Assembly (NCBI GenBank): GCA_001898225.1
Contig: MKTJ01000056.1
Coordinates: 1-64,000 of the forward strand
DNA: 64,000 bases
Source of the DNA: Chloroflexi bacterium 54-19
GTDB taxonomy: Bacteria; Chloroflexota; Chloroflexia; Chloroheliales; Chloroheliaceae
Reading direction: 5' to 3'
Of the stretch, positions 1-64,000 are shown in pieces. Under the pieces are notes generated by a model. The model was given only the letters and a program-made list of their open reading frames with translations, did not search any database and was not told the DNA's origin. The stretch's first letter is position 1. Every line of letters begins with the position of its first letter. The position numbers and the translations under genes are program-made.

Positions 1-121
1 TAGCTTTCACCAACTACTAGCAATCAAGGTAATAAATCAATCAATGATTGATTAAGGTTCTGGGAAATCCAGGCAAAATAACTCCAAAAACGGATTTCCT
101 TAGAACAATGAGTAGGGTTCA

Positions 122-1882
122 ATGATTAAACCGCTTTCCATAAGTCGTTTGGCCAATCTAGGGGCAAACACCATTTACAATGCCTTTCTGGAATACAGGT
201 TTCAGTTCAATTCGATTACCTCACGGGCTAAAAATCGTTTTGCAAACAGGGATTGGCAAAGTGGTCAGTCTGACGCGGTGGAGCGGTTGGAACTTTACAA
301 GAAAGTCATTGACCAGCTTGTAACCTCAACCCAACCACTTCTGGAGGAACGCCTCCACGAAAAGCTGGTCTGGGCCAGTATAAAAGCGGTCTATTCCGGT
401 CTTATTTCCCAGTGTGAAGATTGGGAAATCGCCGAGACCTTTTTTAATTCACTGACGCGAAGGATTTTTGTCACGGTTGGTCTGGACCCCCAAATTGAAT
501 TTGTCGATACCGATTTCGATACTCCTCCGACTCACCCAAAATTTAACCTGTATAAAGTTCTATCCTGTGAAGGGTCTCTGCCCGATTTGGTCCTCAGTAT
601 CTTGAGTGAATACGACTTTGGCTGTGAATTCGAGAACCTCCGGCGAGATGTTGGGGCAATTTATTCTGAAATCGCCCGGTATATGACCCAATTACAATCT
701 TCAAAATTGGAGGATATTTCTGACAAAATCGAAAGAGCAGAGATGCTTAAGTCGGTTTTTTACCGGGGCAAAAGCGCCTATTTGATTGGCCGCTTGTTTA
801 CTTCTTCCGAGAAGTTGATTCCTTTCGCCATTGCCCTTCTTAACCCTGTTAAAGGAATGGTCGTAGATGCCGTCTTACTTGAAGAAGACGAAATAAACAT
901 TTTATTCAGTTTTACCCGCTCATATTTCCAGGTCCAGGTCATCCGCCCCTATGATATGGTCACTTTCCTGAAATCTATCATGCCCCAAAAGCGGACCGCC
1001 GAGCTTTATAACTCGATAGGCTTTAACAAACATGGTAAGACCGAATTGTATCGCAATCTGCTTGAACACCTCGCAAACTCCTGCGACAACTTTGAAATTG
1101 CCAGGGGAATTCCGGGTATGGTTATGACTGTTTTTACCCTCCCTTCGTATGACATTGTTTTTAAGATTATCAAGGACCAATTCGATTATCCGAAGACCAA
1201 TACCCACAAAGAGGTGATGGAAAAGTACGACCTGGTTTTCAAGCATGACCGGGCCGGGCGCTTGATTGACGCCCATGAATTTGAACACCTGAAATTTGAG
1301 CGAGCACGGTTTTCAGCCGGGCTTTTAGCAGAACTCCAGCGTATTGCCTCCCAAAATGTCAGAACCCAGGGTAATTTTGTCATCATAAAACATGCCTATA
1401 TCGAACGCCGGGTCACACCCCTTAACCTTTTTATCCGGGAAGCAAGCGAAAGTGATGTCCTTGCAGCCGTCCTCGATTGCGGTAATGCCGTCAAGGATTT
1501 GGCCGCTACTAATATCTTCACCGGAGATATGCTACTCAAGAACTTCGGGGTTACCAGGCATGGCCGGGTAGTATTTTATGATTATGACGAGTTATCGCAT
1601 GTCACCGATTGCAATTTCAGAGAGTTTCCTGAACCCGAAACAATAGATCAAGAACTTGCCGCCGAACCCTGGTTCAGGGTTGATGAAAATGACATCTTTC
1701 CGGCTGAATTTAAATCCTTTCTCGGTCTGAACGGCAAGTATCGGGATTACTTTGTCAAAAACCACGCTGACCTGTTTAAAGTTGAATATTGGTGGCAATT
1801 ACAAAATCGCCTTAGAAAGAGCGAAATTTTAGACATTTTTCCCTACAAAGAGAGCAAACGCTTATCGAAAGAACCTCAGTAA
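122..1882 (+). CDS. aceK: Isocitrate dehydrogenase kinase/phosphatase (AceK family)
   Basis: 586-aa ORF with AceK-like blocks: EIAETFFNSLTRRIF, FYRGKSAYLIGRL, FSFTRSYFQV, GIPGMVMTVFTLPSYDIVFKIIKDQF, YIERRVTPLN, NIFTGDMLLKNFGVTRHGRVVFYDYDEL, HADLFKVEYWWQLQNRLR. Confidence 0.93.
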   Translation: MIKPLSISRLANLGANTIYNAFLEYRFQFNSITSRAKNRFANRDWQSGQSDAVERLELYKKVIDQLVTSTQPLLEERLHEKLVWASIKAVYSGLISQCEDWEIAETFFNSLTRRIFVTVGLDPQIEFVDTDFDTPPTHPKFNLYKVLSCEGSLPDLVLSILSEYDFGCEFENLRRDVGAIYSEIARYMTQLQSSKLEDISDKIERAEMLKSVFYRGKSAYLIGRLFTSSEKLIPFAIALLNPVKGMVVDAVLLEEDEINILFSFTRSYFQVQVIRPYDMVTFLKSIMPQKRTAELYNSIGFNKHGKTELYRNLLEHLANSCDNFEIARGIPGMVMTVFTLPSYDIVFKIIKDQFDYPKTNTHKEVMEKYDLVFKHDRAGRLIDAHEFEHLKFERARFSAGLLAELQRIASQNVRTQGNFVIIKHAYIERRVTPLNLFIREASESDVLAAVLDCGNAVKDLAATNIFTGDMLLKNFGVTRHGRVVFYDYDELSHVTDCNFREFPEPETIDQELAAEPWFRVDENDIFPAEFKSFLGLNGKYRDYFVKNHADLFKVEYWWQLQNRLRKSEILDIFPYKESKRLSKEPQ

Positions 1883-2160
1883 GCGAAAATGGTAGTAGAA
1901 TGATTACTATTTTCTATCAAAAGGGACAAGGAATCTTTTTATCCAGGCCGGGTCCAGTATGGTGGATGGTTTTCCGGTTTTGGAGTTTGCTGCGGAAAAT
2001 TATTTGTTCTGGCAAATTTCCTACTTTACTCAAGACAATCACTGGGAAATTCTTAAGGAAGATGGCGTTACCTATATCTTTGGCGGTCAACCTGAAGCGG
2101 TGCAGTGGGGGGTTAAATGGCACCTTTTCTTAATCCCTGGCATGTTTCCTCCACTGTTGA

Positions 2161-2991
2161 TTACCACTTAACCTCCACCCGGCGGCCCTGCTCGGCGCTT
2201 TCAACGGCTGCCAGGACCATCGCAAGACTTTTTAAATTGTCAATACAGACCGTTTCAGGGGTCTGACCGGTTCGGATACACTCGACCATTTCCGCAATTA
2301 TACTGGCGTGGCCGGAATCCCTTCCGGCACTAGGCACTTCGGGTACCTGAACCTCGTTTAATTCCGACCGGAAACCTCCTGGCTGGGCTACCACCTTGGC
2401 GGAAAAACCCTGGCCGCCATCCCATTTCAGGCTTCCATTTGGCCCGACTATTCGCCAGTCGCTTTCCCAGTTTGTGTTTAGACCTTCGGTGCACCAGCTA
2501 CCCCGGTAGGTGTAAACCAGCCCGTTACTCATCTCAAATATCGCCACTGCCGAAGCGCCCTGCTCGAACCACGAACCTGCCGGGTTCCACTCTTTGCAAT
2601 AAACCGATACAGGGTCGGCCCCACTGATAAACCGAGCCGTATCGAAGGTATGGATTGCCATATCAACCAGCAAAACATGAGGCATCGTCAGGCGAAAACC
2701 CTCAAAATGAGCGCCCAGGTAAAAATCGCTATTCTGCGTGGTAAACGGGCCAAGCGTACCGGTTTTGATAAACTCTTTTAACCGCCTTACGTTTGGGTCG
2801 TAGCGGCGGTTCTGGATTACCGCGTAAATTTCCCCCGCTTTCTGGGCTGCCGCGACCATTTTCCGGGCATTTGCCAGGGAATCAGCCATTGGTTTCTCAC
2901 TTAGGACGTGACAACCGTGGGCCAGGCAGTCAGGGTCACTTCCGTATGGGCCTGGAGCACCCGTCGTGGTTACTTCCTTCATCCGAGTCAA
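2161..2991 (-). pseudogene. Gfo/Idh/MocA family oxidoreductase, N-terminally truncated
   Basis: CHVLSEKPMADSLANARKMVAAAQKAGEIYAVIQNRRYDP is typical of the family, but the N-terminal Rossmann fold is missing; the ORF start lies in an inverted repeat. Confidence 0.75.
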
Positions 2992-3029
2992 AATGAGTTC
3001 AGATGAAGGAAGTAGCCACGACGACCCAG
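2962..3029. repeat. Inverted repeat (~21 bp arms) at a truncation point
   Basis: GTCGTGGTTACTTCCTTCATC ... GATGAAGGAAGTAGCCACGAC, one mismatch between arms; a related copy lies at 4351-4379. Confidence 0.8.
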
Positions 3030-3219
3030 GATAATTGTTAACGTATCTGGAACTACACCGCCAAAAAAGTAGCCCAAACTGCTTGTACCCAGTGTTCCTC
3101 AGCCTTGAAAATCGTCTTGATCCTGACCGCCATACTTAGCTGGTTAACCTAAGGTCCCGCTTTTAATTTAGCCCAGCCTCAATCTCCTTTTTTCTTTTAA
3201 CCCTCAAGCCCGTTTCACT

Positions 3220-4167
3220 CTAGCCGGGGAAAATATCCTGCGGCAAAAAGGCCGACACAATCCAGTTAGGCGCGTCCACTACTTCGCTTATCTTCAGGTC
3301 AACCGCTACGCTGCAAAGCACATAAGCGTCTTCCGGGGAAAGCTGGTAGGTGCGGCCCAGGTAATCAATCATGTAGCGGATGCAATTTTTGGTAGATTCC
3401 ATTAGATCAGGGCCGTGAGCGGTGGTAACGTAATAGCCCCTTCGGTTGGTTTTATCCATCCGGCTGCCGTAAGTGAAGAACTGCAACTCCTGGAGCGGCT
3501 GATTTTTATGCAAAGTCACCTTGAAGGTGACCGTCATTGGGCATTCGATGGCCGTTCCGCATACTTCCCCATCTCCTTGAGCGGCATGCCCATCACCAAG
3601 CGAAATTAAAGCTCCGGGGTAAAGAACCGGGAGTTTGATCCGGCTACCTTTGGTAAGCTGCTTAATATCAACATTCCCCCCGTTCTGGCGGGGTGGGATG
3701 GTGTTTAAAACTCCGGATTCCTTTGGGGCTACTCCCATAACCCCCATAAAAGGGTCAAGCGGAATAGTTATGCCAGTAGAGCCAAAAGTAGCTGTGTCAC
3801 CCTTGGTCAAATTCCATGTCACAAGGTGAGGCGTGGTAAAATCCTCTGCTAGCAAGCTGAAACCAGGAATAATAGCCGTCCAGCCCCAACCCTTGGGCTT
3901 CAAATCAAGAACTTCCAGCTCAACCACGTCTCCTGGCTCAGCGTCTTCAACCGCCACAGGGCCAGTAAGAGGGTGAATGCGGCTGAAGTCAAGGTTCCTA
4001 AGTACCGCTAAATCCGCTTCCAGAGCGAGTTGCCCGTCAGAAGCCTCTCTGGTTTCCATCTCTACAATTTCGCCGGAGCGGACGGTAAGTAACGGACCAA
4101 GGCTATTGTCCCATTTGGCATAAACTTGCTCATCTCCCAGATGGTAAGTTTTAATCTCAGTAGTCAT
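3220..4167 (-). CDS. Acetamidase/formamidase family protein
   Basis: 315-aa ORF with FmdA/AmdA-like motifs: VRSGEIVEMETREASDGQ, HPLTGPVAVEDAEPGDVVELEVLDLKPKGWGWTAIIPGFSLLAEDF, GDGHAAQGDGEVCGTAIE. Confidence 0.9.
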   Translation of the reverse strand: MTTEIKTYHLGDEQVYAKWDNSLGPLLTVRSGEIVEMETREASDGQLALEADLAVLRNLDFSRIHPLTGPVAVEDAEPGDVVELEVLDLKPKGWGWTAIIPGFSLLAEDFTTPHLVTWNLTKGDTATFGSTGITIPLDPFMGVMGVAPKESGVLNTIPPRQNGGNVDIKQLTKGSRIKLPVLYPGALISLGDGHAAQGDGEVCGTAIECPMTVTFKVTLHKNQPLQELQFFTYGSRMDKTNRRGYYVTTAHGPDLMESTKNCIRYMIDYLGRTYQLSPEDAYVLCSVAVDLKISEVVDAPNWIVSAFLPQDIFPG

Positions 4168-4350
4168 AGTAACTCCTTCCCATTTCCCTTTTTCTCTCGG
4201 CTTCCTTTGGTATGTGTCAATTCAAAGTGTGTGAATAGTATCAGCCCCGCTCATATTATAGATAGAGCGACAGCGACCGCAACCTTTCGACCAATTGAAA
4301 AGGTCTTAATAACCATTAGGCCTGTTCTGGGTACCTGGGCTGTCCGAGCT

Positions 4351-4379
4351 CGGATGACGGAAGTAGCCAGGACGACCCA
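4351..4379 (+). repeat. Third copy of the GGATGAmGGAAGTAGCCAsGACGACCC repeat
   Basis: cggatgacggaagtagccaggacgaccca, closely matching 3001-3029. Confidence 0.7.
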
Positions 4380-5347
4380 TCAGGCGCTCACAATTTGCAT
4401 TCGCATTTGGAGCTTTAATGGGAGTATTTTTACACTTCGATGCCAACTCCTTCGGCTACTTGCTTAAATTTAGATCCAAATTTTGCATCATTTTCTCGAA
4501 TCAAATACTTTGGTCGCTGCTCAAATGGGTTCGCCTCTCGGAGTTGTTGGGCGGTCCATTCATCAGTAGGATGAGATGTAATACCAACATGTTTAGTTCA
4601 AACCAATATCGTTAGCATTCTAGAAAAAATTTACCCTTAATGCATTTATATTAATTGTAACCCTGGTGGTTCATTAAAACCTGGTTTGGGTGATACCACA
4701 CCTGAAAAAGTGTCATGAAGCGGTCAAAACTGATGGGCTAGAATTACAAAAGTGAGTAAATGAAACATTCTTGCTCCGATTCTGGTGGGTTTCCAACCTT
4801 TGGTTAGACCTAAAAACTGTAATTCCTTCTCGATTATCCGTACCTTGACAATACACAAACTTAATGTACTACAGATGGAAAAGGTTTTGTTAAAGGAGGG
4901 TTCAAATTCTAAATCTACCAAATAATGGGCTTATACTGAGGCTATCGTTTGACTTTTAAGCCATAACAGAACCAACTCTAGCATTCACGATAACAGGCTG
5001 ACAAAATCCAGGAGTGTGATAAAGTTAACACTAAAATCCGATTTTAAACTCTTGACGCACCTCATTTTTTAATGTAACCTTTATTCATCGGCTAAGTAAC
5101 AACTTAGCAAACGCAAACAATTCTTACTTAAAAAATTACGGAAGTAAAAGGGAACTTACGTACCCGATGGTACATGAGTTAACTGAAAAGTTATCCAGGC
5201 ATTAAGTCCATAACTCACTGGGTTTCTTAGTTATTCTATTTACCTGGTGATGGATAACCAAAACCATTTTAATTACACAAAGCATTATCGGTTATAGCTT
5301 TTGAAGCAATTCGAATATATAACTGATAATAATAGGAGAATTGAACG

Positions 5348-5662
5348 ATGGCTGACAAAGTACAAGCGCAATACGAGCAGTTAGACCAAATCGTTAGTCA
5401 ATTAAATCAACAGGCTCAGGCCGTTGAAGATGTGAATAACAAATTAAAAGGCCCCTATGAGGAGCTTGTTCCTGACGGGTGGAAAGGTAAGGGTGCTGAT
5501 CAATTCAAACAAGAAATGGATCAGAGGATCTTTCCTATGCTAGGCAAGATGAAAGACGCTCTGACTCAGGCTTCGAGTACTACCAAGCAGATGGCGGAGA
5601 CTTTCAAGCAGGCGGAGGAGGAAGGCAACAACCTCATTATTAGCATCCAGATACAGTTTTAG
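5348..5662 (+). CDS. WXG100/ESAT-6-like protein
   Basis: 104 aa, helical, central motif DGWKGKGADQFKQEM; upstream of an EssC-like gene. Confidence 0.88.
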   Translation: MADKVQAQYEQLDQIVSQLNQQAQAVEDVNNKLKGPYEELVPDGWKGKGADQFKQEMDQRIFPMLGKMKDALTQASSTTKQMAETFKQAEEEGNNLIISIQIQF

Positions 5663-5689
5663 GTTAAATAGCAAGCAAAGGAGAAAACA

Positions 5690-5998
5690 ATGGCTAACGA
5701 CGAGATAAAACTAGATTACGCAAAAGCTGACAAAATGGCCTCTGCCTTTAAGGCCGGCAAGGAGGAGCTTGAAGGTGTTAAGCAGGCGATGACAAAGATA
5801 GCTTCCGATCTTGAGGGTGGTGCCATGCTCGGTACGGGTGGTGAGGCTTACGTTCATGCTATCCGAGAAGTATTTCTCAAGAACCTGGATAAGTTCATCC
5901 AAAAAATGGAAGAAGAAGCAGGCGATGTGAATAATGCGATTAAAGATATGCAGGCGGCCGATAGTAGTGCCGCTTCGGCAAACAAAAGTGTTGGTTAG
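5690..5998 (+). CDS. ESAT-6/CFP-10-like partner lacking a clear WXG
   Basis: 102-aa helical ORF directly downstream of the WXG100 gene; same size and layout. Confidence 0.65.
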   Translation: MANDEIKLDYAKADKMASAFKAGKEELEGVKQAMTKIASDLEGGAMLGTGGEAYVHAIREVFLKNLDKFIQKMEEEAGDVNNAIKDMQAADSSAASANKSVG

Positions 5999-6184
5999 GA
6001 TTGCATTAAGCTACTCTCGGTTGATCTACTGTTAGTTATTTATGCGGGTCAAAATAGAGTAGCCCATCTTATCTTTCAGTGAGCTAAGCATTACAGATTA
6101 ACGGATCCGGCATTAACGGGCTTAGTAAAAGTTTATTTTCACAAACAAAGTTTAACCCTTAATGCCTGAATCTAAATATAAACC

Positions 6185-6523
6185 ATGGAGGTAATTATGA
6201 GTTTTCTCAGCATGATTTTTGGTCAGGTTGAAAGTTCTATTGCAGGAATCAGGCAAGTAGTTCAGACCGTAGAGCAAGCGGCGTTAGCACCCATAGCAGC
6301 GATGGCTCAGCAAGTCGTAGGCGGTGCATGGAAGGGTGATGGTGCCGATGCTTTTGTAAATCAGCTTATGTCCATTGCAACGCCTAAACTTCAAAAGATG
6401 AACCAGGCGGCCACGTTGTATCATACTAATATCGGAAAATCGCGCGACACAATACAGCAGGCTGATCAGAAAGTAGCCGGTCTAGCCAAGAACCTCGAGG
6501 AACCCTTTAATTTCTTCAAGTAG
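6185..6523 (+). CDS. WXG100/ESAT-6-like protein
   Basis: VGGAWKGDGADAFVNQL central WXG motif; likely start at the internal Met (6197) or at 6185. Confidence 0.87.
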   Translation: MEVIMSFLSMIFGQVESSIAGIRQVVQTVEQAALAPIAAMAQQVVGGAWKGDGADAFVNQLMSIATPKLQKMNQAATLYHTNIGKSRDTIQQADQKVAGLAKNLEEPFNFFK

Positions 6524-6586
6524 GTTTACACTGTAGCAGTATTGTAATTCTATTCATTTAAGTAAAAATTAACATGGAGGTATGTA

Positions 6587-6889
6587 ATGGCAGACGTAGT
6601 TGATATGAAGGTGCCGGAAGTTCAGGCAATGGCTAAATCTCTTGATACTATTAGCACGGTACTGAGTACTTGCTCTAAAACGCTTCAGGTTATCAGCATG
6701 GCGTTAAAATCGAACATTTTTACCGGTCTGGTCGGAGCGGCCGCTATAGTTTGGATTGACACTTACAGGCCACGAATTGATGATATGGCTGACAAGACCG
6801 AAAAGTTAAGCCAGGCAGTAACTAAATCGGTTGAAGCCTTTCAAAATGGTGACATGGAAGCATCCAATTTATTCATGACCGGTCTGTAA
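6587..6889 (+). CDS. ESAT-6-like partner with hydrophobic centre
   Basis: 100-aa ORF following the WXG100 gene; central segment FTGLVGAAAIVWIDTYRP, helical flanks. Confidence 0.6.
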   Translation: MADVVDMKVPEVQAMAKSLDTISTVLSTCSKTLQVISMALKSNIFTGLVGAAAIVWIDTYRPRIDDMADKTEKLSQAVTKSVEAFQNGDMEASNLFMTGL

Positions 6890-6934
6890 GCATAGCCGGC
6901 CACTGGCTCCTATCTATGAGGCAGGGTTTTTAAG

Positions 6935-8035
6935 CTAAACCCTGGATAAAACGACGTTTAGCAGGATTGTAATAACAATTGCAGTTATGAGCAGGATAGC
7001 CAGAAGCATAAACGCGGTCCGTGGGCTTAACCCCCGATTGCGTTTTGTTTCTGGCGTGTCTTCAAAAGCCGTACTCAGTAACTCTTTAAGTGCATCCGCA
7101 ACGTTGTTTGGTCTCTCTGAAGGGTTTGGCATGGTAAACCTGATTGCCAGAATGGCAGCAGGCCTCACATCCTCAATCCGGTTCATAGGTACGCGGCGGT
7201 TCGCTCTTACAGCTTCATAAACCTCAGAATCATTAGATAACCGGAAAGGAAAGGCCGGTTGTCCGATCAATAATTCGTAAAGAATAAGTCCCACGCCGTA
7301 TACATCAGTACGGTAATCGGCGTAAGGTCTTTTCCCAAGCAACTCTGGGGCAGTATAGGCGGGAAGAACAGCATCTTTATACCAGAAATTTATAATGTTG
7401 TCGGGAGTACTTACAATACCCAGGTCAATAAGCAAGATGGTAGGTACAGCCGGGTCTCCCTCAAAACGGACCAGAATCGATTCCGGGCAGAGACCGCAGT
7501 GCAAAATCCCTATGCTATGCATGAGGGCAACTGTACGAGCCAGATTTATCTCGAGCCATCCAATGTGGTAAACCCATAACTGGGGGTTTTTAATTAAGCT
7601 ATCCCTTAGTGGTTCGCCTTCAAAGTATTCAAACAGGAAGAAGTAGAGTAAGTTTCCTTTAAACATGGCCTTGCCATAGCCTTCGGTGCCTGATTTGTTG
7701 CTATAAGGAGGGATCAGCCTGGGTAAACCGCTGTTATATTTGTTATATTGTTTTTTACCCGCAATTTCCTGTAGAAAACTGACCTCCCGCTTGATACGAT
7801 TGGTATGCTCTGGCCCTGGATGGGCAACTTTCAGCATGATTTTCTTTTTATTAACTTGCGCCTCGTAAAGTGTTGCGGAACGCAGGACAGTAACCAGGCG
7901 AATAATCTCAATATCGCCGAGCAACTCACCGTATTCAAGAATATGTGGAGACATCTCCGCAGGGCACGAGGCTTCATGACAAAAGAGGTTACTGTCTGTT
8001 GAAGAACGCTCACATTGCAGGCAAATTTGTTTCAA
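6935..8035 (-). CDS. Protein-kinase-fold protein with N-terminal zinc ribbon and C-terminal TM helix; predicted pseudokinase
   Basis: CxxC...CxxxxC N-terminus, IMLKVAH lysine, MHSIGILHCGLCPESILV in place of HRDLKPEN, DLG in place of DFG, TAPELL; C-terminal TM AFMLLAILLITAIVITILLNVV. Confidence 0.85.
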   Translation of the reverse strand: MKQICLQCERSSTDSNLFCHEASCPAEMSPHILEYGELLGDIEIIRLVTVLRSATLYEAQVNKKKIMLKVAHPGPEHTNRIKREVSFLQEIAGKKQYNKYNSGLPRLIPPYSNKSGTEGYGKAMFKGNLLYFFLFEYFEGEPLRDSLIKNPQLWVYHIGWLEINLARTVALMHSIGILHCGLCPESILVRFEGDPAVPTILLIDLGIVSTPDNIINFWYKDAVLPAYTAPELLGKRPYADYRTDVYGVGLILYELLIGQPAFPFRLSNDSEVYEAVRANRRVPMNRIEDVRPAAILAIRFTMPNPSERPNNVADALKELLSTAFEDTPETKRNRGLSPRTAFMLLAILLITAIVITILLNVVLSRV

Positions 8036-8160
8036 AGCTAATTCCTTTTGTATTATGTTTGACTAATTGTGTTATGTTAGACTAATCACACTCTATTAAG
8101 TTATAACGAGTCTGTCAAGGTCTAATCTGCTTTATTAACTAGAAAATACTTTAGATAAAC

Positions 8161-11100
8161 ATGAATTATATAGATCGTCCACCACGCATCCAACCAGAAT
8201 TACCGTTTAATGAATTTGAAATTCCAGAACCGCCGACCAAAGAAGATCAGACCTGGATTCGGCTGCTTCAGATTGGCGTTCCAGTTATAACTGTGCTTGG
8301 TTTTATACTTGTATCTGTTCTGGGTTCTGGCTCAGGTGGTCTTTTGTTGATAATACCAATGGTGTTATCAATAGTAGCTTCAGTTACCTTCTCACTATAT
8401 AGTTATAGCAAAGAACGCCAGAAAATTTTTGAAGCTGAAAAGGCTTATGAAAGTCGTCTTATTGAGCTAAATAAGGAAATGCATACCTGGCATGACCTGC
8501 AACGGCGTTTTTATGTACATAATTACCCTGATATAAATGAACTTCAATCTATTGTGGTGCAAGCGAACGGCGAAGCTGTAAAGTTTGGAGAAATACAGAG
8601 ACCCATAGCCCGTTTGTGGGAAAGACGTACGAGCGATGCCGACTTTGGCTTTGTTCGACTTGGTATCGGTACCTTACCATCTACGGTTACCTATTCTCTG
8701 AAAGGCCACACCGAGGATCGAAGTAGCCAACTTACGCGAGCAGCTCTAAAACTTGATGCTGACTCCCGGTTTGTTACCGATGTGCCGGTAGTTATTTCGC
8801 TTCGAAAACCTGCTGAAGAAGATGATGACGAGGATGAAAATAAAAAAGAAAAAAAGGAAGAATCTCTTTATACTCCCTATACCCACGCGCTTGGTATAGC
8901 CGGTAGACCTGAAGCAATTTATGGATTTGCCAGAACTCTGCTGGCTCATTTCGTAGTGTTTCATTCACCCTCAGACGCTCGCCTCTTTGTGCTGGCTAAC
9001 AAAAGTCATGAATGGGAGTGGACTAAACCGTTACCACACTGTAAAGGGCATGAACAAAATCTCAATCATTGCTTTGTAAGTGAGATAAAAGAAGATACCG
9101 ACGCATACGAGTTTAACGATGATAATGAAGGTGAGCTTGAGAAATTTCTCGAAGGGATTCGTAAAGAGCTTGCTCAACGGAAAATTCGCTTGCAGGAGCA
9201 TGAAGGAAACGAGGAGCGGGGAGATGTTACCCTGCCGCATTTAGTAGTAGTAGTTGACCTGCTCGATCTGGGTGATAAAAATTCACCTTTACGGAATATC
9301 GAAAGTGATGCTGCAATCTCCATACTTCTTGAGGAAGGTGCTCAACTAGGGGCCAGCATAATATTTCTGGTACCTGACCGAGGTAAAATCCCAGGCGGGT
9401 GCGAAGCGGTATTAGAAGTAGCCCATACAGCCCCGGCTACCAATAGCCAGAATCAATTCAATAAAAAGCTTCATTTTCGTTTCGCTGAAATTGGACTAAA
9501 CGGTGATCATTACGTTGGGGTGGCAGACGCTTTTAATATCCAGCAAGCCACTCTACTGGCGTTTAATTTATCGCAGTTGGCTATCCGAGAGGGAAGTGGG
9601 GCCAGTCTGGCTAGCGCCGTACCATTTTTGGACTTGATGGCTTATAAAACCCTGCAGGAGCTTAAACAAGACGCATGGGGGCGCTGGCAGGCCAGCAAGG
9701 AACCCCGCTATAGCAACTGGCTTCGAGTGAAAATGGGTCTAATGGCAGGTAACAAACCCCGTTCCCTGGTATTTTCAGCCAAGCGGGATGGCGTTCATGG
9801 AATGGTGGCTGGTAGTACCGGTTCAGGCAAATCAGAGCTTCTGATTTCGCTTATTACCGGTATGGCCTTGAATTACGACCCGTCTGTACTTAATTTTGTT
9901 TTAGTTGACTACAAAGGCGGCGGCGCATTTAGTGAGTTCGTGGCGCTACCCCATTGTGTCGATATTATAACTAATCTCGCTCCTGACGGTGTTACCCGTA
10001 TGTTTACGGCTATTCAAGCAGAGATGAAACGCCGTCAGGCCCTTAATGTTGAGACAAAAACCAAGAATATTGTGGAATATCGACAGAAAGGATTGCATCA
10101 CGTCAAGCCCTATCCATTTCTGTTTATCATCATTGATGAATTTGCCGAAATGATAGCTGACCGGGCAGAATTTAAGGGCGAGCTTGAAAGTATTACACGG
10201 GTTGGACGAGCGCAGGGCATTTCTTTGATTCTGGCAGCACAGAGGCCCAGCGGTGTTACCGATCAAATGCGCTCGAATATCAAGTTCCGGATCTGTTTAC
10301 GGGTAGAGACACCAGGAGAGAGCCGGGAGATGCTCCGGCGGACTGATGCTGCCTTCTTACCACCCAGTATTCCAGGACGAGGTTATTTACAGGTGGGTAA
10401 CGAGGAGATTGAGCTTATTCAATCTGCCTATACCGGTGATAAATTTGTTGATCCGACTAATAATCCTGTACTTCCGGTAATATGGCCGGATCGGGGGGGT
10501 CGTAATTACGAGCTTACAGAAGAACAGGCTCCGCCGGAACTATACAAAAGCATCATTACCATCTTTAATAAAATGGCAAGTGAAAACCATTATGAGGAGC
10601 AACATGCTCCCTGGCCTGCTTTCTTACCCAAGCACCTGGCGCTGTCCGAACCGCTTATCTCAACCGATCAAACGCAACCTACGATTACAGCGAAGCAGTA
10701 CCTTAATAAGGTTGACCAGATAACGATGGGACAAGATCCAGAAGAAACCCTGACGCTTAATCCTGCTATTAATCAATGGCTGGACGGTCAGAACGGCTGG
10801 ACTGACCAATTAGACTGGGATAAATACGCAATGCGCCCGGTAATAGGCCTGGTTGATAATCCTTATGCAGCTCAGCAGTTGCCTTTTACCGTCGATCTTC
10901 CGCGTGGACATGCAGTTGTCTTTGGTACATCGGGATCCGGCAAAACTACTTTTATTCGAACGCTGGTTACTAGCCTTGCCGCCCGTTACTCCCCCGATCA
11001 ATTTCACGCTTATATTCTTGATCTTGGTGGCCGAAATTTATCCGTTCTGGGCAATCTTCCTCACGTTGGCGCATTAATATTACCTGATGAGGAGGGTTAC

Positions 11101-14100
11101 CAGGAGCGCGTTCAGCAAGTTATTCGAGAAATCAATAATATTGTGGAAAAGCGCAAAAATGCGCTGAGTCTGGCACGCGTTACGGATGTGTACCAGTATA
11201 ATCAGCAAAATCCCGAACAACCATTGCCCCCTATCCTGGTGGCGATAGACAATTTCATTGAGTTTATTGAGACTTTTGGGGTCGAGAAGGACAATGTAGA
11301 GAGTATCCTCACGGGTTTAATTACCCTTGCCCGACAGTCCAAGTCCTACGCAGTTCATTTTCTAATTTCAGTTAACCGGCTGGGAGACCTTTCAACCCAG
11401 CTATTTAGCATTTTTACAGAACGATTTGCTCTCCGTCTGGCCGATAGTACCGAGTACCGGTCATTAGTTGGTAGCAGTGTTCCGGAAATCGGAGATATTC
11501 CCGGTCGAGGTTATACTCAACTCGATGGGTATGCTCTTAGTTTCCAGGTGGCAATTCCAATCGCTTTGAGACAAGATAATAAAGCGGAGCCAACCAACGA
11601 GCTTAAAGAGTTGGATCTATTGGTTCAGCAGATTTGCAATTATGTAGATAAAAGCGGTCAACAGTATAACTTGCCGGTTAAAGTAGGCAGCTTACCCAAG
11701 TCTATTCTGGATAAAAAACTGATCGCCGATAAGCATATGCTAAAGCTGGACGCATCTTTCCTGGAGGGCTTGTATAGTTCTACTTCCCAGGAGTGGAACA
11801 ATAGTATCGACCCGGCAAAATGCGATTGGTTGAGTGTTTTGATCGGGGTTTCCTCCGGTAATAAACCCCGAAAGCTCAAATTGGAAGCCAAAGAAGATGG
11901 CGTCCATGGTATGGTAGCGGGTGGTACTGGCTCTGGTAAATCAGAACTGTTAATGACCCTTATTGTTAATCTAGCCCTTGGGTATAATCCCGATATTCTA
12001 AACTTTGTGCTTGTGGATTATAAAGGTGGGGGGGCTTTTAAACCCTTTGAGAAATTGCCGCATGTTGTCGATTCGCTTACCAATCTAAATAAATCGGCTG
12101 TAAGACGTATGTTCACCTCAATTATAGCTGAGATGAACCGGCGTGCGCAGTTGAATACCGCGACACTTACCGCCAATATTGTCGAGTACCATCAGAAAAA
12201 TTATCATAATACCCATGCTCCCTACCCGCATTTGCTTATCATTATTGATGAATTTGCCGAAATGATAAGCGACAGCCCGGAATTCGGGCAAGCCCTTAAT
12301 AGTATTACCCGGCTTGGCCGGGCGCAGGGTGTATATCTCTTGCTGGCTGCCCAGCGCCCTGTTGGGGTTTCCGACCAGATGAGAGCTAACATTAAATACC
12401 GGATCTGCTTGCGCGTAGAAGGTGCTGATACTAGTCGCGAGATGCTCCGCCGTTCTGATGCGGCATTCCTACCGAACGGTATGCCTGGCCGGGGCTACTT
12501 GCAGATTGGCAATAATGATATAGAACTCATTCAGGTAGCTTATGCCGGTGAGAATTATGATTATGCACCCTTAACCGAAAGAGGAGATAAACCCAAGTTT
12601 TTTGAGATAGTGGTACAGCTTTGTAATGATTTGGAAGCCCGGTTCAAAAAAGATAAACTTTCAATTCCCCAGAAAAAATTAACCGGCGCCCAGCAGTTAT
12701 CAGACAAGGATCCAAGTGGCCTGGAGATACCACGGCGTCCCTGGCCGGAGGCTTTGCCTTCAACCTTAGAATTTTCTTATAACATGGTTGCAAAATATGT
12801 TGATCAGGATAGCCAGCAATTAATGAAGCTGGATCAAAATAAACCGCTTATGATCAACCCCTACATCAATGATTGGCTCAGCGGCTCTGGGAGTTGGCCC
12901 AGCAAATCATGGAGTAAAAGGGCTATGGAAGCGGTGGTCGGGCTGGTAGATGATCCCAACAGCGCCCACCAGTTACCGCTTACGGTTGATTTTAAACGCG
13001 GCCATGTAGTTATTTTCGGAGCTTCCGGATGGGGTAAAACAACCTTTTTGCGCTCTATGGTACTTAGTTTGGCTTCTACCCACTCGCCGGATGAAGTAAA
13101 CTTCCATATCCTTGACCTGGGGGGTCGGAACCTGGAAGTACTCAAAGATTTTCCGCAGGTTGGTACAATAATTGTGCCGGACGAACGGGGTTATGAAGAG
13201 CGAGTCCAACAACTTTTGAGAGAGCTAAACGATGAGATTGACAGGCGTAAAAAGATCTTTGGGGCCCTTACGCTCTACCAGTACAACGCACGACCTGATG
13301 TAACAACAAAATGTCCTGCAATTGTCGTAATAATCGACAATTTCGCCGAATATATTGAATCTTTTGGCACTAATGCTCAACCAGATGATGCTAATAATTT
13401 ATTCAATATTCTGGTAACCCTCATCCGACAGGCAAAAGCTTATGGCTTACATTTTGTTATTACTGCCAACAGGCTCAATCTATTATCAAGCAAACTCTAT
13501 AGTTTGTTCACGGAACGCTTCACCCTCCGCCTCTCTGACCCCGGTGATTATGTAGGAATTGTTGGCTCCAATATGCCTGATATTGAGGAAATCAGTGGGC
13601 GTGGCTATGTCAGGGTCGGCCGTATGGCTTTAAATTTTCAAGTTGCAGTCATACCGGGTGCAATTGATGAGGAAGGACGGGTAGGGAAAGAAGTTGAGCA
13701 GATTCAGCAGCTCGGCCAGCAAATGCAAAGTTACCTTTCCAGGTCAGGGAATTCTTATTCTGAGCCTTTACGTATCAGCGCCCTTCCCGATAGCTCATCA
13801 TTCCGTACAATTTTAGCAAGAAATGATAATATTAGCCTGGAGGACGGGACTTTTATAGATTCGCTTAAGGAATCGACTATAGCTCACTGGGCGTTTAACG
13901 GTTCCGCCGAACACGCAAACTGGTTGCAGGTACCGCTTGGTATCGCTTCAGGTAACCGCATTCGTACTCTTTCACTGGAAGCAAAGCGAGACGGCGTTCA
14001 CGGAATGATAGCCGGTGGTACTGGCTCAGGCAAATCAGAACTTCTCATGACCTTGATTGTCAGTCTGGCGCTACGTTACTCGCCTGACATTCTAAACTTT

Positions 14101-17031
14101 TTGCTGGTTGACTACAAAGGCGGTGGCGCTTTTAAGCCATTTGATGATTTGCCGCATTGTGTTGATATTGTAACGAATCTTAATAAAGCGGCTGTAGCCA
14201 GAATGTTCACCGCAATTAATGCCGAAATACGCAGGAGGCAGGAGCTTAACGTCAGAACAAATACCAAGGATATTATTGATTATCGCCGTAAAGGCTTGCA
14301 CCTTACCGGTGAGCAGTATCCGCACCTCTTCATCATAATTGATGAATACGCAGAAATGATTTCGGATAACAGCGCATACCTTAATGAACTGGAGAGTATT
14401 ACCAGAGTTGGCCGGGCCCAGGGTGTCAATTTAGTACTGGCTTCCCAGCAGCCAAAAGGTGTTACCGACCAGATGCGGGCGAATATAAAGTTTCGCCTTT
14501 GTTTACGGGTGGAACAAGCAGATACCAGTCGTGAATTACTGCGCCGTCCCGATGCAGCCTTCCTGCCTAATGGTATACCCGGACGAGGCTACCTGCAGGT
14601 TGGCAATGAGAATATAGAGCTAATCCAGGTATCCTATACCGGGGAGAAGCAACCCGATGACCGGGTTCAAACAACACTTTGGCCGGATCGCGACCAGGAT
14701 AATATTGAAAGTAGTGATGGCGAACCACCTCGCCTCTTTGATATGGCAGTTCAGCTTGCCCTTGAACTGGTGAACGGGAAAAAAGCGCCCAAGCCCTGGC
14801 CAGCTTTCCTCCCGGACCGCTTTAGCCTTGAATCAGCTATGGTTGATGCTAAAAATAATACAACCTTTACTCTGCAAAGCACGGTTACCGACTGGATCAA
14901 TGGGGAAACCGAATTGCTATGGAATGCTGATAGCTTGGAAAAGGGCCAATATAACTCTTTGTCTGCAATTACAGGTCTGCTGGACGATCCGATGGAAGCC
15001 ACTCAGGAACCGCTGGTTTTTGATCTTAGCCGTAATCACCTGGTTGTGTTGGGTGATTCGGGTATGGGAAAAACGAGCCTGTTACGAACCATATTAATCA
15101 GTCTGACGGCTGAACATAGTCCTGATGAATTACACGTTTACGTACTGGACCTGGGGGGCCGTAATTTCCGCAGCTTTGAAGAATTACCTCATGTCGGGGC
15201 AGTAGTCTCCGTAACTGAAGAAAACTTTGAAATGCGATTTAACCGGCTATTGGATTATTTAAGCAAAACTATTAGTAGCCGTCAGCAAATAATTAGTGCT
15301 GCGGAGGCCAGCAGTTTTTCAGATTATAATACTCGGTTCAGTGAGCAAGCTTTACCTACAATTGTGGTAATGATCGACAATTTCGCTGAAATGGCTGTTC
15401 AGATTCGGGAAGAAAATTTTGATACTTTATTAGAGAACAGAATTATACCCCTGGTACGTAGCGCCTTAAGTGCAGGAGTTATATTCGTTGTTACAGCCAA
15501 CATTCCTACCAATTTACCAAACCGGCTCTATGGCCTCTTCAGTGAGAGAATTACATTTAAACAAACCGATACGGACCGCTATTTAGATATAGTTGGTCGG
15601 GGAGCAGTAGAGATCGGTGATATTCCGGGGCGGGGTTATATCAGGCGTGATCGGAAGGTATTACTTTTCCAAACTGCCTTGCCGCTTGGACATTTTGATA
15701 AAGATGGACGTTTAAAGGCAGTTGAAGCTGACGATATTCGATTGTTATCTACACACATGGCGGAAACTCTTAAAGCAAGAGGAAGAAAAACAGCCCCACC
15801 GGCAACTTTACAGGCTTTGCCAGCGGAGATTAGCCTTTCTAAATTGTTGCAGATGGCTGAGTCTAACAAATCGGATAAATCGGATAAAGTTGAGGCTATT
15901 GTAGGTCAGCAGGTTGATCTGAGTCTTGTACAAATTGATCTGAAGAAAGTCGGTCAACACTTTATGGTGGTGGGACCACCCTTATCCGGTAAGACAACTT
16001 TATTGTATAACTACACTTTGTCACTGGCTAGTCGTTACGCTCCATCCCAGGCAAAGTTTGTTTTGATTGATACCCAGGGTAAATTCTTTAATTACGGGGG
16101 GATTTTAAGCCTTGATTCGCTCCCTCATGTCTTAGAATGTATATCTGAGATAAATCAAGTTGAGGAACTACTTCCAAAAATTAAGGCAGAGTGTGAAACG
16201 TTATCTGCAAAGAACAATAATACTTCACTATTCGTCATAATCGATAACTTCGATGAATTAAATGAGGAAATAGGCCAACGACCTTTTGCACGTGAATTGG
16301 CTGGTCTTTTACGACGTTACGGTCGAGATGGATTGCATTTCATTATCAGCACCATGCCTCGAGCTGATACAAGTGTATTAAAACAAAGGATTTCAAGCTC
16401 AAGGTATGGTATCAGTTTGCGGAACCGAGACGCTTTAGAGGTTTTGAGTCCAAGTTTAAGAACACCCGCCGCACTCCGTGATAAAGAATTACCGCTGGGC
16501 AGAGGGTTTATTATCGAATCTGGACAGGCGACTATGATTCAGTGTGCTAACCCTTATAGTGAAGAGTCAGAGGTAATGCTGCTAGGAGGGCAGCCGGAGG
16601 AGGATAGAAGATCTAAAGCACTGGACAAGTGGGTAGCTAATATTAGAGATAAGTACCTTAACCAGCATGCTCGTTGGGCTTCAACCTCCAGTTCCGAAAG
16701 TGATGGAAATACTGTGCATACTGGAAATGGAACCAGTCCTATGGTTTCTGCAAAAGCAAAGCGAATGCTTGGTATATTACAATCGGGAATGCGTAAAGAA
16801 CTTGAAGAGCTACAGGGGGAAAATGGTAATGGAACCCTTCTTACACTTCAGTTGGTACTCCAGGATGTAAACAAATGGAATGATGAAACTGTATTGACCG
16901 GTTTATTGAGAGAGCTATATGTGAAACAATCAGGAGTAACTGGCCCTCTTGAAGAAGTTATTAGGGGCCTTGCCTCAGGGATGGATGCGGACGGGTTGAT
17001 GAGCAATTTTGAGGGGAATACTGAAGCATGA
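8161..17031 (+). CDS. Giant EssC/EccC-like FtsK/SpoIIIE ATPase with seven P-loop modules
   Basis: 2956 aa; two N-terminal TM segments; P-loops GSTGSGKSELL, GTSGSGKTTF, GGTGSGKSELL, GASGWGKTTF, GGTGSGKSELL, GDSGMGKTSL, GPPLSGKTTL. Confidence 0.95.
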   Translation: MNYIDRPPRIQPELPFNEFEIPEPPTKEDQTWIRLLQIGVPVITVLGFILVSVLGSGSGGLLLIIPMVLSIVASVTFSLYSYSKERQKIFEAEKAYESRLIELNKEMHTWHDLQRRFYVHNYPDINELQSIVVQANGEAVKFGEIQRPIARLWERRTSDADFGFVRLGIGTLPSTVTYSLKGHTEDRSSQLTRAALKLDADSRFVTDVPVVISLRKPAEEDDDEDENKKEKKEESLYTPYTHALGIAGRPEAIYGFARTLLAHFVVFHSPSDARLFVLANKSHEWEWTKPLPHCKGHEQNLNHCFVSEIKEDTDAYEFNDDNEGELEKFLEGIRKELAQRKIRLQEHEGNEERGDVTLPHLVVVVDLLDLGDKNSPLRNIESDAAISILLEEGAQLGASIIFLVPDRGKIPGGCEAVLEVAHTAPATNSQNQFNKKLHFRFAEIGLNGDHYVGVADAFNIQQATLLAFNLSQLAIREGSGASLASAVPFLDLMAYKTLQELKQDAWGRWQASKEPRYSNWLRVKMGLMAGNKPRSLVFSAKRDGVHGMVAGSTGSGKSELLISLITGMALNYDPSVLNFVLVDYKGGGAFSEFVALPHCVDIITNLAPDGVTRMFTAIQAEMKRRQALNVETKTKNIVEYRQKGLHHVKPYPFLFIIIDEFAEMIADRAEFKGELESITRVGRAQGISLILAAQRPSGVTDQMRSNIKFRICLRVETPGESREMLRRTDAAFLPPSIPGRGYLQVGNEEIELIQSAYTGDKFVDPTNNPVLPVIWPDRGGRNYELTEEQAPPELYKSIITIFNKMASENHYEEQHAPWPAFLPKHLALSEPLISTDQTQPTITAKQYLNKVDQITMGQDPEETLTLNPAINQWLDGQNGWTDQLDWDKYAMRPVIGLVDNPYAAQQLPFTVDLPRGHAVVFGTSGSGKTTFIRTLVTSLAARYSPDQFHAYILDLGGRNLSVLGNLPHVGALILPDEEGYQERVQQVIREINNIVEKRKNALSLARVTDVYQYNQQNPEQPLPPILVAIDNFIEFIETFGVEKDNVESILTGLITLARQSKSYAVHFLISVNRLGDLSTQLFSIFTERFALRLADSTEYRSLVGSSVPEIGDIPGRGYTQLDGYALSFQVAIPIALRQDNKAEPTNELKELDLLVQQICNYVDKSGQQYNLPVKVGSLPKSILDKKLIADKHMLKLDASFLEGLYSSTSQEWNNSIDPAKCDWLSVLIGVSSGNKPRKLKLEAKEDGVHGMVAGGTGSGKSELLMTLIVNLALGYNPDILNFVLVDYKGGGAFKPFEKLPHVVDSLTNLNKSAVRRMFTSIIAEMNRRAQLNTATLTANIVEYHQKNYHNTHAPYPHLLIIIDEFAEMISDSPEFGQALNSITRLGRAQGVYLLLAAQRPVGVSDQMRANIKYRICLRVEGADTSREMLRRSDAAFLPNGMPGRGYLQIGNNDIELIQVAYAGENYDYAPLTERGDKPKFFEIVVQLCNDLEARFKKDKLSIPQKKLTGAQQLSDKDPSGLEIPRRPWPEALPSTLEFSYNMVAKYVDQDSQQLMKLDQNKPLMINPYINDWLSGSGSWPSKSWSKRAMEAVVGLVDDPNSAHQLPLTVDFKRGHVVIFGASGWGKTTFLRSMVLSLASTHSPDEVNFHILDLGGRNLEVLKDFPQVGTIIVPDERGYEERVQQLLRELNDEIDRRKKIFGALTLYQYNARPDVTTKCPAIVVIIDNFAEYIESFGTNAQPDDANNLFNILVTLIRQAKAYGLHFVITANRLNLLSSKLYSLFTERFTLRLSDPGDYVGIVGSNMPDIEEISGRGYVRVGRMALNFQVAVIPGAIDEEGRVGKEVEQIQQLGQQMQSYLSRSGNSYSEPLRISALPDSSSFRTILARNDNISLEDGTFIDSLKESTIAHWAFNGSAEHANWLQVPLGIASGNRIRTLSLEAKRDGVHGMIAGGTGSGKSELLMTLIVSLALRYSPDILNFLLVDYKGGGAFKPFDDLPHCVDIVTNLNKAAVARMFTAINAEIRRRQELNVRTNTKDIIDYRRKGLHLTGEQYPHLFIIIDEYAEMISDNSAYLNELESITRVGRAQGVNLVLASQQPKGVTDQMRANIKFRLCLRVEQADTSRELLRRPDAAFLPNGIPGRGYLQVGNENIELIQVSYTGEKQPDDRVQTTLWPDRDQDNIESSDGEPPRLFDMAVQLALELVNGKKAPKPWPAFLPDRFSLESAMVDAKNNTTFTLQSTVTDWINGETELLWNADSLEKGQYNSLSAITGLLDDPMEATQEPLVFDLSRNHLVVLGDSGMGKTSLLRTILISLTAEHSPDELHVYVLDLGGRNFRSFEELPHVGAVVSVTEENFEMRFNRLLDYLSKTISSRQQIISAAEASSFSDYNTRFSEQALPTIVVMIDNFAEMAVQIREENFDTLLENRIIPLVRSALSAGVIFVVTANIPTNLPNRLYGLFSERITFKQTDTDRYLDIVGRGAVEIGDIPGRGYIRRDRKVLLFQTALPLGHFDKDGRLKAVEADDIRLLSTHMAETLKARGRKTAPPATLQALPAEISLSKLLQMAESNKSDKSDKVEAIVGQQVDLSLVQIDLKKVGQHFMVVGPPLSGKTTLLYNYTLSLASRYAPSQAKFVLIDTQGKFFNYGGILSLDSLPHVLECISEINQVEELLPKIKAECETLSAKNNNTSLFVIIDNFDELNEEIGQRPFARELAGLLRRYGRDGLHFIISTMPRADTSVLKQRISSSRYGISLRNRDALEVLSPSLRTPAALRDKELPLGRGFIIESGQATMIQCANPYSEESEVMLLGGQPEEDRRSKALDKWVANIRDKYLNQHARWASTSSSESDGNTVHTGNGTSPMVSAKAKRMLGILQSGMRKELEELQGENGNGTLLTLQLVLQDVNKWNDETVLTGLLRELYVKQSGVTGPLEEVIRGLASGMDADGLMSNFEGNTEA

Positions 17032-17735
17032 GCATGAATAACAAACAACCTCGGCTGGAGCTGTTTATTGATATTTTTAGTTTGAAAAAACAGCGGGCGC
17101 TTGTGCTTCCAACTTTGATGCCTTCTGAACTGATTACACAGGTGCTAAAAGAGTTTGGCGGCACCAACAACATAGGCAAAGGAGTTTCAGAGGCTGCACC
17201 CGAAAAGTTCCTTAAAATGGAGTACATTTCCGACTCTCCCGACGAATATTTGCTAATAAAAGCCAGCACCAGGCAACCACTCAATCCTACTGTACCGCTT
17301 GGGCAACAACTTGCGCCAGGTGAGCTATTAGTCCTGGTGGAGCTTAACAAGCCCTTACCGGCAGATACAGTGAGACCTTCACGGCCTATCTACCTGGTAG
17401 AGCAAAGATCCAATAAAGTTTATAAGATACACTGGTTGCCCGCAATCATCGGCAGGTCAAGTTCAAATCTGCCCTTTAATGATCGTTTAGCTGTTAATTT
17501 AAGCTGGCACCCGGACGGGCAACGAGTTTCCCGCCGCCATGCCCAAATAACCGAGGTGAGTGGCCAATTTTTTGTAACAAGCCTATCAAATAATCCAGTA
17601 CTTATAAAACGCAGCCAGGATATGCAGGTACGAATAGATAGTGAGCGAGGTGTACAAGCGCTTAATAAAGGGGATGAATTAGTATTTAATAACAATTTAA
17701 TTGTGTTAAAATTTATTGTGCGTGATGAGAAGTAA
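17028..17735 (+). CDS. Protein with possible YukD/ubiquitin-fold N-terminus and FHA-like C-terminus
   Basis: C-terminal AIIGRSSSN...RVSRRHAQITEVSGQFFVTSLSNN is FHA-like; the N-terminal ~100 aa contain PLGQQLAPGELLVLVE reminiscent of YukD-type ubiquitin-like domains; start overlaps the essC-like stop. Confidence 0.7.
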   Translation: MSMNNKQPRLELFIDIFSLKKQRALVLPTLMPSELITQVLKEFGGTNNIGKGVSEAAPEKFLKMEYISDSPDEYLLIKASTRQPLNPTVPLGQQLAPGELLVLVELNKPLPADTVRPSRPIYLVEQRSNKVYKIHWLPAIIGRSSSNLPFNDRLAVNLSWHPDGQRVSRRHAQITEVSGQFFVTSLSNNPVLIKRSQDMQVRIDSERGVQALNKGDELVFNNNLIVLKFIVRDEK

Positions 17736-17763
17736 TTAGAAGAGGCAGGAGAGGTTCTTTTGT

Positions 17764-20280
17764 ATGAAGTTTTCATTCCGTCATTTAAAGGCTATTCCAT
17801 TACTCTGCTTTATTTTTATATTTTTAACCACAAGTTCAAACACTACTGCTCAAAGCATCAAAATTGAAAATCCTGATTTTCTAAAACTCTGGTCACGAAC
17901 GGACAGTTTAGTGCTTAGCAACCAGGTTTCACGTACTTATCTATGGGGGCCTGCACCCTTTACTGGCGCAATACAAGAACCTTACGTTGAATCTCCTGGC
18001 GGTACGCGCCTTGTTCAATATTTTGATAAGAGCCGCATGGAAATAACCCATCCTGAAGGGAGTAAATCCGACGTTTTTTATGTAAGTAATGGTCTGCTTG
18101 TACAACAGTTAGTATCCGGAATGCTTCAACTGGGCGACAATAAGTTTGAAAAGCGTGAGCCTTCAACCACTGGAGTGGCAGGCGACAACGATGATACCAG
18201 TGGTCCTACTTACAAGGCTCTTGGCAAATTGACCGCTACAACCAGCAATGCGGAGGGGCAGCCTGTAGCAAAAGCAGTGGACCGAGCTGGAAATACAAGG
18301 GACGCTAACTCCGAGTTCGGACAGTACAATATTACTTATGCTCATTTTGAGGCTGGCGTTGGTCACAATATAGCTAAACCTTTTTGGGACTTCTTAAATA
18401 TCACTGGTCCGGTGCAAAACCCTGACGGTTCGATTGTTACAGGGCGACTATTTGATCCAGTATTTTATGCTACGGGCCTGCCAATTACCGATGCTTACTG
18501 GGCAAAAGTAAAAGTGGGCGGTCAGATTAAAGACGTTTTGATTCAAGCATTCGAGCGACGTGTTTTGACCTATACCCCCTCAAACTCTAACGGCTTTCAG
18601 GTGGAGATGGGTAATGTAGGACGGCATTTTAAGGATTGGTTAGATAGACCCCCGGCGCCTCCCGCGACCGTTCAAATCAGAGCCATAGAGCGCACTGCTG
18701 CAAATTTTGATTTAAAGCTCGTTGTGACAAGCGATTCACGTGAAAGTATCAAAGAGTTTTTGGTTGAGGTCAAAGACAAGGAAGATAATGTTAAAGTTTT
18801 CTCGCCTCCACTTGTGCCTTTTGATCCTGCAAACCAGGAAACCGATATCAGTATACCTATTGATAAGCTTACCCCCGGTCAAGAATACGTAGTTACCGTT
18901 AGTGCAAATGATAGGTTCGGTAGATCAATTATCTCAAATGGTACGACCGAGTCAACAATCTTAGCAACCGATTCCTTTACATATCCGCTTCCACCAACAG
19001 CAACAATTTTGTTTGATGCCAGACCACAACTTGATAGTACCGGCAAAAATTTCACTGCTAATTTCACAATAAATACCACTTCACCACAGACTATTGAAAA
19101 AATTCTTGTCGACGTTGTAGATGATAAAGATCAACCTATTAGTCCGCCACTTGCACCTATTGGATTCGACCCAAAATCAAAAACAGTGCAAATTACAATA
19201 CCAGTAGAACGCTTGCGTCCAGATACAAAATATACCGTAGAGGTTAGAGCAAAAAATAAGGATGACAGTTTTGTTTTTACTCCAAATAACAGCAACATTT
19301 TGGGTACTTCAGATTTCTCATACAGTTCGGCGGCACTTCCAAAGCCTGTTACAATTAAGCTTAGAATTACACAACAAACGAAAGATGCTACTGGGAAATT
19401 ATTCTTACCTGTTTATGTAGAAGTTCAGGATCCAGATAAGCGGCTAGATCCATTCAGGGGTTTTGTTAAATGCCAGGTTACTCTCCAGGCTAATAATGTT
19501 GATATTCTTAAGGTACAACCTGATTGTAGTAGTGATAGTAAAGATCCCTCAACATTTTTTGTTAATGTACCCTTGACTCCTGATACACTCAAGCCAAATC
19601 AAGACTACGTTATAACCGTTGACATACTAACTCCTGCGACCAGTAATTTAAATATTACTTCAGGCCCTCAAACCTTCAAGCCAATACTACTAGCACCTCC
19701 TGGTTTCTTTGAATCAGTAATTCAACCTAATCTAATCTTAATTATAACCACTTTTCTAGCTATTCTTATTTTTATTGCAACAATCCTCTATTTTCGAAAT
19801 CGACCACGTAAAAGAGAAATACCTGCACCACTTCCGAATCCATATAGTGAAGCAACAATGATACACGCGATTGTACCTCGGGTACAACCAGCGGGTACCA
19901 TGGTCCAAAACCCTGTAGTACCTAACAAAAAGAGCTTACAGTTGATTATTCGAGTTAGACGGACACCAGATCAACAGCAAATAAGGCAGGAAGTATTTGG
20001 TAACTTTCCAGTGGTTATCGGGCGCCAGGTAAATAATTCCTATCCAGTAGTTGTCGGGCCAAACGGTAAATTTGTTATTTTGGGGGATCCCAAAATTTCA
20101 GGTAATCACATAGAAATACGCAGGGAAGCAGATAATTTTATATTGGTTGATCTTAATAGTACCAATGGAACAATAGTTAACGGGGGAATGCTGGAAAAAG
20201 GAGGTAGAGTAAGTTTTAATAAGCCTACTGTTGTTGAGCTAGGGCCAAATACTACTATAGAGCTAAATCCACAGATCTAG
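17764..20280 (+). CDS. Exported/membrane protein: signal peptide, FnIII-like repeats, TM helix and cytoplasmic FHA domain
   Basis: Hydrophobic N-terminus; repeated PGQEYVVTVSANDRFG / PDTKYTVEVRAKNKD; TM LILIITTFLAILIFIATILYF; C-terminal FPVVIGRQVNN...KISGNHIEIRREADNFILVDLNSTNGTIVNG. Confidence 0.85.
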   Translation: MKFSFRHLKAIPLLCFIFIFLTTSSNTTAQSIKIENPDFLKLWSRTDSLVLSNQVSRTYLWGPAPFTGAIQEPYVESPGGTRLVQYFDKSRMEITHPEGSKSDVFYVSNGLLVQQLVSGMLQLGDNKFEKREPSTTGVAGDNDDTSGPTYKALGKLTATTSNAEGQPVAKAVDRAGNTRDANSEFGQYNITYAHFEAGVGHNIAKPFWDFLNITGPVQNPDGSIVTGRLFDPVFYATGLPITDAYWAKVKVGGQIKDVLIQAFERRVLTYTPSNSNGFQVEMGNVGRHFKDWLDRPPAPPATVQIRAIERTAANFDLKLVVTSDSRESIKEFLVEVKDKEDNVKVFSPPLVPFDPANQETDISIPIDKLTPGQEYVVTVSANDRFGRSIISNGTTESTILATDSFTYPLPPTATILFDARPQLDSTGKNFTANFTINTTSPQTIEKILVDVVDDKDQPISPPLAPIGFDPKSKTVQITIPVERLRPDTKYTVEVRAKNKDDSFVFTPNNSNILGTSDFSYSSAALPKPVTIKLRITQQTKDATGKLFLPVYVEVQDPDKRLDPFRGFVKCQVTLQANNVDILKVQPDCSSDSKDPSTFFVNVPLTPDTLKPNQDYVITVDILTPATSNLNITSGPQTFKPILLAPPGFFESVIQPNLILIITTFLAILIFIATILYFRNRPRKREIPAPLPNPYSEATMIHAIVPRVQPAGTMVQNPVVPNKKSLQLIIRVRRTPDQQQIRQEVFGNFPVVIGRQVNNSYPVVVGPNGKFVILGDPKISGNHIEIRREADNFILVDLNSTNGTIVNGGMLEKGGRVSFNKPTVVELGPNTTIELNPQI

Positions 20281-20405
20281 AAATTGTTGTAAATGAAGGC
20301 CACTGCTAACGCCTGATCTTACGAAATTACCTGACCAGAGAGTATATAATCGGAGGTGTAAACAGACGAGGCTCTGGAAGCCTGACTGTCTGAGCCGCTA
20401 TCGGT

Positions 20406-20468
20406 TTTGTTGTTTCCGCCTTGCACTATTTACGCTCAATTTTTAAATCCGGAGGCGGAAATAACAAA
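20406..20468. repeat. Inverted repeat, 16-bp arms
   Basis: TTTGTTGTTTCCGCCT (20406-20421) / AGGCGGAAATAACAAA (20453-20468), one mismatch. Confidence 0.7.
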
Positions 20469-20562
20469 TAGAGTAGCTGATTTCTTTTCTAATTTCACGC
20501 GACCTTCGCCCGTCACTTCCGCGCTACCCTTTCCCAATCGAATAAAATAGTTGGGAAAACTG

Positions 20563-20594
20563 AAAGGACCATCTTTTAAGGTGGTCCTTTTTCG
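20563..20594 (+). terminator. Rho-independent terminator
   Basis: AAAGGACCA TCTTTTAAGG TGGTCCTTTTTC hairpin followed by T-run. Confidence 0.8.
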
Positions 20595-20855
20595 TTCTGC
20601 TGGAGTGATATTTAACTATACTTCACCTCGTTATCATTTTCCCATAAAATCATTCTAACCATGGCAAGCCCCCTATAATTCCTGATGGTGGACCGGGTGC
20701 GGTACTCAGCACTCCCTTTTGACTAGATGGGGTAGCTGAAAAATTGGTGAAATTTCGGGTTCTTCCATGCTTTTAGTGAAAACTTTAAAAAACCCTTTCG
20801 TAAATAAAAGGTAGACAAACCACGTTTTACCTTTTACCAGAGGAGAATTTCTTAA

Positions 20856-21045
20856 TTGCTTGAACTTTTCTTGCCAGATGTTCCGGGCTTACTTCTCGAA
20901 AAATCTTATGCCGGAGACAAGCGATTGTTGCTGTTTCTTCCTTCAACACTCCATTCGGCAATTTGTCCAAAATGTCAGGTCATTTCCACTAAGGTCCATA
21001 GCCACTACACTCGAATTGTGGCCGACTTAACCTGGGCTGCGCACC
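20856..21045 (+). pseudogene. ISL3-family transposase N-terminal fragment
   Basis: Zinc-finger-like CPKCQVISTKVHSHYTRIVADLTWA; ORF leaves the family pattern after ~60 aa. Confidence 0.6.
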
Positions 21046-21696
21046 TACGGGAACCCCTAAAGGGGCCAGATCCCTCCACGGCGGTCGCAACACAAGGGTG
21101 TGACAAAACAGGAGCGAAAGTCCCAACTGGATTTTTTTAGAAAGCTATTAGTCGTAGAATTTAAATGGGCAAAAGGGGGTAGGCGTGGTACCTCTATCAA
21201 CCTCCCAGTTTTGTAAAATTAGGGTGTGGAATAAAATTTGAAGGGGGTCTTAAATCAATAAAAACTTTGATGTAAAGACCTGTTTGGACCTCTATGATAG
21301 GGTTGAAGGTATGCGGGCCGGGGATTAACTTTTTGAAGTGGCAAGAAAATTTGTCTAATATAAGTTTAACGTGGCGGCTGATGAACTACACTTATGGAAA
21401 GTATATAATAATGGGAAAGGCTTGCCAAAAAGGGGAATAAACTTTATTATTAACCTTATAAGTTTGCCTCTAATTAATGAAAATGGGTTCTCCGGTATCA
21501 TCGCCGGAAGCCGGCAGCCCAAATTTAGCGATAAAAAGACAAAAGTGTGACAAAGGTCAATGTTTTTTTTCGGTCCACACTAGATAATAGTCCATAAGAA
21601 ATGCATTCACTTATGTACGGTATTTGGCAGGCTCAAATGAAATAACCTTGAACCGCCTCCCAATACCGTAGATAGGAAGGAAGAAGTGCAAATCAG

Positions 21697-21885
21697 ATGA
21701 GTAACGAAGCAGCCAAAAATGCCAGGAAAAGCCTCGAAGATTTAAAGAAGCAACTCCAGACAGCCCAGCCGGTTTTTGTCGACTCTCAAGGGCGGTTGAC
21801 CACCCCTGAAGAAGAAACCCTGTACGGAGAAGGAGAAAGCAACAAAACGGGGTACATGAAAGTTAAACCCAGCCGCTGGTTTTAG
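21697..21885 (+). CDS. Small protein of unknown function upstream of the E2-like gene
   Basis: 62-aa ORF in the same orientation as the E2-like ORF. Confidence 0.45.
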   Translation: MSNEAAKNARKSLEDLKKQLQTAQPVFVDSQGRLTTPEEETLYGEGESNKTGYMKVKPSRWF

Positions 21886-22023
21886 TCTCGAAATGACGGT
21901 GGAGCTCAACCGCCTGGGGTCAGTACGGGTGTGCGTCTGGCCCAAAGTTAGTCAAGAAGCAAACCAACCTGTAAATTTGTCTAAGGTTTCAAGTTTTAAT
22001 CCACCGAGAATAGGTCCCAAGTT

Positions 22024-22446
22024 ATGGCCTGGTACGAATACGATCCGCAGCGTTTATTGATTGAGCGGAAAGCGATGGCGCTCAAATTTCCTCAATTCCA
22101 GCTTTTGAAAAGAGAAGATGCTTTTTGCTGGCTGGGCACACCCGAATCCAACCGAGGGAATAAATACGAAATCCTGGTGGAGTACCCGGAGCATTTTCCG
22201 AATATGGCCCCGTCGGTCTTTCCGGTGACGCCAGGGGTGAACTCGACGGACCTGACTGATCAGCTTAAGCACCACTACCCGAACGGTAAGTTGTGTCTTT
22301 ATTATCCGGGGGACCGGACTTTCTCCAACGATACTACCGCCGCCACGGTAGTCGTCACTGCCGCCTGGTTCTTCCCGTATGAGGCATGGTTGGAAAGTGG
22401 TAAAAGAGTGTGGCCCGGCCAGGAGCTGGACCACATGCAAATATAA
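22024..22446 (+). CDS. Bacterial E2/UBC-like protein
   Basis: YPEHFPNMAPSVFPV then HHYPNGKLCLYYPGD, matching the E2 pattern HPNxxxNGxxCLxxL; C-terminal WFFPYEAWLESGKRVWPGQELDH as in bacterial E2-like proteins. Confidence 0.78.
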   Translation: MAWYEYDPQRLLIERKAMALKFPQFQLLKREDAFCWLGTPESNRGNKYEILVEYPEHFPNMAPSVFPVTPGVNSTDLTDQLKHHYPNGKLCLYYPGDRTFSNDTTAATVVVTAAWFFPYEAWLESGKRVWPGQELDHMQI

Positions 22447-22459
22447 GGCAGTAAATAAA

Positions 22460-23419
22460 ATGTATCTGCTTACCGCCGGACAATGTTACGCTTGATTACG
22501 GCAAGACGATCTCGCAACCGGCTTTGGGTCTGGATGTGCGGTTTGTCAGTCTGATTGCGTCGAGAGTGGCACTGGTGTTTTTGCTGCAAGAGGACAAGAC
22601 GAGTCGTCTGACCGGATATTCGACAAACTGGGTGCTGCTGGTGAACAAATCGGCCCCACCTCCGGCGAATACCACGCCAATAAGTGTCCTTTTTCCGTTT
22701 AATAACCTGACACCTATGGCAAGCACCAGTGCTGGCATCAGCACGACTATAAGTAGCACGACACCTGGCGCGACCACTCCTGCCGGGAATGGCGGGACGG
22801 GCGTGGACAGCCTGTACAACCAGGCTCAGACTGAACTGAAGAAAGCCAGTTCAAGGAAGCGGCGGCGACCCTTGAACAGTTGCGGACTTTGCAGACGCAG
22901 ACGGGGAACAATAAACACCCGGATGTCCCGGCGCTGCTTTTCAGGGCTTATCTGGACCGAGGCGATCAGCTAAACAAAGCCGCGAAGATTGCCGACTTCC
23001 AACTGAGTATCGAGGCTTACCAGAAGGAGTTGGACACGGCTAAAACATTGGACGCGAAGGACCGCAACCAGCAGGAAGAATCGGCGGTGCAGAGCCGGAT
23101 TGAACTGGGAAACCTATATATTCTGGCGTACCAGGATTACAACCAGAAGAACTATGACGCAGTGGTGCCGCTGTTCAGCCAAATTTATAACAAGGACCAG
23201 AATTTCAGGGAAGCTTCGACCCTGTACTACGATGCGCTGACCAAAATCAGGGACGGATAATTCGCGGAAAATTTGTTGCCGGAAGCGTACCAGAGTTATG
23301 CCAGGGCGGCCCAGTTGAAGAATGTTGCCGATACGCGGTACGCCCACGCCCGCGCTACCAGTATAAAAAGCCAACTTCGGCAGGCTGGAAAACCAGTCCC
23401 GACGGTTCCGGCCCCTTAA
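22460..23419 (+). pseudogene. Broken TPR-like gene
   Basis: Coding continues across frames: LYNQAQTELKK then, after a frameshift near 22845, QFKEAAATLEQLRTLQTQTGNNKHPDVPALLFRAYLDRGDQL...; in-frame TAA at 23258-23260 followed by 53 more plausible codons to 23419; no clear start. Confidence 0.6.
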
Positions 23420-23473
23420 TTATTTCGGAGCTTTGCCAATAGGTGAAGCGGACATCTCCAAACAGAGGTAAGA

Positions 23474-25540
23474 ATGAGTAACGAAAGACCTGAGGACAGG
23501 TGGAAAAGGGAAAAAGAATATCAACCGCCGACCTCAGACCAAGGGGATCAAACTGTTATCGACGCTTTTTGGATGGCGGAAAAGCGCAGGCAAGTCCCAG
23601 GCCAACAGAACACCGGCGGTCAACAATACACGGGCGGCCAGCCGAACAACCAGCAATACGACCAACCGGTCGAAATAAAAACCGAGCTATTTGATTGGAT
23701 GGATGAGAACCGCGGGCAAGTCCCAGGCCAACAGGGGCAGCAGTATACGGGCGGCCAGCCGAACAACCAGCAATACGACCAGCCAATCGAAATAAAAACC
23801 GAGCTATTCGACCAGCCGGTCGAAATAAAAACCGAGCTATTCGATTGGACGGATGAGAACCGCGGTTCAGGCCAACAGGGCGGGCAGCAGTACGGCCAAC
23901 CTCAAAATAACTCTGGTAATCAAGACCAGTGGATGGCCGAAAAACGGGGACCAGTCCCAGGCCAGCAGAACACCGGCGGTCAACAGAACTATTACGGACA
24001 GCAAAACACGGGCGGCCAGCCGAATAACCAGCCGGTCGAAATAAAAACCGAGCTATTTGATTGGATGGCGGAAAAGCGCAGGCAAGTCCCAGGCCAACAG
24101 GGGCAGCAGTATACGGGCGGCCAGCCGAATAACCAGCAATACGACCAGCCGGTCGAAATAAAAACCGAGCTATTCGATTGGACGGATGAGAACCGGGGAC
24201 AAGTCCCAGGCCAGGGGGCGGGGCACGGCGGCAACCAGTACGGTCAGCAAGGTCAACCGAACGGGCAAAAGCAGTGGATGGCTGAAAAACGGGGACCAGT
24301 CCCAGGCCAACAAAACCCTAACGGCGGTCAACCAGGCAGACAAGGTGGGCAACCGAACGGGCAAGAACAATGGATGGCCGAGAAACGGGGTGGTCCAACC
24401 CCCGGCCAGAACGGGCAGCAGTTCACAGGCGGGCAGCAATACAGACAGCAGAGCGGGCAGCCGAGTGGAGCTCAATGGATGGCCGAGAAAAGGGGCGAGC
24501 CAGTCCCAGGCCAGAACGGGCAGGCGAACCAGTATCGCCCGTCCGGGCAGGTAGGTCCAGCCGCCGACCCGAACCAGTGGATGCGCGAGAAGCAAGGGGG
24601 ACCAGTCCCTTTTGCTGCCCAGTCGAGTGCCGTTGAAGCGGCCTGGCACCAGGAAAAGAATTTTAAGGCTCCGAGTTCAGGCGGAAACCGTAATCTCTAC
24701 TTTATTCTGGGTGGAGTCGGGGCGCTGGTGGTAATCGCGATTGTAGTAGTGGTGATTTTGCTGCTTCAGCCTAAAACTCCGCCGGTCCCGGCAGCAACCG
24801 CGACCGCAGCGATTACGACTGCCGCCGTAACGACGAGCAGCGCGACAACTGCCGCCGTAACGACAGCGGCGGTAACAACCGCCCCGGTGACGACCGAAAA
24901 GGCGGCCACCACAGCGGCGGTTACAACCAGCCCAGCCAACGATTCGGCCAAACTTCTGACATTGGCCCAGGACGCCACCAATAAGCAAAACTGGCAGGAC
25001 GTAGTTAGCACGCTCGAACTGCTTTCGCCGAGCGACCCGAACTTCAGCAAGGCCAAACCGTTGCTGGTTAATGCTTATGTAAAGCTGGGCGAACAGGCTG
25101 TCGCGGATAAGAGCAACAGCCAGGAGTCGGCTAATCTGGCCCTGACGAATTTCCGCAAGGCTAACGCACTCGACGCGAGTTTTGCCGGGTTAGCCGCCGA
25201 ACTTCAACAGGCCGATACATTTGCGACCGGACTATTGCAATTCAACTCGGAGCAGTATCAGCAGGCTGTGAACACGATTAAGCCGCTGTATGACTCTTCG
25301 GCGACGCAGGTGGACGGTGTGCATTATCGCAATACGGGGGACATTCTTTACAACTCGTATTTGAAACTTGGCGATAAGGTCTTTAATCCGGGCAACGTGG
25401 ACGCGCTAAACCAGGCCCGCAATTTCTACAGCCTGGCGCTGGCGGTGGACGTTGATAACAAAGACGACGCTAAAAAAAAGCTCTTGCAAGTAACCAACGC
25501 GCTAAAATTGATGGGGCCAACTCCGACAACCAAGAAATAG
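23474..25540 (+). CDS. Repeat-rich low-complexity protein with TM helix and C-terminal TPR-like domain
   Basis: About ten W[MT]xE[KN]R...VPGQ units and five [DN]QP[VI]EIKTELFD units; TM LYFILGGVGALVVIAIVVVVILLLQ; Thr/Ala-rich linker; TPR-like C-terminus. Confidence 0.85.
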   Translation: MSNERPEDRWKREKEYQPPTSDQGDQTVIDAFWMAEKRRQVPGQQNTGGQQYTGGQPNNQQYDQPVEIKTELFDWMDENRGQVPGQQGQQYTGGQPNNQQYDQPIEIKTELFDQPVEIKTELFDWTDENRGSGQQGGQQYGQPQNNSGNQDQWMAEKRGPVPGQQNTGGQQNYYGQQNTGGQPNNQPVEIKTELFDWMAEKRRQVPGQQGQQYTGGQPNNQQYDQPVEIKTELFDWTDENRGQVPGQGAGHGGNQYGQQGQPNGQKQWMAEKRGPVPGQQNPNGGQPGRQGGQPNGQEQWMAEKRGGPTPGQNGQQFTGGQQYRQQSGQPSGAQWMAEKRGEPVPGQNGQANQYRPSGQVGPAADPNQWMREKQGGPVPFAAQSSAVEAAWHQEKNFKAPSSGGNRNLYFILGGVGALVVIAIVVVVILLLQPKTPPVPAATATAAITTAAVTTSSATTAAVTTAAVTTAPVTTEKAATTAAVTTSPANDSAKLLTLAQDATNKQNWQDVVSTLELLSPSDPNFSKAKPLLVNAYVKLGEQAVADKSNSQESANLALTNFRKANALDASFAGLAAELQQADTFATGLLQFNSEQYQQAVNTIKPLYDSSATQVDGVHYRNTGDILYNSYLKLGDKVFNPGNVDALNQARNFYSLALAVDVDNKDDAKKKLLQVTNALKLMGPTPTTKK

Positions 25541-25557
25541 TCAGGGACTAAACGGTT

Positions 25558-26529
25558 ATGTTTCTGGAAATTGTCCAGTTCGGGGGCTACAAGTTAAAAA
25601 GCATGATTGGTAAGGGCGGGGTCGCGGAAGTGTGGCTAGCCGACCAGTTGGCGTTGGACCGCGAAGTAGCCGTCAAAGTTATTTCTTCCGAACTGGTCAA
25701 CGGGGATGACGCCGATTTTATTGACCGCTTCAAGCGCTAGGCTCATTCGGTAGCGAGGCTCGACCATCCCGGTATTTTGCCGGTCTTTGACTACGGTGAG
25801 TCGAGCGGCTACCTGTAGTTGGTGATGCCTTACGCCAGCGGGGGAAATTTGCGGAGCCGGGTCCGCCGCAATCCGCCCACCAAAGAAGAAATTGCGGAGA
25901 TTTTTCAGAATATCACGGGCGGCATCGGGCACGCCCACAGTCACGGGCTGATACACCGCGACCTGAAACCAGCCAACATCTTGCTGAACGAGGAAGGCCG
26001 GGCCTTTATCGCCGACTTCGGTATCGCCAAGACGATGGACAACAATACGAACATGACCCAGGCAGGAATTATCCTGGGGTCGCCTTCGTATATGGCTCCC
26101 GAACAGTTTTTGGGTCAAGCCGACCACCGCACCGATATTTACTCGATGGGTCTGATTCTGTTCTTTTTGCTGACCGGACGCAAGCTGTACAAAGGGCGGC
26201 TCCCTTTTGAAATCGGCAAACGGCACCTGGAAGACCCGATTCCGCTGCCGGACCCGCAGGTTCCATCGGAGTACGAGCCGTTCCTGTACAAGGTGCTGGC
26301 AAAAAATCCGGACAACCGCTACCAGACCGCCGCCGAAATGCTGCAAGGTTTCAAGCAGATTGCAAAAACGCGTTCGGCTCCGGTTTCGTACAATTCGGGC
26401 GGAATTTCGAGTTCGCTGGGGCCTAATCCGCCTCTCCCTGAAAAGCCCCGCCCGGAGGTGAGTAACGACTCGGCTTCGTCGGCGCGCTGGATGGAAGAAA
26501 AACGTGGACCAGTCACAGGTCGGTTCTGA
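25558..26529 (+). pseudogene. Ser/Thr protein kinase (PknB-like) interrupted by two in-frame TAG codons
   Basis: GKGGVAEVWLADQLALDREVAVKVI, HGLIHRDLKPANILL, DFGIAKT, GSPSYMAPEQ; single reading frame with TAG at 25738-25740 and 25816-25818. Confidence 0.85.
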
Positions 26530-26687
26530 CACCTAAATTTGGCTCAAATAAGTGACAACCTGCCCGAAAAAGGGATAAAACTGCCAAACCTTATCAATAA
26601 ATAATAGACTCACCAAAATTTTAAAACTAAGCAGTACCCTCTTGGTATTAGTTACAACTTTACTTTCTAATCAGGAGGGCTAATTTT

Positions 26688-28088
26688 ATGACTAATCCTG
26701 ACCTTTCACAATCTTTAGCCCAAACCGAGAACGACCTTTTCACTCCTCGGGCGGCTTTAGCCGCTTTAGGCATCAAACTGGCTAAACTTGACCTTTTCGC
26801 GCCAATTCGTAACCAGGTCAAAATTAAGCAGAAAACCGTCCATTATAGACCTGATTAGAAACTGTATGCAGCCTTCCTCAATATCTTAGCTGGCCGCAAG
26901 AAAATGGTTGAACTTAACAAACTGGTTCGGGCGGATTTTGCTCTCCAACAAACTTTTATTAGAGTAGTTGGGGCTGAACAATCGGTAGTACAGACCACTT
27001 TAGATGCTTGTAGCGAGATAAATCTAGTGCAAATGCACCAGGCCATCCAGGACATTTTCCGCACTTATTCTCACGTTTACAAACACGATTATCAAAAAGA
27101 GTGGCAACTACTTGATGTGGATATGACCGGAGCACCTTATGGCAAAAAGGCCGCTCTTGCCACTAAAGGTTACTTTGCTAATCAAAGGCGTAACCGGCGG
27201 GGTCGCCAGATTGGCCGAGTATTAGCTACCACTCATAAGGAAATTGTAGTTGATCGGCTCTATACCGGCAAGGCTCAACTTAATAATTCTTTAGGAGATC
27301 TGGTCGCTGCTACCGCACAGGTTCTAGGTTTAGAGGAACAACAGCGTCAGCGCACCATCTGGCGTATCGATGCTGGAGGAGGTAGTCTGAACGATGTAAA
27401 TAGCCTTTTGGCACGGGGTTATCAGGTGCATTGCAAAGACTATTCGGCCCAACGCACCCGTAATTTAACCAAGAGTGTTAAGGAGTGGTTCCGAGACCCA
27501 CTGCATGGTGACCGGGAAGTAGGCTGGGTTACTTTGGAAAGTGGAGATTATGTGAGACCGGTAAGACGCATTGCGTTGCGCTTTAAGAAAGCCAATGGGC
27601 AATGGGGTGAGGCCGTCATAATCTCAACTTTACCTGGCGAAGATGTGCAGAAATTAGCCGGTGAAACCGGAAGTGAGCCATCAAACCAGAAGGCCAGCGC
27701 CCTGGCTTACGTCCACTTTTATGACCAGCGGGGTGGAGGGATCGAAACTGAGTTCAAAGAAGATAAAACAGGTTTAGGCTTAAATAGCCGCAATAAAAAG
27801 AGTTTTTGGGGCCAGGCCATGGTGGTACAGCTGGGGACGTTGGCTCAAAATGTATTAATTTGGGCACGGGATTGGTTAAGTAATGGTCAACCCTAGTTAA
27901 GTCAGGATGGCATAAAGCGAATGGGGCGGGATTTATTAACCATCAGTGGAGTTGTGCTCAGTGACAGCAAAGGGAAGGTTCGGGTGGTGATCCTCAATCG
28001 CAGTGACACATATGCAAAACTAGTCAAGGCAGGTTTAGCTAAGCTTCTGGCTGTCGAACATGTTGCCGTTGTTTTGGGCGAAATTTAG
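26688..28088 (+). pseudogene. Transposase (IS4-like DDE type) with two in-frame TAG codons
   Basis: Frame from ATG 26688 continues through TAG 26856-26858 and TAG 27894-27896 to 28088; LLDVDMTGAPYGKKA, WRIDAGGGSLNDVNSLLARGYQVHCKD. Confidence 0.7.
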
Positions 28089-28109
28089 GTGACACTACCA
28101 TCCGGCCCT

Positions 28110-28373
28110 GAATACGGTTGCGGCGCAGCAGACTTCCCGCACTTCTACCGTAACCCTGACCGCTCAGAACGGAACCATAGTGAGCGGGACGGCGACCCTG
28201 ACCGAAGTGCCGGGCGGCACCGTAAGGGTAGTGCTGGACGTACAGGGGGTTGGATCCCGGTCAACACAAAGTCCACATTCACGCGGGGACGTGCGCTAAA
28301 CAGGGTGACATCATTTATGACCTTGAAACTCTCAGGACGACGGCAGCCGGGAAAGCCACTTCCACGACGGTAA
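28110..28373 (+). pseudogene. Fragment of CHRD/superoxide-dismutase-like domain protein
   Basis: VAAQQTSRTSTVTLTAQNGTIVSGTATLTEVPGGTVRVVLDVQGVG then, in another frame, HKVHIHAGTCAKQGDIIYDLETL. Confidence 0.5.
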
Positions 28374-28396
28374 TTAGGGTGGGTTGATTATATGTG

Positions 28397-29560
28397 GGGA
28401 TCGTATAGTTCGTTTAGTAATCGTGTTGTATAATGATTAAATGCAATCAGAAGTGAAAACCCGATTACGATGGGTTAAACTATATGAAGAGACCCATGAT
28501 GCTGAACTTGTTTGCCGCAGATGCGGCGTTTCCAGACCAACCCTGGAAAAATGGCTCCGGCGGTATCGAAAGTTCGGGGAAGAAGGTCTCAAAAGCCTGA
28601 GTCACCGGCCGGGTGTCTTTCCTAAAAGGAAAGTAACTGCCCAGCACGAGCAATGGATCCTGGAATTGAGAAAGCGAAGATTAGGCACTAGGCGGATTCA
28701 GAACGAGCTGAAAAGGGAGTATGATTGCTCCCTTTCTCGTGAGACTATTCATAAGGTTTTAACCAAAAATAACGTCAAACCTCTTGTTACTACCAGGCGA
28801 ATTAGAAAGAGCTTTAAGCGGTACGAGCGGGCTATTCCAGGCGAAAGAATTCAGATGGATACCTGTAAGATTGCCCCTGGCATCTACCAATATACTGCAG
28901 TTGACGACTGAACTCGGTTACGAGCCCTAGCCATTTATAAACAGCGTAGCGTGGAAAATACGCTCGAATTCCTTGAGTACATGATCGAGGAGCTGCCTTT
29001 TCCCTTTCAGCGAATCCAGACAGATCGAGGTCAGGATTTTTCGGATATAAGTTCCAGGAAAAGTTAATGGAATACGGCATAAAATTTCGACCGAATAAGC
29101 CGGCCTCTCCCCATTTAAATGGGAAAGTCGAACGGTCCCAAAAGACTGATCTGGAAGAATTCTGGGCAAGAGTAGATTTGAAAGATCCGAAATTGCAAGA
29201 AAAGCTGGTGGAATGGCAGGATTATTACAATCATTACCGGGTCCATGGCTCTCTAAAGAATCTAACGCCCTGGGAAAGATGGAAAGAACTAGAATTAAAA
29301 ACTCCAATTCATGAAGAAGCCGAAGCAATGTTTGACCCAGGCAAAGAACGAATAAAACTCCAAAATTATTGGGCTGATTTGCAGCAACTCAAGACAAATA
29401 AAAGTAAAGAAGAAGAACAAAAGCAAGAGGTGGCCTCAGCCACCTCTTGACCGCTGCATTCACGGCCAGATAAACTGGGCCGCTCATTTGGCGGAAATTA
29501 CTGTATTTGATTATTGTCAAGAATAGTTCTGATTATTAAACGAACTGGGCGATCCGCACA
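28397..29560 (+). mobile_element. Insertion sequence with ~30 bp imperfect terminal inverted repeats, IS481/IS3-like
   Basis: Left TGTGGGGATCGTATAGTTCGTTTAGTAATC; right (reverse complement) TGTGCGGATCGCCCAGTTCGTTTAATAATC; encloses a broken rve transposase. Confidence 0.8.
28441..29450 (+). pseudogene. IS481-like integrase/transposase, broken by TGA and a frameshift
   Basis: HTH N-terminus, IQMDTCKIAPGIYQYTAVDD*TRLRALAIYKQ (TGA 28909-28911), IQTDRGQDF, then frameshift near 29038 to KPASPHLNGKVERSQKTDLEEFW. Confidence 0.82.
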
Positions 29561-29561
29561 G

Positions 29562-30104
29562 TTAAATCCTGGTCTTAGCAGGTTTCTCTATATCAGTGAG
29601 CTGAAGGTCTTCCGGTGCCTCGAATTGTGTGGGTGTAATCACTTTCATGTTGGTCACCCTGTTTAGCTTTGGCTTTGGATTAGGCCATCTCCATGCGTAC
29701 CAGACTATGAACAGGGTACAGGCGACTTCGATGATTGTGAAGAAGGCATAGAAGAGGTTTGGCCAGGTGTCGCCTATAAGTGACCAGCCCACAAACGCAG
29801 TATGAAATACGCCCGCAATGATGTTTGCCCAGCGATTGGCTGTGTAGTTCAAAATCCGGGACAGCAGCACCATAGCTATCGCGGTTTCCATCAATACCGC
29901 GAACACAAGGATGAATCCTTGAGTAATTTGCACGTCTCCTACGTACCCCGCTTCCAGTTGCCTCGTTGCTTCCTTCTGCAGGGTTGGGTTGAAGAACAAG
30001 GTAAAAACATCTGCGTAAAGGTAGTTGAACATCGCGAAGATCCACAAGGTTGAAAGGATCACTCTTCTATCTATCTTCTGGCTGGAATATGTGTTTGGAT
30101 CCAC
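29562..30104 (-). CDS. DUF6326-like membrane protein
   Basis: 180 aa, four hydrophobic segments; VILSTLWIFAMFNYLYADVFTL start resembles this family. Confidence 0.6.
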   Translation of the reverse strand: MDPNTYSSQKIDRRVILSTLWIFAMFNYLYADVFTLFFNPTLQKEATRQLEAGYVGDVQITQGFILVFAVLMETAIAMVLLSRILNYTANRWANIIAGVFHTAFVGWSLIGDTWPNLFYAFFTIIEVACTLFIVWYAWRWPNPKPKLNRVTNMKVITPTQFEAPEDLQLTDIEKPAKTRI

Positions 30105-30280
30105 CGCTTTACCCCTTTCTGAACGAAATTAGTTGGTTTCAATACGGCTTATGCTGAGGCGGCTACTATAGCTTCATTTAGGTATCGCTCCTCTCAGCTT
30201 CTGTCAGTATGTCCGCTAGGGACGATTCCATTCCCTTCCTGGTGCCCTGGTTCGACCTTCCTGCGAGACTGCAAGATGCG

Positions 30281-30372
30281 AAGGTCTGTTCCAACGGATA
30301 GCAACTATTTACTCACCACTTTAAACTTTCCTGCCCCAGTAAGTTCTTTGAGGAAGACCGGATCTTTTGCCT
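30281..30372 (-). pseudogene. Remnant of a second alcohol dehydrogenase/quinone-reductase-like gene
   Basis: Plus-strand ctgttccaacggatagca ... agttctttgaggaagaccggatctttt parallels 31375-31460 inside the intact ADH gene; frame broken. Confidence 0.5.
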
Positions 30373-30508
30373 TTTTGCTTTCTGGTTTTAAACCCTGCAG
30401 CCGATAACCTTTCCTTCTTTCTTACTACCTTCTAAAGAAACCAATAATGTTTGAAGAACATCCGCCAGCAGGGTCTACGGGCGGAGCGAGGGTTGTAAGG
30501 TAAATTCC

Positions 30509-31225
30509 TCATCTGAATGCACTCATTTGAACTTCCTTTGGATTAGATATGGCAGGCTCGGAAGCAATTGCTGATGGATTGAATCCTTTAACTATCAACC
30601 ATACCGCCATGACCATTTCTTGCGGAAGCATAGGAAGCATTCCTATAGTTAGTTCAGGGCCAAACAAATTGTATATGCCTGCACCTAAATACAATACGGC
30701 CGCCAGGAAACCCCAAATTGATATCCAGCGAGGGATAAGTTTTGATTGATAGAGCACATAATAAAGCATCAAAGCGCCCAGGCTGAAAACGATTGCTAAA
30801 ATAGCACTAATAGAATCGGTTCCTTCCAATATTACAGTGCCGGACGTCTTAAAATAGGCGATATCCGGCGCCCCTGCTTTTACATATTCCTTACTCAAAA
30901 TTATTAAAAGTAACCAAGCGATTACCGATGCAATAGTGGCAAAGGTCTCCAGCGCCCCCCTGAAAACCACATACCCGATTGCCACAACTTCATTTAGTTT
31001 TTTTAGGATCGGAAACAGCACAACTGGAACCAAAGCAAGGGAAAGGCCCATTAATAATACTAAAATGGCTCCTACAATAAACTGGGTTTCATTGGCAGCC
31101 ACTTTATTAAGATAATCCTGACCTTCCAGGATTGATCCCGTAACAATCCAACTCGCTACGCCTGCCAGCGTCCCAATTATGTATAACACTCCTACCGTTA
31201 TGGCGATCTTTCGGTTTGTATTCAT
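30509..31225 (-). CDS. DUF4386 domain membrane protein
   Basis: MNTNRKIAITVGVLYIIGTLAGVASWIVTG with multiple TM segments. Confidence 0.82.
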   Translation of the reverse strand: MNTNRKIAITVGVLYIIGTLAGVASWIVTGSILEGQDYLNKVAANETQFIVGAILVLLMGLSLALVPVVLFPILKKLNEVVAIGYVVFRGALETFATIASVIAWLLLIILSKEYVKAGAPDIAYFKTSGTVILEGTDSISAILAIVFSLGALMLYYVLYQSKLIPRWISIWGFLAAVLYLGAGIYNLFGPELTIGMLPMLPQEMVMAVWLIVKGFNPSAIASEPAISNPKEVQMSAFR

Positions 31226-31287
31226 TTTCTTCTGCTCCCTTCTCCCTCCTGATTATTTTGATTGTTGTGTACCGTTACGATACTTTG

Positions 31288-32301
31288 TCAGGCTTTAACG
31301 TTGTTAGCTACCACCCTGATGGCTACATTTCCCTTTTTTTGACCTGTTTCAAAATACCTGTGAGCCTCGGCAGTTTGTTCTAACGGATAGCAGCGGTCTA
31401 TGACCGATTTTATCTTCCCCTCCTCAATCAGCTCTTTAAGGAAAATTAAGTCCTCTGGTTTTGGGATTGCCAGCGCACATATTACTTTCTTGCTCCCGAT
31501 TATCGAAGTCACAAGCATTTGAAAAAGTGGCCGCTGCTTGAAGCTGGCTAAAAGGTAACGTCCGTTTTGCTTTAGCGAACTTTTACAATCTGAAAACGAA
31601 CTCTTGCCTAAAATGTCAAAAATAAGGTCGTAGGTTTCACCGTTTTTGGTAAAATCCTCTTTGGTATAATCAATTACCTTATTAGCTCCTAGTGATTTCA
31701 CCAGTTCTACTCTTGGGGTACCGCATACTCCGGTAACTTCTGCCTCAAAATAGTTGGCAAGCTGGACAGCGAATGAACCTATTCCTCCTGAAGCACCGTT
31801 GATAAGCGCTTTTTGACCGGGCTGAATTTTTACTTTCCTGAGGAGACGCAGCGCCATTAATGCCCCGTAAGGAACGCAGGCAGCTTCTTCATAGGTCATA
31901 TTGGCGGGTTTTATTGCTACCAGTCCAGTTTCAGCCATACATAGGTACTCAGCATAAGCCCCAAAGCTCGAGTCTCGATAACCAAAAACAGAATCCCCTT
32001 TTCTAAATAATTTTACATCTTTGCCAATTGCTTCAATTACTCCGGCAAATCCATTCCCCAGTATTGTTTTTCTTGGTTTTCTGAAACCAAATATTATTCG
32101 CGTAGGGAGCCAGAGGGGCATGGGCATCCAGAACTTGCGAAGAGTGACTTTGTTGAAATTACGAGCTATAACATCCCCGAAATTTACCGTGGTCGCATAT
32201 ACTCTTATCAGGATTTCATTGTCCCTGGGAGTAGGTTTTTCTACCTCTTTTAATTTAAGAACATCAGGGGATCCGTATTCCGTGTATACAACCGCTTTCA
32301 T
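31288..32301 (-). CDS. NAD(P)-dependent alcohol dehydrogenase / quinone oxidoreductase (MDR family)
   Basis: MKAVVYTEYGSPDVLKLKEVEKPTP, GNGFAGVIEAIG, ALINGASGGIGSFAVQLA. Confidence 0.93.
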   Translation of the reverse strand: MKAVVYTEYGSPDVLKLKEVEKPTPRDNEILIRVYATTVNFGDVIARNFNKVTLRKFWMPMPLWLPTRIIFGFRKPRKTILGNGFAGVIEAIGKDVKLFRKGDSVFGYRDSSFGAYAEYLCMAETGLVAIKPANMTYEEAACVPYGALMALRLLRKVKIQPGQKALINGASGGIGSFAVQLANYFEAEVTGVCGTPRVELVKSLGANKVIDYTKEDFTKNGETYDLIFDILGKSSFSDCKSSLKQNGRYLLASFKQRPLFQMLVTSIIGSKKVICALAIPKPEDLIFLKELIEEGKIKSVIDRCYPLEQTAEAHRYFETGQKKGNVAIRVVANNVKA

Positions 32302-32448
32302 AAATGACCACCTCCAGCTACTAATACTATAATAAAGCTGATAGATGACTATTAGGGTGAAGACGAACTAAAAAATTAACTGGACTAACTCCTTTTCGGC
32401 GGCTAAAGGTTTTATCGGTCCCAGCCATCGTTGGGGAAAGGGGTCAGG

Positions 32449-33900
32449 TCAGGGTTGGAGCGCGTTGAGGTCGCCTTCAATAGAGATTTGAACCTGCTTT
32501 ATGCCAGGAAACTGCTGGAGGGTCAGGGTTATCTGTCTCGTTATTAAATAAACCCTGGTCGAGCCACCTCCATAGGCTTTCATCTCCTTTGAGAAATCGG
32601 CTGTTGCCACCCCATTCACAATTTCCAGGCTATTAAGCGTTACCCGTGGACCCCAATCCGACTGCCGTCCCGGATACGCCAACACCTCCTGGGGGGTCGG
32701 TAAGGCTGTGTAATAACCAAAATTAGTAGTTGTAAGGGGTCCCCATAAGAGTTCATTCAATGCAGCGGTAGCGACGGCCTCGGTTCGAAGGATAGTAGTC
32801 GCCAGGGGGGTTACAGTTACAGCGTCCCGTTGTACCACCCAGTATAGATTGATTGATTGGGCGGACGGTTCATTCTGGTTTAGCACGACAACCGGCTGCT
32901 GGGCAAGTAAGACATTATTATGGTTATAGATTTCAAGGCTGGCCGGTTGAGTTGGTGGTGTCGGGGGCTGGGGATGAGCGCCCCACCCCATATTGCCAAT
33001 TACCAGACCCTTACCGTCTTCACCGCGTAAAACCGTAATGGGAAAGTTAAGACGAGTACCGTCCTGCCAGGTGAGACGGGCTGTAACCTGCTCGCCCGGT
33101 TCTCCAACCCGGGCCAGAATGTGTACCGGGACAGTTACCAGTGCATTGGCGGCCGGGATTTCTATACTGCCAGTGCTAATTTCACTAAGATTTAGGATCT
33201 TTACCATATCACTACCAATGTTACCACGCTCAATTTGCCACTCCAGCGGATTGAGAAGGTCATAAGTCAGGACCGATCTTTCAAAAGCCTGGGTGACTAT
33301 AGTGCGTTCCACCCCGTTTTTGGTTGTCCGCACCGGGTAAGCCTGGGTCATTGGCAGACCTACATCATGCAGCCAGCCGCCCGGGAACAGATCCTGGCGG
33401 TTGATATAGTTCCAGAAGTACCGGGGAACAAGGTAACCTGGAGCCGCTCGCAAATATGAGTCAAAGGGTACAAAAACGCCTTCGCCCTGGGCGACAACAC
33501 CCCCGGTATAATTTTGGGGCGGATTCTGCCTGTTTTGGGGCTGCATTGCTACTTTCAGGTCAGCATAAGTCATACTGGTGTTATTTACAGAACCCTGGGC
33601 ATTTCTTTCGATCAGTTCTGCTGTTAACCGCCCATACATAAATTTCCAGTCCGGGCTGGTTAAATCGGTCTGATGGTTTTCGATGCGGCCTTTCTCAAAA
33701 TACTGGGCTGGATAGCCGTTTACAGTAACCAGGTTTGTCAACGGGTTGCCAAGCAATCGAATACCCTGATGGGTGTCGTAGTAATTGGTAAAGGGAGGAG
33801 CCACAGTTGAAGTCGCTCCGGCCGGGGCGGTGGACAATGGAACTAAGGCCAACAACAAGCAGGCTACCACTCCTTTTATTGAATATTTCCTCAGATCCAT
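32449..33900 (-). CDS. Secreted protein with GerMN-like C-terminus
   Basis: Signal peptide after ATG at 33900; N-terminal module resembling that of the 17764 protein; C-terminal ATAALNELLWGP...LNSLEIVNGVATADFSKEM...QITLTLQQFPGIKQVQISIEG. Confidence 0.75.
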   Translation of the reverse strand: MDLRKYSIKGVVACLLLALVPLSTAPAGATSTVAPPFTNYYDTHQGIRLLGNPLTNLVTVNGYPAQYFEKGRIENHQTDLTSPDWKFMYGRLTAELIERNAQGSVNNTSMTYADLKVAMQPQNRQNPPQNYTGGVVAQGEGVFVPFDSYLRAAPGYLVPRYFWNYINRQDLFPGGWLHDVGLPMTQAYPVRTTKNGVERTIVTQAFERSVLTYDLLNPLEWQIERGNIGSDMVKILNLSEISTGSIEIPAANALVTVPVHILARVGEPGEQVTARLTWQDGTRLNFPITVLRGEDGKGLVIGNMGWGAHPQPPTPPTQPASLEIYNHNNVLLAQQPVVVLNQNEPSAQSINLYWVVQRDAVTVTPLATTILRTEAVATAALNELLWGPLTTTNFGYYTALPTPQEVLAYPGRQSDWGPRVTLNSLEIVNGVATADFSKEMKAYGGGSTRVYLITRQITLTLQQFPGIKQVQISIEGDLNALQP

Positions 33901-34009
33901 TCGTATGCCTCCTTTACCCCTTCGTAAACAGAATCTTCCTACCTGTATCCTAGTGGGTAATCCTGACAATCCGAGTTAATAGTCGTAAACAAGGTCATAA
34001 TATTTATAG

Positions 34010-34040
34010 ATTTATCTGCTAAAGCTGTCAGCAGATAAAT
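34010..34040. repeat. Perfect 11-bp inverted repeat (possible terminator or operator)
   Basis: ATTTATCTGCT aaagctgtc AGCAGATAAAT. Confidence 0.65.
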
Positions 34041-34114
34041 TAAAGGCAGCCATTGAACCAGCTTTGAGGGAAGAAGGGATTACCCATGCTTAGCTCAAAC
34101 TCCTATTTTTGCTA

Positions 34115-36624
34115 TCGTAGGGTAGGCAGCCAGCGCGGTAACAGCTTTCACTGACCCGTTTCTGTCTACCCCCCTCCAAACTGACCGTACAACTTTCACT
34201 GTAGTCAGCTTTCCAGTTCTCCCTTAACTATGGGTTGTGGTCTCAGCTTACCTTGATGTAATTCCTGGTGACACTTCTTACAGAGCACCATTGTTTTGCG
34301 CTGGCGTTCTATCATTCGTTTCTCCCAGATTTTCTTGGTTGTATCCTTCAAATCTTTAAGTTTACGGATATGGTGAACTTCCATTGGCCCCTGGGCATTG
34401 CCACACCATTCGCAGATGTTAGCCAAAATGCGTTTTCCCAGTTCATTTACGTTCCGGTACTTGAGCGTTTGAGGCAGGCTGTCCGGGTCACGGTAGTTTA
34501 TTATTCCTTTGTTCAATTGGCGCGTAGAGCCGAAGAGTTCGTACTCTTTTACTATGTGGCCTTTATCCCTCAGAAGTACCGAATATCTACCAGGTCCTCT
34601 CTTTAGACTTCGGATAACTTTTCCCATCGTAGTTCTGCGTTTGCAGGCAAGCGTTCTAAAGAAACTGGTATTGGTTAGCTTAAAGACTTTGTTTGCTACA
34701 TTTTTGAGGTTATCGGCTAGAGCGTAGTAGTTGAAGAACCCTCTAACCTCGGAGTTGTAGCACATCAGGATTTCCAGTTCGCTGAGGTTGAATAGTTTTC
34801 TACGATGTCTACCCTTCCAGTGGGTAATATCTCCGTATTCTTTGGCAAATTTTACCGTTTTATCCCGTGGTAACAGCAACCTTAAACTGTAGTTGCCGGT
34901 TCGTTTGGTTATTATTCTACGGGTTTTGGTACGGTACCTTAGAATACGTTGGCCTTTCCATTGTTGCACATCATAACCTAAAAACCTTACTCGCTTCTTA
35001 ACCGGGGTTATTAGCGTTTTTTCTTTGGATAGTTCCAAATTGAGCTCGGTTTTCAGGTAACCTTCTAGCCAGCCCTTTAGGGCAACCGCATCTGCCTTGG
35101 GGCCGATTAGCCCGAACAAGGTATCGTCGGCATAGCGGTAGTAAACCAGCCTGCGGTAATCCGGGTCATTGTTTTGATGAGCGGGTAGTTTGAAGAGTTG
35201 GGAACGTAGCGCTTTGTAAATGTCCCATTTACCAGTTAGTCTGGCTCGCTTTTTGGCCAGGAAAACTTTCTCTGCAAAGTTATGGTAAACCGGACTTATC
35301 TTCATCGCTTTACCTTTGTTGTACTGGTTTATCCTGGCACTAACTGTCTGGTCCAGTTCATTGAGGTAAATGTTACTCAGAATCGGGCTGAGATTACCGC
35401 CTTGCACTGTCCCCGAGAAGGTTTTATGGTATTGCCAATTGTCGTAATAGCCTGCTCGAAGGAGTTGAGAAATGAGGTGCAGGAAACGCTGGTCGGTGAT
35501 GCGCTTACCGAGTATTTTAAGTAAGATTTCGTGGTCTACGTTGTCGAAGAACCCTTTGATGTCTCCTTCTACCCACCAGCGCACTCCGGTTGCTTTGGTT
35601 TTGATCTGATGAATTGCTGTGTGACAACTTCTTCCAGGCCGAAAACCGTGGGAAGCGTTCGAAAAGGTTGGTTCGTAGATGGCTTCCAGGATAAGTTTAA
35701 GGACGGTCATCAGGAGTTTATCCCGGAAACAGGGAACACCAATCGGGCGTTGCCCATTGCCATTGGCTTTAGGTATGTAGACCCGCCGGGCCGGGTGAGG
35801 CTTGTAACTGGAGGCTTTTAGTTCAGAAATGAGACTTTTGATCAATCTCATGCCTGCTCCGTCGATGGTTTTGCCATCAACACCTCTGGACATGTTGCCC
35901 GGAATTGCCGCAATACTCAAATAAGCACTAAACCAGAGCTCTGGATTAAAGAGCTTTTGGAAAAGTTTGTCGAATTTAACCTCTGGTTTGCAACCCATAT
36001 TGCCAAGCATTGTAAGTAGAACTTTGGTCTGTTGCACTTTGTGCTCCTCTGCTTTAACTTACAATAGAAAAACCTGCTGGGCTTCACCTTGTACACGGCT
36101 CTCCCGTGCTCTGAAGGTAGCGCATAGCTTCTACCGATTACTACCCCAGCTCCGTTACCTGCTCTGATATTCAAGTTCTACGACTATAGCCCTTTGTTAG
36201 TGAAGTGAATTTGAGATGAAGGCGTTCAAAGACAGGTAATCTCCGTTTAGTTTTCAGGTCAGACCCATCCGGTTTAGGTCTCCGTTTTGAACCGTTTGGC
36301 CTTTATTGAGGCTGCGTCTTCTGAGTGGGTACGAAAGTCTAGGGGGAGTGACCTCCGTTCAGAAGAGAGTGAGTGCCACCATCGTTCTCACCCGGTGCTT
36401 TGTTACCCCGCTGGGTTCTAGGATTTGGGCAGTATAGCTCTGACCATGCCGGACTTATTCTGAGGAAACGATTGAGGGTGATGGCCCTCGCACTTTCCCC
36501 TTTAATGCCATGCTAGTGTCCCCGCCCGACTTTCGCCGAACAGGTAAGGCACCGAATACCCTCCATTCCCACAGGAGGTGAGGCTTACGCCTCACTGGAA
36601 CCAAAAAACCAATTACGGACGCAC
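34115..36624 (-). mobile_element. Group II intron with RT ORF, apparently near full length
   Basis: On the minus strand: 5' GTGCGTCCG at 36624; RT ORF; domain V AGCTGACTACAGTGAAAGTTGTACGGTCAGTTT (34178-34210); domain VI-like GGGGGGTAGAC...CTGCCTACCCTAC near 34115-34172. The 3' end is approximate. Confidence 0.82.
34205..36037 (-). CDS. ltrA: Group II intron reverse transcriptase/maturase with HNH domain
   Basis: YYRYADDTLFG, GTVQGGNLSPILSNIYLNELD, RPIGVPCFRDKLLMTVLKLILEAIYEPTF, C-terminal CEWCGNAQGPMEVHHIRKL...CKKCHQELH. Confidence 0.95.
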   Translation of the reverse strand: MQQTKVLLTMLGNMGCKPEVKFDKLFQKLFNPELWFSAYLSIAAIPGNMSRGVDGKTIDGAGMRLIKSLISELKASSYKPHPARRVYIPKANGNGQRPIGVPCFRDKLLMTVLKLILEAIYEPTFSNASHGFRPGRSCHTAIHQIKTKATGVRWWVEGDIKGFFDNVDHEILLKILGKRITDQRFLHLISQLLRAGYYDNWQYHKTFSGTVQGGNLSPILSNIYLNELDQTVSARINQYNKGKAMKISPVYHNFAEKVFLAKKRARLTGKWDIYKALRSQLFKLPAHQNNDPDYRRLVYYRYADDTLFGLIGPKADAVALKGWLEGYLKTELNLELSKEKTLITPVKKRVRFLGYDVQQWKGQRILRYRTKTRRIITKRTGNYSLRLLLPRDKTVKFAKEYGDITHWKGRHRRKLFNLSELEILMCYNSEVRGFFNYYALADNLKNVANKVFKLTNTSFFRTLACKRRTTMGKVIRSLKRGPGRYSVLLRDKGHIVKEYELFGSTRQLNKGIINYRDPDSLPQTLKYRNVNELGKRILANICEWCGNAQGPMEVHHIRKLKDLKDTTKKIWEKRMIERQRKTMVLCKKCHQELHQGKLRPQPIVKGELES

Positions 36625-36892
36625 CCCCCTCAAATCCACAGTATCAAAACCCAAGTTTATCCATTCCATAAGCCGGTCTGGGCCTGGTTTAAAGAACGAT
36701 TAGCTTAGTTCATTCCGACCCCGAAAATGGTTTTACAGTCGCCTGGCTTCTCTTTACCGCAAAACCTTTTAGGTAGCTAGACCTGGAACTTGTTGGGCCG
36801 TTTGGTGAAGGTTTTAGGCAATATTTCGACCCTCCAAAACCTTCCAACTTAGATATCTATGCCGCGCTCACCAACTCCTTCGGTCCCGGTTT

Positions 36893-36985
36893 GGCAGGCT
36901 GGGAAGCGGTTGCAGAGGTATTGAACCCTTTGATGATTAGCCAAACCGCCAGAACCATTTCCTGCGCAGCGAAAGGAAGCACCAG
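36893..36985 (-). pseudogene. Remnant of the C-terminal end of a second DUF4386 gene
   Basis: ggcaggctgggaagcggttgcagaggtattgaacccttt... aligns by eye with 30551-30645, the 3' end of the intact minus-strand DUF4386 gene. Confidence 0.7.
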
Positions 36986-36989
36986 CGGA

Positions 36990-37739
36990 ATGTACGCTGA
37001 ACAAGGACCTGCCAGGGAACCAGGTAAATTTGAAATTGTTACCGGTGAGCGGCGTTATTGGGCAGCCCAGATTACCTCTTTAAAGCAGGTACCAGCTATT
37101 GTCGAAATTTTTAGTGATGAAAAGGCCAGGGTTGTTTCTCTAACAGAAAACCTCCAAAGGCGCAACCTTAACTTTAAGGAAGAGGTAGAGTTTCTGGCTC
37201 AACTAAACGAAAGCCGCATCCAGGCAGGCTTTGGCGGTGAATCTGACCTTTCCCGTCTCTTACATAAATCCCGCACCTATATTGCCAAACGCCTTAAAAT
37301 CGCGTCTTTCCCTGATCTGATTGAGCGTGTAAACACTAATCAGATTTCCATCAACCACGCCTATACCGAGGCTGTGGACCTTGAACAATTGCAGTTGCCT
37401 TTTGAAAAGGAGGAAGAAGATAATAAGGAAACAGTTACTGGTGAAAAAATGCACAATGTGTTCCCGGGGAACACTTTTAGCTCAAAAGAGCTACAGTTGC
37501 CGTTTTCAAAAGATGTCCTAATGGAGAAAGCTCAAGTTTTTTCTGAAAGCCAGCCTAAAATTTATACCAGGAGTACTTTTAAGGCCAGAATTGTACCCTT
37601 TAGTCGGGCTAAAGAAGCTTTAAAACTGGTAGAGCAGGACCTTAATAATTTCAAGGAAGAAGAGCGTTCTCAATTAAAACAAGCTCTGGATGAGTTAGAG
37701 CAGGAACTTACCCGGTTTAAAGAATTTTTGGGATCTTAA
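36990..37739 (+). pseudogene. N-terminally truncated parB copy (3' part of chimeric ORF 36891..37739)
   Basis: From PAREPGKFEIVTGERRYWAAQ onward it tracks the 61369..62340 ParB; the N-terminal ~80 aa are missing. Confidence 0.8.
37458..37474. promoter_or_regulatory. Perfect 17-bp palindrome, parS-like candidate
   Basis: GTGTTCCC-G-GGGAACAC inside the truncated parB copy. Confidence 0.5.
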
Positions 37740-38085
37740 ATAACCACAAATATTAACCGGCTTTCTGAAAACCGTAAGCCTTACAAATTTTATCCACCTT
37801 GCTTTTCCTTTTGTCCCACGCTTCCCTTCCAGGGTATAGTCAGACAGACTGTAACCAGTAATAAGCATTCTATCAAGAGTGGCTTGTGTTAAAATAACAG
37901 GAAAGCTGGTCCTCTAACTTGCGAGGGCATTTTTGATGATGACATGGGTTTATAAGGCTTTTCTTTTATAGAAACGATTTGAAATTAATTGGAACATCAA
38001 AATTTTTGAAAGATTTTGTTCTAATTACAAAAAGCCAATCCAACTTTGGAAAACCTGTTAATGTAACGTAATAGGGTTGAAGAGT

Positions 38086-41000
38086 ATGCACCTTCCTCGA
38101 ACTATCGGTGTGCTTGTGGGTTATCCGGTATATCGGAGTAACACTCTTTCCCATATTCTCCGCTCTACTTTCCAGGGCATACTCGCTTCGGCAAAAGAGT
38201 ATAACTGCAATATATTAATTGGTTGCGGGTTGGATAGCCCGCTTCACCCCGATCAAAGAATATCTGCGGGACCGGTTCTTTCACCTCAGACTTCCTTTGT
38301 TCCTGTCGGCTCCTGGAATACCGACGGCTTGATTGTACTGCCCTCGGTACGACCCTATTTTTTTTCACAATATTTAGACGAACTAAACTTAAACGGCTTC
38401 CCAATGGTTTTTACCCAGTTGGATAACCGGGGTACTTCGGTTGTTTTAGACAGTATGGGCGGGCTTTTTCAGGCGGTTGAACATCTCTGGCAACACGGGC
38501 ACCGCCGTATCGCTTATATTGCCGGCTTTAAGAATGGTATCGGCGATAGTTTGCTCAGGTTAGAAGGTTTTCGAACAGCTATGAAATCTTTTGGTTCAGT
38601 CGCTGATCCGAACTTGATAGCATATGGTGAGCATTCTGTTAGCGGGGGCCGGGCGGCAATGGCCCAATTACTGAATTATTCCCAGTCCTTTACTGCTTTG
38701 ATAGTCGGAAATTTTGAATCGGCAGTTGGGGCAATGCAGGTTTTGAAAGAGGCCGGCTATCGGGTTCCCGAGGATTTAGCTTTTATCAGTGTTAATGATC
38801 CGGTGGCGGCAGATGCGCAAATTCCTCCTTTCACCACAGTTCACCTTCAAACTTTCGAGCAAGGGTATGAAGCAGTTGATTTGTTGGTTAAAACCATTGA
38901 AGGGAACCCGCCCGTACCTAAAACAGTGCAAATACCGGCGCAACTTGTAATAAGGCGATCTTGTGGTTGCCAGCCTTACCAATCCGAAGGAGTAAAAATA
39001 GTTTCTCCGCCCTTAGCACCCGCAGCTATAACTGAGCCGGTTATGACAAAATCACAACTGGCTAACCTGATGACCCGGGCGGCCCAGGCAAAATCTTACC
39101 GGCTAAACCAACAAGAGCTTACCCGCTGGTTTCTTTTACTTATAGATTCTTTTTTAATGAGCGCAGGGAATGGTAGTGAGGCTTCTTTTCTAACTACCCT
39201 GTTAGATATATTACATTATGTGCAAACAGTTGGGGATGGACCATATCTACTTCAAAGTGCAGTTTCGGTGCTTACCCAGTTCTACAGCACCTTGACCATC
39301 AATCCTGATGATCCGGGCTCCATAGAATTTGGCTACCAACTGATTGACAAAGCACGCCAGGTGATAATTGAACATGAGCGGCAATACGAAGCGCTCTCGC
39401 TGGTGGAACTTCAAGCGGTCGCGGACCGGTTTGGTACAATGACCGCCCAGTTGTTAGCAGCTTCAAACCCGGCCCAGGTACTAAAAATTCTCGAAACCTC
39501 CCTGCCTGATGTCGGTATCCAGGATTTTCAAATTGCCATGTTTGAACCTCTTCAAGAAGACGAAGAAGATGACGACATAGTAGGTAAGAGTACCTTATTG
39601 GCCCTTGATCCCTCATCAGCAGGGTTAAAATACCGCCCCTTTCTTACCCGGTCCTTCCCTCCTGGCGACCTTTACCCCGCCGGTGAACCGTATTCCCTGC
39701 TACTAACCCCTTTAATGTTGCAAGAAAAGCAGATAGGTTTTATTGCCTATGATACGGGTAATATAGATTTATGCGGCGCAATTACCAGGAATGTTTCAGC
39801 GGCCCTTTTAAATTGCAAACTTTATAATGAAGCCGCTGACGGCCGCAAGCTGGCCGAAGAAGCCGATCAACTCAAGACAAAATTCCTGTCAATGGTCAGC
39901 CACGAGTTACGTTCTCCGCTGAGCGTGATCGTTGGCCTGAGCGAACTGATTTTGCGCGAACACTCCGAGGGAAAACCGGCCCCCCGCCAGGACCTTGAAA
40001 GGATCAACGCCAGCGCCCAGCACCTGGGACTTTTAATCAGAGATGTGTTGGACCTGAGCACCAACCAGGCCGGTCAACTGCGGCTTTCCCTCGAACCCGT
40101 AAATTTAGTAGAAGCCCTTCAACCGGTCCTCGTTACGGTAGGACAACTGGCCCGTGATAAAGGTCTTAGCTGGCAGCTTACCATACCTGATCAGCCGGCA
40201 ATGGTACTCGGGGACCGCACCCGTCTGCGTCAGGTTGTCCTCAATTTAGTCAGTAACGCTATTAAGTTCACGGCTAACGGTAGCATAAAGTTGGTTGTTG
40301 AAATAACCGGTGAGCAAGTTTCCGTGTGGGTGAGGGACACTGGCATTGGCATATCCTCGGCGGAACAAAATAGTATTTTTGATGAATTTAGCCAATCTGA
40401 GAGAACCGCCAGCCGCGGATACGGTGGGTTTGGCCTGGGTCTCGCGATCAGCCGTCACCTGGTCGAGCTGCACGGCGGTACCATAAATGTAAGTTCCTCT
40501 GGCGTGGAAGGTGAAGGCGCCACCTTCTGGTTCACCTTACCTCTGCTTGAGCAGCAAGAAGCCACCGAATCGGCGCAACCTGGCCGGCCTCTCGTAGTTG
40601 TAGTAACAAACGAAACCAATAGCAAAAACATCGAAGGAATAAAAGTGGCCTTACATTCGCAAGACCTGGAAGTGGTAGTTTATCCTCCCGCTGAAATGGC
40701 TCAATGGCAGCTTCGCCTGGCGGCTGCGCCACCGGAGGCTATTCTTGTCGATCAAAGATTAAGTGCAACAGCAGGGTGGGACGTTTTCCGGGGCTTGCAA
40801 AACTATCCCGCAACCCAGAATATACCTGCTTTTTCATTTTCCTGGCCTGGTACGGTTGATAGCTCTTTAGTCATAAAGTTGGGTCACAGCGGCCCATCAC
40901 TCGATCTGGCCCAGTTCAAGCAGCTATTGAGCGCCCCGCCAGTCGCGACACCGGCCTTTCCAACCATCTTGATGGTTGACGATGACTTGAGTATCCTTGA

Positions 41001-41679
41001 AATGTACACCCGCCTGGTTCAATCAACTATCCCAAATTGCAATATTTCTTACGCTCATAATGGGCTTCAGGCTGTAAAATTTGTGCAAAACCGGCGGCCG
41101 GACCTGATATTGCTTGATTTGATGATGCCGGAGTTGGATGGCTTTGGTACCCTGGAAGTACTCAGAGGAAACCCTGCGACCCGTGATATTCCTGTTATTG
41201 TACTCAGTGACAGAGCCCTGACTGAAGAGGAAATGGGGCGACTAAATCAACAAAGCGTAGTAATGGTACTTGAGAAGGGTGTAATCAGCGCTGAGGAAAC
41301 CATAACCCAGCTAGGGAAAGTTTTGGATCGTACCAACCGCCCCGGTTCTGCGCCGCAACTACTGGTTCGCCGGGCCATTGCTTATATCCACGCTAATTTT
41401 GCTCAACCGATTACTCGTGAACTTTTAGCCCAATATCTCTCGGTAAATGAAAATTATCTCTCCACCTGTTTTCAACAAGAAACCGGCATTAGCCCTTTGA
41501 CCTTTCTCAACCGGTTCCGGATTAAAAAAGCCTGTGAGTTGTTAGAGCAGCCTGACCAGACCGTAACGGAGGTTGCTCTGGCAGTAGGCTTCTCGGATAT
41601 TGGTTATTTCAGCCGAGTTTTCCAACGTGAGGTTGGAAAATCGCCAAGCGCCTACCGGCGAAGTCACCGATTACATTAA
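38086..41679 (+). CDS. Hybrid one-polypeptide regulator: LacI-type ligand-binding domain, histidine kinase, REC, AraC HTH
   Basis: TIGVLVGYPVYRSNTLSHIL...FISVNDPVAADAQIPPFTTVHL (LacI-like), FLSMVSHELRSPLSVIVG (H-box), GYGGFGLGLAISRHLVELHGG, ILMVDDDLSILEMY...LILLDLMMPELDGFG, C-terminal AraC HTH with GISPLTFLNRFRIKKACELL; no TM segment evident. ORF track gives 38077. Confidence 0.92.
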   Translation: MHLPRTIGVLVGYPVYRSNTLSHILRSTFQGILASAKEYNCNILIGCGLDSPLHPDQRISAGPVLSPQTSFVPVGSWNTDGLIVLPSVRPYFFSQYLDELNLNGFPMVFTQLDNRGTSVVLDSMGGLFQAVEHLWQHGHRRIAYIAGFKNGIGDSLLRLEGFRTAMKSFGSVADPNLIAYGEHSVSGGRAAMAQLLNYSQSFTALIVGNFESAVGAMQVLKEAGYRVPEDLAFISVNDPVAADAQIPPFTTVHLQTFEQGYEAVDLLVKTIEGNPPVPKTVQIPAQLVIRRSCGCQPYQSEGVKIVSPPLAPAAITEPVMTKSQLANLMTRAAQAKSYRLNQQELTRWFLLLIDSFLMSAGNGSEASFLTTLLDILHYVQTVGDGPYLLQSAVSVLTQFYSTLTINPDDPGSIEFGYQLIDKARQVIIEHERQYEALSLVELQAVADRFGTMTAQLLAASNPAQVLKILETSLPDVGIQDFQIAMFEPLQEDEEDDDIVGKSTLLALDPSSAGLKYRPFLTRSFPPGDLYPAGEPYSLLLTPLMLQEKQIGFIAYDTGNIDLCGAITRNVSAALLNCKLYNEAADGRKLAEEADQLKTKFLSMVSHELRSPLSVIVGLSELILREHSEGKPAPRQDLERINASAQHLGLLIRDVLDLSTNQAGQLRLSLEPVNLVEALQPVLVTVGQLARDKGLSWQLTIPDQPAMVLGDRTRLRQVVLNLVSNAIKFTANGSIKLVVEITGEQVSVWVRDTGIGISSAEQNSIFDEFSQSERTASRGYGGFGLGLAISRHLVELHGGTINVSSSGVEGEGATFWFTLPLLEQQEATESAQPGRPLVVVVTNETNSKNIEGIKVALHSQDLEVVVYPPAEMAQWQLRLAAAPPEAILVDQRLSATAGWDVFRGLQNYPATQNIPAFSFSWPGTVDSSLVIKLGHSGPSLDLAQFKQLLSAPPVATPAFPTILMVDDDLSILEMYTRLVQSTIPNCNISYAHNGLQAVKFVQNRRPDLILLDLMMPELDGFGTLEVLRGNPATRDIPVIVLSDRALTEEEMGRLNQQSVVMVLEKGVISAEETITQLGKVLDRTNRPGSAPQLLVRRAIAYIHANFAQPITRELLAQYLSVNENYLSTCFQQETGISPLTFLNRFRIKKACELLEQPDQTVTEVALAVGFSDIGYFSRVFQREVGKSPSAYRRSHRLH

Positions 41680-41858
41680 GAATTGCTATTTCGTGCGGTT
41701 CAGCTTGGTTGCGGATAACCATGTTTCACCTTTTCCTATTACACTCAAGATCAACTTCTTTTTTACTACCTGTATTACTCCTTAAATTAACTATACTGAG
41801 TTTTGTGCAAGTGAAACTGAGATTTGTCCAAGACAGTTAGGTTTTTATCTGGCACTAT

Positions 41859-42245
41859 GTGTCTATGGACACACAACGCTTATCTTACCTTCTATTATTA
41901 GAAGATGAACCACAATTTAAATATCTAATTCAGCGTTATGCCGTCAGAAGCGGGTTAGAGCTGCTGAATACTTCAAAAGACAGCGAAATCTTACCGCTGG
42001 CTATGCAGTGGCAACCGAAAGCGGTTATTGTGGATATTGACACGCCTGGCCTGGATATTGCTAAAGTGCTGGGCGAATTGCGCTCAGATACGATAGCCCG
42101 GCAAATTCCAATCATTGTGTGTTCTTCGTCCGAGGTGACCCTTAACAGGTGGGGGTTGGAAGTTGACGGCAGTTGGCTTAAGCCGGTACTGTACGACGAT
42201 TTCACGAATACTCTTGCCGATATTGGGATTTATACAACTACTTAA
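41859..42245 (+). CDS. Stand-alone response-regulator receiver-like protein
   Basis: LLLEDEPQFKYLIQ, AVIVDIDTPGLD, IPIIVCSS, WLKPV. Confidence 0.75.
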   Translation: MSMDTQRLSYLLLLEDEPQFKYLIQRYAVRSGLELLNTSKDSEILPLAMQWQPKAVIVDIDTPGLDIAKVLGELRSDTIARQIPIIVCSSSEVTLNRWGLEVDGSWLKPVLYDDFTNTLADIGIYTTT

Positions 42246-42387
42246 CCTAACAGACAAATAAAACCTAACGCCTTTTGTCAAAAAAACTAAATTCTGGTTA
42301 TTAACGTCTCTGTTGACAGGTACGTTTTGAAAGGTAATACCTGTTCAAGCTAAGTTTGCTATACCAATTTTCAAGGAGGAGAAGAGT

Positions 42388-43827
42388 ATGTCTGAGGAGA
42401 CAGCTAAAAGATTGAACCGGCGTAGATTTATCGCCTTGACCGGCGGCGCTTTAACGGCTGCCGCTATACTCGCCGCCTGCGGCGATAACACGCCCACTTC
42501 CGGCACTGTGGCGACTACCGCAGCTACCAATGCTACTACGGCCGCCAGCGCTGCCACTACCGCCGCCGGTGCTGCTACTACCGCTGCCACAACCGCGGCT
42601 TCGGCCACTACGGCTGCGGCTAATGTAGCCCCGAATGGCATAAAACTGGTCTTACTGAACCAGTCGCGCGGCCAGGCCGCGGCCCTGGAAGCCCTCGCCA
42701 AGACCTATCTGGCTCAAACCGGCGTCGAAGTCACCATTAACACAGCCGGCCCCACCGATTACCTCCAGAAGTTACAGGCCAGCTCCCAATCCGGTGACAT
42801 GCCCGATATGTACTCTGCCCTGGCTAAATACAACGATATGGCTCCGTATTACAAAGCCGGTTGGGCCATGAATTTGCAACCGGAAATGGACAAAGGCTGG
42901 AGCAAAAACTTCTCCTCCTCGGTGCTCAAGCAGATAACCTGGAAGGAGGGCAACCCTCAGGGCCTCCAACCGGGGATTTACGGGGCCCCTTGGGAGATAA
43001 ATACCTATGCCGTTCTGGGTAACCCGACCATCTTTAAGAAAGCCGGACTGGACCTGAGTACGCCACCGGCGACCATGCCTGAATTCATTGACCAGTTGAA
43101 GAAGATTAATAATTCGAAGAGCGCCCCGTTCTTGCTGGCTTCCTCGAATACGGCTCTGTTCATCCAGCATTATGTCTCTAACTTTTTAACCGATGACGAG
43201 ATCAGCCAGACCTTCGGCGGTAAGCTACCCTGGAAGTCCGATGCCTGGCGAAATGCCCTGCAACTTATCGTTGACCTGCGCGACGCCGGGGCTATCGCCA
43301 ATAACGCCCTGCCTACCGGTTCAAGCGATAACGCCACCGGCGAGAAGGAATTCTTTAACGTGCAGGATCTTGCTACTTACTACGACAGCGCCGTAAGCAT
43401 TTCGGTAGCAAAAACGACTGCCCCTGACTTCACCACCTTTATTTCATTTCCGCTTCCAAAGGCCGGCAACGGCAAACTCGAACCTCGCTCAGTCGGCGGC
43501 TTTGGTAGAGGCATGGCGATCAACCCGAAAGGTAAGCACCCCGATGAGGCGCTGAAATTCATTAAATGGATGACTGATCCGGCTCAAGAGAAGCAAATGT
43601 TTGATACGGTTCCTTTGCTTCCGGCCAATCCCAACGCCTTAGATACGTCGAAGCTTTCCCCGCAGGTAACCGGGTTCTCCTCGCTTGTCGATAAGACCCA
43701 GGTTATAAGCAACCCTCTAAAGGCGCAGGTGAACGAAGCGATGCAAAAAGGCATTCAGAGCCTGGTTCTCAAGGAGAAGAGTGTTGACCAGGTTCTCGAC
43801 GACCTGGAAGCAGCTCAAAGGAGTTAG
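42388..43827 (+). CDS. ABC transporter sugar-binding lipoprotein (family 1)
   Basis: RRRFIALTGGALTAAAILAACG lipobox, Ala/Thr linker, SBP_bac_1-like body; followed by two permease genes. Confidence 0.92.
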   Translation: MSEETAKRLNRRRFIALTGGALTAAAILAACGDNTPTSGTVATTAATNATTAASAATTAAGAATTAATTAASATTAAANVAPNGIKLVLLNQSRGQAAALEALAKTYLAQTGVEVTINTAGPTDYLQKLQASSQSGDMPDMYSALAKYNDMAPYYKAGWAMNLQPEMDKGWSKNFSSSVLKQITWKEGNPQGLQPGIYGAPWEINTYAVLGNPTIFKKAGLDLSTPPATMPEFIDQLKKINNSKSAPFLLASSNTALFIQHYVSNFLTDDEISQTFGGKLPWKSDAWRNALQLIVDLRDAGAIANNALPTGSSDNATGEKEFFNVQDLATYYDSAVSISVAKTTAPDFTTFISFPLPKAGNGKLEPRSVGGFGRGMAINPKGKHPDEALKFIKWMTDPAQEKQMFDTVPLLPANPNALDTSKLSPQVTGFSSLVDKTQVISNPLKAQVNEAMQKGIQSLVLKEKSVDQVLDDLEAAQRS

Positions 43828-43829
43828 TG

Positions 43830-44759
43830 ATGGCTAGCACCCCAATCGCCGGCAAGGCAAAACCGCGATCCTTTGCTTCCAAACCCCGTCACAGGAGGCG
43901 GGGTTTGGAAGCTTACCTCTTTCTGCTCCCGGCCCTGGTCCTCATCGGAGTATTCACCCTTATCCCGTTCGTACAGGGGATTGTACTGAGCTTCCAGAGT
44001 TGGGACGGGGTTAGCACCGATACCCCCTTCGTCGGCCTTGATAACTACCTGCGGGTTTTCCAGGATAACATCTTCTGGAGTTCGATGCTTAACGCCGTCA
44101 TCTTCGGGGCGGTCGGCCTGGTTATTGGGGGTGCCGTCTCCCTTGGAATGGCGATGGCGGTCAATAAGGCCAAACGCTTTTCGGCTTTCTTCCGCACCGT
44201 CTACTACGTGCCCGGGGTCTTCTCCGTCGTAGTGGTTGGGATGATGTTCTCCTGGCTGCTCGACCCGCGGATCGGTATTCTCAACCGTTTCCTGGGGGCA
44301 ATCGGTCTGGACGCCTTGCAGCACAACTGGCTCAACGAACCTGACACCGCAGTCTGGGCGGTGGCAGCGGTCTTTGTCTGGTACCACTGGGGCTTCGGCT
44401 TTCTCCTTTTCCTGGCCGGCTTGCAGGATATTCCGAAGGAATATTACGAAGCGGCCGAACTGGACGGGGCCTCGCCCTGGGCCCGGTTCCGCTACATTAC
44501 CTGGCCGGACCTGGCCCCCGTCACTACGATTGTCAGTATTCTCACCCTGCTGGGCGGGCTGAAGATCTTCGGTACTGTCCTGGTACTGACCAACGGCGGC
44601 CCCGGCTACCACACCGAGGTACCGACCCTGCGTATTTACAAGGAAGCCTTTCAATTCCATCGTTACGGTTCGGCCGCGGCGATGTCGGTCATCTTCGGGT
44701 TAGGGCTGGTGGCGCTCTCGCTATTTCAACTCTGGATCTCGCGCCGTTCCAATGCGTGA
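43830..44759 (+). CDS. ABC sugar transporter permease (MalF-like)
   Basis: LFLLPALVLIGVFTLIPFVQGI; EYYEAAELDGASPWARFRYITWPDLAPV EAA motif. Confidence 0.93.
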   Translation: MASTPIAGKAKPRSFASKPRHRRRGLEAYLFLLPALVLIGVFTLIPFVQGIVLSFQSWDGVSTDTPFVGLDNYLRVFQDNIFWSSMLNAVIFGAVGLVIGGAVSLGMAMAVNKAKRFSAFFRTVYYVPGVFSVVVVGMMFSWLLDPRIGILNRFLGAIGLDALQHNWLNEPDTAVWAVAAVFVWYHWGFGFLLFLAGLQDIPKEYYEAAELDGASPWARFRYITWPDLAPVTTIVSILTLLGGLKIFGTVLVLTNGGPGYHTEVPTLRIYKEAFQFHRYGSAAAMSVIFGLGLVALSLFQLWISRRSNA

Positions 44760-44786
44760 TGGGATCAGGAAGAGAGGACAGAAAAA

Positions 44787-45695
44787 ATGCAACAACCCCC
44801 CAAAATATCAGCACCGCCCCGGGCTCTTCGCGTTGATTTCCACTCATCAAGGGGCAACCAGCTAACGAGCAAGGCTCGCATTTTTACCAGGCGCTTTGCT
44901 TTCTACGCTCTGCTGGTGCTGGTAGCTTTCGTGGCGCTCTTTCCCATCGTCTCGGTGCTGTTAGGTTCAGTCCAAAAAGCCCAGGAACTTTACAGTGGGA
45001 GCAGCTTTTTCCCGACCACTTTCGAGTGGAACAACTACGTCACTGCCTGGAACGATGGGAATTTCAAGACGTTTCTGCCCAACAGTTTGTTCTACACGGT
45101 GATTGCGGTGATTGGCATCTTGATAGTGGCGAGCATGGCCGGTTATGCCCTTGCCCGTATCGAATTTCCGGGCAGCAAAGTGGTAATGTTCCTGATTCTC
45201 GCCATCATGATTATTCCGGCACCCGCCTCGTTCATCGCAGTCTACAAAGTGCTGGTTAATATGCACCTGGCAAACACCCGCCAGGGCTATATCCTGGTGT
45301 TGATCGCCGAGGGGCTGCCTCTTTCGATTATGATTATGCGCAGTTTCTTCGTGCGCCAGCCGAAGGAGTTGGAGGAAGCAGCGGTTCTTGACGGCAGTTC
45401 GTCCTTCGGTGTTTTCTGGCGGATCATGCTACCGCTGGCACGGCCCGGCCTGGCGGCGGTAGCGGTTATTGAGGCCCTGCATGTCTGGAATGAATACCTG
45501 CTAGCGCTGGTTATTTTCAACGACGATAGCCTGATGCCGGTGCAGCGGGGCCTGACCCGGTTCGTTTCGGCGGAAACACCCCAGACAAACATCCTGCTGG
45601 CGGCGACGGCGATCTCAGTGCTGCCGATCATCGTGCTCTATCTCTTCGCCCAGCGCAACATCACCCAGGGAATCGCGGAAGGGGCCGTCAAATAG
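44787..45695 (+). CDS. ABC sugar transporter permease (MalG-like)
   Basis: PKELEEAAVLDGSSSFGVFWRIMLPLARPGLAAV EAA motif; six TM segments. Confidence 0.93.
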   Translation: MQQPPKISAPPRALRVDFHSSRGNQLTSKARIFTRRFAFYALLVLVAFVALFPIVSVLLGSVQKAQELYSGSSFFPTTFEWNNYVTAWNDGNFKTFLPNSLFYTVIAVIGILIVASMAGYALARIEFPGSKVVMFLILAIMIIPAPASFIAVYKVLVNMHLANTRQGYILVLIAEGLPLSIMIMRSFFVRQPKELEEAAVLDGSSSFGVFWRIMLPLARPGLAAVAVIEALHVWNEYLLALVIFNDDSLMPVQRGLTRFVSAETPQTNILLAATAISVLPIIVLYLFAQRNITQGIAEGAVK

Positions 45696-45735
45696 GAATA
45701 AAGGCCATTCGCCTTCCGTTAAGGACTTTTACACA

Positions 45736-46839
45736 ATGAAAATTGAACGAATCGAGACTTACCTTGCTCCGCAAGTGGCGGTGGTCCGCATAATTACGGA
45801 CGATGGCGTGGTAGGTACCGGGCAGACCTCGCCGTATATGGCAGATATAACGGTTGATGTATTACACAAGATGGTCGCCCCATTTTTCCTGGGCCAGGAC
45901 CCCTGGCAACTTGAGCGCCTGGTAGAAAAGTGCCTGGCGCATCACTACAAGTTTCACGGCTCGTTCCTCTGCCGGGCGCTGTGCGGGGTTGACACGGCCC
46001 TATGGGATCTCCTGGGTAAAGTCACCGGCCAGCCTGTCTATAAACTCCTCGGCGGGGCGGCCCGTCAGGAGGTGCCAATGTACGCATCCAGCATGAGCCG
46101 GAAAATCACGCCTGAGCAGGAGGCGCAGCGTCTGGCCGACCTCGTGAGCAGCCAGGGATTCCGGGGTGTCAAGGTGCGGATTGGCCAGGTGATGGGCCAG
46201 GATACAGACGCTGCCCCCAGGCGAACCGAACAGATGATTCCCCTGATACGAGAGGCGCTGGGTGAGGATTTAACCATCCGGGCAGATGCCAACGGAGGAT
46301 TCTCGGTGCCACGGGCAATTGCGGTCGGCCGGTTGCTGGAAAAGTACCGGTACTTCCACTTCGAGGAACCCTGCCCCTTCCCTGAAATTGAAAATACGGC
46401 CCAGGTGGCGGCGGCGCTTGATATAGCGGTGGCCGGAGGAGAGCAGGACCATTCCCTTGAGCAGTTCAACCGGATGATCCGGCTGGGCACGGTGGACATA
46501 GTGCAACCCGACATCGGTTATATCGGCGGTCTCAGCCGGGCCCGCAAAGTCGCCCAACTCGCCGAGATGGCCGGAATACCCTGTACCCCGCATTGCGCCA
46601 ACCGGTCGCTATTGCAGGTCTTTACCTTACACCTGGCGAAGGCCATGCCAGCCTGCTACCAGGACCAGGAGTGGAGCATCGAGGACAACCAGACCTGGGC
46701 CGATGAAATCTATGAGCCGGTACTGCAAGTCACTAACGGGGTCATACCCGTTTCAGACCGGCCTGGCTGGGGGATCGAAATTGTGCCAGCCTTTTTGAAG
46801 CGAGCAGAACGGCGCGTGTCGCAGGCGGCCGGTGGCTAA
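45736..46839 (+). CDS. Mandelate racemase/muconate lactonizing enzyme family (enolase superfamily) protein
   Basis: ALCGVDTALWDLLGKVTGQPVYKLLGG, FRGVKVRIG, IRADANGGFS, FEEPCPFPE, QPDIGYIGG. Confidence 0.92.
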   Translation: MKIERIETYLAPQVAVVRIITDDGVVGTGQTSPYMADITVDVLHKMVAPFFLGQDPWQLERLVEKCLAHHYKFHGSFLCRALCGVDTALWDLLGKVTGQPVYKLLGGAARQEVPMYASSMSRKITPEQEAQRLADLVSSQGFRGVKVRIGQVMGQDTDAAPRRTEQMIPLIREALGEDLTIRADANGGFSVPRAIAVGRLLEKYRYFHFEEPCPFPEIENTAQVAAALDIAVAGGEQDHSLEQFNRMIRLGTVDIVQPDIGYIGGLSRARKVAQLAEMAGIPCTPHCANRSLLQVFTLHLAKAMPACYQDQEWSIEDNQTWADEIYEPVLQVTNGVIPVSDRPGWGIEIVPAFLKRAERRVSQAAGG

Positions 46840-46898
46840 TCCGCCCTGCCCTTATTCATTCGTGTGTGGGATTTTTTCTAAGGAGGGTTTTAGTAGAC

Positions 46899-48965
46899 AT
46901 GGGAAACTGGTGGCACGAGCAGCCTTTGCGCCTGGTCCAGACAAATTTACAGGAGAGCGACATCCGGCGCAACCCGCGTGAGATCGTCCGCGAGGTGGCG
47001 GCCTTTGATGCAAACGCGATTCTTTTCAGCGTTGGCGGGATTGTTTCTTTTTATCCATCAAAACTGCCTTTTCAGACGCCTTCACCCCTTCTGAGTAGCG
47101 ACATTGACTTTGTAGGCGAGGCCAGGGACGAGGCCCGCAAGCTGGGCCTGCGCTTTATCGCCCGGCTCGACCTGAGCAAATGTCATAAGCATGTATTTGA
47201 TCACCACCCGGAATGGTTCTTCCGGCGCGCGGATGGCAAGCCGCAGGTCTATAACGGTCTTTACTCTACCTGCGTAAACGGCGGCTACTATCGGGCCTAC
47301 TCCTTCGAGATTATAAATGAAATCATCGAACGATACGACGTGGACGGCCTGTTCTTTAACATGTTCGGCTATCAGCCGCGCGACTACAGCGGCACCGACC
47401 ACGGCATCTGCCAGTGCGTGAATTGTCGCAGCCGCTTCCGCGAGATGTTCGGGCGGGAGTTACCCACCGTGGAAAACCCCAACGACCCCAATTATCTTGA
47501 TTATCTATCCTTCAAGGAGATCACGAGCCGCGAGGCTGCTCAACAAGTCGGCGACTATATCCACACCCGCAAGCCCGGTATTGCTTTCAGCACTTACAGC
47601 ATCCACGGCACCGACCTGGTGCGGAGTGAGGCTAACACGGCGGTAGACCGACCCTTACCGCTCTGGCAGTACTCGGCCAGCGATAACGTCAAGCGGGCCC
47701 AGCATACCTACCCCCACAAGCGGTCGCTGAATACAGCCGTTTACTTCCTGGATATTCCCTACCGTTTCGCCGAGGTCTCCGCCGATCTGACCTCGCTGCG
47801 GCTGGCGCAGAATGTAATTCACAGCGCGCCCCTCGACCTTTACGTGCTCGGTACGCTTGACCAGCCCAATCGAAGCGGCCTTAAGTCAGCCCAGGAAATC
47901 TTTTCTTTCCAGGCTAAACACGAGCAAGAGTACCAGGGTCTGACCTCGCTGGCCCAGGTATGCCTGCTCTATCCGCATCGCAGCTTCCCGTACGGCAAAA
48001 GCAGCGAAACGGCCTACCGGGGCATGTTCCGGCTGCTTACCGAAAACCACATCCCGTTCGATTGTGTCCACGAGCACCGGCTGACCGAAGAAGACGCCAA
48101 CGAATTCCTGGCAAAATATAAACTGCTGATCTTGCCAGGAGCCGCTCTTTTAAGCGACCGACAGAGCGAGGTAATTGACTCTTTTGTGGCAACCGGTGGC
48201 AAGGTGCTGGCTACGGGCGAGACAGGTTTCTATACCGAAACAGGCCGCCCCCGCCCCGAAAATAGCCTGAAAAGTCTTGGCGCAAGCCGGGTAGAGCTAA
48301 CCCGCTCTGATATGCGTTCAGCCTATTTTCGTATCCATGACCAGCATGACCCCGGCCTTAACCGTCACTTTCCGCTGGATAAAGCCCGCCACTTTAATGA
48401 AACTGACCTTATATTTCTTGACGGTAATTACCTTTACTTGCCGGTAAAGGAGGAAGCGGAAAAGTGGCTAAGCCTTATCCCACCTACGACCTACGGCCCG
48501 CCGGAAAAGGTGTTCAGCGATGCGGAAGAAACGGATTGGCCGGGAGTAATCTTCTACCGGTATGGCCGGGGGACCAGCGCCTACCTGCCCTGGCAAGTGG
48601 ACGCGCTCTACTACCGGTTTAGCTCACCCGGCCACACCGCGCTGCTGCTGGCGGTACTGGATAGCCTGACTGGTGGCGACCGGCAACTGGTTTCAAACGC
48701 GCATCCGAGTGTTGAAATAGCCCTCCTGGCCCGCAAGGATGGCGCATATATGCTCAATCTGGCGAATGCCAGCGGTCACGGCGGTACCGCTATTTTCCCA
48801 CCTATTCCGATGCGTGACCTGGTAGTAAAAATTGCCTTACCGCAACCGGTCACGACTGCCTGTTCGCTGAAACAGGGCCGCCCGGTCGAACTCTGGCGAG
48901 AGCAAGGCTATACCTGTGTGCGGGTGGGCCAGCTCGAACTTTTTGACTCGATCATTTTACGCTAA
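46899..48965 (+). CDS. Glycoside-hydrolase-like protein (GHL6 / beta-galactosidase trimerisation-like)
   Basis: YYRAYSFEIINEIIERYDVDGLFFNMFGYQPRDYSGTDHGICQCVNCRSRF; SD AAGGAGG upstream of ATG 46899. Confidence 0.7.
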   Translation: MGNWWHEQPLRLVQTNLQESDIRRNPREIVREVAAFDANAILFSVGGIVSFYPSKLPFQTPSPLLSSDIDFVGEARDEARKLGLRFIARLDLSKCHKHVFDHHPEWFFRRADGKPQVYNGLYSTCVNGGYYRAYSFEIINEIIERYDVDGLFFNMFGYQPRDYSGTDHGICQCVNCRSRFREMFGRELPTVENPNDPNYLDYLSFKEITSREAAQQVGDYIHTRKPGIAFSTYSIHGTDLVRSEANTAVDRPLPLWQYSASDNVKRAQHTYPHKRSLNTAVYFLDIPYRFAEVSADLTSLRLAQNVIHSAPLDLYVLGTLDQPNRSGLKSAQEIFSFQAKHEQEYQGLTSLAQVCLLYPHRSFPYGKSSETAYRGMFRLLTENHIPFDCVHEHRLTEEDANEFLAKYKLLILPGAALLSDRQSEVIDSFVATGGKVLATGETGFYTETGRPRPENSLKSLGASRVELTRSDMRSAYFRIHDQHDPGLNRHFPLDKARHFNETDLIFLDGNYLYLPVKEEAEKWLSLIPPTTYGPPEKVFSDAEETDWPGVIFYRYGRGTSAYLPWQVDALYYRFSSPGHTALLLAVLDSLTGGDRQLVSNAHPSVEIALLARKDGAYMLNLANASGHGGTAIFPPIPMRDLVVKIALPQPVTTACSLKQGRPVELWREQGYTCVRVGQLELFDSIILR

Positions 48966-48999
48966 AGAAGGCACGGGTAGGGAGGGAGATAGATTAAAC

Positions 49000-49959
49000 A
49001 TGGCGACTTCACAGAGAAACGTTTTTATCTGGGGACAAAAGCCGGACGAGGAGCAGATGGTACAGCTGCGGAGGGCTGCCCCTGAGGCTAGAATCTGCGT
49101 GTTCGACAACCGGGCGGAGATGGAAGCCCAAATCGAGGAAGCGGAAATCATCGCGGGAAACGTCCGCCCTGAAGCCCTGGCCCGTGCAACGCGCTTGCGC
49201 TGGGTCCATAGTTGGGCTGCCGGACCGGACGCCCAGCTTTACCCTGAGTTTGTAGCAAGCCCGGTCTTGCTGACCAGTAGCAAGGGAAACGGGGCCATCC
49301 CGCTGGCCGAGCATGCCATTATGCTCATGCTCATGCTGAACCGGGACGCGCTGCGCTGGCTCCGCGCCCAGTCCGAACAGCGCTGGGACCGGTTCAACCA
49401 CGGCGAACTTACGGGGCTGACCTGTGGAATTATTGGGCTTGGGAATGCCGGGCTGGACCTAGCTGCCAAAGCAAAAGCTTTTCACATGCGGGTAATTGGC
49501 ATACGCCGAACCACCATAGCAACCACTTCCGACCTTGTAGACGAGCTTTACCCTCACGAACGCCTGCACGACTTTTTGGCCGCGTCCGATTTCGTAGTTG
49601 TAACAGCCCCGCTTACTCCCCAGACCGTGGGTATGCTGGGCGAAGCCGAATTCCGTAGCATGAAGCGGAGTGCCTATTACATCTGCTTCTCGCGAGGCGG
49701 TATCGCCGACGATGCAGCCCTGCTGCGCGCCCTTAATGAAGGCTGGATCGCCGGGGCCGGGTTAGATGCGCACAGCGAAGAACCGCTCCCGCCGGATAGT
49801 CCGTTCTGGACGGCGCCGAACACGATTGTTACTCCGCATAACGGCGCGACTACGCCGCTCACCCCCAGGCGTGGTTTTGATATTTTTGTAGAAAATCTTG
49901 AGCGCTACATTTCCGGCCAGCCTTTGAATAATCTCGTAGACAAACAGGCCGGATACTGA
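49000..49959 (+). CDS. D-2-hydroxyacid dehydrogenase
   Basis: LTGLTCGIIGLGNAGLDLAAKAKAFHMRVIGIRR, VVVTAPLTPQTVGML, YYICFSRGGIADDAALLRALNEGWIAGAGLD. Confidence 0.9.
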   Translation: MATSQRNVFIWGQKPDEEQMVQLRRAAPEARICVFDNRAEMEAQIEEAEIIAGNVRPEALARATRLRWVHSWAAGPDAQLYPEFVASPVLLTSSKGNGAIPLAEHAIMLMLMLNRDALRWLRAQSEQRWDRFNHGELTGLTCGIIGLGNAGLDLAAKAKAFHMRVIGIRRTTIATTSDLVDELYPHERLHDFLAASDFVVVTAPLTPQTVGMLGEAEFRSMKRSAYYICFSRGGIADDAALLRALNEGWIAGAGLDAHSEEPLPPDSPFWTAPNTIVTPHNGATTPLTPRRGFDIFVENLERYISGQPLNNLVDKQAGY

Positions 49960-50000
49960 GTTAATTGAAGGTGCTGGCTTGTAGAGAGGTGTGAAAGATA

Positions 50001-50897
50001 ATGTTGGAAAGAATCGGCTTCATTGGCCTGGGTATTATGGGCAAGCCTATGGCCCGCAATTTACTGAAGGCAGGATACTCCGTCACCGTATATAACCGTT
50101 CCCGGCCAGCCGTAGACGAGTTGGTGGAGGAAGGTGCGGCGGCAGCGGAATCTCCCCAGGAAATCGCCAAAAACAGCGAAGTGGTTATTACAATGCTGCC
50201 CGACGGGCCGGACGTAGAGGAAGCAGTGTTAGGGCTGGACGGTCTGTTGGCGGGTGCTAATAGGTGGCTCTTGATCATCGATATGAGCACGATTTCGCCC
50301 GGCGCTGCAAAACGGTTAGCGGAAGCAGCCCGTGAACGGGGCGTGGGTATGTTGGATGCGCCGGTGAGCGGAGGAGATAAAGGGGCTATCGCAGGCACGT
50401 TGTCAATAATGGTAGGTGGCAACGAGGACGACTTCAAGCGGGCCATGCCAATATTTGAAGCGGTGGGCAAAACGATCACTTACTGTGGGAGCAGCGGGGC
50501 CGGTCAGACCGTGAAAGCCTGTAACCAGGTCGCGGTCGCCCTTCACTACGCCGCCGCCTCGGAGGCGTTGGTGCTGGGGGCTAAAGCCGGGGTCGCGCCA
50601 GAGGTTATTCTTAAAGTGCTGGGAGGGGGGCTTGCCCAAAGCCGGGTAATGGACATGCGTGGCCCGGCCATGAGCCAGCACCAATTCACGCCAGGCTTCA
50701 AAGCTAGACTTCACAGCAAAGATTTGCGGATCATTATGGAGACTGCCCGCGAGTATGGTGCCACGTTACCCTTTGCCGCCCTGGCCGACCAGTTATACAC
50801 GGCCCTTGTGCAGAATGGCGGCGGCGAACTGGACCACTCGGCGCTCCTGACAGTTATTGAAAAATTATCCAACGGTAGTATAGGAGATACTCAATAA
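50001..50897 (+). CDS. Beta-hydroxyacid dehydrogenase (2-hydroxy-3-oxopropionate reductase-like)
   Basis: IGFIGLGIMGKPMARNLLKAGYSVTVYNRS, DAPVSGGDKGAIAGTLSIMVGG, GSSGAGQTVKACNQ. Confidence 0.93.
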   Translation: MLERIGFIGLGIMGKPMARNLLKAGYSVTVYNRSRPAVDELVEEGAAAAESPQEIAKNSEVVITMLPDGPDVEEAVLGLDGLLAGANRWLLIIDMSTISPGAAKRLAEAARERGVGMLDAPVSGGDKGAIAGTLSIMVGGNEDDFKRAMPIFEAVGKTITYCGSSGAGQTVKACNQVAVALHYAAASEALVLGAKAGVAPEVILKVLGGGLAQSRVMDMRGPAMSQHQFTPGFKARLHSKDLRIIMETAREYGATLPFAALADQLYTALVQNGGGELDHSALLTVIEKLSNGSIGDTQ

Positions 50898-50915
50898 ATA
50901 TAGGGTACATATGTT

Positions 50916-51290
50916 ATGTTACAGTCACTGACAATTTTACTGGTTTTCCAATTAATTGGAGAAGTAATGGCCCGGACTCTAGCGTTGCCGGTCCCAGGTC
51001 CGGTTATCGGCCTGGTATTATTATTCGCAGTTTTGATAATCCGGGGCAAAGCACCTGTGTCGCTTACCCATACCGCTAACGGGCTATTAGACTACCTCAG
51101 CCTGCTATATGTCCCCGCCGGGGTCGGGATTATGGTTAATTTCGCTCTTATTCAAAAAGAGTGGCCGGCAATCTTACTTACTTTGATTCTCAGCTTAACC
51201 CTTACTTTAATCATTACTGCTTTCGTCATGCGGTGGTTGATCAGGATGCTGGCAGCTAAGGCAGCCCAGCGGAGAGTTAGCCATGGGTGA
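50916..51290 (+). CDS. CidA/LrgA family membrane protein
   Basis: LLVFQLIGEVMARTLALPVPGPVIGLVLLF; coupled to an LrgB-like gene. Confidence 0.88.
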   Translation: MLQSLTILLVFQLIGEVMARTLALPVPGPVIGLVLLFAVLIIRGKAPVSLTHTANGLLDYLSLLYVPAGVGIMVNFALIQKEWPAILLTLILSLTLTLIITAFVMRWLIRMLAAKAAQRRVSHG

Positions 51291-52008
51291 GCGCCTTACC
51301 AGTATCTGGGTCTATCTAGCTCAGACCCCCTTGCTGTGGCTAACTGCCACCCTTATAATCTTCCAGCTTACTAACTGGCTATATAAGAGGGCGGGCAAAC
51401 CACCTTGGCTTAATCCTGTGCTTACCGCGATAATTTTGATTGCCGCCCTGCTGGTGGTTACCGGAACTCCCTACCAGGCCTACTTCGACGGAGCCCAGTT
51501 TGTCCATTTCCTGCTAGGGCCGGCCACGGTTGCTCTGGCGATTCCACTTTATGAACAGCGTAAAACACTCAAGCGACTGTTGATGCCCCTTTTGGGGGCG
51601 TTACTAACCGGGTCGGTTGCAGCGGTCCTCACGGTAATCGCGTTTGCCAGACTGTTGGGAGTATCAGCGCCTTCGACGCTCTCTTTAGTCCCAAAATCTG
51701 TGACGTCACCGGTTGCGATGGGTATTGCTGAAAAAATTGGAGGTATACCCTCGCTAACCGCCGTAATGGTAATCCTCACCGGCATCTTCGGAGCGGTGGC
51801 CGGACCATCCATCATTGATTTGATCGGGGTAAAAGAACCGGAAGTACGCGGATTCTCAATCGGACTGGCCTCACATGGAATTGGTACCGCCCGGGCCTTT
51901 CAAATTGATGAAGTGACAGGAGCATTTTCCGGTATGGCTATGGGAATGAACGCTTGTGTAACACCGCTTATCGCACCGGTGCTCGTAAGTCTGTTGCACT
52001 TAACATAG
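51283..52008 (+). CDS. CidB/LrgB family membrane protein
   Basis: FLLGPATVALAIPLYEQRKTLKR, PKSVTSPVAMGIAEKIGGIPSLTAVMVILTGIFGAVAG, SHGIGTARAF. Confidence 0.92.
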   Translation: MGERLTSIWVYLAQTPLLWLTATLIIFQLTNWLYKRAGKPPWLNPVLTAIILIAALLVVTGTPYQAYFDGAQFVHFLLGPATVALAIPLYEQRKTLKRLLMPLLGALLTGSVAAVLTVIAFARLLGVSAPSTLSLVPKSVTSPVAMGIAEKIGGIPSLTAVMVILTGIFGAVAGPSIIDLIGVKEPEVRGFSIGLASHGIGTARAFQIDEVTGAFSGMAMGMNACVTPLIAPVLVSLLHLT

Positions 52009-52049
52009 CCTTTCCAATTTTAATTTCACTAACCAGGGTAAAAAACCAA

Positions 52050-54878
52050 ATGTCTATTAATCAAGGGCAGAATCTATTTGTCACCTGCGTGGCGAATGAA
52101 GAATCGGCAAAGGTCACCTATGCGTTAGGCCAGTTGCGGCAGGCGCTTGAAGAATCCCGGTATTCCGTCACAATTGAATTCCTCCCGCCTACCTCTGGCA
52201 ACCGCCTCGCTATCGGACTCGGTCTTGATAGAGTGCAGGCCATAATCGCCGCTCCCCGGACTGAGACAGACGACTCGACACCACTGGGTTATGAAGACTT
52301 TAGTTTGAAAAAGGGGGGAGATGGTACGGCAACCACGATTTTGATCGAGGCGGCAGGCGAGCAGGGGTTACTGTATGGCTGCCTCGCTCTCGTAGAGCAG
52401 TTGGAGTTGGGCGGCTTCGAGCAGGTCCAGTCAAAAACAGAACGAGCTTTTATTCCATTTCGCGGGGCCAAGTGCAATCTTCCCTGGGAACCCTATCAGG
52501 CCGGGTATTCTACTGAAATCAATCAGGCGGTGTATTGGGATCTGGGGGTGTGGGAACGCTACCTGGACCGCCTGGCACGGGGCCGGTACAATGTCCTGAC
52601 CCTCTGGAGCCAGCATCCTTATCACCTGATGGTGCGTATTCCTAAATACCCTGAAGCCTGCCCATTTACAGACGAGGAGATGGATAGCAAAATCGGCTTC
52701 TGGAAAACTCTCTTCGCCATGGCAAAAGCGCGCGGAATGGACATCTACATGCTAACCTGGAATATCCACCTTCCGGAGTCTTTTGCCCGCCATCACGGCT
52801 TTCATATTTACGGACAGGATCACCCGGTAATCCGCGATTACTTGCGGGAAGCCGTCAAGACGTTAATAGCTACCTACGATGACCTGGACGGTTTTGGAAC
52901 GACCGCCGGTGAGCGCATGCACGATTATACCGCGGGGGCATTTGAAGATTTTATGCTCGACGTGTATTTCAGAGCGCTCAAGGAAGCCACCCGGCAGGTG
53001 CCGTTTATCTTTCGAAGCCACTGGTTACCCCCGGAGGTTACCCGGGCCGCCCTGGCAAAAGCGGATTACCCGGGCACCGTCTATATTGACTGGAAATTCA
53101 ACACCTCGCACGGTCTATCTACCTGGAAACTCCAGGGTCGGGAAAACAACAAGCTGTTGAATCCGCCGCCCGATAACTTTAAGGTGTTGTGGCATATCCG
53201 TAATGAAGAGGCTTATCTTTTGCAGTGGGGCGATCCTTCATTCGTGGCTGCTCACGCAATCAATAACTATGATCCGCATGCGGTACAGGGCTACTTTTTT
53301 GGTCCTGAACGTGTGATACCCTTTCTCGAAGAAGTGCGGCTCGATGGCTCAGGCAAGCGAGTGCAAACCTTCGACTTCGACCGGCGCTGGTATCTGTACG
53401 AGATGTGGGGCCGGATGGGCTATAACCCGGCCACCCCAGACAGCCTTTGGAGCGAACGTCTCAATCATTACTATGGCCTACCCGGTGGAGAAGATGGCCT
53501 ATACCAGGCGCTCCAGGCGGCGAGCCAGGTTCCCCTTGAATTTAATACCTTCTGGGCCGGAACCTGGGACGGTTCATCTTATGCTGAAGGCAACCTCGGC
53601 TTCCCACTGGCGGTTGATTCCTGGGAAGGTAATCGCGAAAAGCGCTTTCTGAGCGTAACTGATTTTATCTTTCACGAGTGTCTCGACCCTGACTATATGA
53701 CAATTCCTGAATATGTCATTGCGGTTACGGCTCCCGCGAACGGCAATCGGCCGTTTATACGAGCGATCCAGGGCCGGGTAACGCCGTTTGAGGTAGCCCG
53801 GCATATGGAGGACATTAGTAAGCGCGTAGGCGCCTACCTGACAACCCTGGCTGCAAAAATCAAACCTGACACTGACACTACCAGGGCGCGAGCTCAGGAA
53901 TATACCTGGTTGGTTGAGGATTTGACGGTGTGGCGGGGGCTGGCTCAGTATTATGCCTGTAAAATTCGTGCAAGCACCTACCTGTATGCCTTTATGTATA
54001 CCGGCGAAGAACAATTCCGGCAGCAATCGGTTGACGAACTGGCGCAGGCGGCCGAGCAGTGGGAGAAAATCGCAAACTTTACTCGCGACCGTATCGCTCG
54101 CCAGAGCTACGATCACTTCGACGTGTTTCACTGGGAACGGTATGTCAAGGAAGCTCACAACGACATTGCCCTGGCCCATAAGGTCAAACCTATTGACGAA
54201 CTGGCAGGCGAAATTCGGTGCTACCAGCTTGGTCCTTATCCTTCGGATGGCTGGGGCGCTTCCCTGGACAGGCCGGAAGTCCCGGAACTGGCCCTTCAAA
54301 AATTAGATTTAGACACACCGGACCCTGCCCAGCGGTATGCGAAGTACCTTTCCAAGAAATATTCCATCGCGGGGCGGGAGTATAGCTGGCAGCCGCTGCC
54401 TGCCTTATCACCATCGGTTGAGGTGTTTAAAAGTAACCAGCCGCTGCAGATGGTTCCTGAGCTTCGCAAACGTTATGATATCCGCCATGATTTCCAGCCT
54501 GAGTTTGGCTCGTCTGGAACGGTGTATTTTGCTGCGGTTGTTACAGCGGACGAAGATGAAGCCGTTCAGTATGAATTGCGTACTCACGACTTCGCCCGCG
54601 TCTGGGTGAATGTTAAAGAAGTATTCAATAGCCCCAAGGCTAAATGGCATAACGAAAGCCGGCGAGGCGGCCGCTTTGCTGCGCTGTTGCGTGCCGGGCA
54701 GAACCTTATCTTGATCAAACTAGAAGCGACCCGTCCATTGTCTGCGGCCGTGAAAACGGTAGAAGATGATCCAGCAGGCTGGGGCTTTTACCTCCAGTCC
54801 GGTTTTGCGGGTTATCCCTTTCCCCGCCATCGCGAACGTCCCTATCAGCTTCGGCCGCCAGTCAGCCGCCCGGCCTAA
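52050..54878 (+). CDS. Large glycosidase-like protein (alpha-glucuronidase/GH67-like N-terminus)
   Basis: SVTIEFLPPTSGNRLAIGLG..., YWDLGVWERYLDRLARGRYNVLTLWSQHPYH, DLDGFGTTAGERM; ATG at 52050 just after the lrgB stop (ORF track gives 51954, overlapping lrgB). Confidence 0.6.
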   Translation: MSINQGQNLFVTCVANEESAKVTYALGQLRQALEESRYSVTIEFLPPTSGNRLAIGLGLDRVQAIIAAPRTETDDSTPLGYEDFSLKKGGDGTATTILIEAAGEQGLLYGCLALVEQLELGGFEQVQSKTERAFIPFRGAKCNLPWEPYQAGYSTEINQAVYWDLGVWERYLDRLARGRYNVLTLWSQHPYHLMVRIPKYPEACPFTDEEMDSKIGFWKTLFAMAKARGMDIYMLTWNIHLPESFARHHGFHIYGQDHPVIRDYLREAVKTLIATYDDLDGFGTTAGERMHDYTAGAFEDFMLDVYFRALKEATRQVPFIFRSHWLPPEVTRAALAKADYPGTVYIDWKFNTSHGLSTWKLQGRENNKLLNPPPDNFKVLWHIRNEEAYLLQWGDPSFVAAHAINNYDPHAVQGYFFGPERVIPFLEEVRLDGSGKRVQTFDFDRRWYLYEMWGRMGYNPATPDSLWSERLNHYYGLPGGEDGLYQALQAASQVPLEFNTFWAGTWDGSSYAEGNLGFPLAVDSWEGNREKRFLSVTDFIFHECLDPDYMTIPEYVIAVTAPANGNRPFIRAIQGRVTPFEVARHMEDISKRVGAYLTTLAAKIKPDTDTTRARAQEYTWLVEDLTVWRGLAQYYACKIRASTYLYAFMYTGEEQFRQQSVDELAQAAEQWEKIANFTRDRIARQSYDHFDVFHWERYVKEAHNDIALAHKVKPIDELAGEIRCYQLGPYPSDGWGASLDRPEVPELALQKLDLDTPDPAQRYAKYLSKKYSIAGREYSWQPLPALSPSVEVFKSNQPLQMVPELRKRYDIRHDFQPEFGSSGTVYFAAVVTADEDEAVQYELRTHDFARVWVNVKEVFNSPKAKWHNESRRGGRFAALLRAGQNLILIKLEATRPLSAAVKTVEDDPAGWGFYLQSGFAGYPFPRHRERPYQLRPPVSRPA

Positions 54879-55234
54879 CTCCGGCAGCAATCTAATTAAG
54901 TCCTCTCATCCTACCCCGGATTATCGTTTTTATTTGAACGTTTTTACAAAGCTTGCTGCCTGGCCAAAATTGTAAGATCGGCCAGGCAAGCCCAGAGCAA
55001 GAATTCTACGCTGATACTACTTCCGGTTTCACAAAGTGGGGGCTTAGCAGGTTAATTGAAAACATTAAGTAAGCTCATTATTTCTTTTTGTACCTTTGGT
55101 GGCCGTTGATTAAGGGTTGTATTACCTGCTTTTCCCAAATCTTTCAATATCGGAGGTTAGAATTAGTCATAGGACGTAACACTTCTGCCTGTTTGAGGAA
55201 AGCTGGATTTTCTGAGAACCTATAACAAAAGGGA

Positions 55235-56068
55235 TCAAAGAAGTCTTTGCGTGTACGTACTGGTTTGAGGATTGAATTGCTTTGCAGCACCCCGCAAATA
55301 CGGCTTGGCGCTGCGCCGCAGGTAAGGAAGCAATCCTTCAGCCATAAGGGCATTGAGCGTCTCGCGGTAAAATGAAAAAATATGGACGTCACCAAGGTGA
55401 ATGCCGGCCTTGATTGCACTTGTAGCAATTGTCGTCGAAACTGTCAGGAGAGGTACCTTTTCGCGCTTACTTACTTCCTGAAGGTTCTGGTAGAGTTGAG
55501 CGAGGCTGGCGGCATCAGGCAACTCGTTAATGTTTTGGCGCAGGTTTTGCCAGGTCTGCCGCATATCTGCCACTTTGAGTGGCGGCAAGTCAACCACATC
55601 CGCAATGGCTCCCGAAGTCCCTTCCAAACCTACCAGCAGTTCTTCAACTGAGGTAATCTCAAGGTCCGGTGGTAAAGCACCTGCCGAGCGGAGGTCTGCC
55701 ACCAGAGTATTGAGGTATATGCCAGTGCCCTTTGTAATATCAGCTACGGCCGCGAGCAGCCACAAAGGCGACCAACCTGTGGTTAAAATTCCCGCAAGTT
55801 CGATGACATTCCCGGCCGCTTTACGTTTTAAAAGATCTTTAGCTGGTAGGCCACCTTCCTGGGATAAAGGAACTTCCTCAACACCTCCAACTACCTCGAT
55901 CATAATGCGTAAAAGGCCCCCTATCGTTGCCCTGTATAACCGAGAGTCGCGAACCATCCGTGGTAAGAGCAGTTGAGATGTTTCAGCCACCAATCCTCCG
56001 CCCACCGCAGCCGAAGCCCGTATTGTTCTTTCTGGTAAAGATAATAGATATTTAGTTTTGTTGGCCAT
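55235..56068 (-). CDS. Uncharacterised protein, possibly EcsC-like
   Basis: 277-aa ORF, AGILTTGWSPLWLLAAVADITKGTGIYLNTLV hydrophobic segment. Confidence 0.45.
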   Translation of the reverse strand: MANKTKYLLSLPERTIRASAAVGGGLVAETSQLLLPRMVRDSRLYRATIGGLLRIMIEVVGGVEEVPLSQEGGLPAKDLLKRKAAGNVIELAGILTTGWSPLWLLAAVADITKGTGIYLNTLVADLRSAGALPPDLEITSVEELLVGLEGTSGAIADVVDLPPLKVADMRQTWQNLRQNINELPDAASLAQLYQNLQEVSKREKVPLLTVSTTIATSAIKAGIHLGDVHIFSFYRETLNALMAEGLLPYLRRSAKPYLRGAAKQFNPQTSTYTQRLL

Positions 56069-56650
56069 AATGATTTAACTCCTATTCTTCCATGTCCTGA
56101 GCGCACCATCGCATTGGCCGTATATGTTTTGTGGATCATATTGCTATTTAGATTTCAGTTCCCTTTTTCATTAGGCTCGTTATCGGGCAAGAAGGTAGGC
56201 ATCTTCCATCCAATTAGTAATTAAAATTACTTTCCAATTAATTCTTATTCTACTTCTACGTATCTACAATCTAAAAGTAACAGGAAGGGCCGCTACACTT
56301 CCTGCATCTAATCCATTACAGCTGCTTCGTTAACCAGGATATCCAGGCGACCACAAGTTGATACGGTCGGGTCTACCAGCTTTGGTGGCTACCATGGTCA
56401 TCCGACCCCACCGTACCTAAGCTGCGGCACGCTCATAACGGTGATGTAATCCGCCCATTACGGTAAAACTTACCACTTTCCCCTCTGAAAGCGAGCTGAT
56501 TTGTGTCGGATCTAGCACAGCCTGTCCAATTCCCTGGTGTGGTCTTGACTTATTGAAATACTCAACATATGGTATGCTTTCAGAAATCCAGACCACAAAC
56601 TGAAGAAGTTAGAGTAAAATACAAATCAGTTTGTGGAAAGGTAGGTTTGT

Positions 56651-57108
56651 ATGCAAGGGCGTTCTTATCCGCCGGAATTCAAGCTAAAAATCGTAAAGGC
56701 AGTCCTTGAGAATCAAAAAAGCGTGGCGCAGTTATGCCGGGAACATTCTATCTCGGATAGCCTGATCCCTGCCTGGAAGAAACTTTACCGGGAGAAAGGC
56801 GAAGCAGCTTTCAAAGCAGTTACTCAGGCCCATGCCAGGAGCGAACCGCTCAGTGCTGAACAACAGGAGTTGTTAGCCCCAGAAATAAAGTGGCGGAACT
56901 GGAACGCTTCTGCGGTCATATGGCTTTAGAGAATTCTATTTTAAAAAGCCCAGGAACTGTTGAAGCAAAATGCCAAACCATAGAGCAACTCTACCAGCTT
57001 AGCCAACAGGAAGGCTGGAATTATTCTATCCGGGGTTTGTGCCGTCTCTTCGGGGTGAGTTTGCACCAGTTTAGTGGATTGTTTAGACACGAGTATATCT
57101 GGCTTTAA
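56651..57108 (+). pseudogene. IS3-like transposase remnant, frameshifted
   Basis: QGRSYPPEFKLKIVKAVLENQKSVAQLCREHSISDSLIPAWKKLYREKG (HTH OrfA); frameshift near 56890 to ELERFCGHMALENSILK. Confidence 0.7.
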
Positions 57109-57332
57109 TCGTCTCTCAAAATTTTCCGGTGAGGTAAGGCCCAAAGATGAATGTACCTACTGCCAAGAGTAAAATACACAAGCTTGAAAACTCTTCTTTA
57201 AAAGTGATTGAGGTATCCAAACTATAAAAATGTAATATTGCAGACTATTATTGTTATCAAAACATTGGCTATATTGTTTTGGAAAATAACAGCGGAAGCG
57301 AAGTATCGTTAATTATCGCTCCCGCGGTACAA

Positions 57333-57358
57333 AAAAGACCCCTAAATAGGGGTCTTTT
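57333..57358. terminator. Bidirectional terminator-like hairpin
   Basis: AAAAGACCCCT AAAT AGGGGTCTTTT. Confidence 0.75.
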
Positions 57359-57363
57359 CACTT

Positions 57364-57405
57364 ATTTCACTACTATATATTGTATAGTTTGTGAAATATT
57401 TCACA
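57364..57405. promoter_or_regulatory. Nested palindromes upstream of an HTH ORF
   Basis: TATTTCAC-T-ACTATA-TATTG-TATAGT-TT-GTGAAATA, overlapping the perfect 16-bp palindrome TGTGAAATATTTCACA (57390-57405). Confidence 0.6.
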
Positions 57406-57717
57406 GCGGAAGTGACGGGGTTCGCTCCATCATCTGCCATACAATTTTCACTCTTCGACGGTCACGAAATCATATTTTCTTCTCTGATTCCGGCCCAGCT
57501 TGTCGGACAGCTTAGGCCTAAAAAGCCCAATGCCGCAAACTTTACCCCAAACCAGGCAAGTCAAATAGTTGAAAGACATCACGGTGGCCAAAGCCTTAGA
57601 GAGCTGGCCGCTGAATTTGGCGTGTCTCACGAAACTATTCGTACCATCATTAAACAGCAACAAACCCTTAAAAGTCAATATCTTGTTTCAAAACCAGTGC
57701 AGAAAGGAGAGATTTGA
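57391..57717 (+). CDS. Small HTH protein
   Basis: NFTPNQASQIVERHHGGQSLRELAAEFGVSHETIRTIIKQ, resolvase-type HTH. Confidence 0.55.
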   Translation: MKYFTAEVTGFAPSSAIQFSLFDGHEIIFSSLIPAQLVGQLRPKKPNAANFTPNQASQIVERHHGGQSLRELAAEFGVSHETIRTIIKQQQTLKSQYLVSKPVQKGEI

Positions 57718-57741
57718 ATGTTCGATTCCAGCTGAAATAAA

Positions 57742-57772
57742 AAATTCACCCTGTTTGGATTAGGGTGAATTT
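57742..57772. terminator. Terminator-like hairpin
   Basis: AAATTCACCCT gtttggatt AGGGTGAATTT. Confidence 0.65.
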
Positions 57773-57943
57773 CTAAATTTGTCTATAAAAGTCGAAAATC
57801 CCGAAGTTTGCAGACCGGTGGGATTTTCTAAATGGGTCCTCTTACGAGGAGATTTCTATGTTTTTAGCAGGGTTTGGTAGACCCTGGCTAGATCAATCTT
57901 AGCATCAGAAATCTTCTACGTCAAGATGGGCCAGGAGATTTCT

Positions 57944-59095
57944 ATGCCCAAAAATCAAGTAGATAGAAAAGATTATTCCTCTCCAAAAGAGCAAAGTGGG
58001 AGAGAAAAGAACCTGTTCGTCCAGGTCCCTTTAGAGGTACTTGAAGCTGGAATCAGCACCAGTGCTTTGAAGCTTTACCTGATTCTGTTGAAGTATGCGA
58101 GGCAGTCAAACGAGTGTTGGCCGAGCCAACAAACCTTAGGATGGGATATGAATCTTAAGCCAAGGCGAATAGCAGATCTCCTGAAGGAACTGGAGTGCGC
58201 ATCTCTTATAACCATTATATGCCGGGCTAAAGAGGGACTGTCAAATCTTTACCGGCTTCTCAAAGTTGTTCCACCGAAAGGAGGTTCGAACTCATCCTTG
58301 CCAAAAACTGCTGACAGTGCTGCTGAAAAAGACTTACCGGGTAAGCAGAAAAAAGCAGGGGAGGGTATGCAAGATTCTGCTGACGAATCACATGAAGTTG
58401 AAATACATGCATTAAAAACACACACTCATATACAGCCTGCCCATGTTAATGGGGTGGTAGCTCCGACTAACTTGGATTTTGACCAACCAGCCAAAAGTGT
58501 GTGTGATTTTAGAAATTCTGGAAAAGATTCATCTGATAAAAGTGCAAGCATGCAAAGTAAAGAAGTGCCAGGTTCGATTCATATCCCACCACAAACTACG
58601 CTAAGTGAGAAAGTTATAGCCGTATTAACCGAGTTTGGAGTTTCAGAGGCACGAGCCAAACAGCTTGCTGTTACGGTAATCAAGGCAAAGCTGGACGATG
58701 AGTATGTGAGAGGTTTAGCCGAATGGATCCTGGAACAAACGGCTTCACGAACAATTTACAACCCCGCCGGTCTACTGGTGCAAATGGTCCACCAGCTCGC
58801 CCCTGTGCCCTTGCCCAGGGGAGCGGGAGTACCAACCCTAAACAGCCTTCAATTGGAAGCTGACCAGAGAAAAGAATATTTTGATAAACACTTGCCCCGG
58901 CTGATAGCGATTGAGGAACGCAATCTGGCAGATGCAGTATCCGTACGGGACAAAACTAGTATCAGGCTCAGATTAGATAAATACCTGGCCCTTCAGGCAA
59001 AAGAGAGTGAAAGGGCTTATCCAGTTGGCAAACCTAATCTACCAGCCCTAAGTGCTAACTATTCTTCACAAGCATTTTTTATGGAACAAAGCTAA
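57944..59095 (+). CDS. Helix-turn-helix replication-initiator-like protein
   Basis: LFVQVPLEVLEAGISTSALKLYLILLKYARQSNECWPSQQTLGWDMNLKPRRIADLLKELE (winged HTH); directly upstream of dnaB-parA-parB. Confidence 0.65.
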   Translation: MPKNQVDRKDYSSPKEQSGREKNLFVQVPLEVLEAGISTSALKLYLILLKYARQSNECWPSQQTLGWDMNLKPRRIADLLKELECASLITIICRAKEGLSNLYRLLKVVPPKGGSNSSLPKTADSAAEKDLPGKQKKAGEGMQDSADESHEVEIHALKTHTHIQPAHVNGVVAPTNLDFDQPAKSVCDFRNSGKDSSDKSASMQSKEVPGSIHIPPQTTLSEKVIAVLTEFGVSEARAKQLAVTVIKAKLDDEYVRGLAEWILEQTASRTIYNPAGLLVQMVHQLAPVPLPRGAGVPTLNSLQLEADQRKEYFDKHLPRLIAIEERNLADAVSVRDKTSIRLRLDKYLALQAKESERAYPVGKPNLPALSANYSSQAFFMEQS

Positions 59096-59129
59096 CTAAA
59101 AAAATTAGCGCAAGAAGGAAGGATCAAAT

Positions 59130-60554
59130 ATGCAACAACCTACCAATTTCAATGGAAGGTCTTCCAACAGCAACGGAAAACTTGTGGAATTAAACATTCC
59201 CCAAAATCCGGAGGCTGAAGAAGCGGTATTGGGCAGCCTTCTAATCGACCGGGACTTGATTGTAACGGTTGCCTCTATTCTTAAACCAGGCCATTTCTTC
59301 AGCCAGGAACGAGCCAATATCTATCAGGCTATCCTCAACCTCTATTCAACAGGTGTTCCCGGCGACCTTATAACAGTGCGGGATGAGCTAAAAGCTATGC
59401 AACTGCTGGGAGATGAACCGGGTCAGATACGAGGCTCCTATTTGCTAAGGCTGATGGAGGCTGTTCCTACGCCGGTTCATGTTCAGTATTATGCCAACAT
59501 TATTTTGAATTATTGGCTAGCCCGCAAGCTGATAGCCGAAGGTTCTCACATAGTTGCAAGTAGCTATCAGGGCAAAGAGGAGTCTACAAAATTACTTGCA
59601 GAATTTATCGAGCGTATGCAGAACCTGGCCGTCCTTGTAAAGGGAAGAGAAAACTCCCATTTCACCACTCACGAGAAGAGTCTGGAGCATTTTGTCAAAG
59701 TAGCTTCAGACCTTGACGAAAAAAGAAATATCGAAAGCCAGGGTGTCTTGCAAGGTCAGAAAACTTTGCCCCACTTAAGGTTTGGCTGGCCTGAGTTTGA
59801 TGGGAGGGATTGGACCGAGGCTCCGGTTCTATCTCTGTTACCTTCAACCTTGACCACAATTCTTGGTAGAACCGGTGGAGGCAAAACTCTGGTGGCATCC
59901 CAGATTGCCGACACCAATGCCATTTTAGGGTTGAACGTACTTTATTTCCATGTTGAGTTGAACCAGGAGCAAATGCTAGCTCGCAGATATTGCCGCCTGA
60001 GTGGGGTGCCGGTGCTTTCTCAACTAAGAAGAAATTTGTCTGATCGAGAATTAGAGTTACTCTCAAAAGCCGCTGGAAAGGTGTCAGAGTGGTCGGGGAG
60101 GGTAGACTTTTGCCACTGCCCGGAATGGACATCAGAACAACTTATTCAAGAGTTAAAAGCTCGGCATTATGCCCTCGCAGTCAAAACCGGACGGGGTTAT
60201 GACCTGATTGTGCTGGATTACCTGCAGCGGCTTGGTTGGCCGAGGAATTGTAATTCGGAGAGAGAAGCCATGGCCTTTAATGTACGACGCTTCAGTGATG
60301 TCCTCAATGAATTGAATCTGGCTGGACTTATGACGAGCCAGGTAGGTCGCAGCGATTCCAGGCAGTACGAACCACCGGACCTTGATGAAGGTCTTGGAAC
60401 GGGTGAGATTGAGCGGTGCTCCAACCAGTTGCTTGCCTTTGCAATCAGTCAGGATAAGGCCCTGGCAAAATATGCTATCCGGAAAAATACCTTTTCTGAA
60501 GGGGATATAACCGGTGCCCTAACCTTTGATGCCAGAAAGGTTCAATTCCTCTAG
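59130..60554 (+). CDS. Replicative DNA helicase, DnaB-like
   Basis: NPEAEEAVLGSLLIDRDLIVTVASILKPGHFF, TTILGRTGGGKTLVASQIA, YDLIVLDYLQRLG, MTSQVGRSD. Confidence 0.9.
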   Translation: MQQPTNFNGRSSNSNGKLVELNIPQNPEAEEAVLGSLLIDRDLIVTVASILKPGHFFSQERANIYQAILNLYSTGVPGDLITVRDELKAMQLLGDEPGQIRGSYLLRLMEAVPTPVHVQYYANIILNYWLARKLIAEGSHIVASSYQGKEESTKLLAEFIERMQNLAVLVKGRENSHFTTHEKSLEHFVKVASDLDEKRNIESQGVLQGQKTLPHLRFGWPEFDGRDWTEAPVLSLLPSTLTTILGRTGGGKTLVASQIADTNAILGLNVLYFHVELNQEQMLARRYCRLSGVPVLSQLRRNLSDRELELLSKAAGKVSEWSGRVDFCHCPEWTSEQLIQELKARHYALAVKTGRGYDLIVLDYLQRLGWPRNCNSEREAMAFNVRRFSDVLNELNLAGLMTSQVGRSDSRQYEPPDLDEGLGTGEIERCSNQLLAFAISQDKALAKYAIRKNTFSEGDITGALTFDARKVQFL

Positions 60555-60614
60555 CTCAGGCAATAGTTATTCAGAAGTTTGATTACCAATAATTTAGAGA
60601 GGAGGCACCAAAAA

Positions 60615-61382
60615 GTGAGTTATGTAATAGCCTGCAGCAACATCAAAGGAGGGACGGCAAAGACCAGCTCGGTAACGAGCCTGGCCGGTATCTTTGCCCA
60701 GCAGCACTACCGGGTGTTGGTTATCGACTGTGATCCTCAGAGCAACTTGACAATTGCCCTTGGTAAAAACCCTGAAAAACTGCAAAAGACTCTTGTGGAA
60801 GTTATTTCCAATGAGGAGATGTGCTTTTCAGAAGCCATTGTCCCAATCACCGAAGGGTTTGACCTGATACCGGCGCACATGGCTCTCCACGCCCTGGAAT
60901 TACGGATGGTAAGTATGTTTTCGAGAGAAAAACTTCTGCGGCGAAAGCTACAGGAGGTCAGAGCAAATTATGACATTATTTTGCTCGACTGCTCGCCCAG
61001 CATAAACATGCTCACGATTAACGCTCTGACGGCAGCCGATGGGATTCTTATCCCAGTCCAAGCCAATTCTTTCTTTGCTTTGTATGGGATGACGCAGTTA
61101 ATGACAACCATCAACTATATCCAGAGCGATCCTAACCCCGACCTCAAGGTGTTAGGGGTAGTTCTTACTATGAGCACTAATACCAAGATTACAAAGGAGG
61201 TCTCAAACCAGATAAAGGAGACATTTGGCGACCGGGTATTTGAAACAGTTATCAGGCTGAGTACCAGGATGGCTGAAGCACCGGCGATGGGTCAAACAAT
61301 AGGTAATTACGCCGGGGAGAGCAGTGTTGCGGAGGATTACCGGAATTTAGCAGAGGAGATAAAAGAGCGTGTCAATCTTTAG
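60615..61382 (+). CDS. parA: ParA-family partition ATPase
   Basis: GTG start at 60615; SNIKGGTAKTSSVTSLAGIFA, VLVIDCDPQSNLT, DIILLDCSPSINMLTINAL. Confidence 0.94.
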   Translation: MSYVIACSNIKGGTAKTSSVTSLAGIFAQQHYRVLVIDCDPQSNLTIALGKNPEKLQKTLVEVISNEEMCFSEAIVPITEGFDLIPAHMALHALELRMVSMFSREKLLRRKLQEVRANYDIILLDCSPSINMLTINALTAADGILIPVQANSFFALYGMTQLMTTINYIQSDPNPDLKVLGVVLTMSTNTKITKEVSNQIKETFGDRVFETVIRLSTRMAEAPAMGQTIGNYAGESSVAEDYRNLAEEIKERVNL

Positions 61383-62340
61383 TAATAGCGGCAACAGTAA
61401 TCAGAACAATAGCCTGAGGAACAATTTGATGCGAGAAATGATTGCCCCTCAATCCTCGCTGGACGCCAACCCGAAAGCCAAACTTCTTCCAATCGAAAAG
61501 CTGATAAGTAACCCCTTTCAGGTTCGCCAGGATTTTGACACCCCTGAAGCCAATGCAGCCCTGGAGGAGTTGGCGGCAGATATTAGTGAGCACGGTATTC
61601 TTCAACCAATTCTGGTTCGACCGGCCAGAGAACCGGGCAAATTTGAAATTGTGGCGGGGGAACGGCGTTACCGGGCAGCCCAAATTGCCTCCCTAAAACA
61701 ACTTCCGGCTATCGTCGATAATTTCAATGATAAAGAAGCCAGGCTTGTCTCCCTTACTGAAAATTTGCAAAGACGTGACCTCAATTTCAAAGAAGAAGTA
61801 GATTTCCTGGCTCAACTAAACGAAAAACGAATCCAGGAAGGGTTCGGGGGTGAAACGGACCTCGCCCGCCTCATCCACAAATCTCGCACCTTTATTGCCA
61901 AACGCTTGAAGCTCGCCCCTTTTCCTGACCTGGTAGAGCGAGTAATCACCAACCAGATTTCCATCAATCATGCCTATACCGAGGCATTGGACCGTGAGCA
62001 GTTACAAATGCACTTACCATTCGAAAAGGAGGCAAGTAACGAAAGTGAAATTGGTGAAGAAATGCACAATGTGTTCCCGGGGAACACTTTTAGCTTAAAT
62101 GATCTAGCTCATACTAATGAGAATGTTGGAGAAAAAGAGGGAACTGAAGCAGTTAAATCGCCCAGAATGTCGCTCAGAGCTTCTTTTAGAGCTAAAATTG
62201 TACCTTTCAGCCGGGCCAGGGATGCTTTGAAATCCCTGGCCCAGGATTTTGAAAAATTTGAGGAAGAGGAACGGGTACAACTTAAGGTGGTCCTGGAAGA
62301 ATTGGAACAAACATTAGTCCAACTACGGGCGAAGCTATAA
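61369..62340 (+). CDS. parB: ParB-family partition protein
   Basis: LLPIEKLISNPFQVRQDFD, GILQPILVRPAREPGKFEIVAGERRYRAAQIASLKQLPAIV, LTENLQRRDLNFKEE; overlaps the parA end. Confidence 0.95.
   Translation: MSIFSNSGNSNQNNSLRNNLMREMIAPQSSLDANPKAKLLPIEKLISNPFQVRQDFDTPEANAALEELAADISEHGILQPILVRPAREPGKFEIVAGERRYRAAQIASLKQLPAIVDNFNDKEARLVSLTENLQRRDLNFKEEVDFLAQLNEKRIQEGFGGETDLARLIHKSRTFIAKRLKLAPFPDLVERVITNQISINHAYTEALDREQLQMHLPFEKEASNESEIGEEMHNVFPGNTFSLNDLAHTNENVGEKEGTEAVKSPRMSLRASFRAKIVPFSRARDALKSLAQDFEKFEEEERVQLKVVLEELEQTLVQLRAKL
62071..62087. promoter_or_regulatory. Perfect 17-bp palindrome inside parB, parS-like candidate
   Basis: GTGTTCCC-G-GGGAACAC, identical to 37458-37474. Confidence 0.5.
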
Positions 62341-62484
62341 GTCAGGCCGAAAAATTTTCAAAAAGTTCTCAAAGCTAAAAATAAAAGGTTAACCTAACCT
62401 GTTCTTCATACCTCCCTTTGCAAGGGCATTTCTTTTTTGAGTCAAGAATTTGGCAGGGTCGCCTCTTGTCTCGCCAGCGGATCT

Positions 62485-63315
62485 CTATCTGGACGTCCTG
62501 TCGTGCTCTCTTATTTGGGCAAGCTGCTGTAGTTGCCGTTCATGTACGCCAGGCGCCCAATCCTTGCCGACCGTGGCCGATGGGCCGATCCGCGGATCGT
62601 CGACAACACCGCCGTCACGCAAGGCTTGGACATATGCACGATCCTGTTCGATCCGTGCACGAAGCTGCTCCGCTCCGCCGACGGACCCGTGACCTGGGAT
62701 GAATACATCGACGCTGTCTGCCACGCTTTCAAGTAGTCGCAGCCCAGTGAGATAGTCTTCAATCGGGTCTGCGGTTTTAAGGTTGAGCAACGGAATCAGG
62801 ATATCAGAAACCATGTCGCCGGCGACGAGAACGCCACGTTCCTCGATCAACAGTGCTCCATGGCCCAGGGCATGCGCCTGATGTTCGATAAGGCGGACTT
62901 TAGGACCATCCCAGGGAAGGTACGCAGTTTCGGCTGGCAGGCCGGTAATGAGGCCGAATATATCCATTGGTATCTCCTCGGCGATGTCCAGCGGTAACAT
63001 CGAGGCAACACGCGCCTTCCAACCCTCGTTCGATAGCAGCTCGCTGACAATAGCCGCGTTGCGGGCCGTACCGTAACGGGGTGCTTCGCCGAGGCTGGGG
63101 TGCCAGAGCAGGTGATCCCAATGAGGATGCGTGGAGAAGCCTGCCACAACGCTATGGCCCAACTCGCGAAGGTCGTTAGTGAGAGCAGCCATTTCGTCGT
63201 CCTGTATTCCGGGGTCGATAAGCAACACGCCGGTCCGGCCTTGTACGACAACGGCGTTGCTCTGCATGAACTCGCTCTGGTGGATCAGCACACCATCCGC
63301 GACCTGTTTTAGCAT
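62485..63315 (-). CDS. MBL-fold metallo-hydrolase
   Basis: GVLLIDPGIQDDEM, FSTHPHWDHLLW, LIEHQAHALGHGALLIEERGVLVAGD, FIPGHGSVGG. Confidence 0.92.
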   Translation of the reverse strand: MLKQVADGVLIHQSEFMQSNAVVVQGRTGVLLIDPGIQDDEMAALTNDLRELGHSVVAGFSTHPHWDHLLWHPSLGEAPRYGTARNAAIVSELLSNEGWKARVASMLPLDIAEEIPMDIFGLITGLPAETAYLPWDGPKVRLIEHQAHALGHGALLIEERGVLVAGDMVSDILIPLLNLKTADPIEDYLTGLRLLESVADSVDVFIPGHGSVGGAEQLRARIEQDRAYVQALRDGGVVDDPRIGPSATVGKDWAPGVHERQLQQLAQIREHDRTSR

Positions 63316-64000
63316 GGGGCTCCTCCTCCTTGTGCTTGTGGTTTGCAACCCGCTGGAGAGACGGTAGTAGCTTCACTCTTACTCATTAACTCATCGAATG
63401 CAGGGCATAGAAGCGAAAAAATACTGTCTTGGCCCTTCCCCAACCCATCAAGTGATATTGTCATACCGCCGACTACATTTCCCATAATCTTATCCCCTTA
63501 TATTTATCGTGACTTACCTCAGGTGAGGCAAGGTTTACTGCTGCGGCTAATTAGGCGATGGTTGGTGCTTTGAATCCGTGTAAAATGATCCGGAACTCCA
63601 CATTCTTATCATGGTAAACGCCAAAAAGGGCCACTGACTATTTTACCCAAAGGGTACTGGTCTTTGTCCAATATGCCTTGCGCCGGAGCTTCATTTGCAG
63701 TTAACTCTCACATCGCTATTACATATGCGGAATCACTGGACGACGTGTAATTGTGAACCAGAAGCACTATTCTGACCCGCCGGTTGGTACGACCGGGACA
63801 ATTAACCGGATACCAAGACCCGCTGTCACCAGAACGAAGTTACCGTGTTCTGGGACAGCGGTGAAACGGGTACCCTCGGCTGCTTGTCCTGGACATTATT
63901 GGGTCTCAGGAGAAGGCGTAAGAGTAGTCTAACCCTAACAGATAAAACCAGCCAAAACAAAGAACCCACTGGACCAATCCGGTGGAATTTTCTTTTTGTC

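Follow-up and report, generated by a model that had tools for sequence, protein, structure and literature searches.

The closest described relatives of the protein reported here are the ATPases EccC and EssC of the type VII secretion systems T7SSa and T7SSb, for example T. curvata EccC (4nh0), ESX-5 EccC5, B. subtilis YukB and G. thermodenitrificans EssC. EccC and EssC have one D1-D2 unit and four NTPase folds within about 1300-1500 amino acids, and a 2024 survey of T7SS subtypes (Garrett et al., PMC11217815) counted four NTPase domains in the ATPase of each subtype. In ESX-5, the pore is lined by six EccC chains, whose NBD1-3 either are extended and flexible or contract to form a stack of three discs (PMC8131196). 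The inter-domain linker of EccC binds in the pockets of ATPase1 and ATPase2 and is auto-inhibitory, and ligands of the EccC ATPase domain pockets include signal peptides as well as inhibitory linkers (PMC6954902). The replacement of the Walker B Glu by Asn in D2 of EssC has also been documented (PMC4925161). WXG100 sequences in Chloroflexi were noted previously (PMC4010439, PMC10765036), and the word Chloroflex- is absent from the 2024 survey (PMC11217815). In the open literature that we searched, no EccC was described whose NTPase domains exceed four in number, and nothing was found on a multi-module EccC or a Chloroflexota T7SS of this kind.

The window analyzed here (the whole stretch of 64,000 nucleotides from Chloroflexi bacterium 54-19) contains a single uninterrupted reading frame for an ATPase of 2956 amino acids (Table 1). 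Seven Walker A motifs are located in this frame at residues 551, 922, 1254, 1620, 1952, 2298 and 2605 (nucleotides 9811, 10924, 11920, 13018, 14014, 15052 and 15973), with a spacing of mostly 320-385 residues from one motif to the next; these positions lie within 6 nucleotides of those given in a preliminary description, which had read the same seven motifs from the sequence alone. The Pfam search resolved PF01580 into seven distinct stretches of the protein (5e-171 overall), where three or four would have been expected if the seven-module reading were wrong, and in the genome search each stretch individually exceeded the curated cut-off (44.8-106 bits). Chance matches to the Walker A motif are therefore ruled out.

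Table 1. Positions in the window of the ATPase gene, its domains and its neighbors, with the basis of each assignment
Feature	Position	Strand	Basis
WXG100 protein	5348..5662	+	TIGR03930 5e-17; PF06013
WXG100-like protein	5690..5998	+	TIGR03930 6e-8, below cut-off
WXG100 protein	6185..6523	+	PF06013 1.4e-7, over cut-off
WXG100-like protein, weak; also DUF6507/EspC-like	6587..6889	+	profile matches
Membrane-anchored pseudokinase, N-terminal Cys-rich segment, C-terminal TM	6935..8035	-	Pkinase 1e-17; HRD replaced by HCG
Seven-P-loop EccC/EssC-type T7SS ATPase	8161..17031	+	ORF; TIGR03928, TIGR03924 and TIGR03925 far above curated cut-offs; seven PF01580 stretches
Two transmembrane segments, residues ~31-82	8251..8406	+	highest hydropathy peak in the whole chain; TIGR03924 from residue 22 (EccC-type N-terminus)
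Degenerate NTPase domain D0/DUF without Walker A, residues ~190-490	8728..9630	+	profile matches to 8rin, 7np7 and 9qks
M1, D1-type, predicted catalytic, unit 1	9673..10560	+	Walker A GSTGSGKS, Walker B IIIDE, R-finger
M2, D2-type, predicted non-catalytic, unit 1	10768..11655	+	GTSGSGKT / AIDN
M3, D1-type, predicted catalytic, unit 2	11782..12660	+	GGTGSGKS / IIIDE
M4, D2-type, predicted non-catalytic, unit 2	12874..13755	+	GASGWGKT / IIDN
M5, D1-type, predicted catalytic, unit 3	13876..14745	+	GGTGSGKS / IIIDE
M6, D2-type, predicted non-catalytic, unit 3	14908..15735	+	GDSGMGKT / MIDN
M7, C-terminal, D3-type	15853..16560	+	GPPLSGKT / IIDN; profile matches third module of most ordinary EccCs
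YukD/EsaB-like ubiquitin-fold + FHA protein	17028..17735	+	FHA; YukD PF08817 in 3/11 members, best 2.7e-4
fn3/Ig-like extracellular, TM, cytoplasmic FHA protein	17764..20280	+	family c4 in 7 loci

The seven modules (M1 to M7) alternate in type, as the preliminary description had noticed. In the protein of the window, M1, M3 and M5 share 63-67% identity and M2, M4 and M6 share 39-49%, the identity between odd and even modules is about 25-30%, and M7 is roughly equidistant from all six others. Profiles of M1/M3/M5, M2/M4/M6 and M7 matched the first, the second and (mostly) the third module of ordinary Chloroflexota EccCs, respectively, and we therefore read the layout of the protein as TM-TM-D0-[D1-D2]x3-D3. 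The arrangement that had been proposed from the motifs, three copies of a two-domain unit (D1-D2) and then a single C-terminal module (D3-type), is supported by the domain parse, the motif pattern and the module trees described below. An eighth, degenerate NTPase domain (D0) had been missed: a profile of this region built from nine relatives matched YukB (9qks), the cryo-EM structure of EccC5 (7np7) and the crystal structure of the EccC5 DUF (8rin) in a PDB profile search, and a motif scan found no Walker A motif in the region. Accordingly, the earlier statement that known proteins have about three FtsK/SpoIIIE domains holds as far as three such domains are counted, but the degenerate D0 makes four NTPase folds. 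A single-sequence AlphaFold model of the D0 region had a pLDDT of 37 and was discarded. The model of the D1-D2 unit was moderate (pLDDT 52 overall, 70-82 in the cores), and its top Foldseek match, EccC 4nh0, was used for support only.

The assignment to the EccC/EssC family, also made in the preliminary description, was borne out by profiles, structure matches and gene neighborhood. The scores of the NCBIfam models, which are summed over the repeats, were 1531 bits for TIGR03928 (cut-off 778), 1037 bits for TIGR03924 (cut-off 509) and 791 bits for TIGR03925 (cut-off 347), and T. curvata EccC 4nh0 was on top of both the sequence and the fold matches in the PDB. The protein shares with EccC and EssC the N-terminal pair of transmembrane segments followed by the degenerate D0/DUF, a catalytic-type D1 with the full set of residues, a D2 that lacks the Walker B Glu (Asn takes its place in D2 of EssC, as in the D2s of the seven-module ATPase), a C-terminal D3 likewise without the Glu, and WXG100 substrate genes alongside the ATPase gene. 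It differs from them in having three D1-D2 units and eight NTPase folds in about 2950 amino acids. Since eight NTPase domains (D0 plus seven, by motif or profile) rather than the usual four are found in 18 full-length relatives, we regard the seven-module ATPase as a variant derived from the EccC/EssC family and not as an ordinary member. The FHA domains, which are on the ATPase itself in EssC, are on two separate downstream proteins here, and the N-terminal FHA domains of T7SSb EssC are absent from the ATPase, which begins directly with the EccC-type N-terminus. Two ordinary EccCs are encoded in the window's own genome (C58, 1303 amino acids; C80, 1291 amino acids); they have D0, D1 with DE, D2 with DN and a further C-terminal part, as in the seven-module ATPase, but only one D1-D2 unit.

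The modules also matched profiles of FtsK, TraB and HerA and the PADLOC models SspH/mad8, which would suit a DNA translocase or a defense-associated FtsK/HerA-type ATPase instead of a secretion motor. These matches were, however, weaker than those of the T7SS models and below the NCBIfam curated cut-offs, and the WXG100 and YukD-like neighbors are hallmarks of T7SS, so that we consider this alternative very improbable. The conserved cassette around the gene (WXG100 proteins, pseudokinase, YukD-like/FHA protein and, in some loci, WXG100-domain effectors) indicates that the seven-module ATPase is very probably the EccC/EssC-family membrane motor of a Chloroflexota type VII secretion system.

Catalytic residues were counted in 13 aligned full-length homologues, including the protein of the window. 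All 39 D1 modules have the Walker A Lys and the Walker B Asp-Glu, and all 39 have Arg both at the position equivalent to R616 and at that equivalent to R543 of T. curvata EccC. We take R616 to be the arginine finger (a numbering that agrees with the 4nh0 sequence) and R543 to be presumably part of the inhibitory D1-D2 interface. The Walker B Glu is absent from all 52 D2 and M7 modules, in 45 of which it is replaced by Asn; the Walker A Lys is kept in every M2 and M4, with Arg instead in three of 13 M6 and four of 13 M7. Three modules have the full hydrolytic set, and the other four may bind ATP but should not hydrolyze it. The mean pairwise identities are 0.71, 0.68 and 0.68 for the three D1s, 0.52-0.54 for the D2s, 0.46 for D3 and 0.23 for the C-terminal tail; that is, the D1s are about equally conserved, and more strongly than D2/D3 (68-71% versus 46-54%), from which we conclude that no D1 copy is decaying. 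Our overall prediction, which covers the family, the function and three motor domains that work, is made with good confidence.

As the ORF holds repeats with 66-74% DNA identity between units in the best-conserved stretches and comes from a draft genome in 93 contigs, the long frame might have arisen from a collapsed or duplicated repeat in the assembly. This explanation is rejected because the same layout is found in 18 full-length homologues from independent genomes: 17 genomes of the class Chloroflexia, the window's included, with a protein of 2.87-3.06 thousand amino acids in one frame, and one genome of another Chloroflexota class (G192), with 2961 amino acids. One of the homologues is located on a 6,346,587-bp contig of a near-finished genome of three contigs (G037). 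Moreover, four-fold synonymous sites match between units at only 0.23-0.36, near chance and close to saturation, and the modules group largely by position across species. An artefact thus has a negligible probability, and the ORF, whose genuineness the preliminary description had made conditional on this point, can be accepted as real. A public contig (JAFKGK010000011.1) shows 100% identity across 27,028 bp of the window but possibly comes from the same sample and is therefore weak independent proof; it was deposited as Candidatus Melainabacteria, a name that looks wrong.

The taxonomic spread, for which the preliminary description had suggested a homologue search, was determined in three Chloroflexota classes. 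The gene is present in 21 of 158 genomes of Chloroflexia (17 complete genes and four fragments cut by contig ends), which belong to five families (f1, f6, f8, f10 and f11), and in one of 29 genomes of the class of G192, whereas none of the 47 genomes of a third class (that of G261) has it, though many of them hold ordinary EccC. The counts of this protein family are lower bounds, as internal repeats may often break assemblies at this gene; seven-module genes broken at contig ends were observed in the draft genomes at L085, L052/L060, L053 and L054. Beyond Chloroflexota the search covered plasmids: 771 plasmid records matched, and the 30 best places listed span only about 2-3.5 kb of DNA, consistent with ordinary EccC/EssC lengths. 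A scan of genome contigs gave no more than an identical contig. Intermediates with two units (about 2250 amino acids) were not seen among the Chloroflexota genomes searched. Two open frames of 1777 and 1802 amino acids (G052/G053), considered as intermediates, were rejected, as they hold an ordinary D0-D1-D2-D3.

In the phylogenetic tree of D1 modules, a branch (96/75) divides the ordinary D1s, including those of the two EccCs from the window's own genome, from the seven-module D1s. Among the latter, the M1 modules make up a group of their own, and M3 groups with M5 (91/98); in one genome (G085) M3 and M5 are sisters (100/99). M2, M4 and M6 group largely by position, although many branches of the module trees are short and weakly supported and not all of the position groups are strictly single clades. 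The grouping of M3 with M5 and the position-wise groups of the D2s fit two successive in-gene duplications of the D1-D2 unit before the sampled families split, and the trees also fit some later homogenization of M3 and M5.

Genes conserved beside the seven-module gene encode up to four WXG100 proteins, a protein that has a kinase fold and a C-terminal transmembrane segment, a ubiquitin-like (Ubl)-FHA protein and, in seven loci, the extracellular/TM/FHA protein. The Ubl-FHA gene is directly 3' of the ATPase gene in nearly all loci, and in the window its start overlaps the ATPase stop. The YukD match of its N-terminal part is weak, and a PDB profile search gave no support for the Ubl reading of the protein in the window. 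The kinase-fold protein, with its N-terminal Cys-rich segment, adjoins the ATPase in most loci; because the Asp of HRD is lost in every aligned member of the family (HCG, HFG, HLA, HLG or HAA), we regard it as a pseudokinase. It resembles EssB of T7SSb, a cytoplasmic pseudokinase with a TM helix, by analogy, and the best PDB matches of its family profile are Ser/Thr kinases, not EssB. Homologues of EsaA, EssA, EccB, EccD, EccE and MycP were not recognized among the gene families conserved beside the ATPase gene, so that, on the present reading, parts of the membrane complex are missing.

In several relatives, the Ubl-FHA gene is followed by genes for proteins in which a WXG100 domain at the N-terminus is joined to a long C-terminal part. 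The one directly after it in L082 (12796-13923) has a C-terminal DNA/RNA non-specific endonuclease domain, an arrangement that T7SS effectors would be expected to show, and is a candidate T7SS nuclease effector in Chloroflexota. WXG100 proteins of 328-453 amino acids are encoded at or near the same place in L079, L080, L033 and L035, and no Pfam family exceeded the cut-off in their C-terminal parts. Further downstream in the window, on the forward strand, we observed a gene for a 140-amino-acid protein like E2 (ubiquitin-conjugating) enzymes (22024-22446; PADLOC E2 models, 2e-19), about 4 kb from the Ubl-FHA gene; an ORF (23474-25540) with many imperfect Gln/Gly-rich repeats ('WMAEKRG...PVPGQ'; 78-86% DNA identity) before a TM segment; and transposase-like ORFs (26904-27896 and 28441-29450), the second of which is, by eye, split over two ORFs.

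The gene content is also similar to that of subtypes T7SSc-T7SSj, in which a core of WXG100, (mostly) YukD-like Ubl and ATPase is often accompanied by kinase-like and separate FHA proteins (PMC11217815). TshM of these subtypes is possibly homologous to kinases and carries a C-terminal TM helix, in which it resembles the neighboring pseudokinase. Unlike in T7SSc-T7SSj, one protein combines the predicted Ubl with an FHA domain here, and the kinase-like protein is without the catalytic Asp.

On the basis of the known EccC structures, we propose that the seven-module ATPase, like EccC, would surround the secretion pore as a hexamer, with each D1 restrained by its own D1-D2 linker and D2. Because linkers auto-inhibit the pockets of EccC, each repeat of D1-D2 with its linkers would add a motor together with its gate. 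Binding of substrate at D3, and perhaps also at the D2 pockets, would open the gates, and three stacked D1 rings would then hydrolyze ATP and drive WXG100-type substrates, in folded form, along an extended column. The simplest geometry would be a hexameric stack of greater height in which three storeys hydrolyze, and the contracted state of ESX-5 with its stacked NBD discs (PMC8131196) favors stacking. Nevertheless, this stacked-hexamer geometry is the least certain step of the proposal, and we advance it tentatively, with slightly less than even confidence.

The length of the ATPase is also compatible with a flexible string of domains, in which only some of the units would sit in rings and the extra D1-D2 units would serve as an elongated capture or regulatory arm giving more substrate reach and avidity. 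The extended, flexible state of NBDs 1-3 in ESX-5 (PMC8131196) and the binding of signal peptides or inhibitory linkers by EccC ATPase pockets (PMC6954902) are in line with such an arm; however, spacers would be expected to decay, and the D1s, with catalytic residues and arginine fingers in 39 of 39, are about equally conserved, which makes the arm rather unlikely. Alternatively, the three D1-D2 units of one chain might lie side by side, so that two chains would complete six-fold D1 and D2 rings, like fused AAA motors. Three repeats are exactly half a hexamer, the modules are similarly spaced, and with a Walker B Glu and a trans-acting arginine finger on each D1, an active site could arise from any D1-D1' pairing. 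Two chains would, however, contribute no more than four TM helices and two copies each of D0 and D3, whereas six EccC chains are used in the T7SS pores known so far (PMC8131196), and we consider this arrangement distinctly improbable.

A differently built motor, which the preliminary description had taken to be implied, is plausible: the sequence gives extra catalytic domains, not their assembly. Whether by a two-chain pseudo-hexamer or by a six-chain, three-storey stack with 18 active sites, a changed subunit economy seems to us evenly balanced in probability; if true, the stoichiometry, step and gating would be unlike those of every T7SS studied.

Only the D1-D2 pair is repeated, and never D0 or D3, suggesting that D1-D2 is the functional motor unit, with roles for D0 and D3 that are filled once in each chain. 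These results bear on the ring stacking of the T7SS motor modules, on how many of them must fire, and on the gating of D1 by D2 and the linkers, and extend the diversity of T7SS to Chloroflexota, where an ATPase with a three-fold D1-D2 would offer a natural test of the stacking and control of the T7SS motor.
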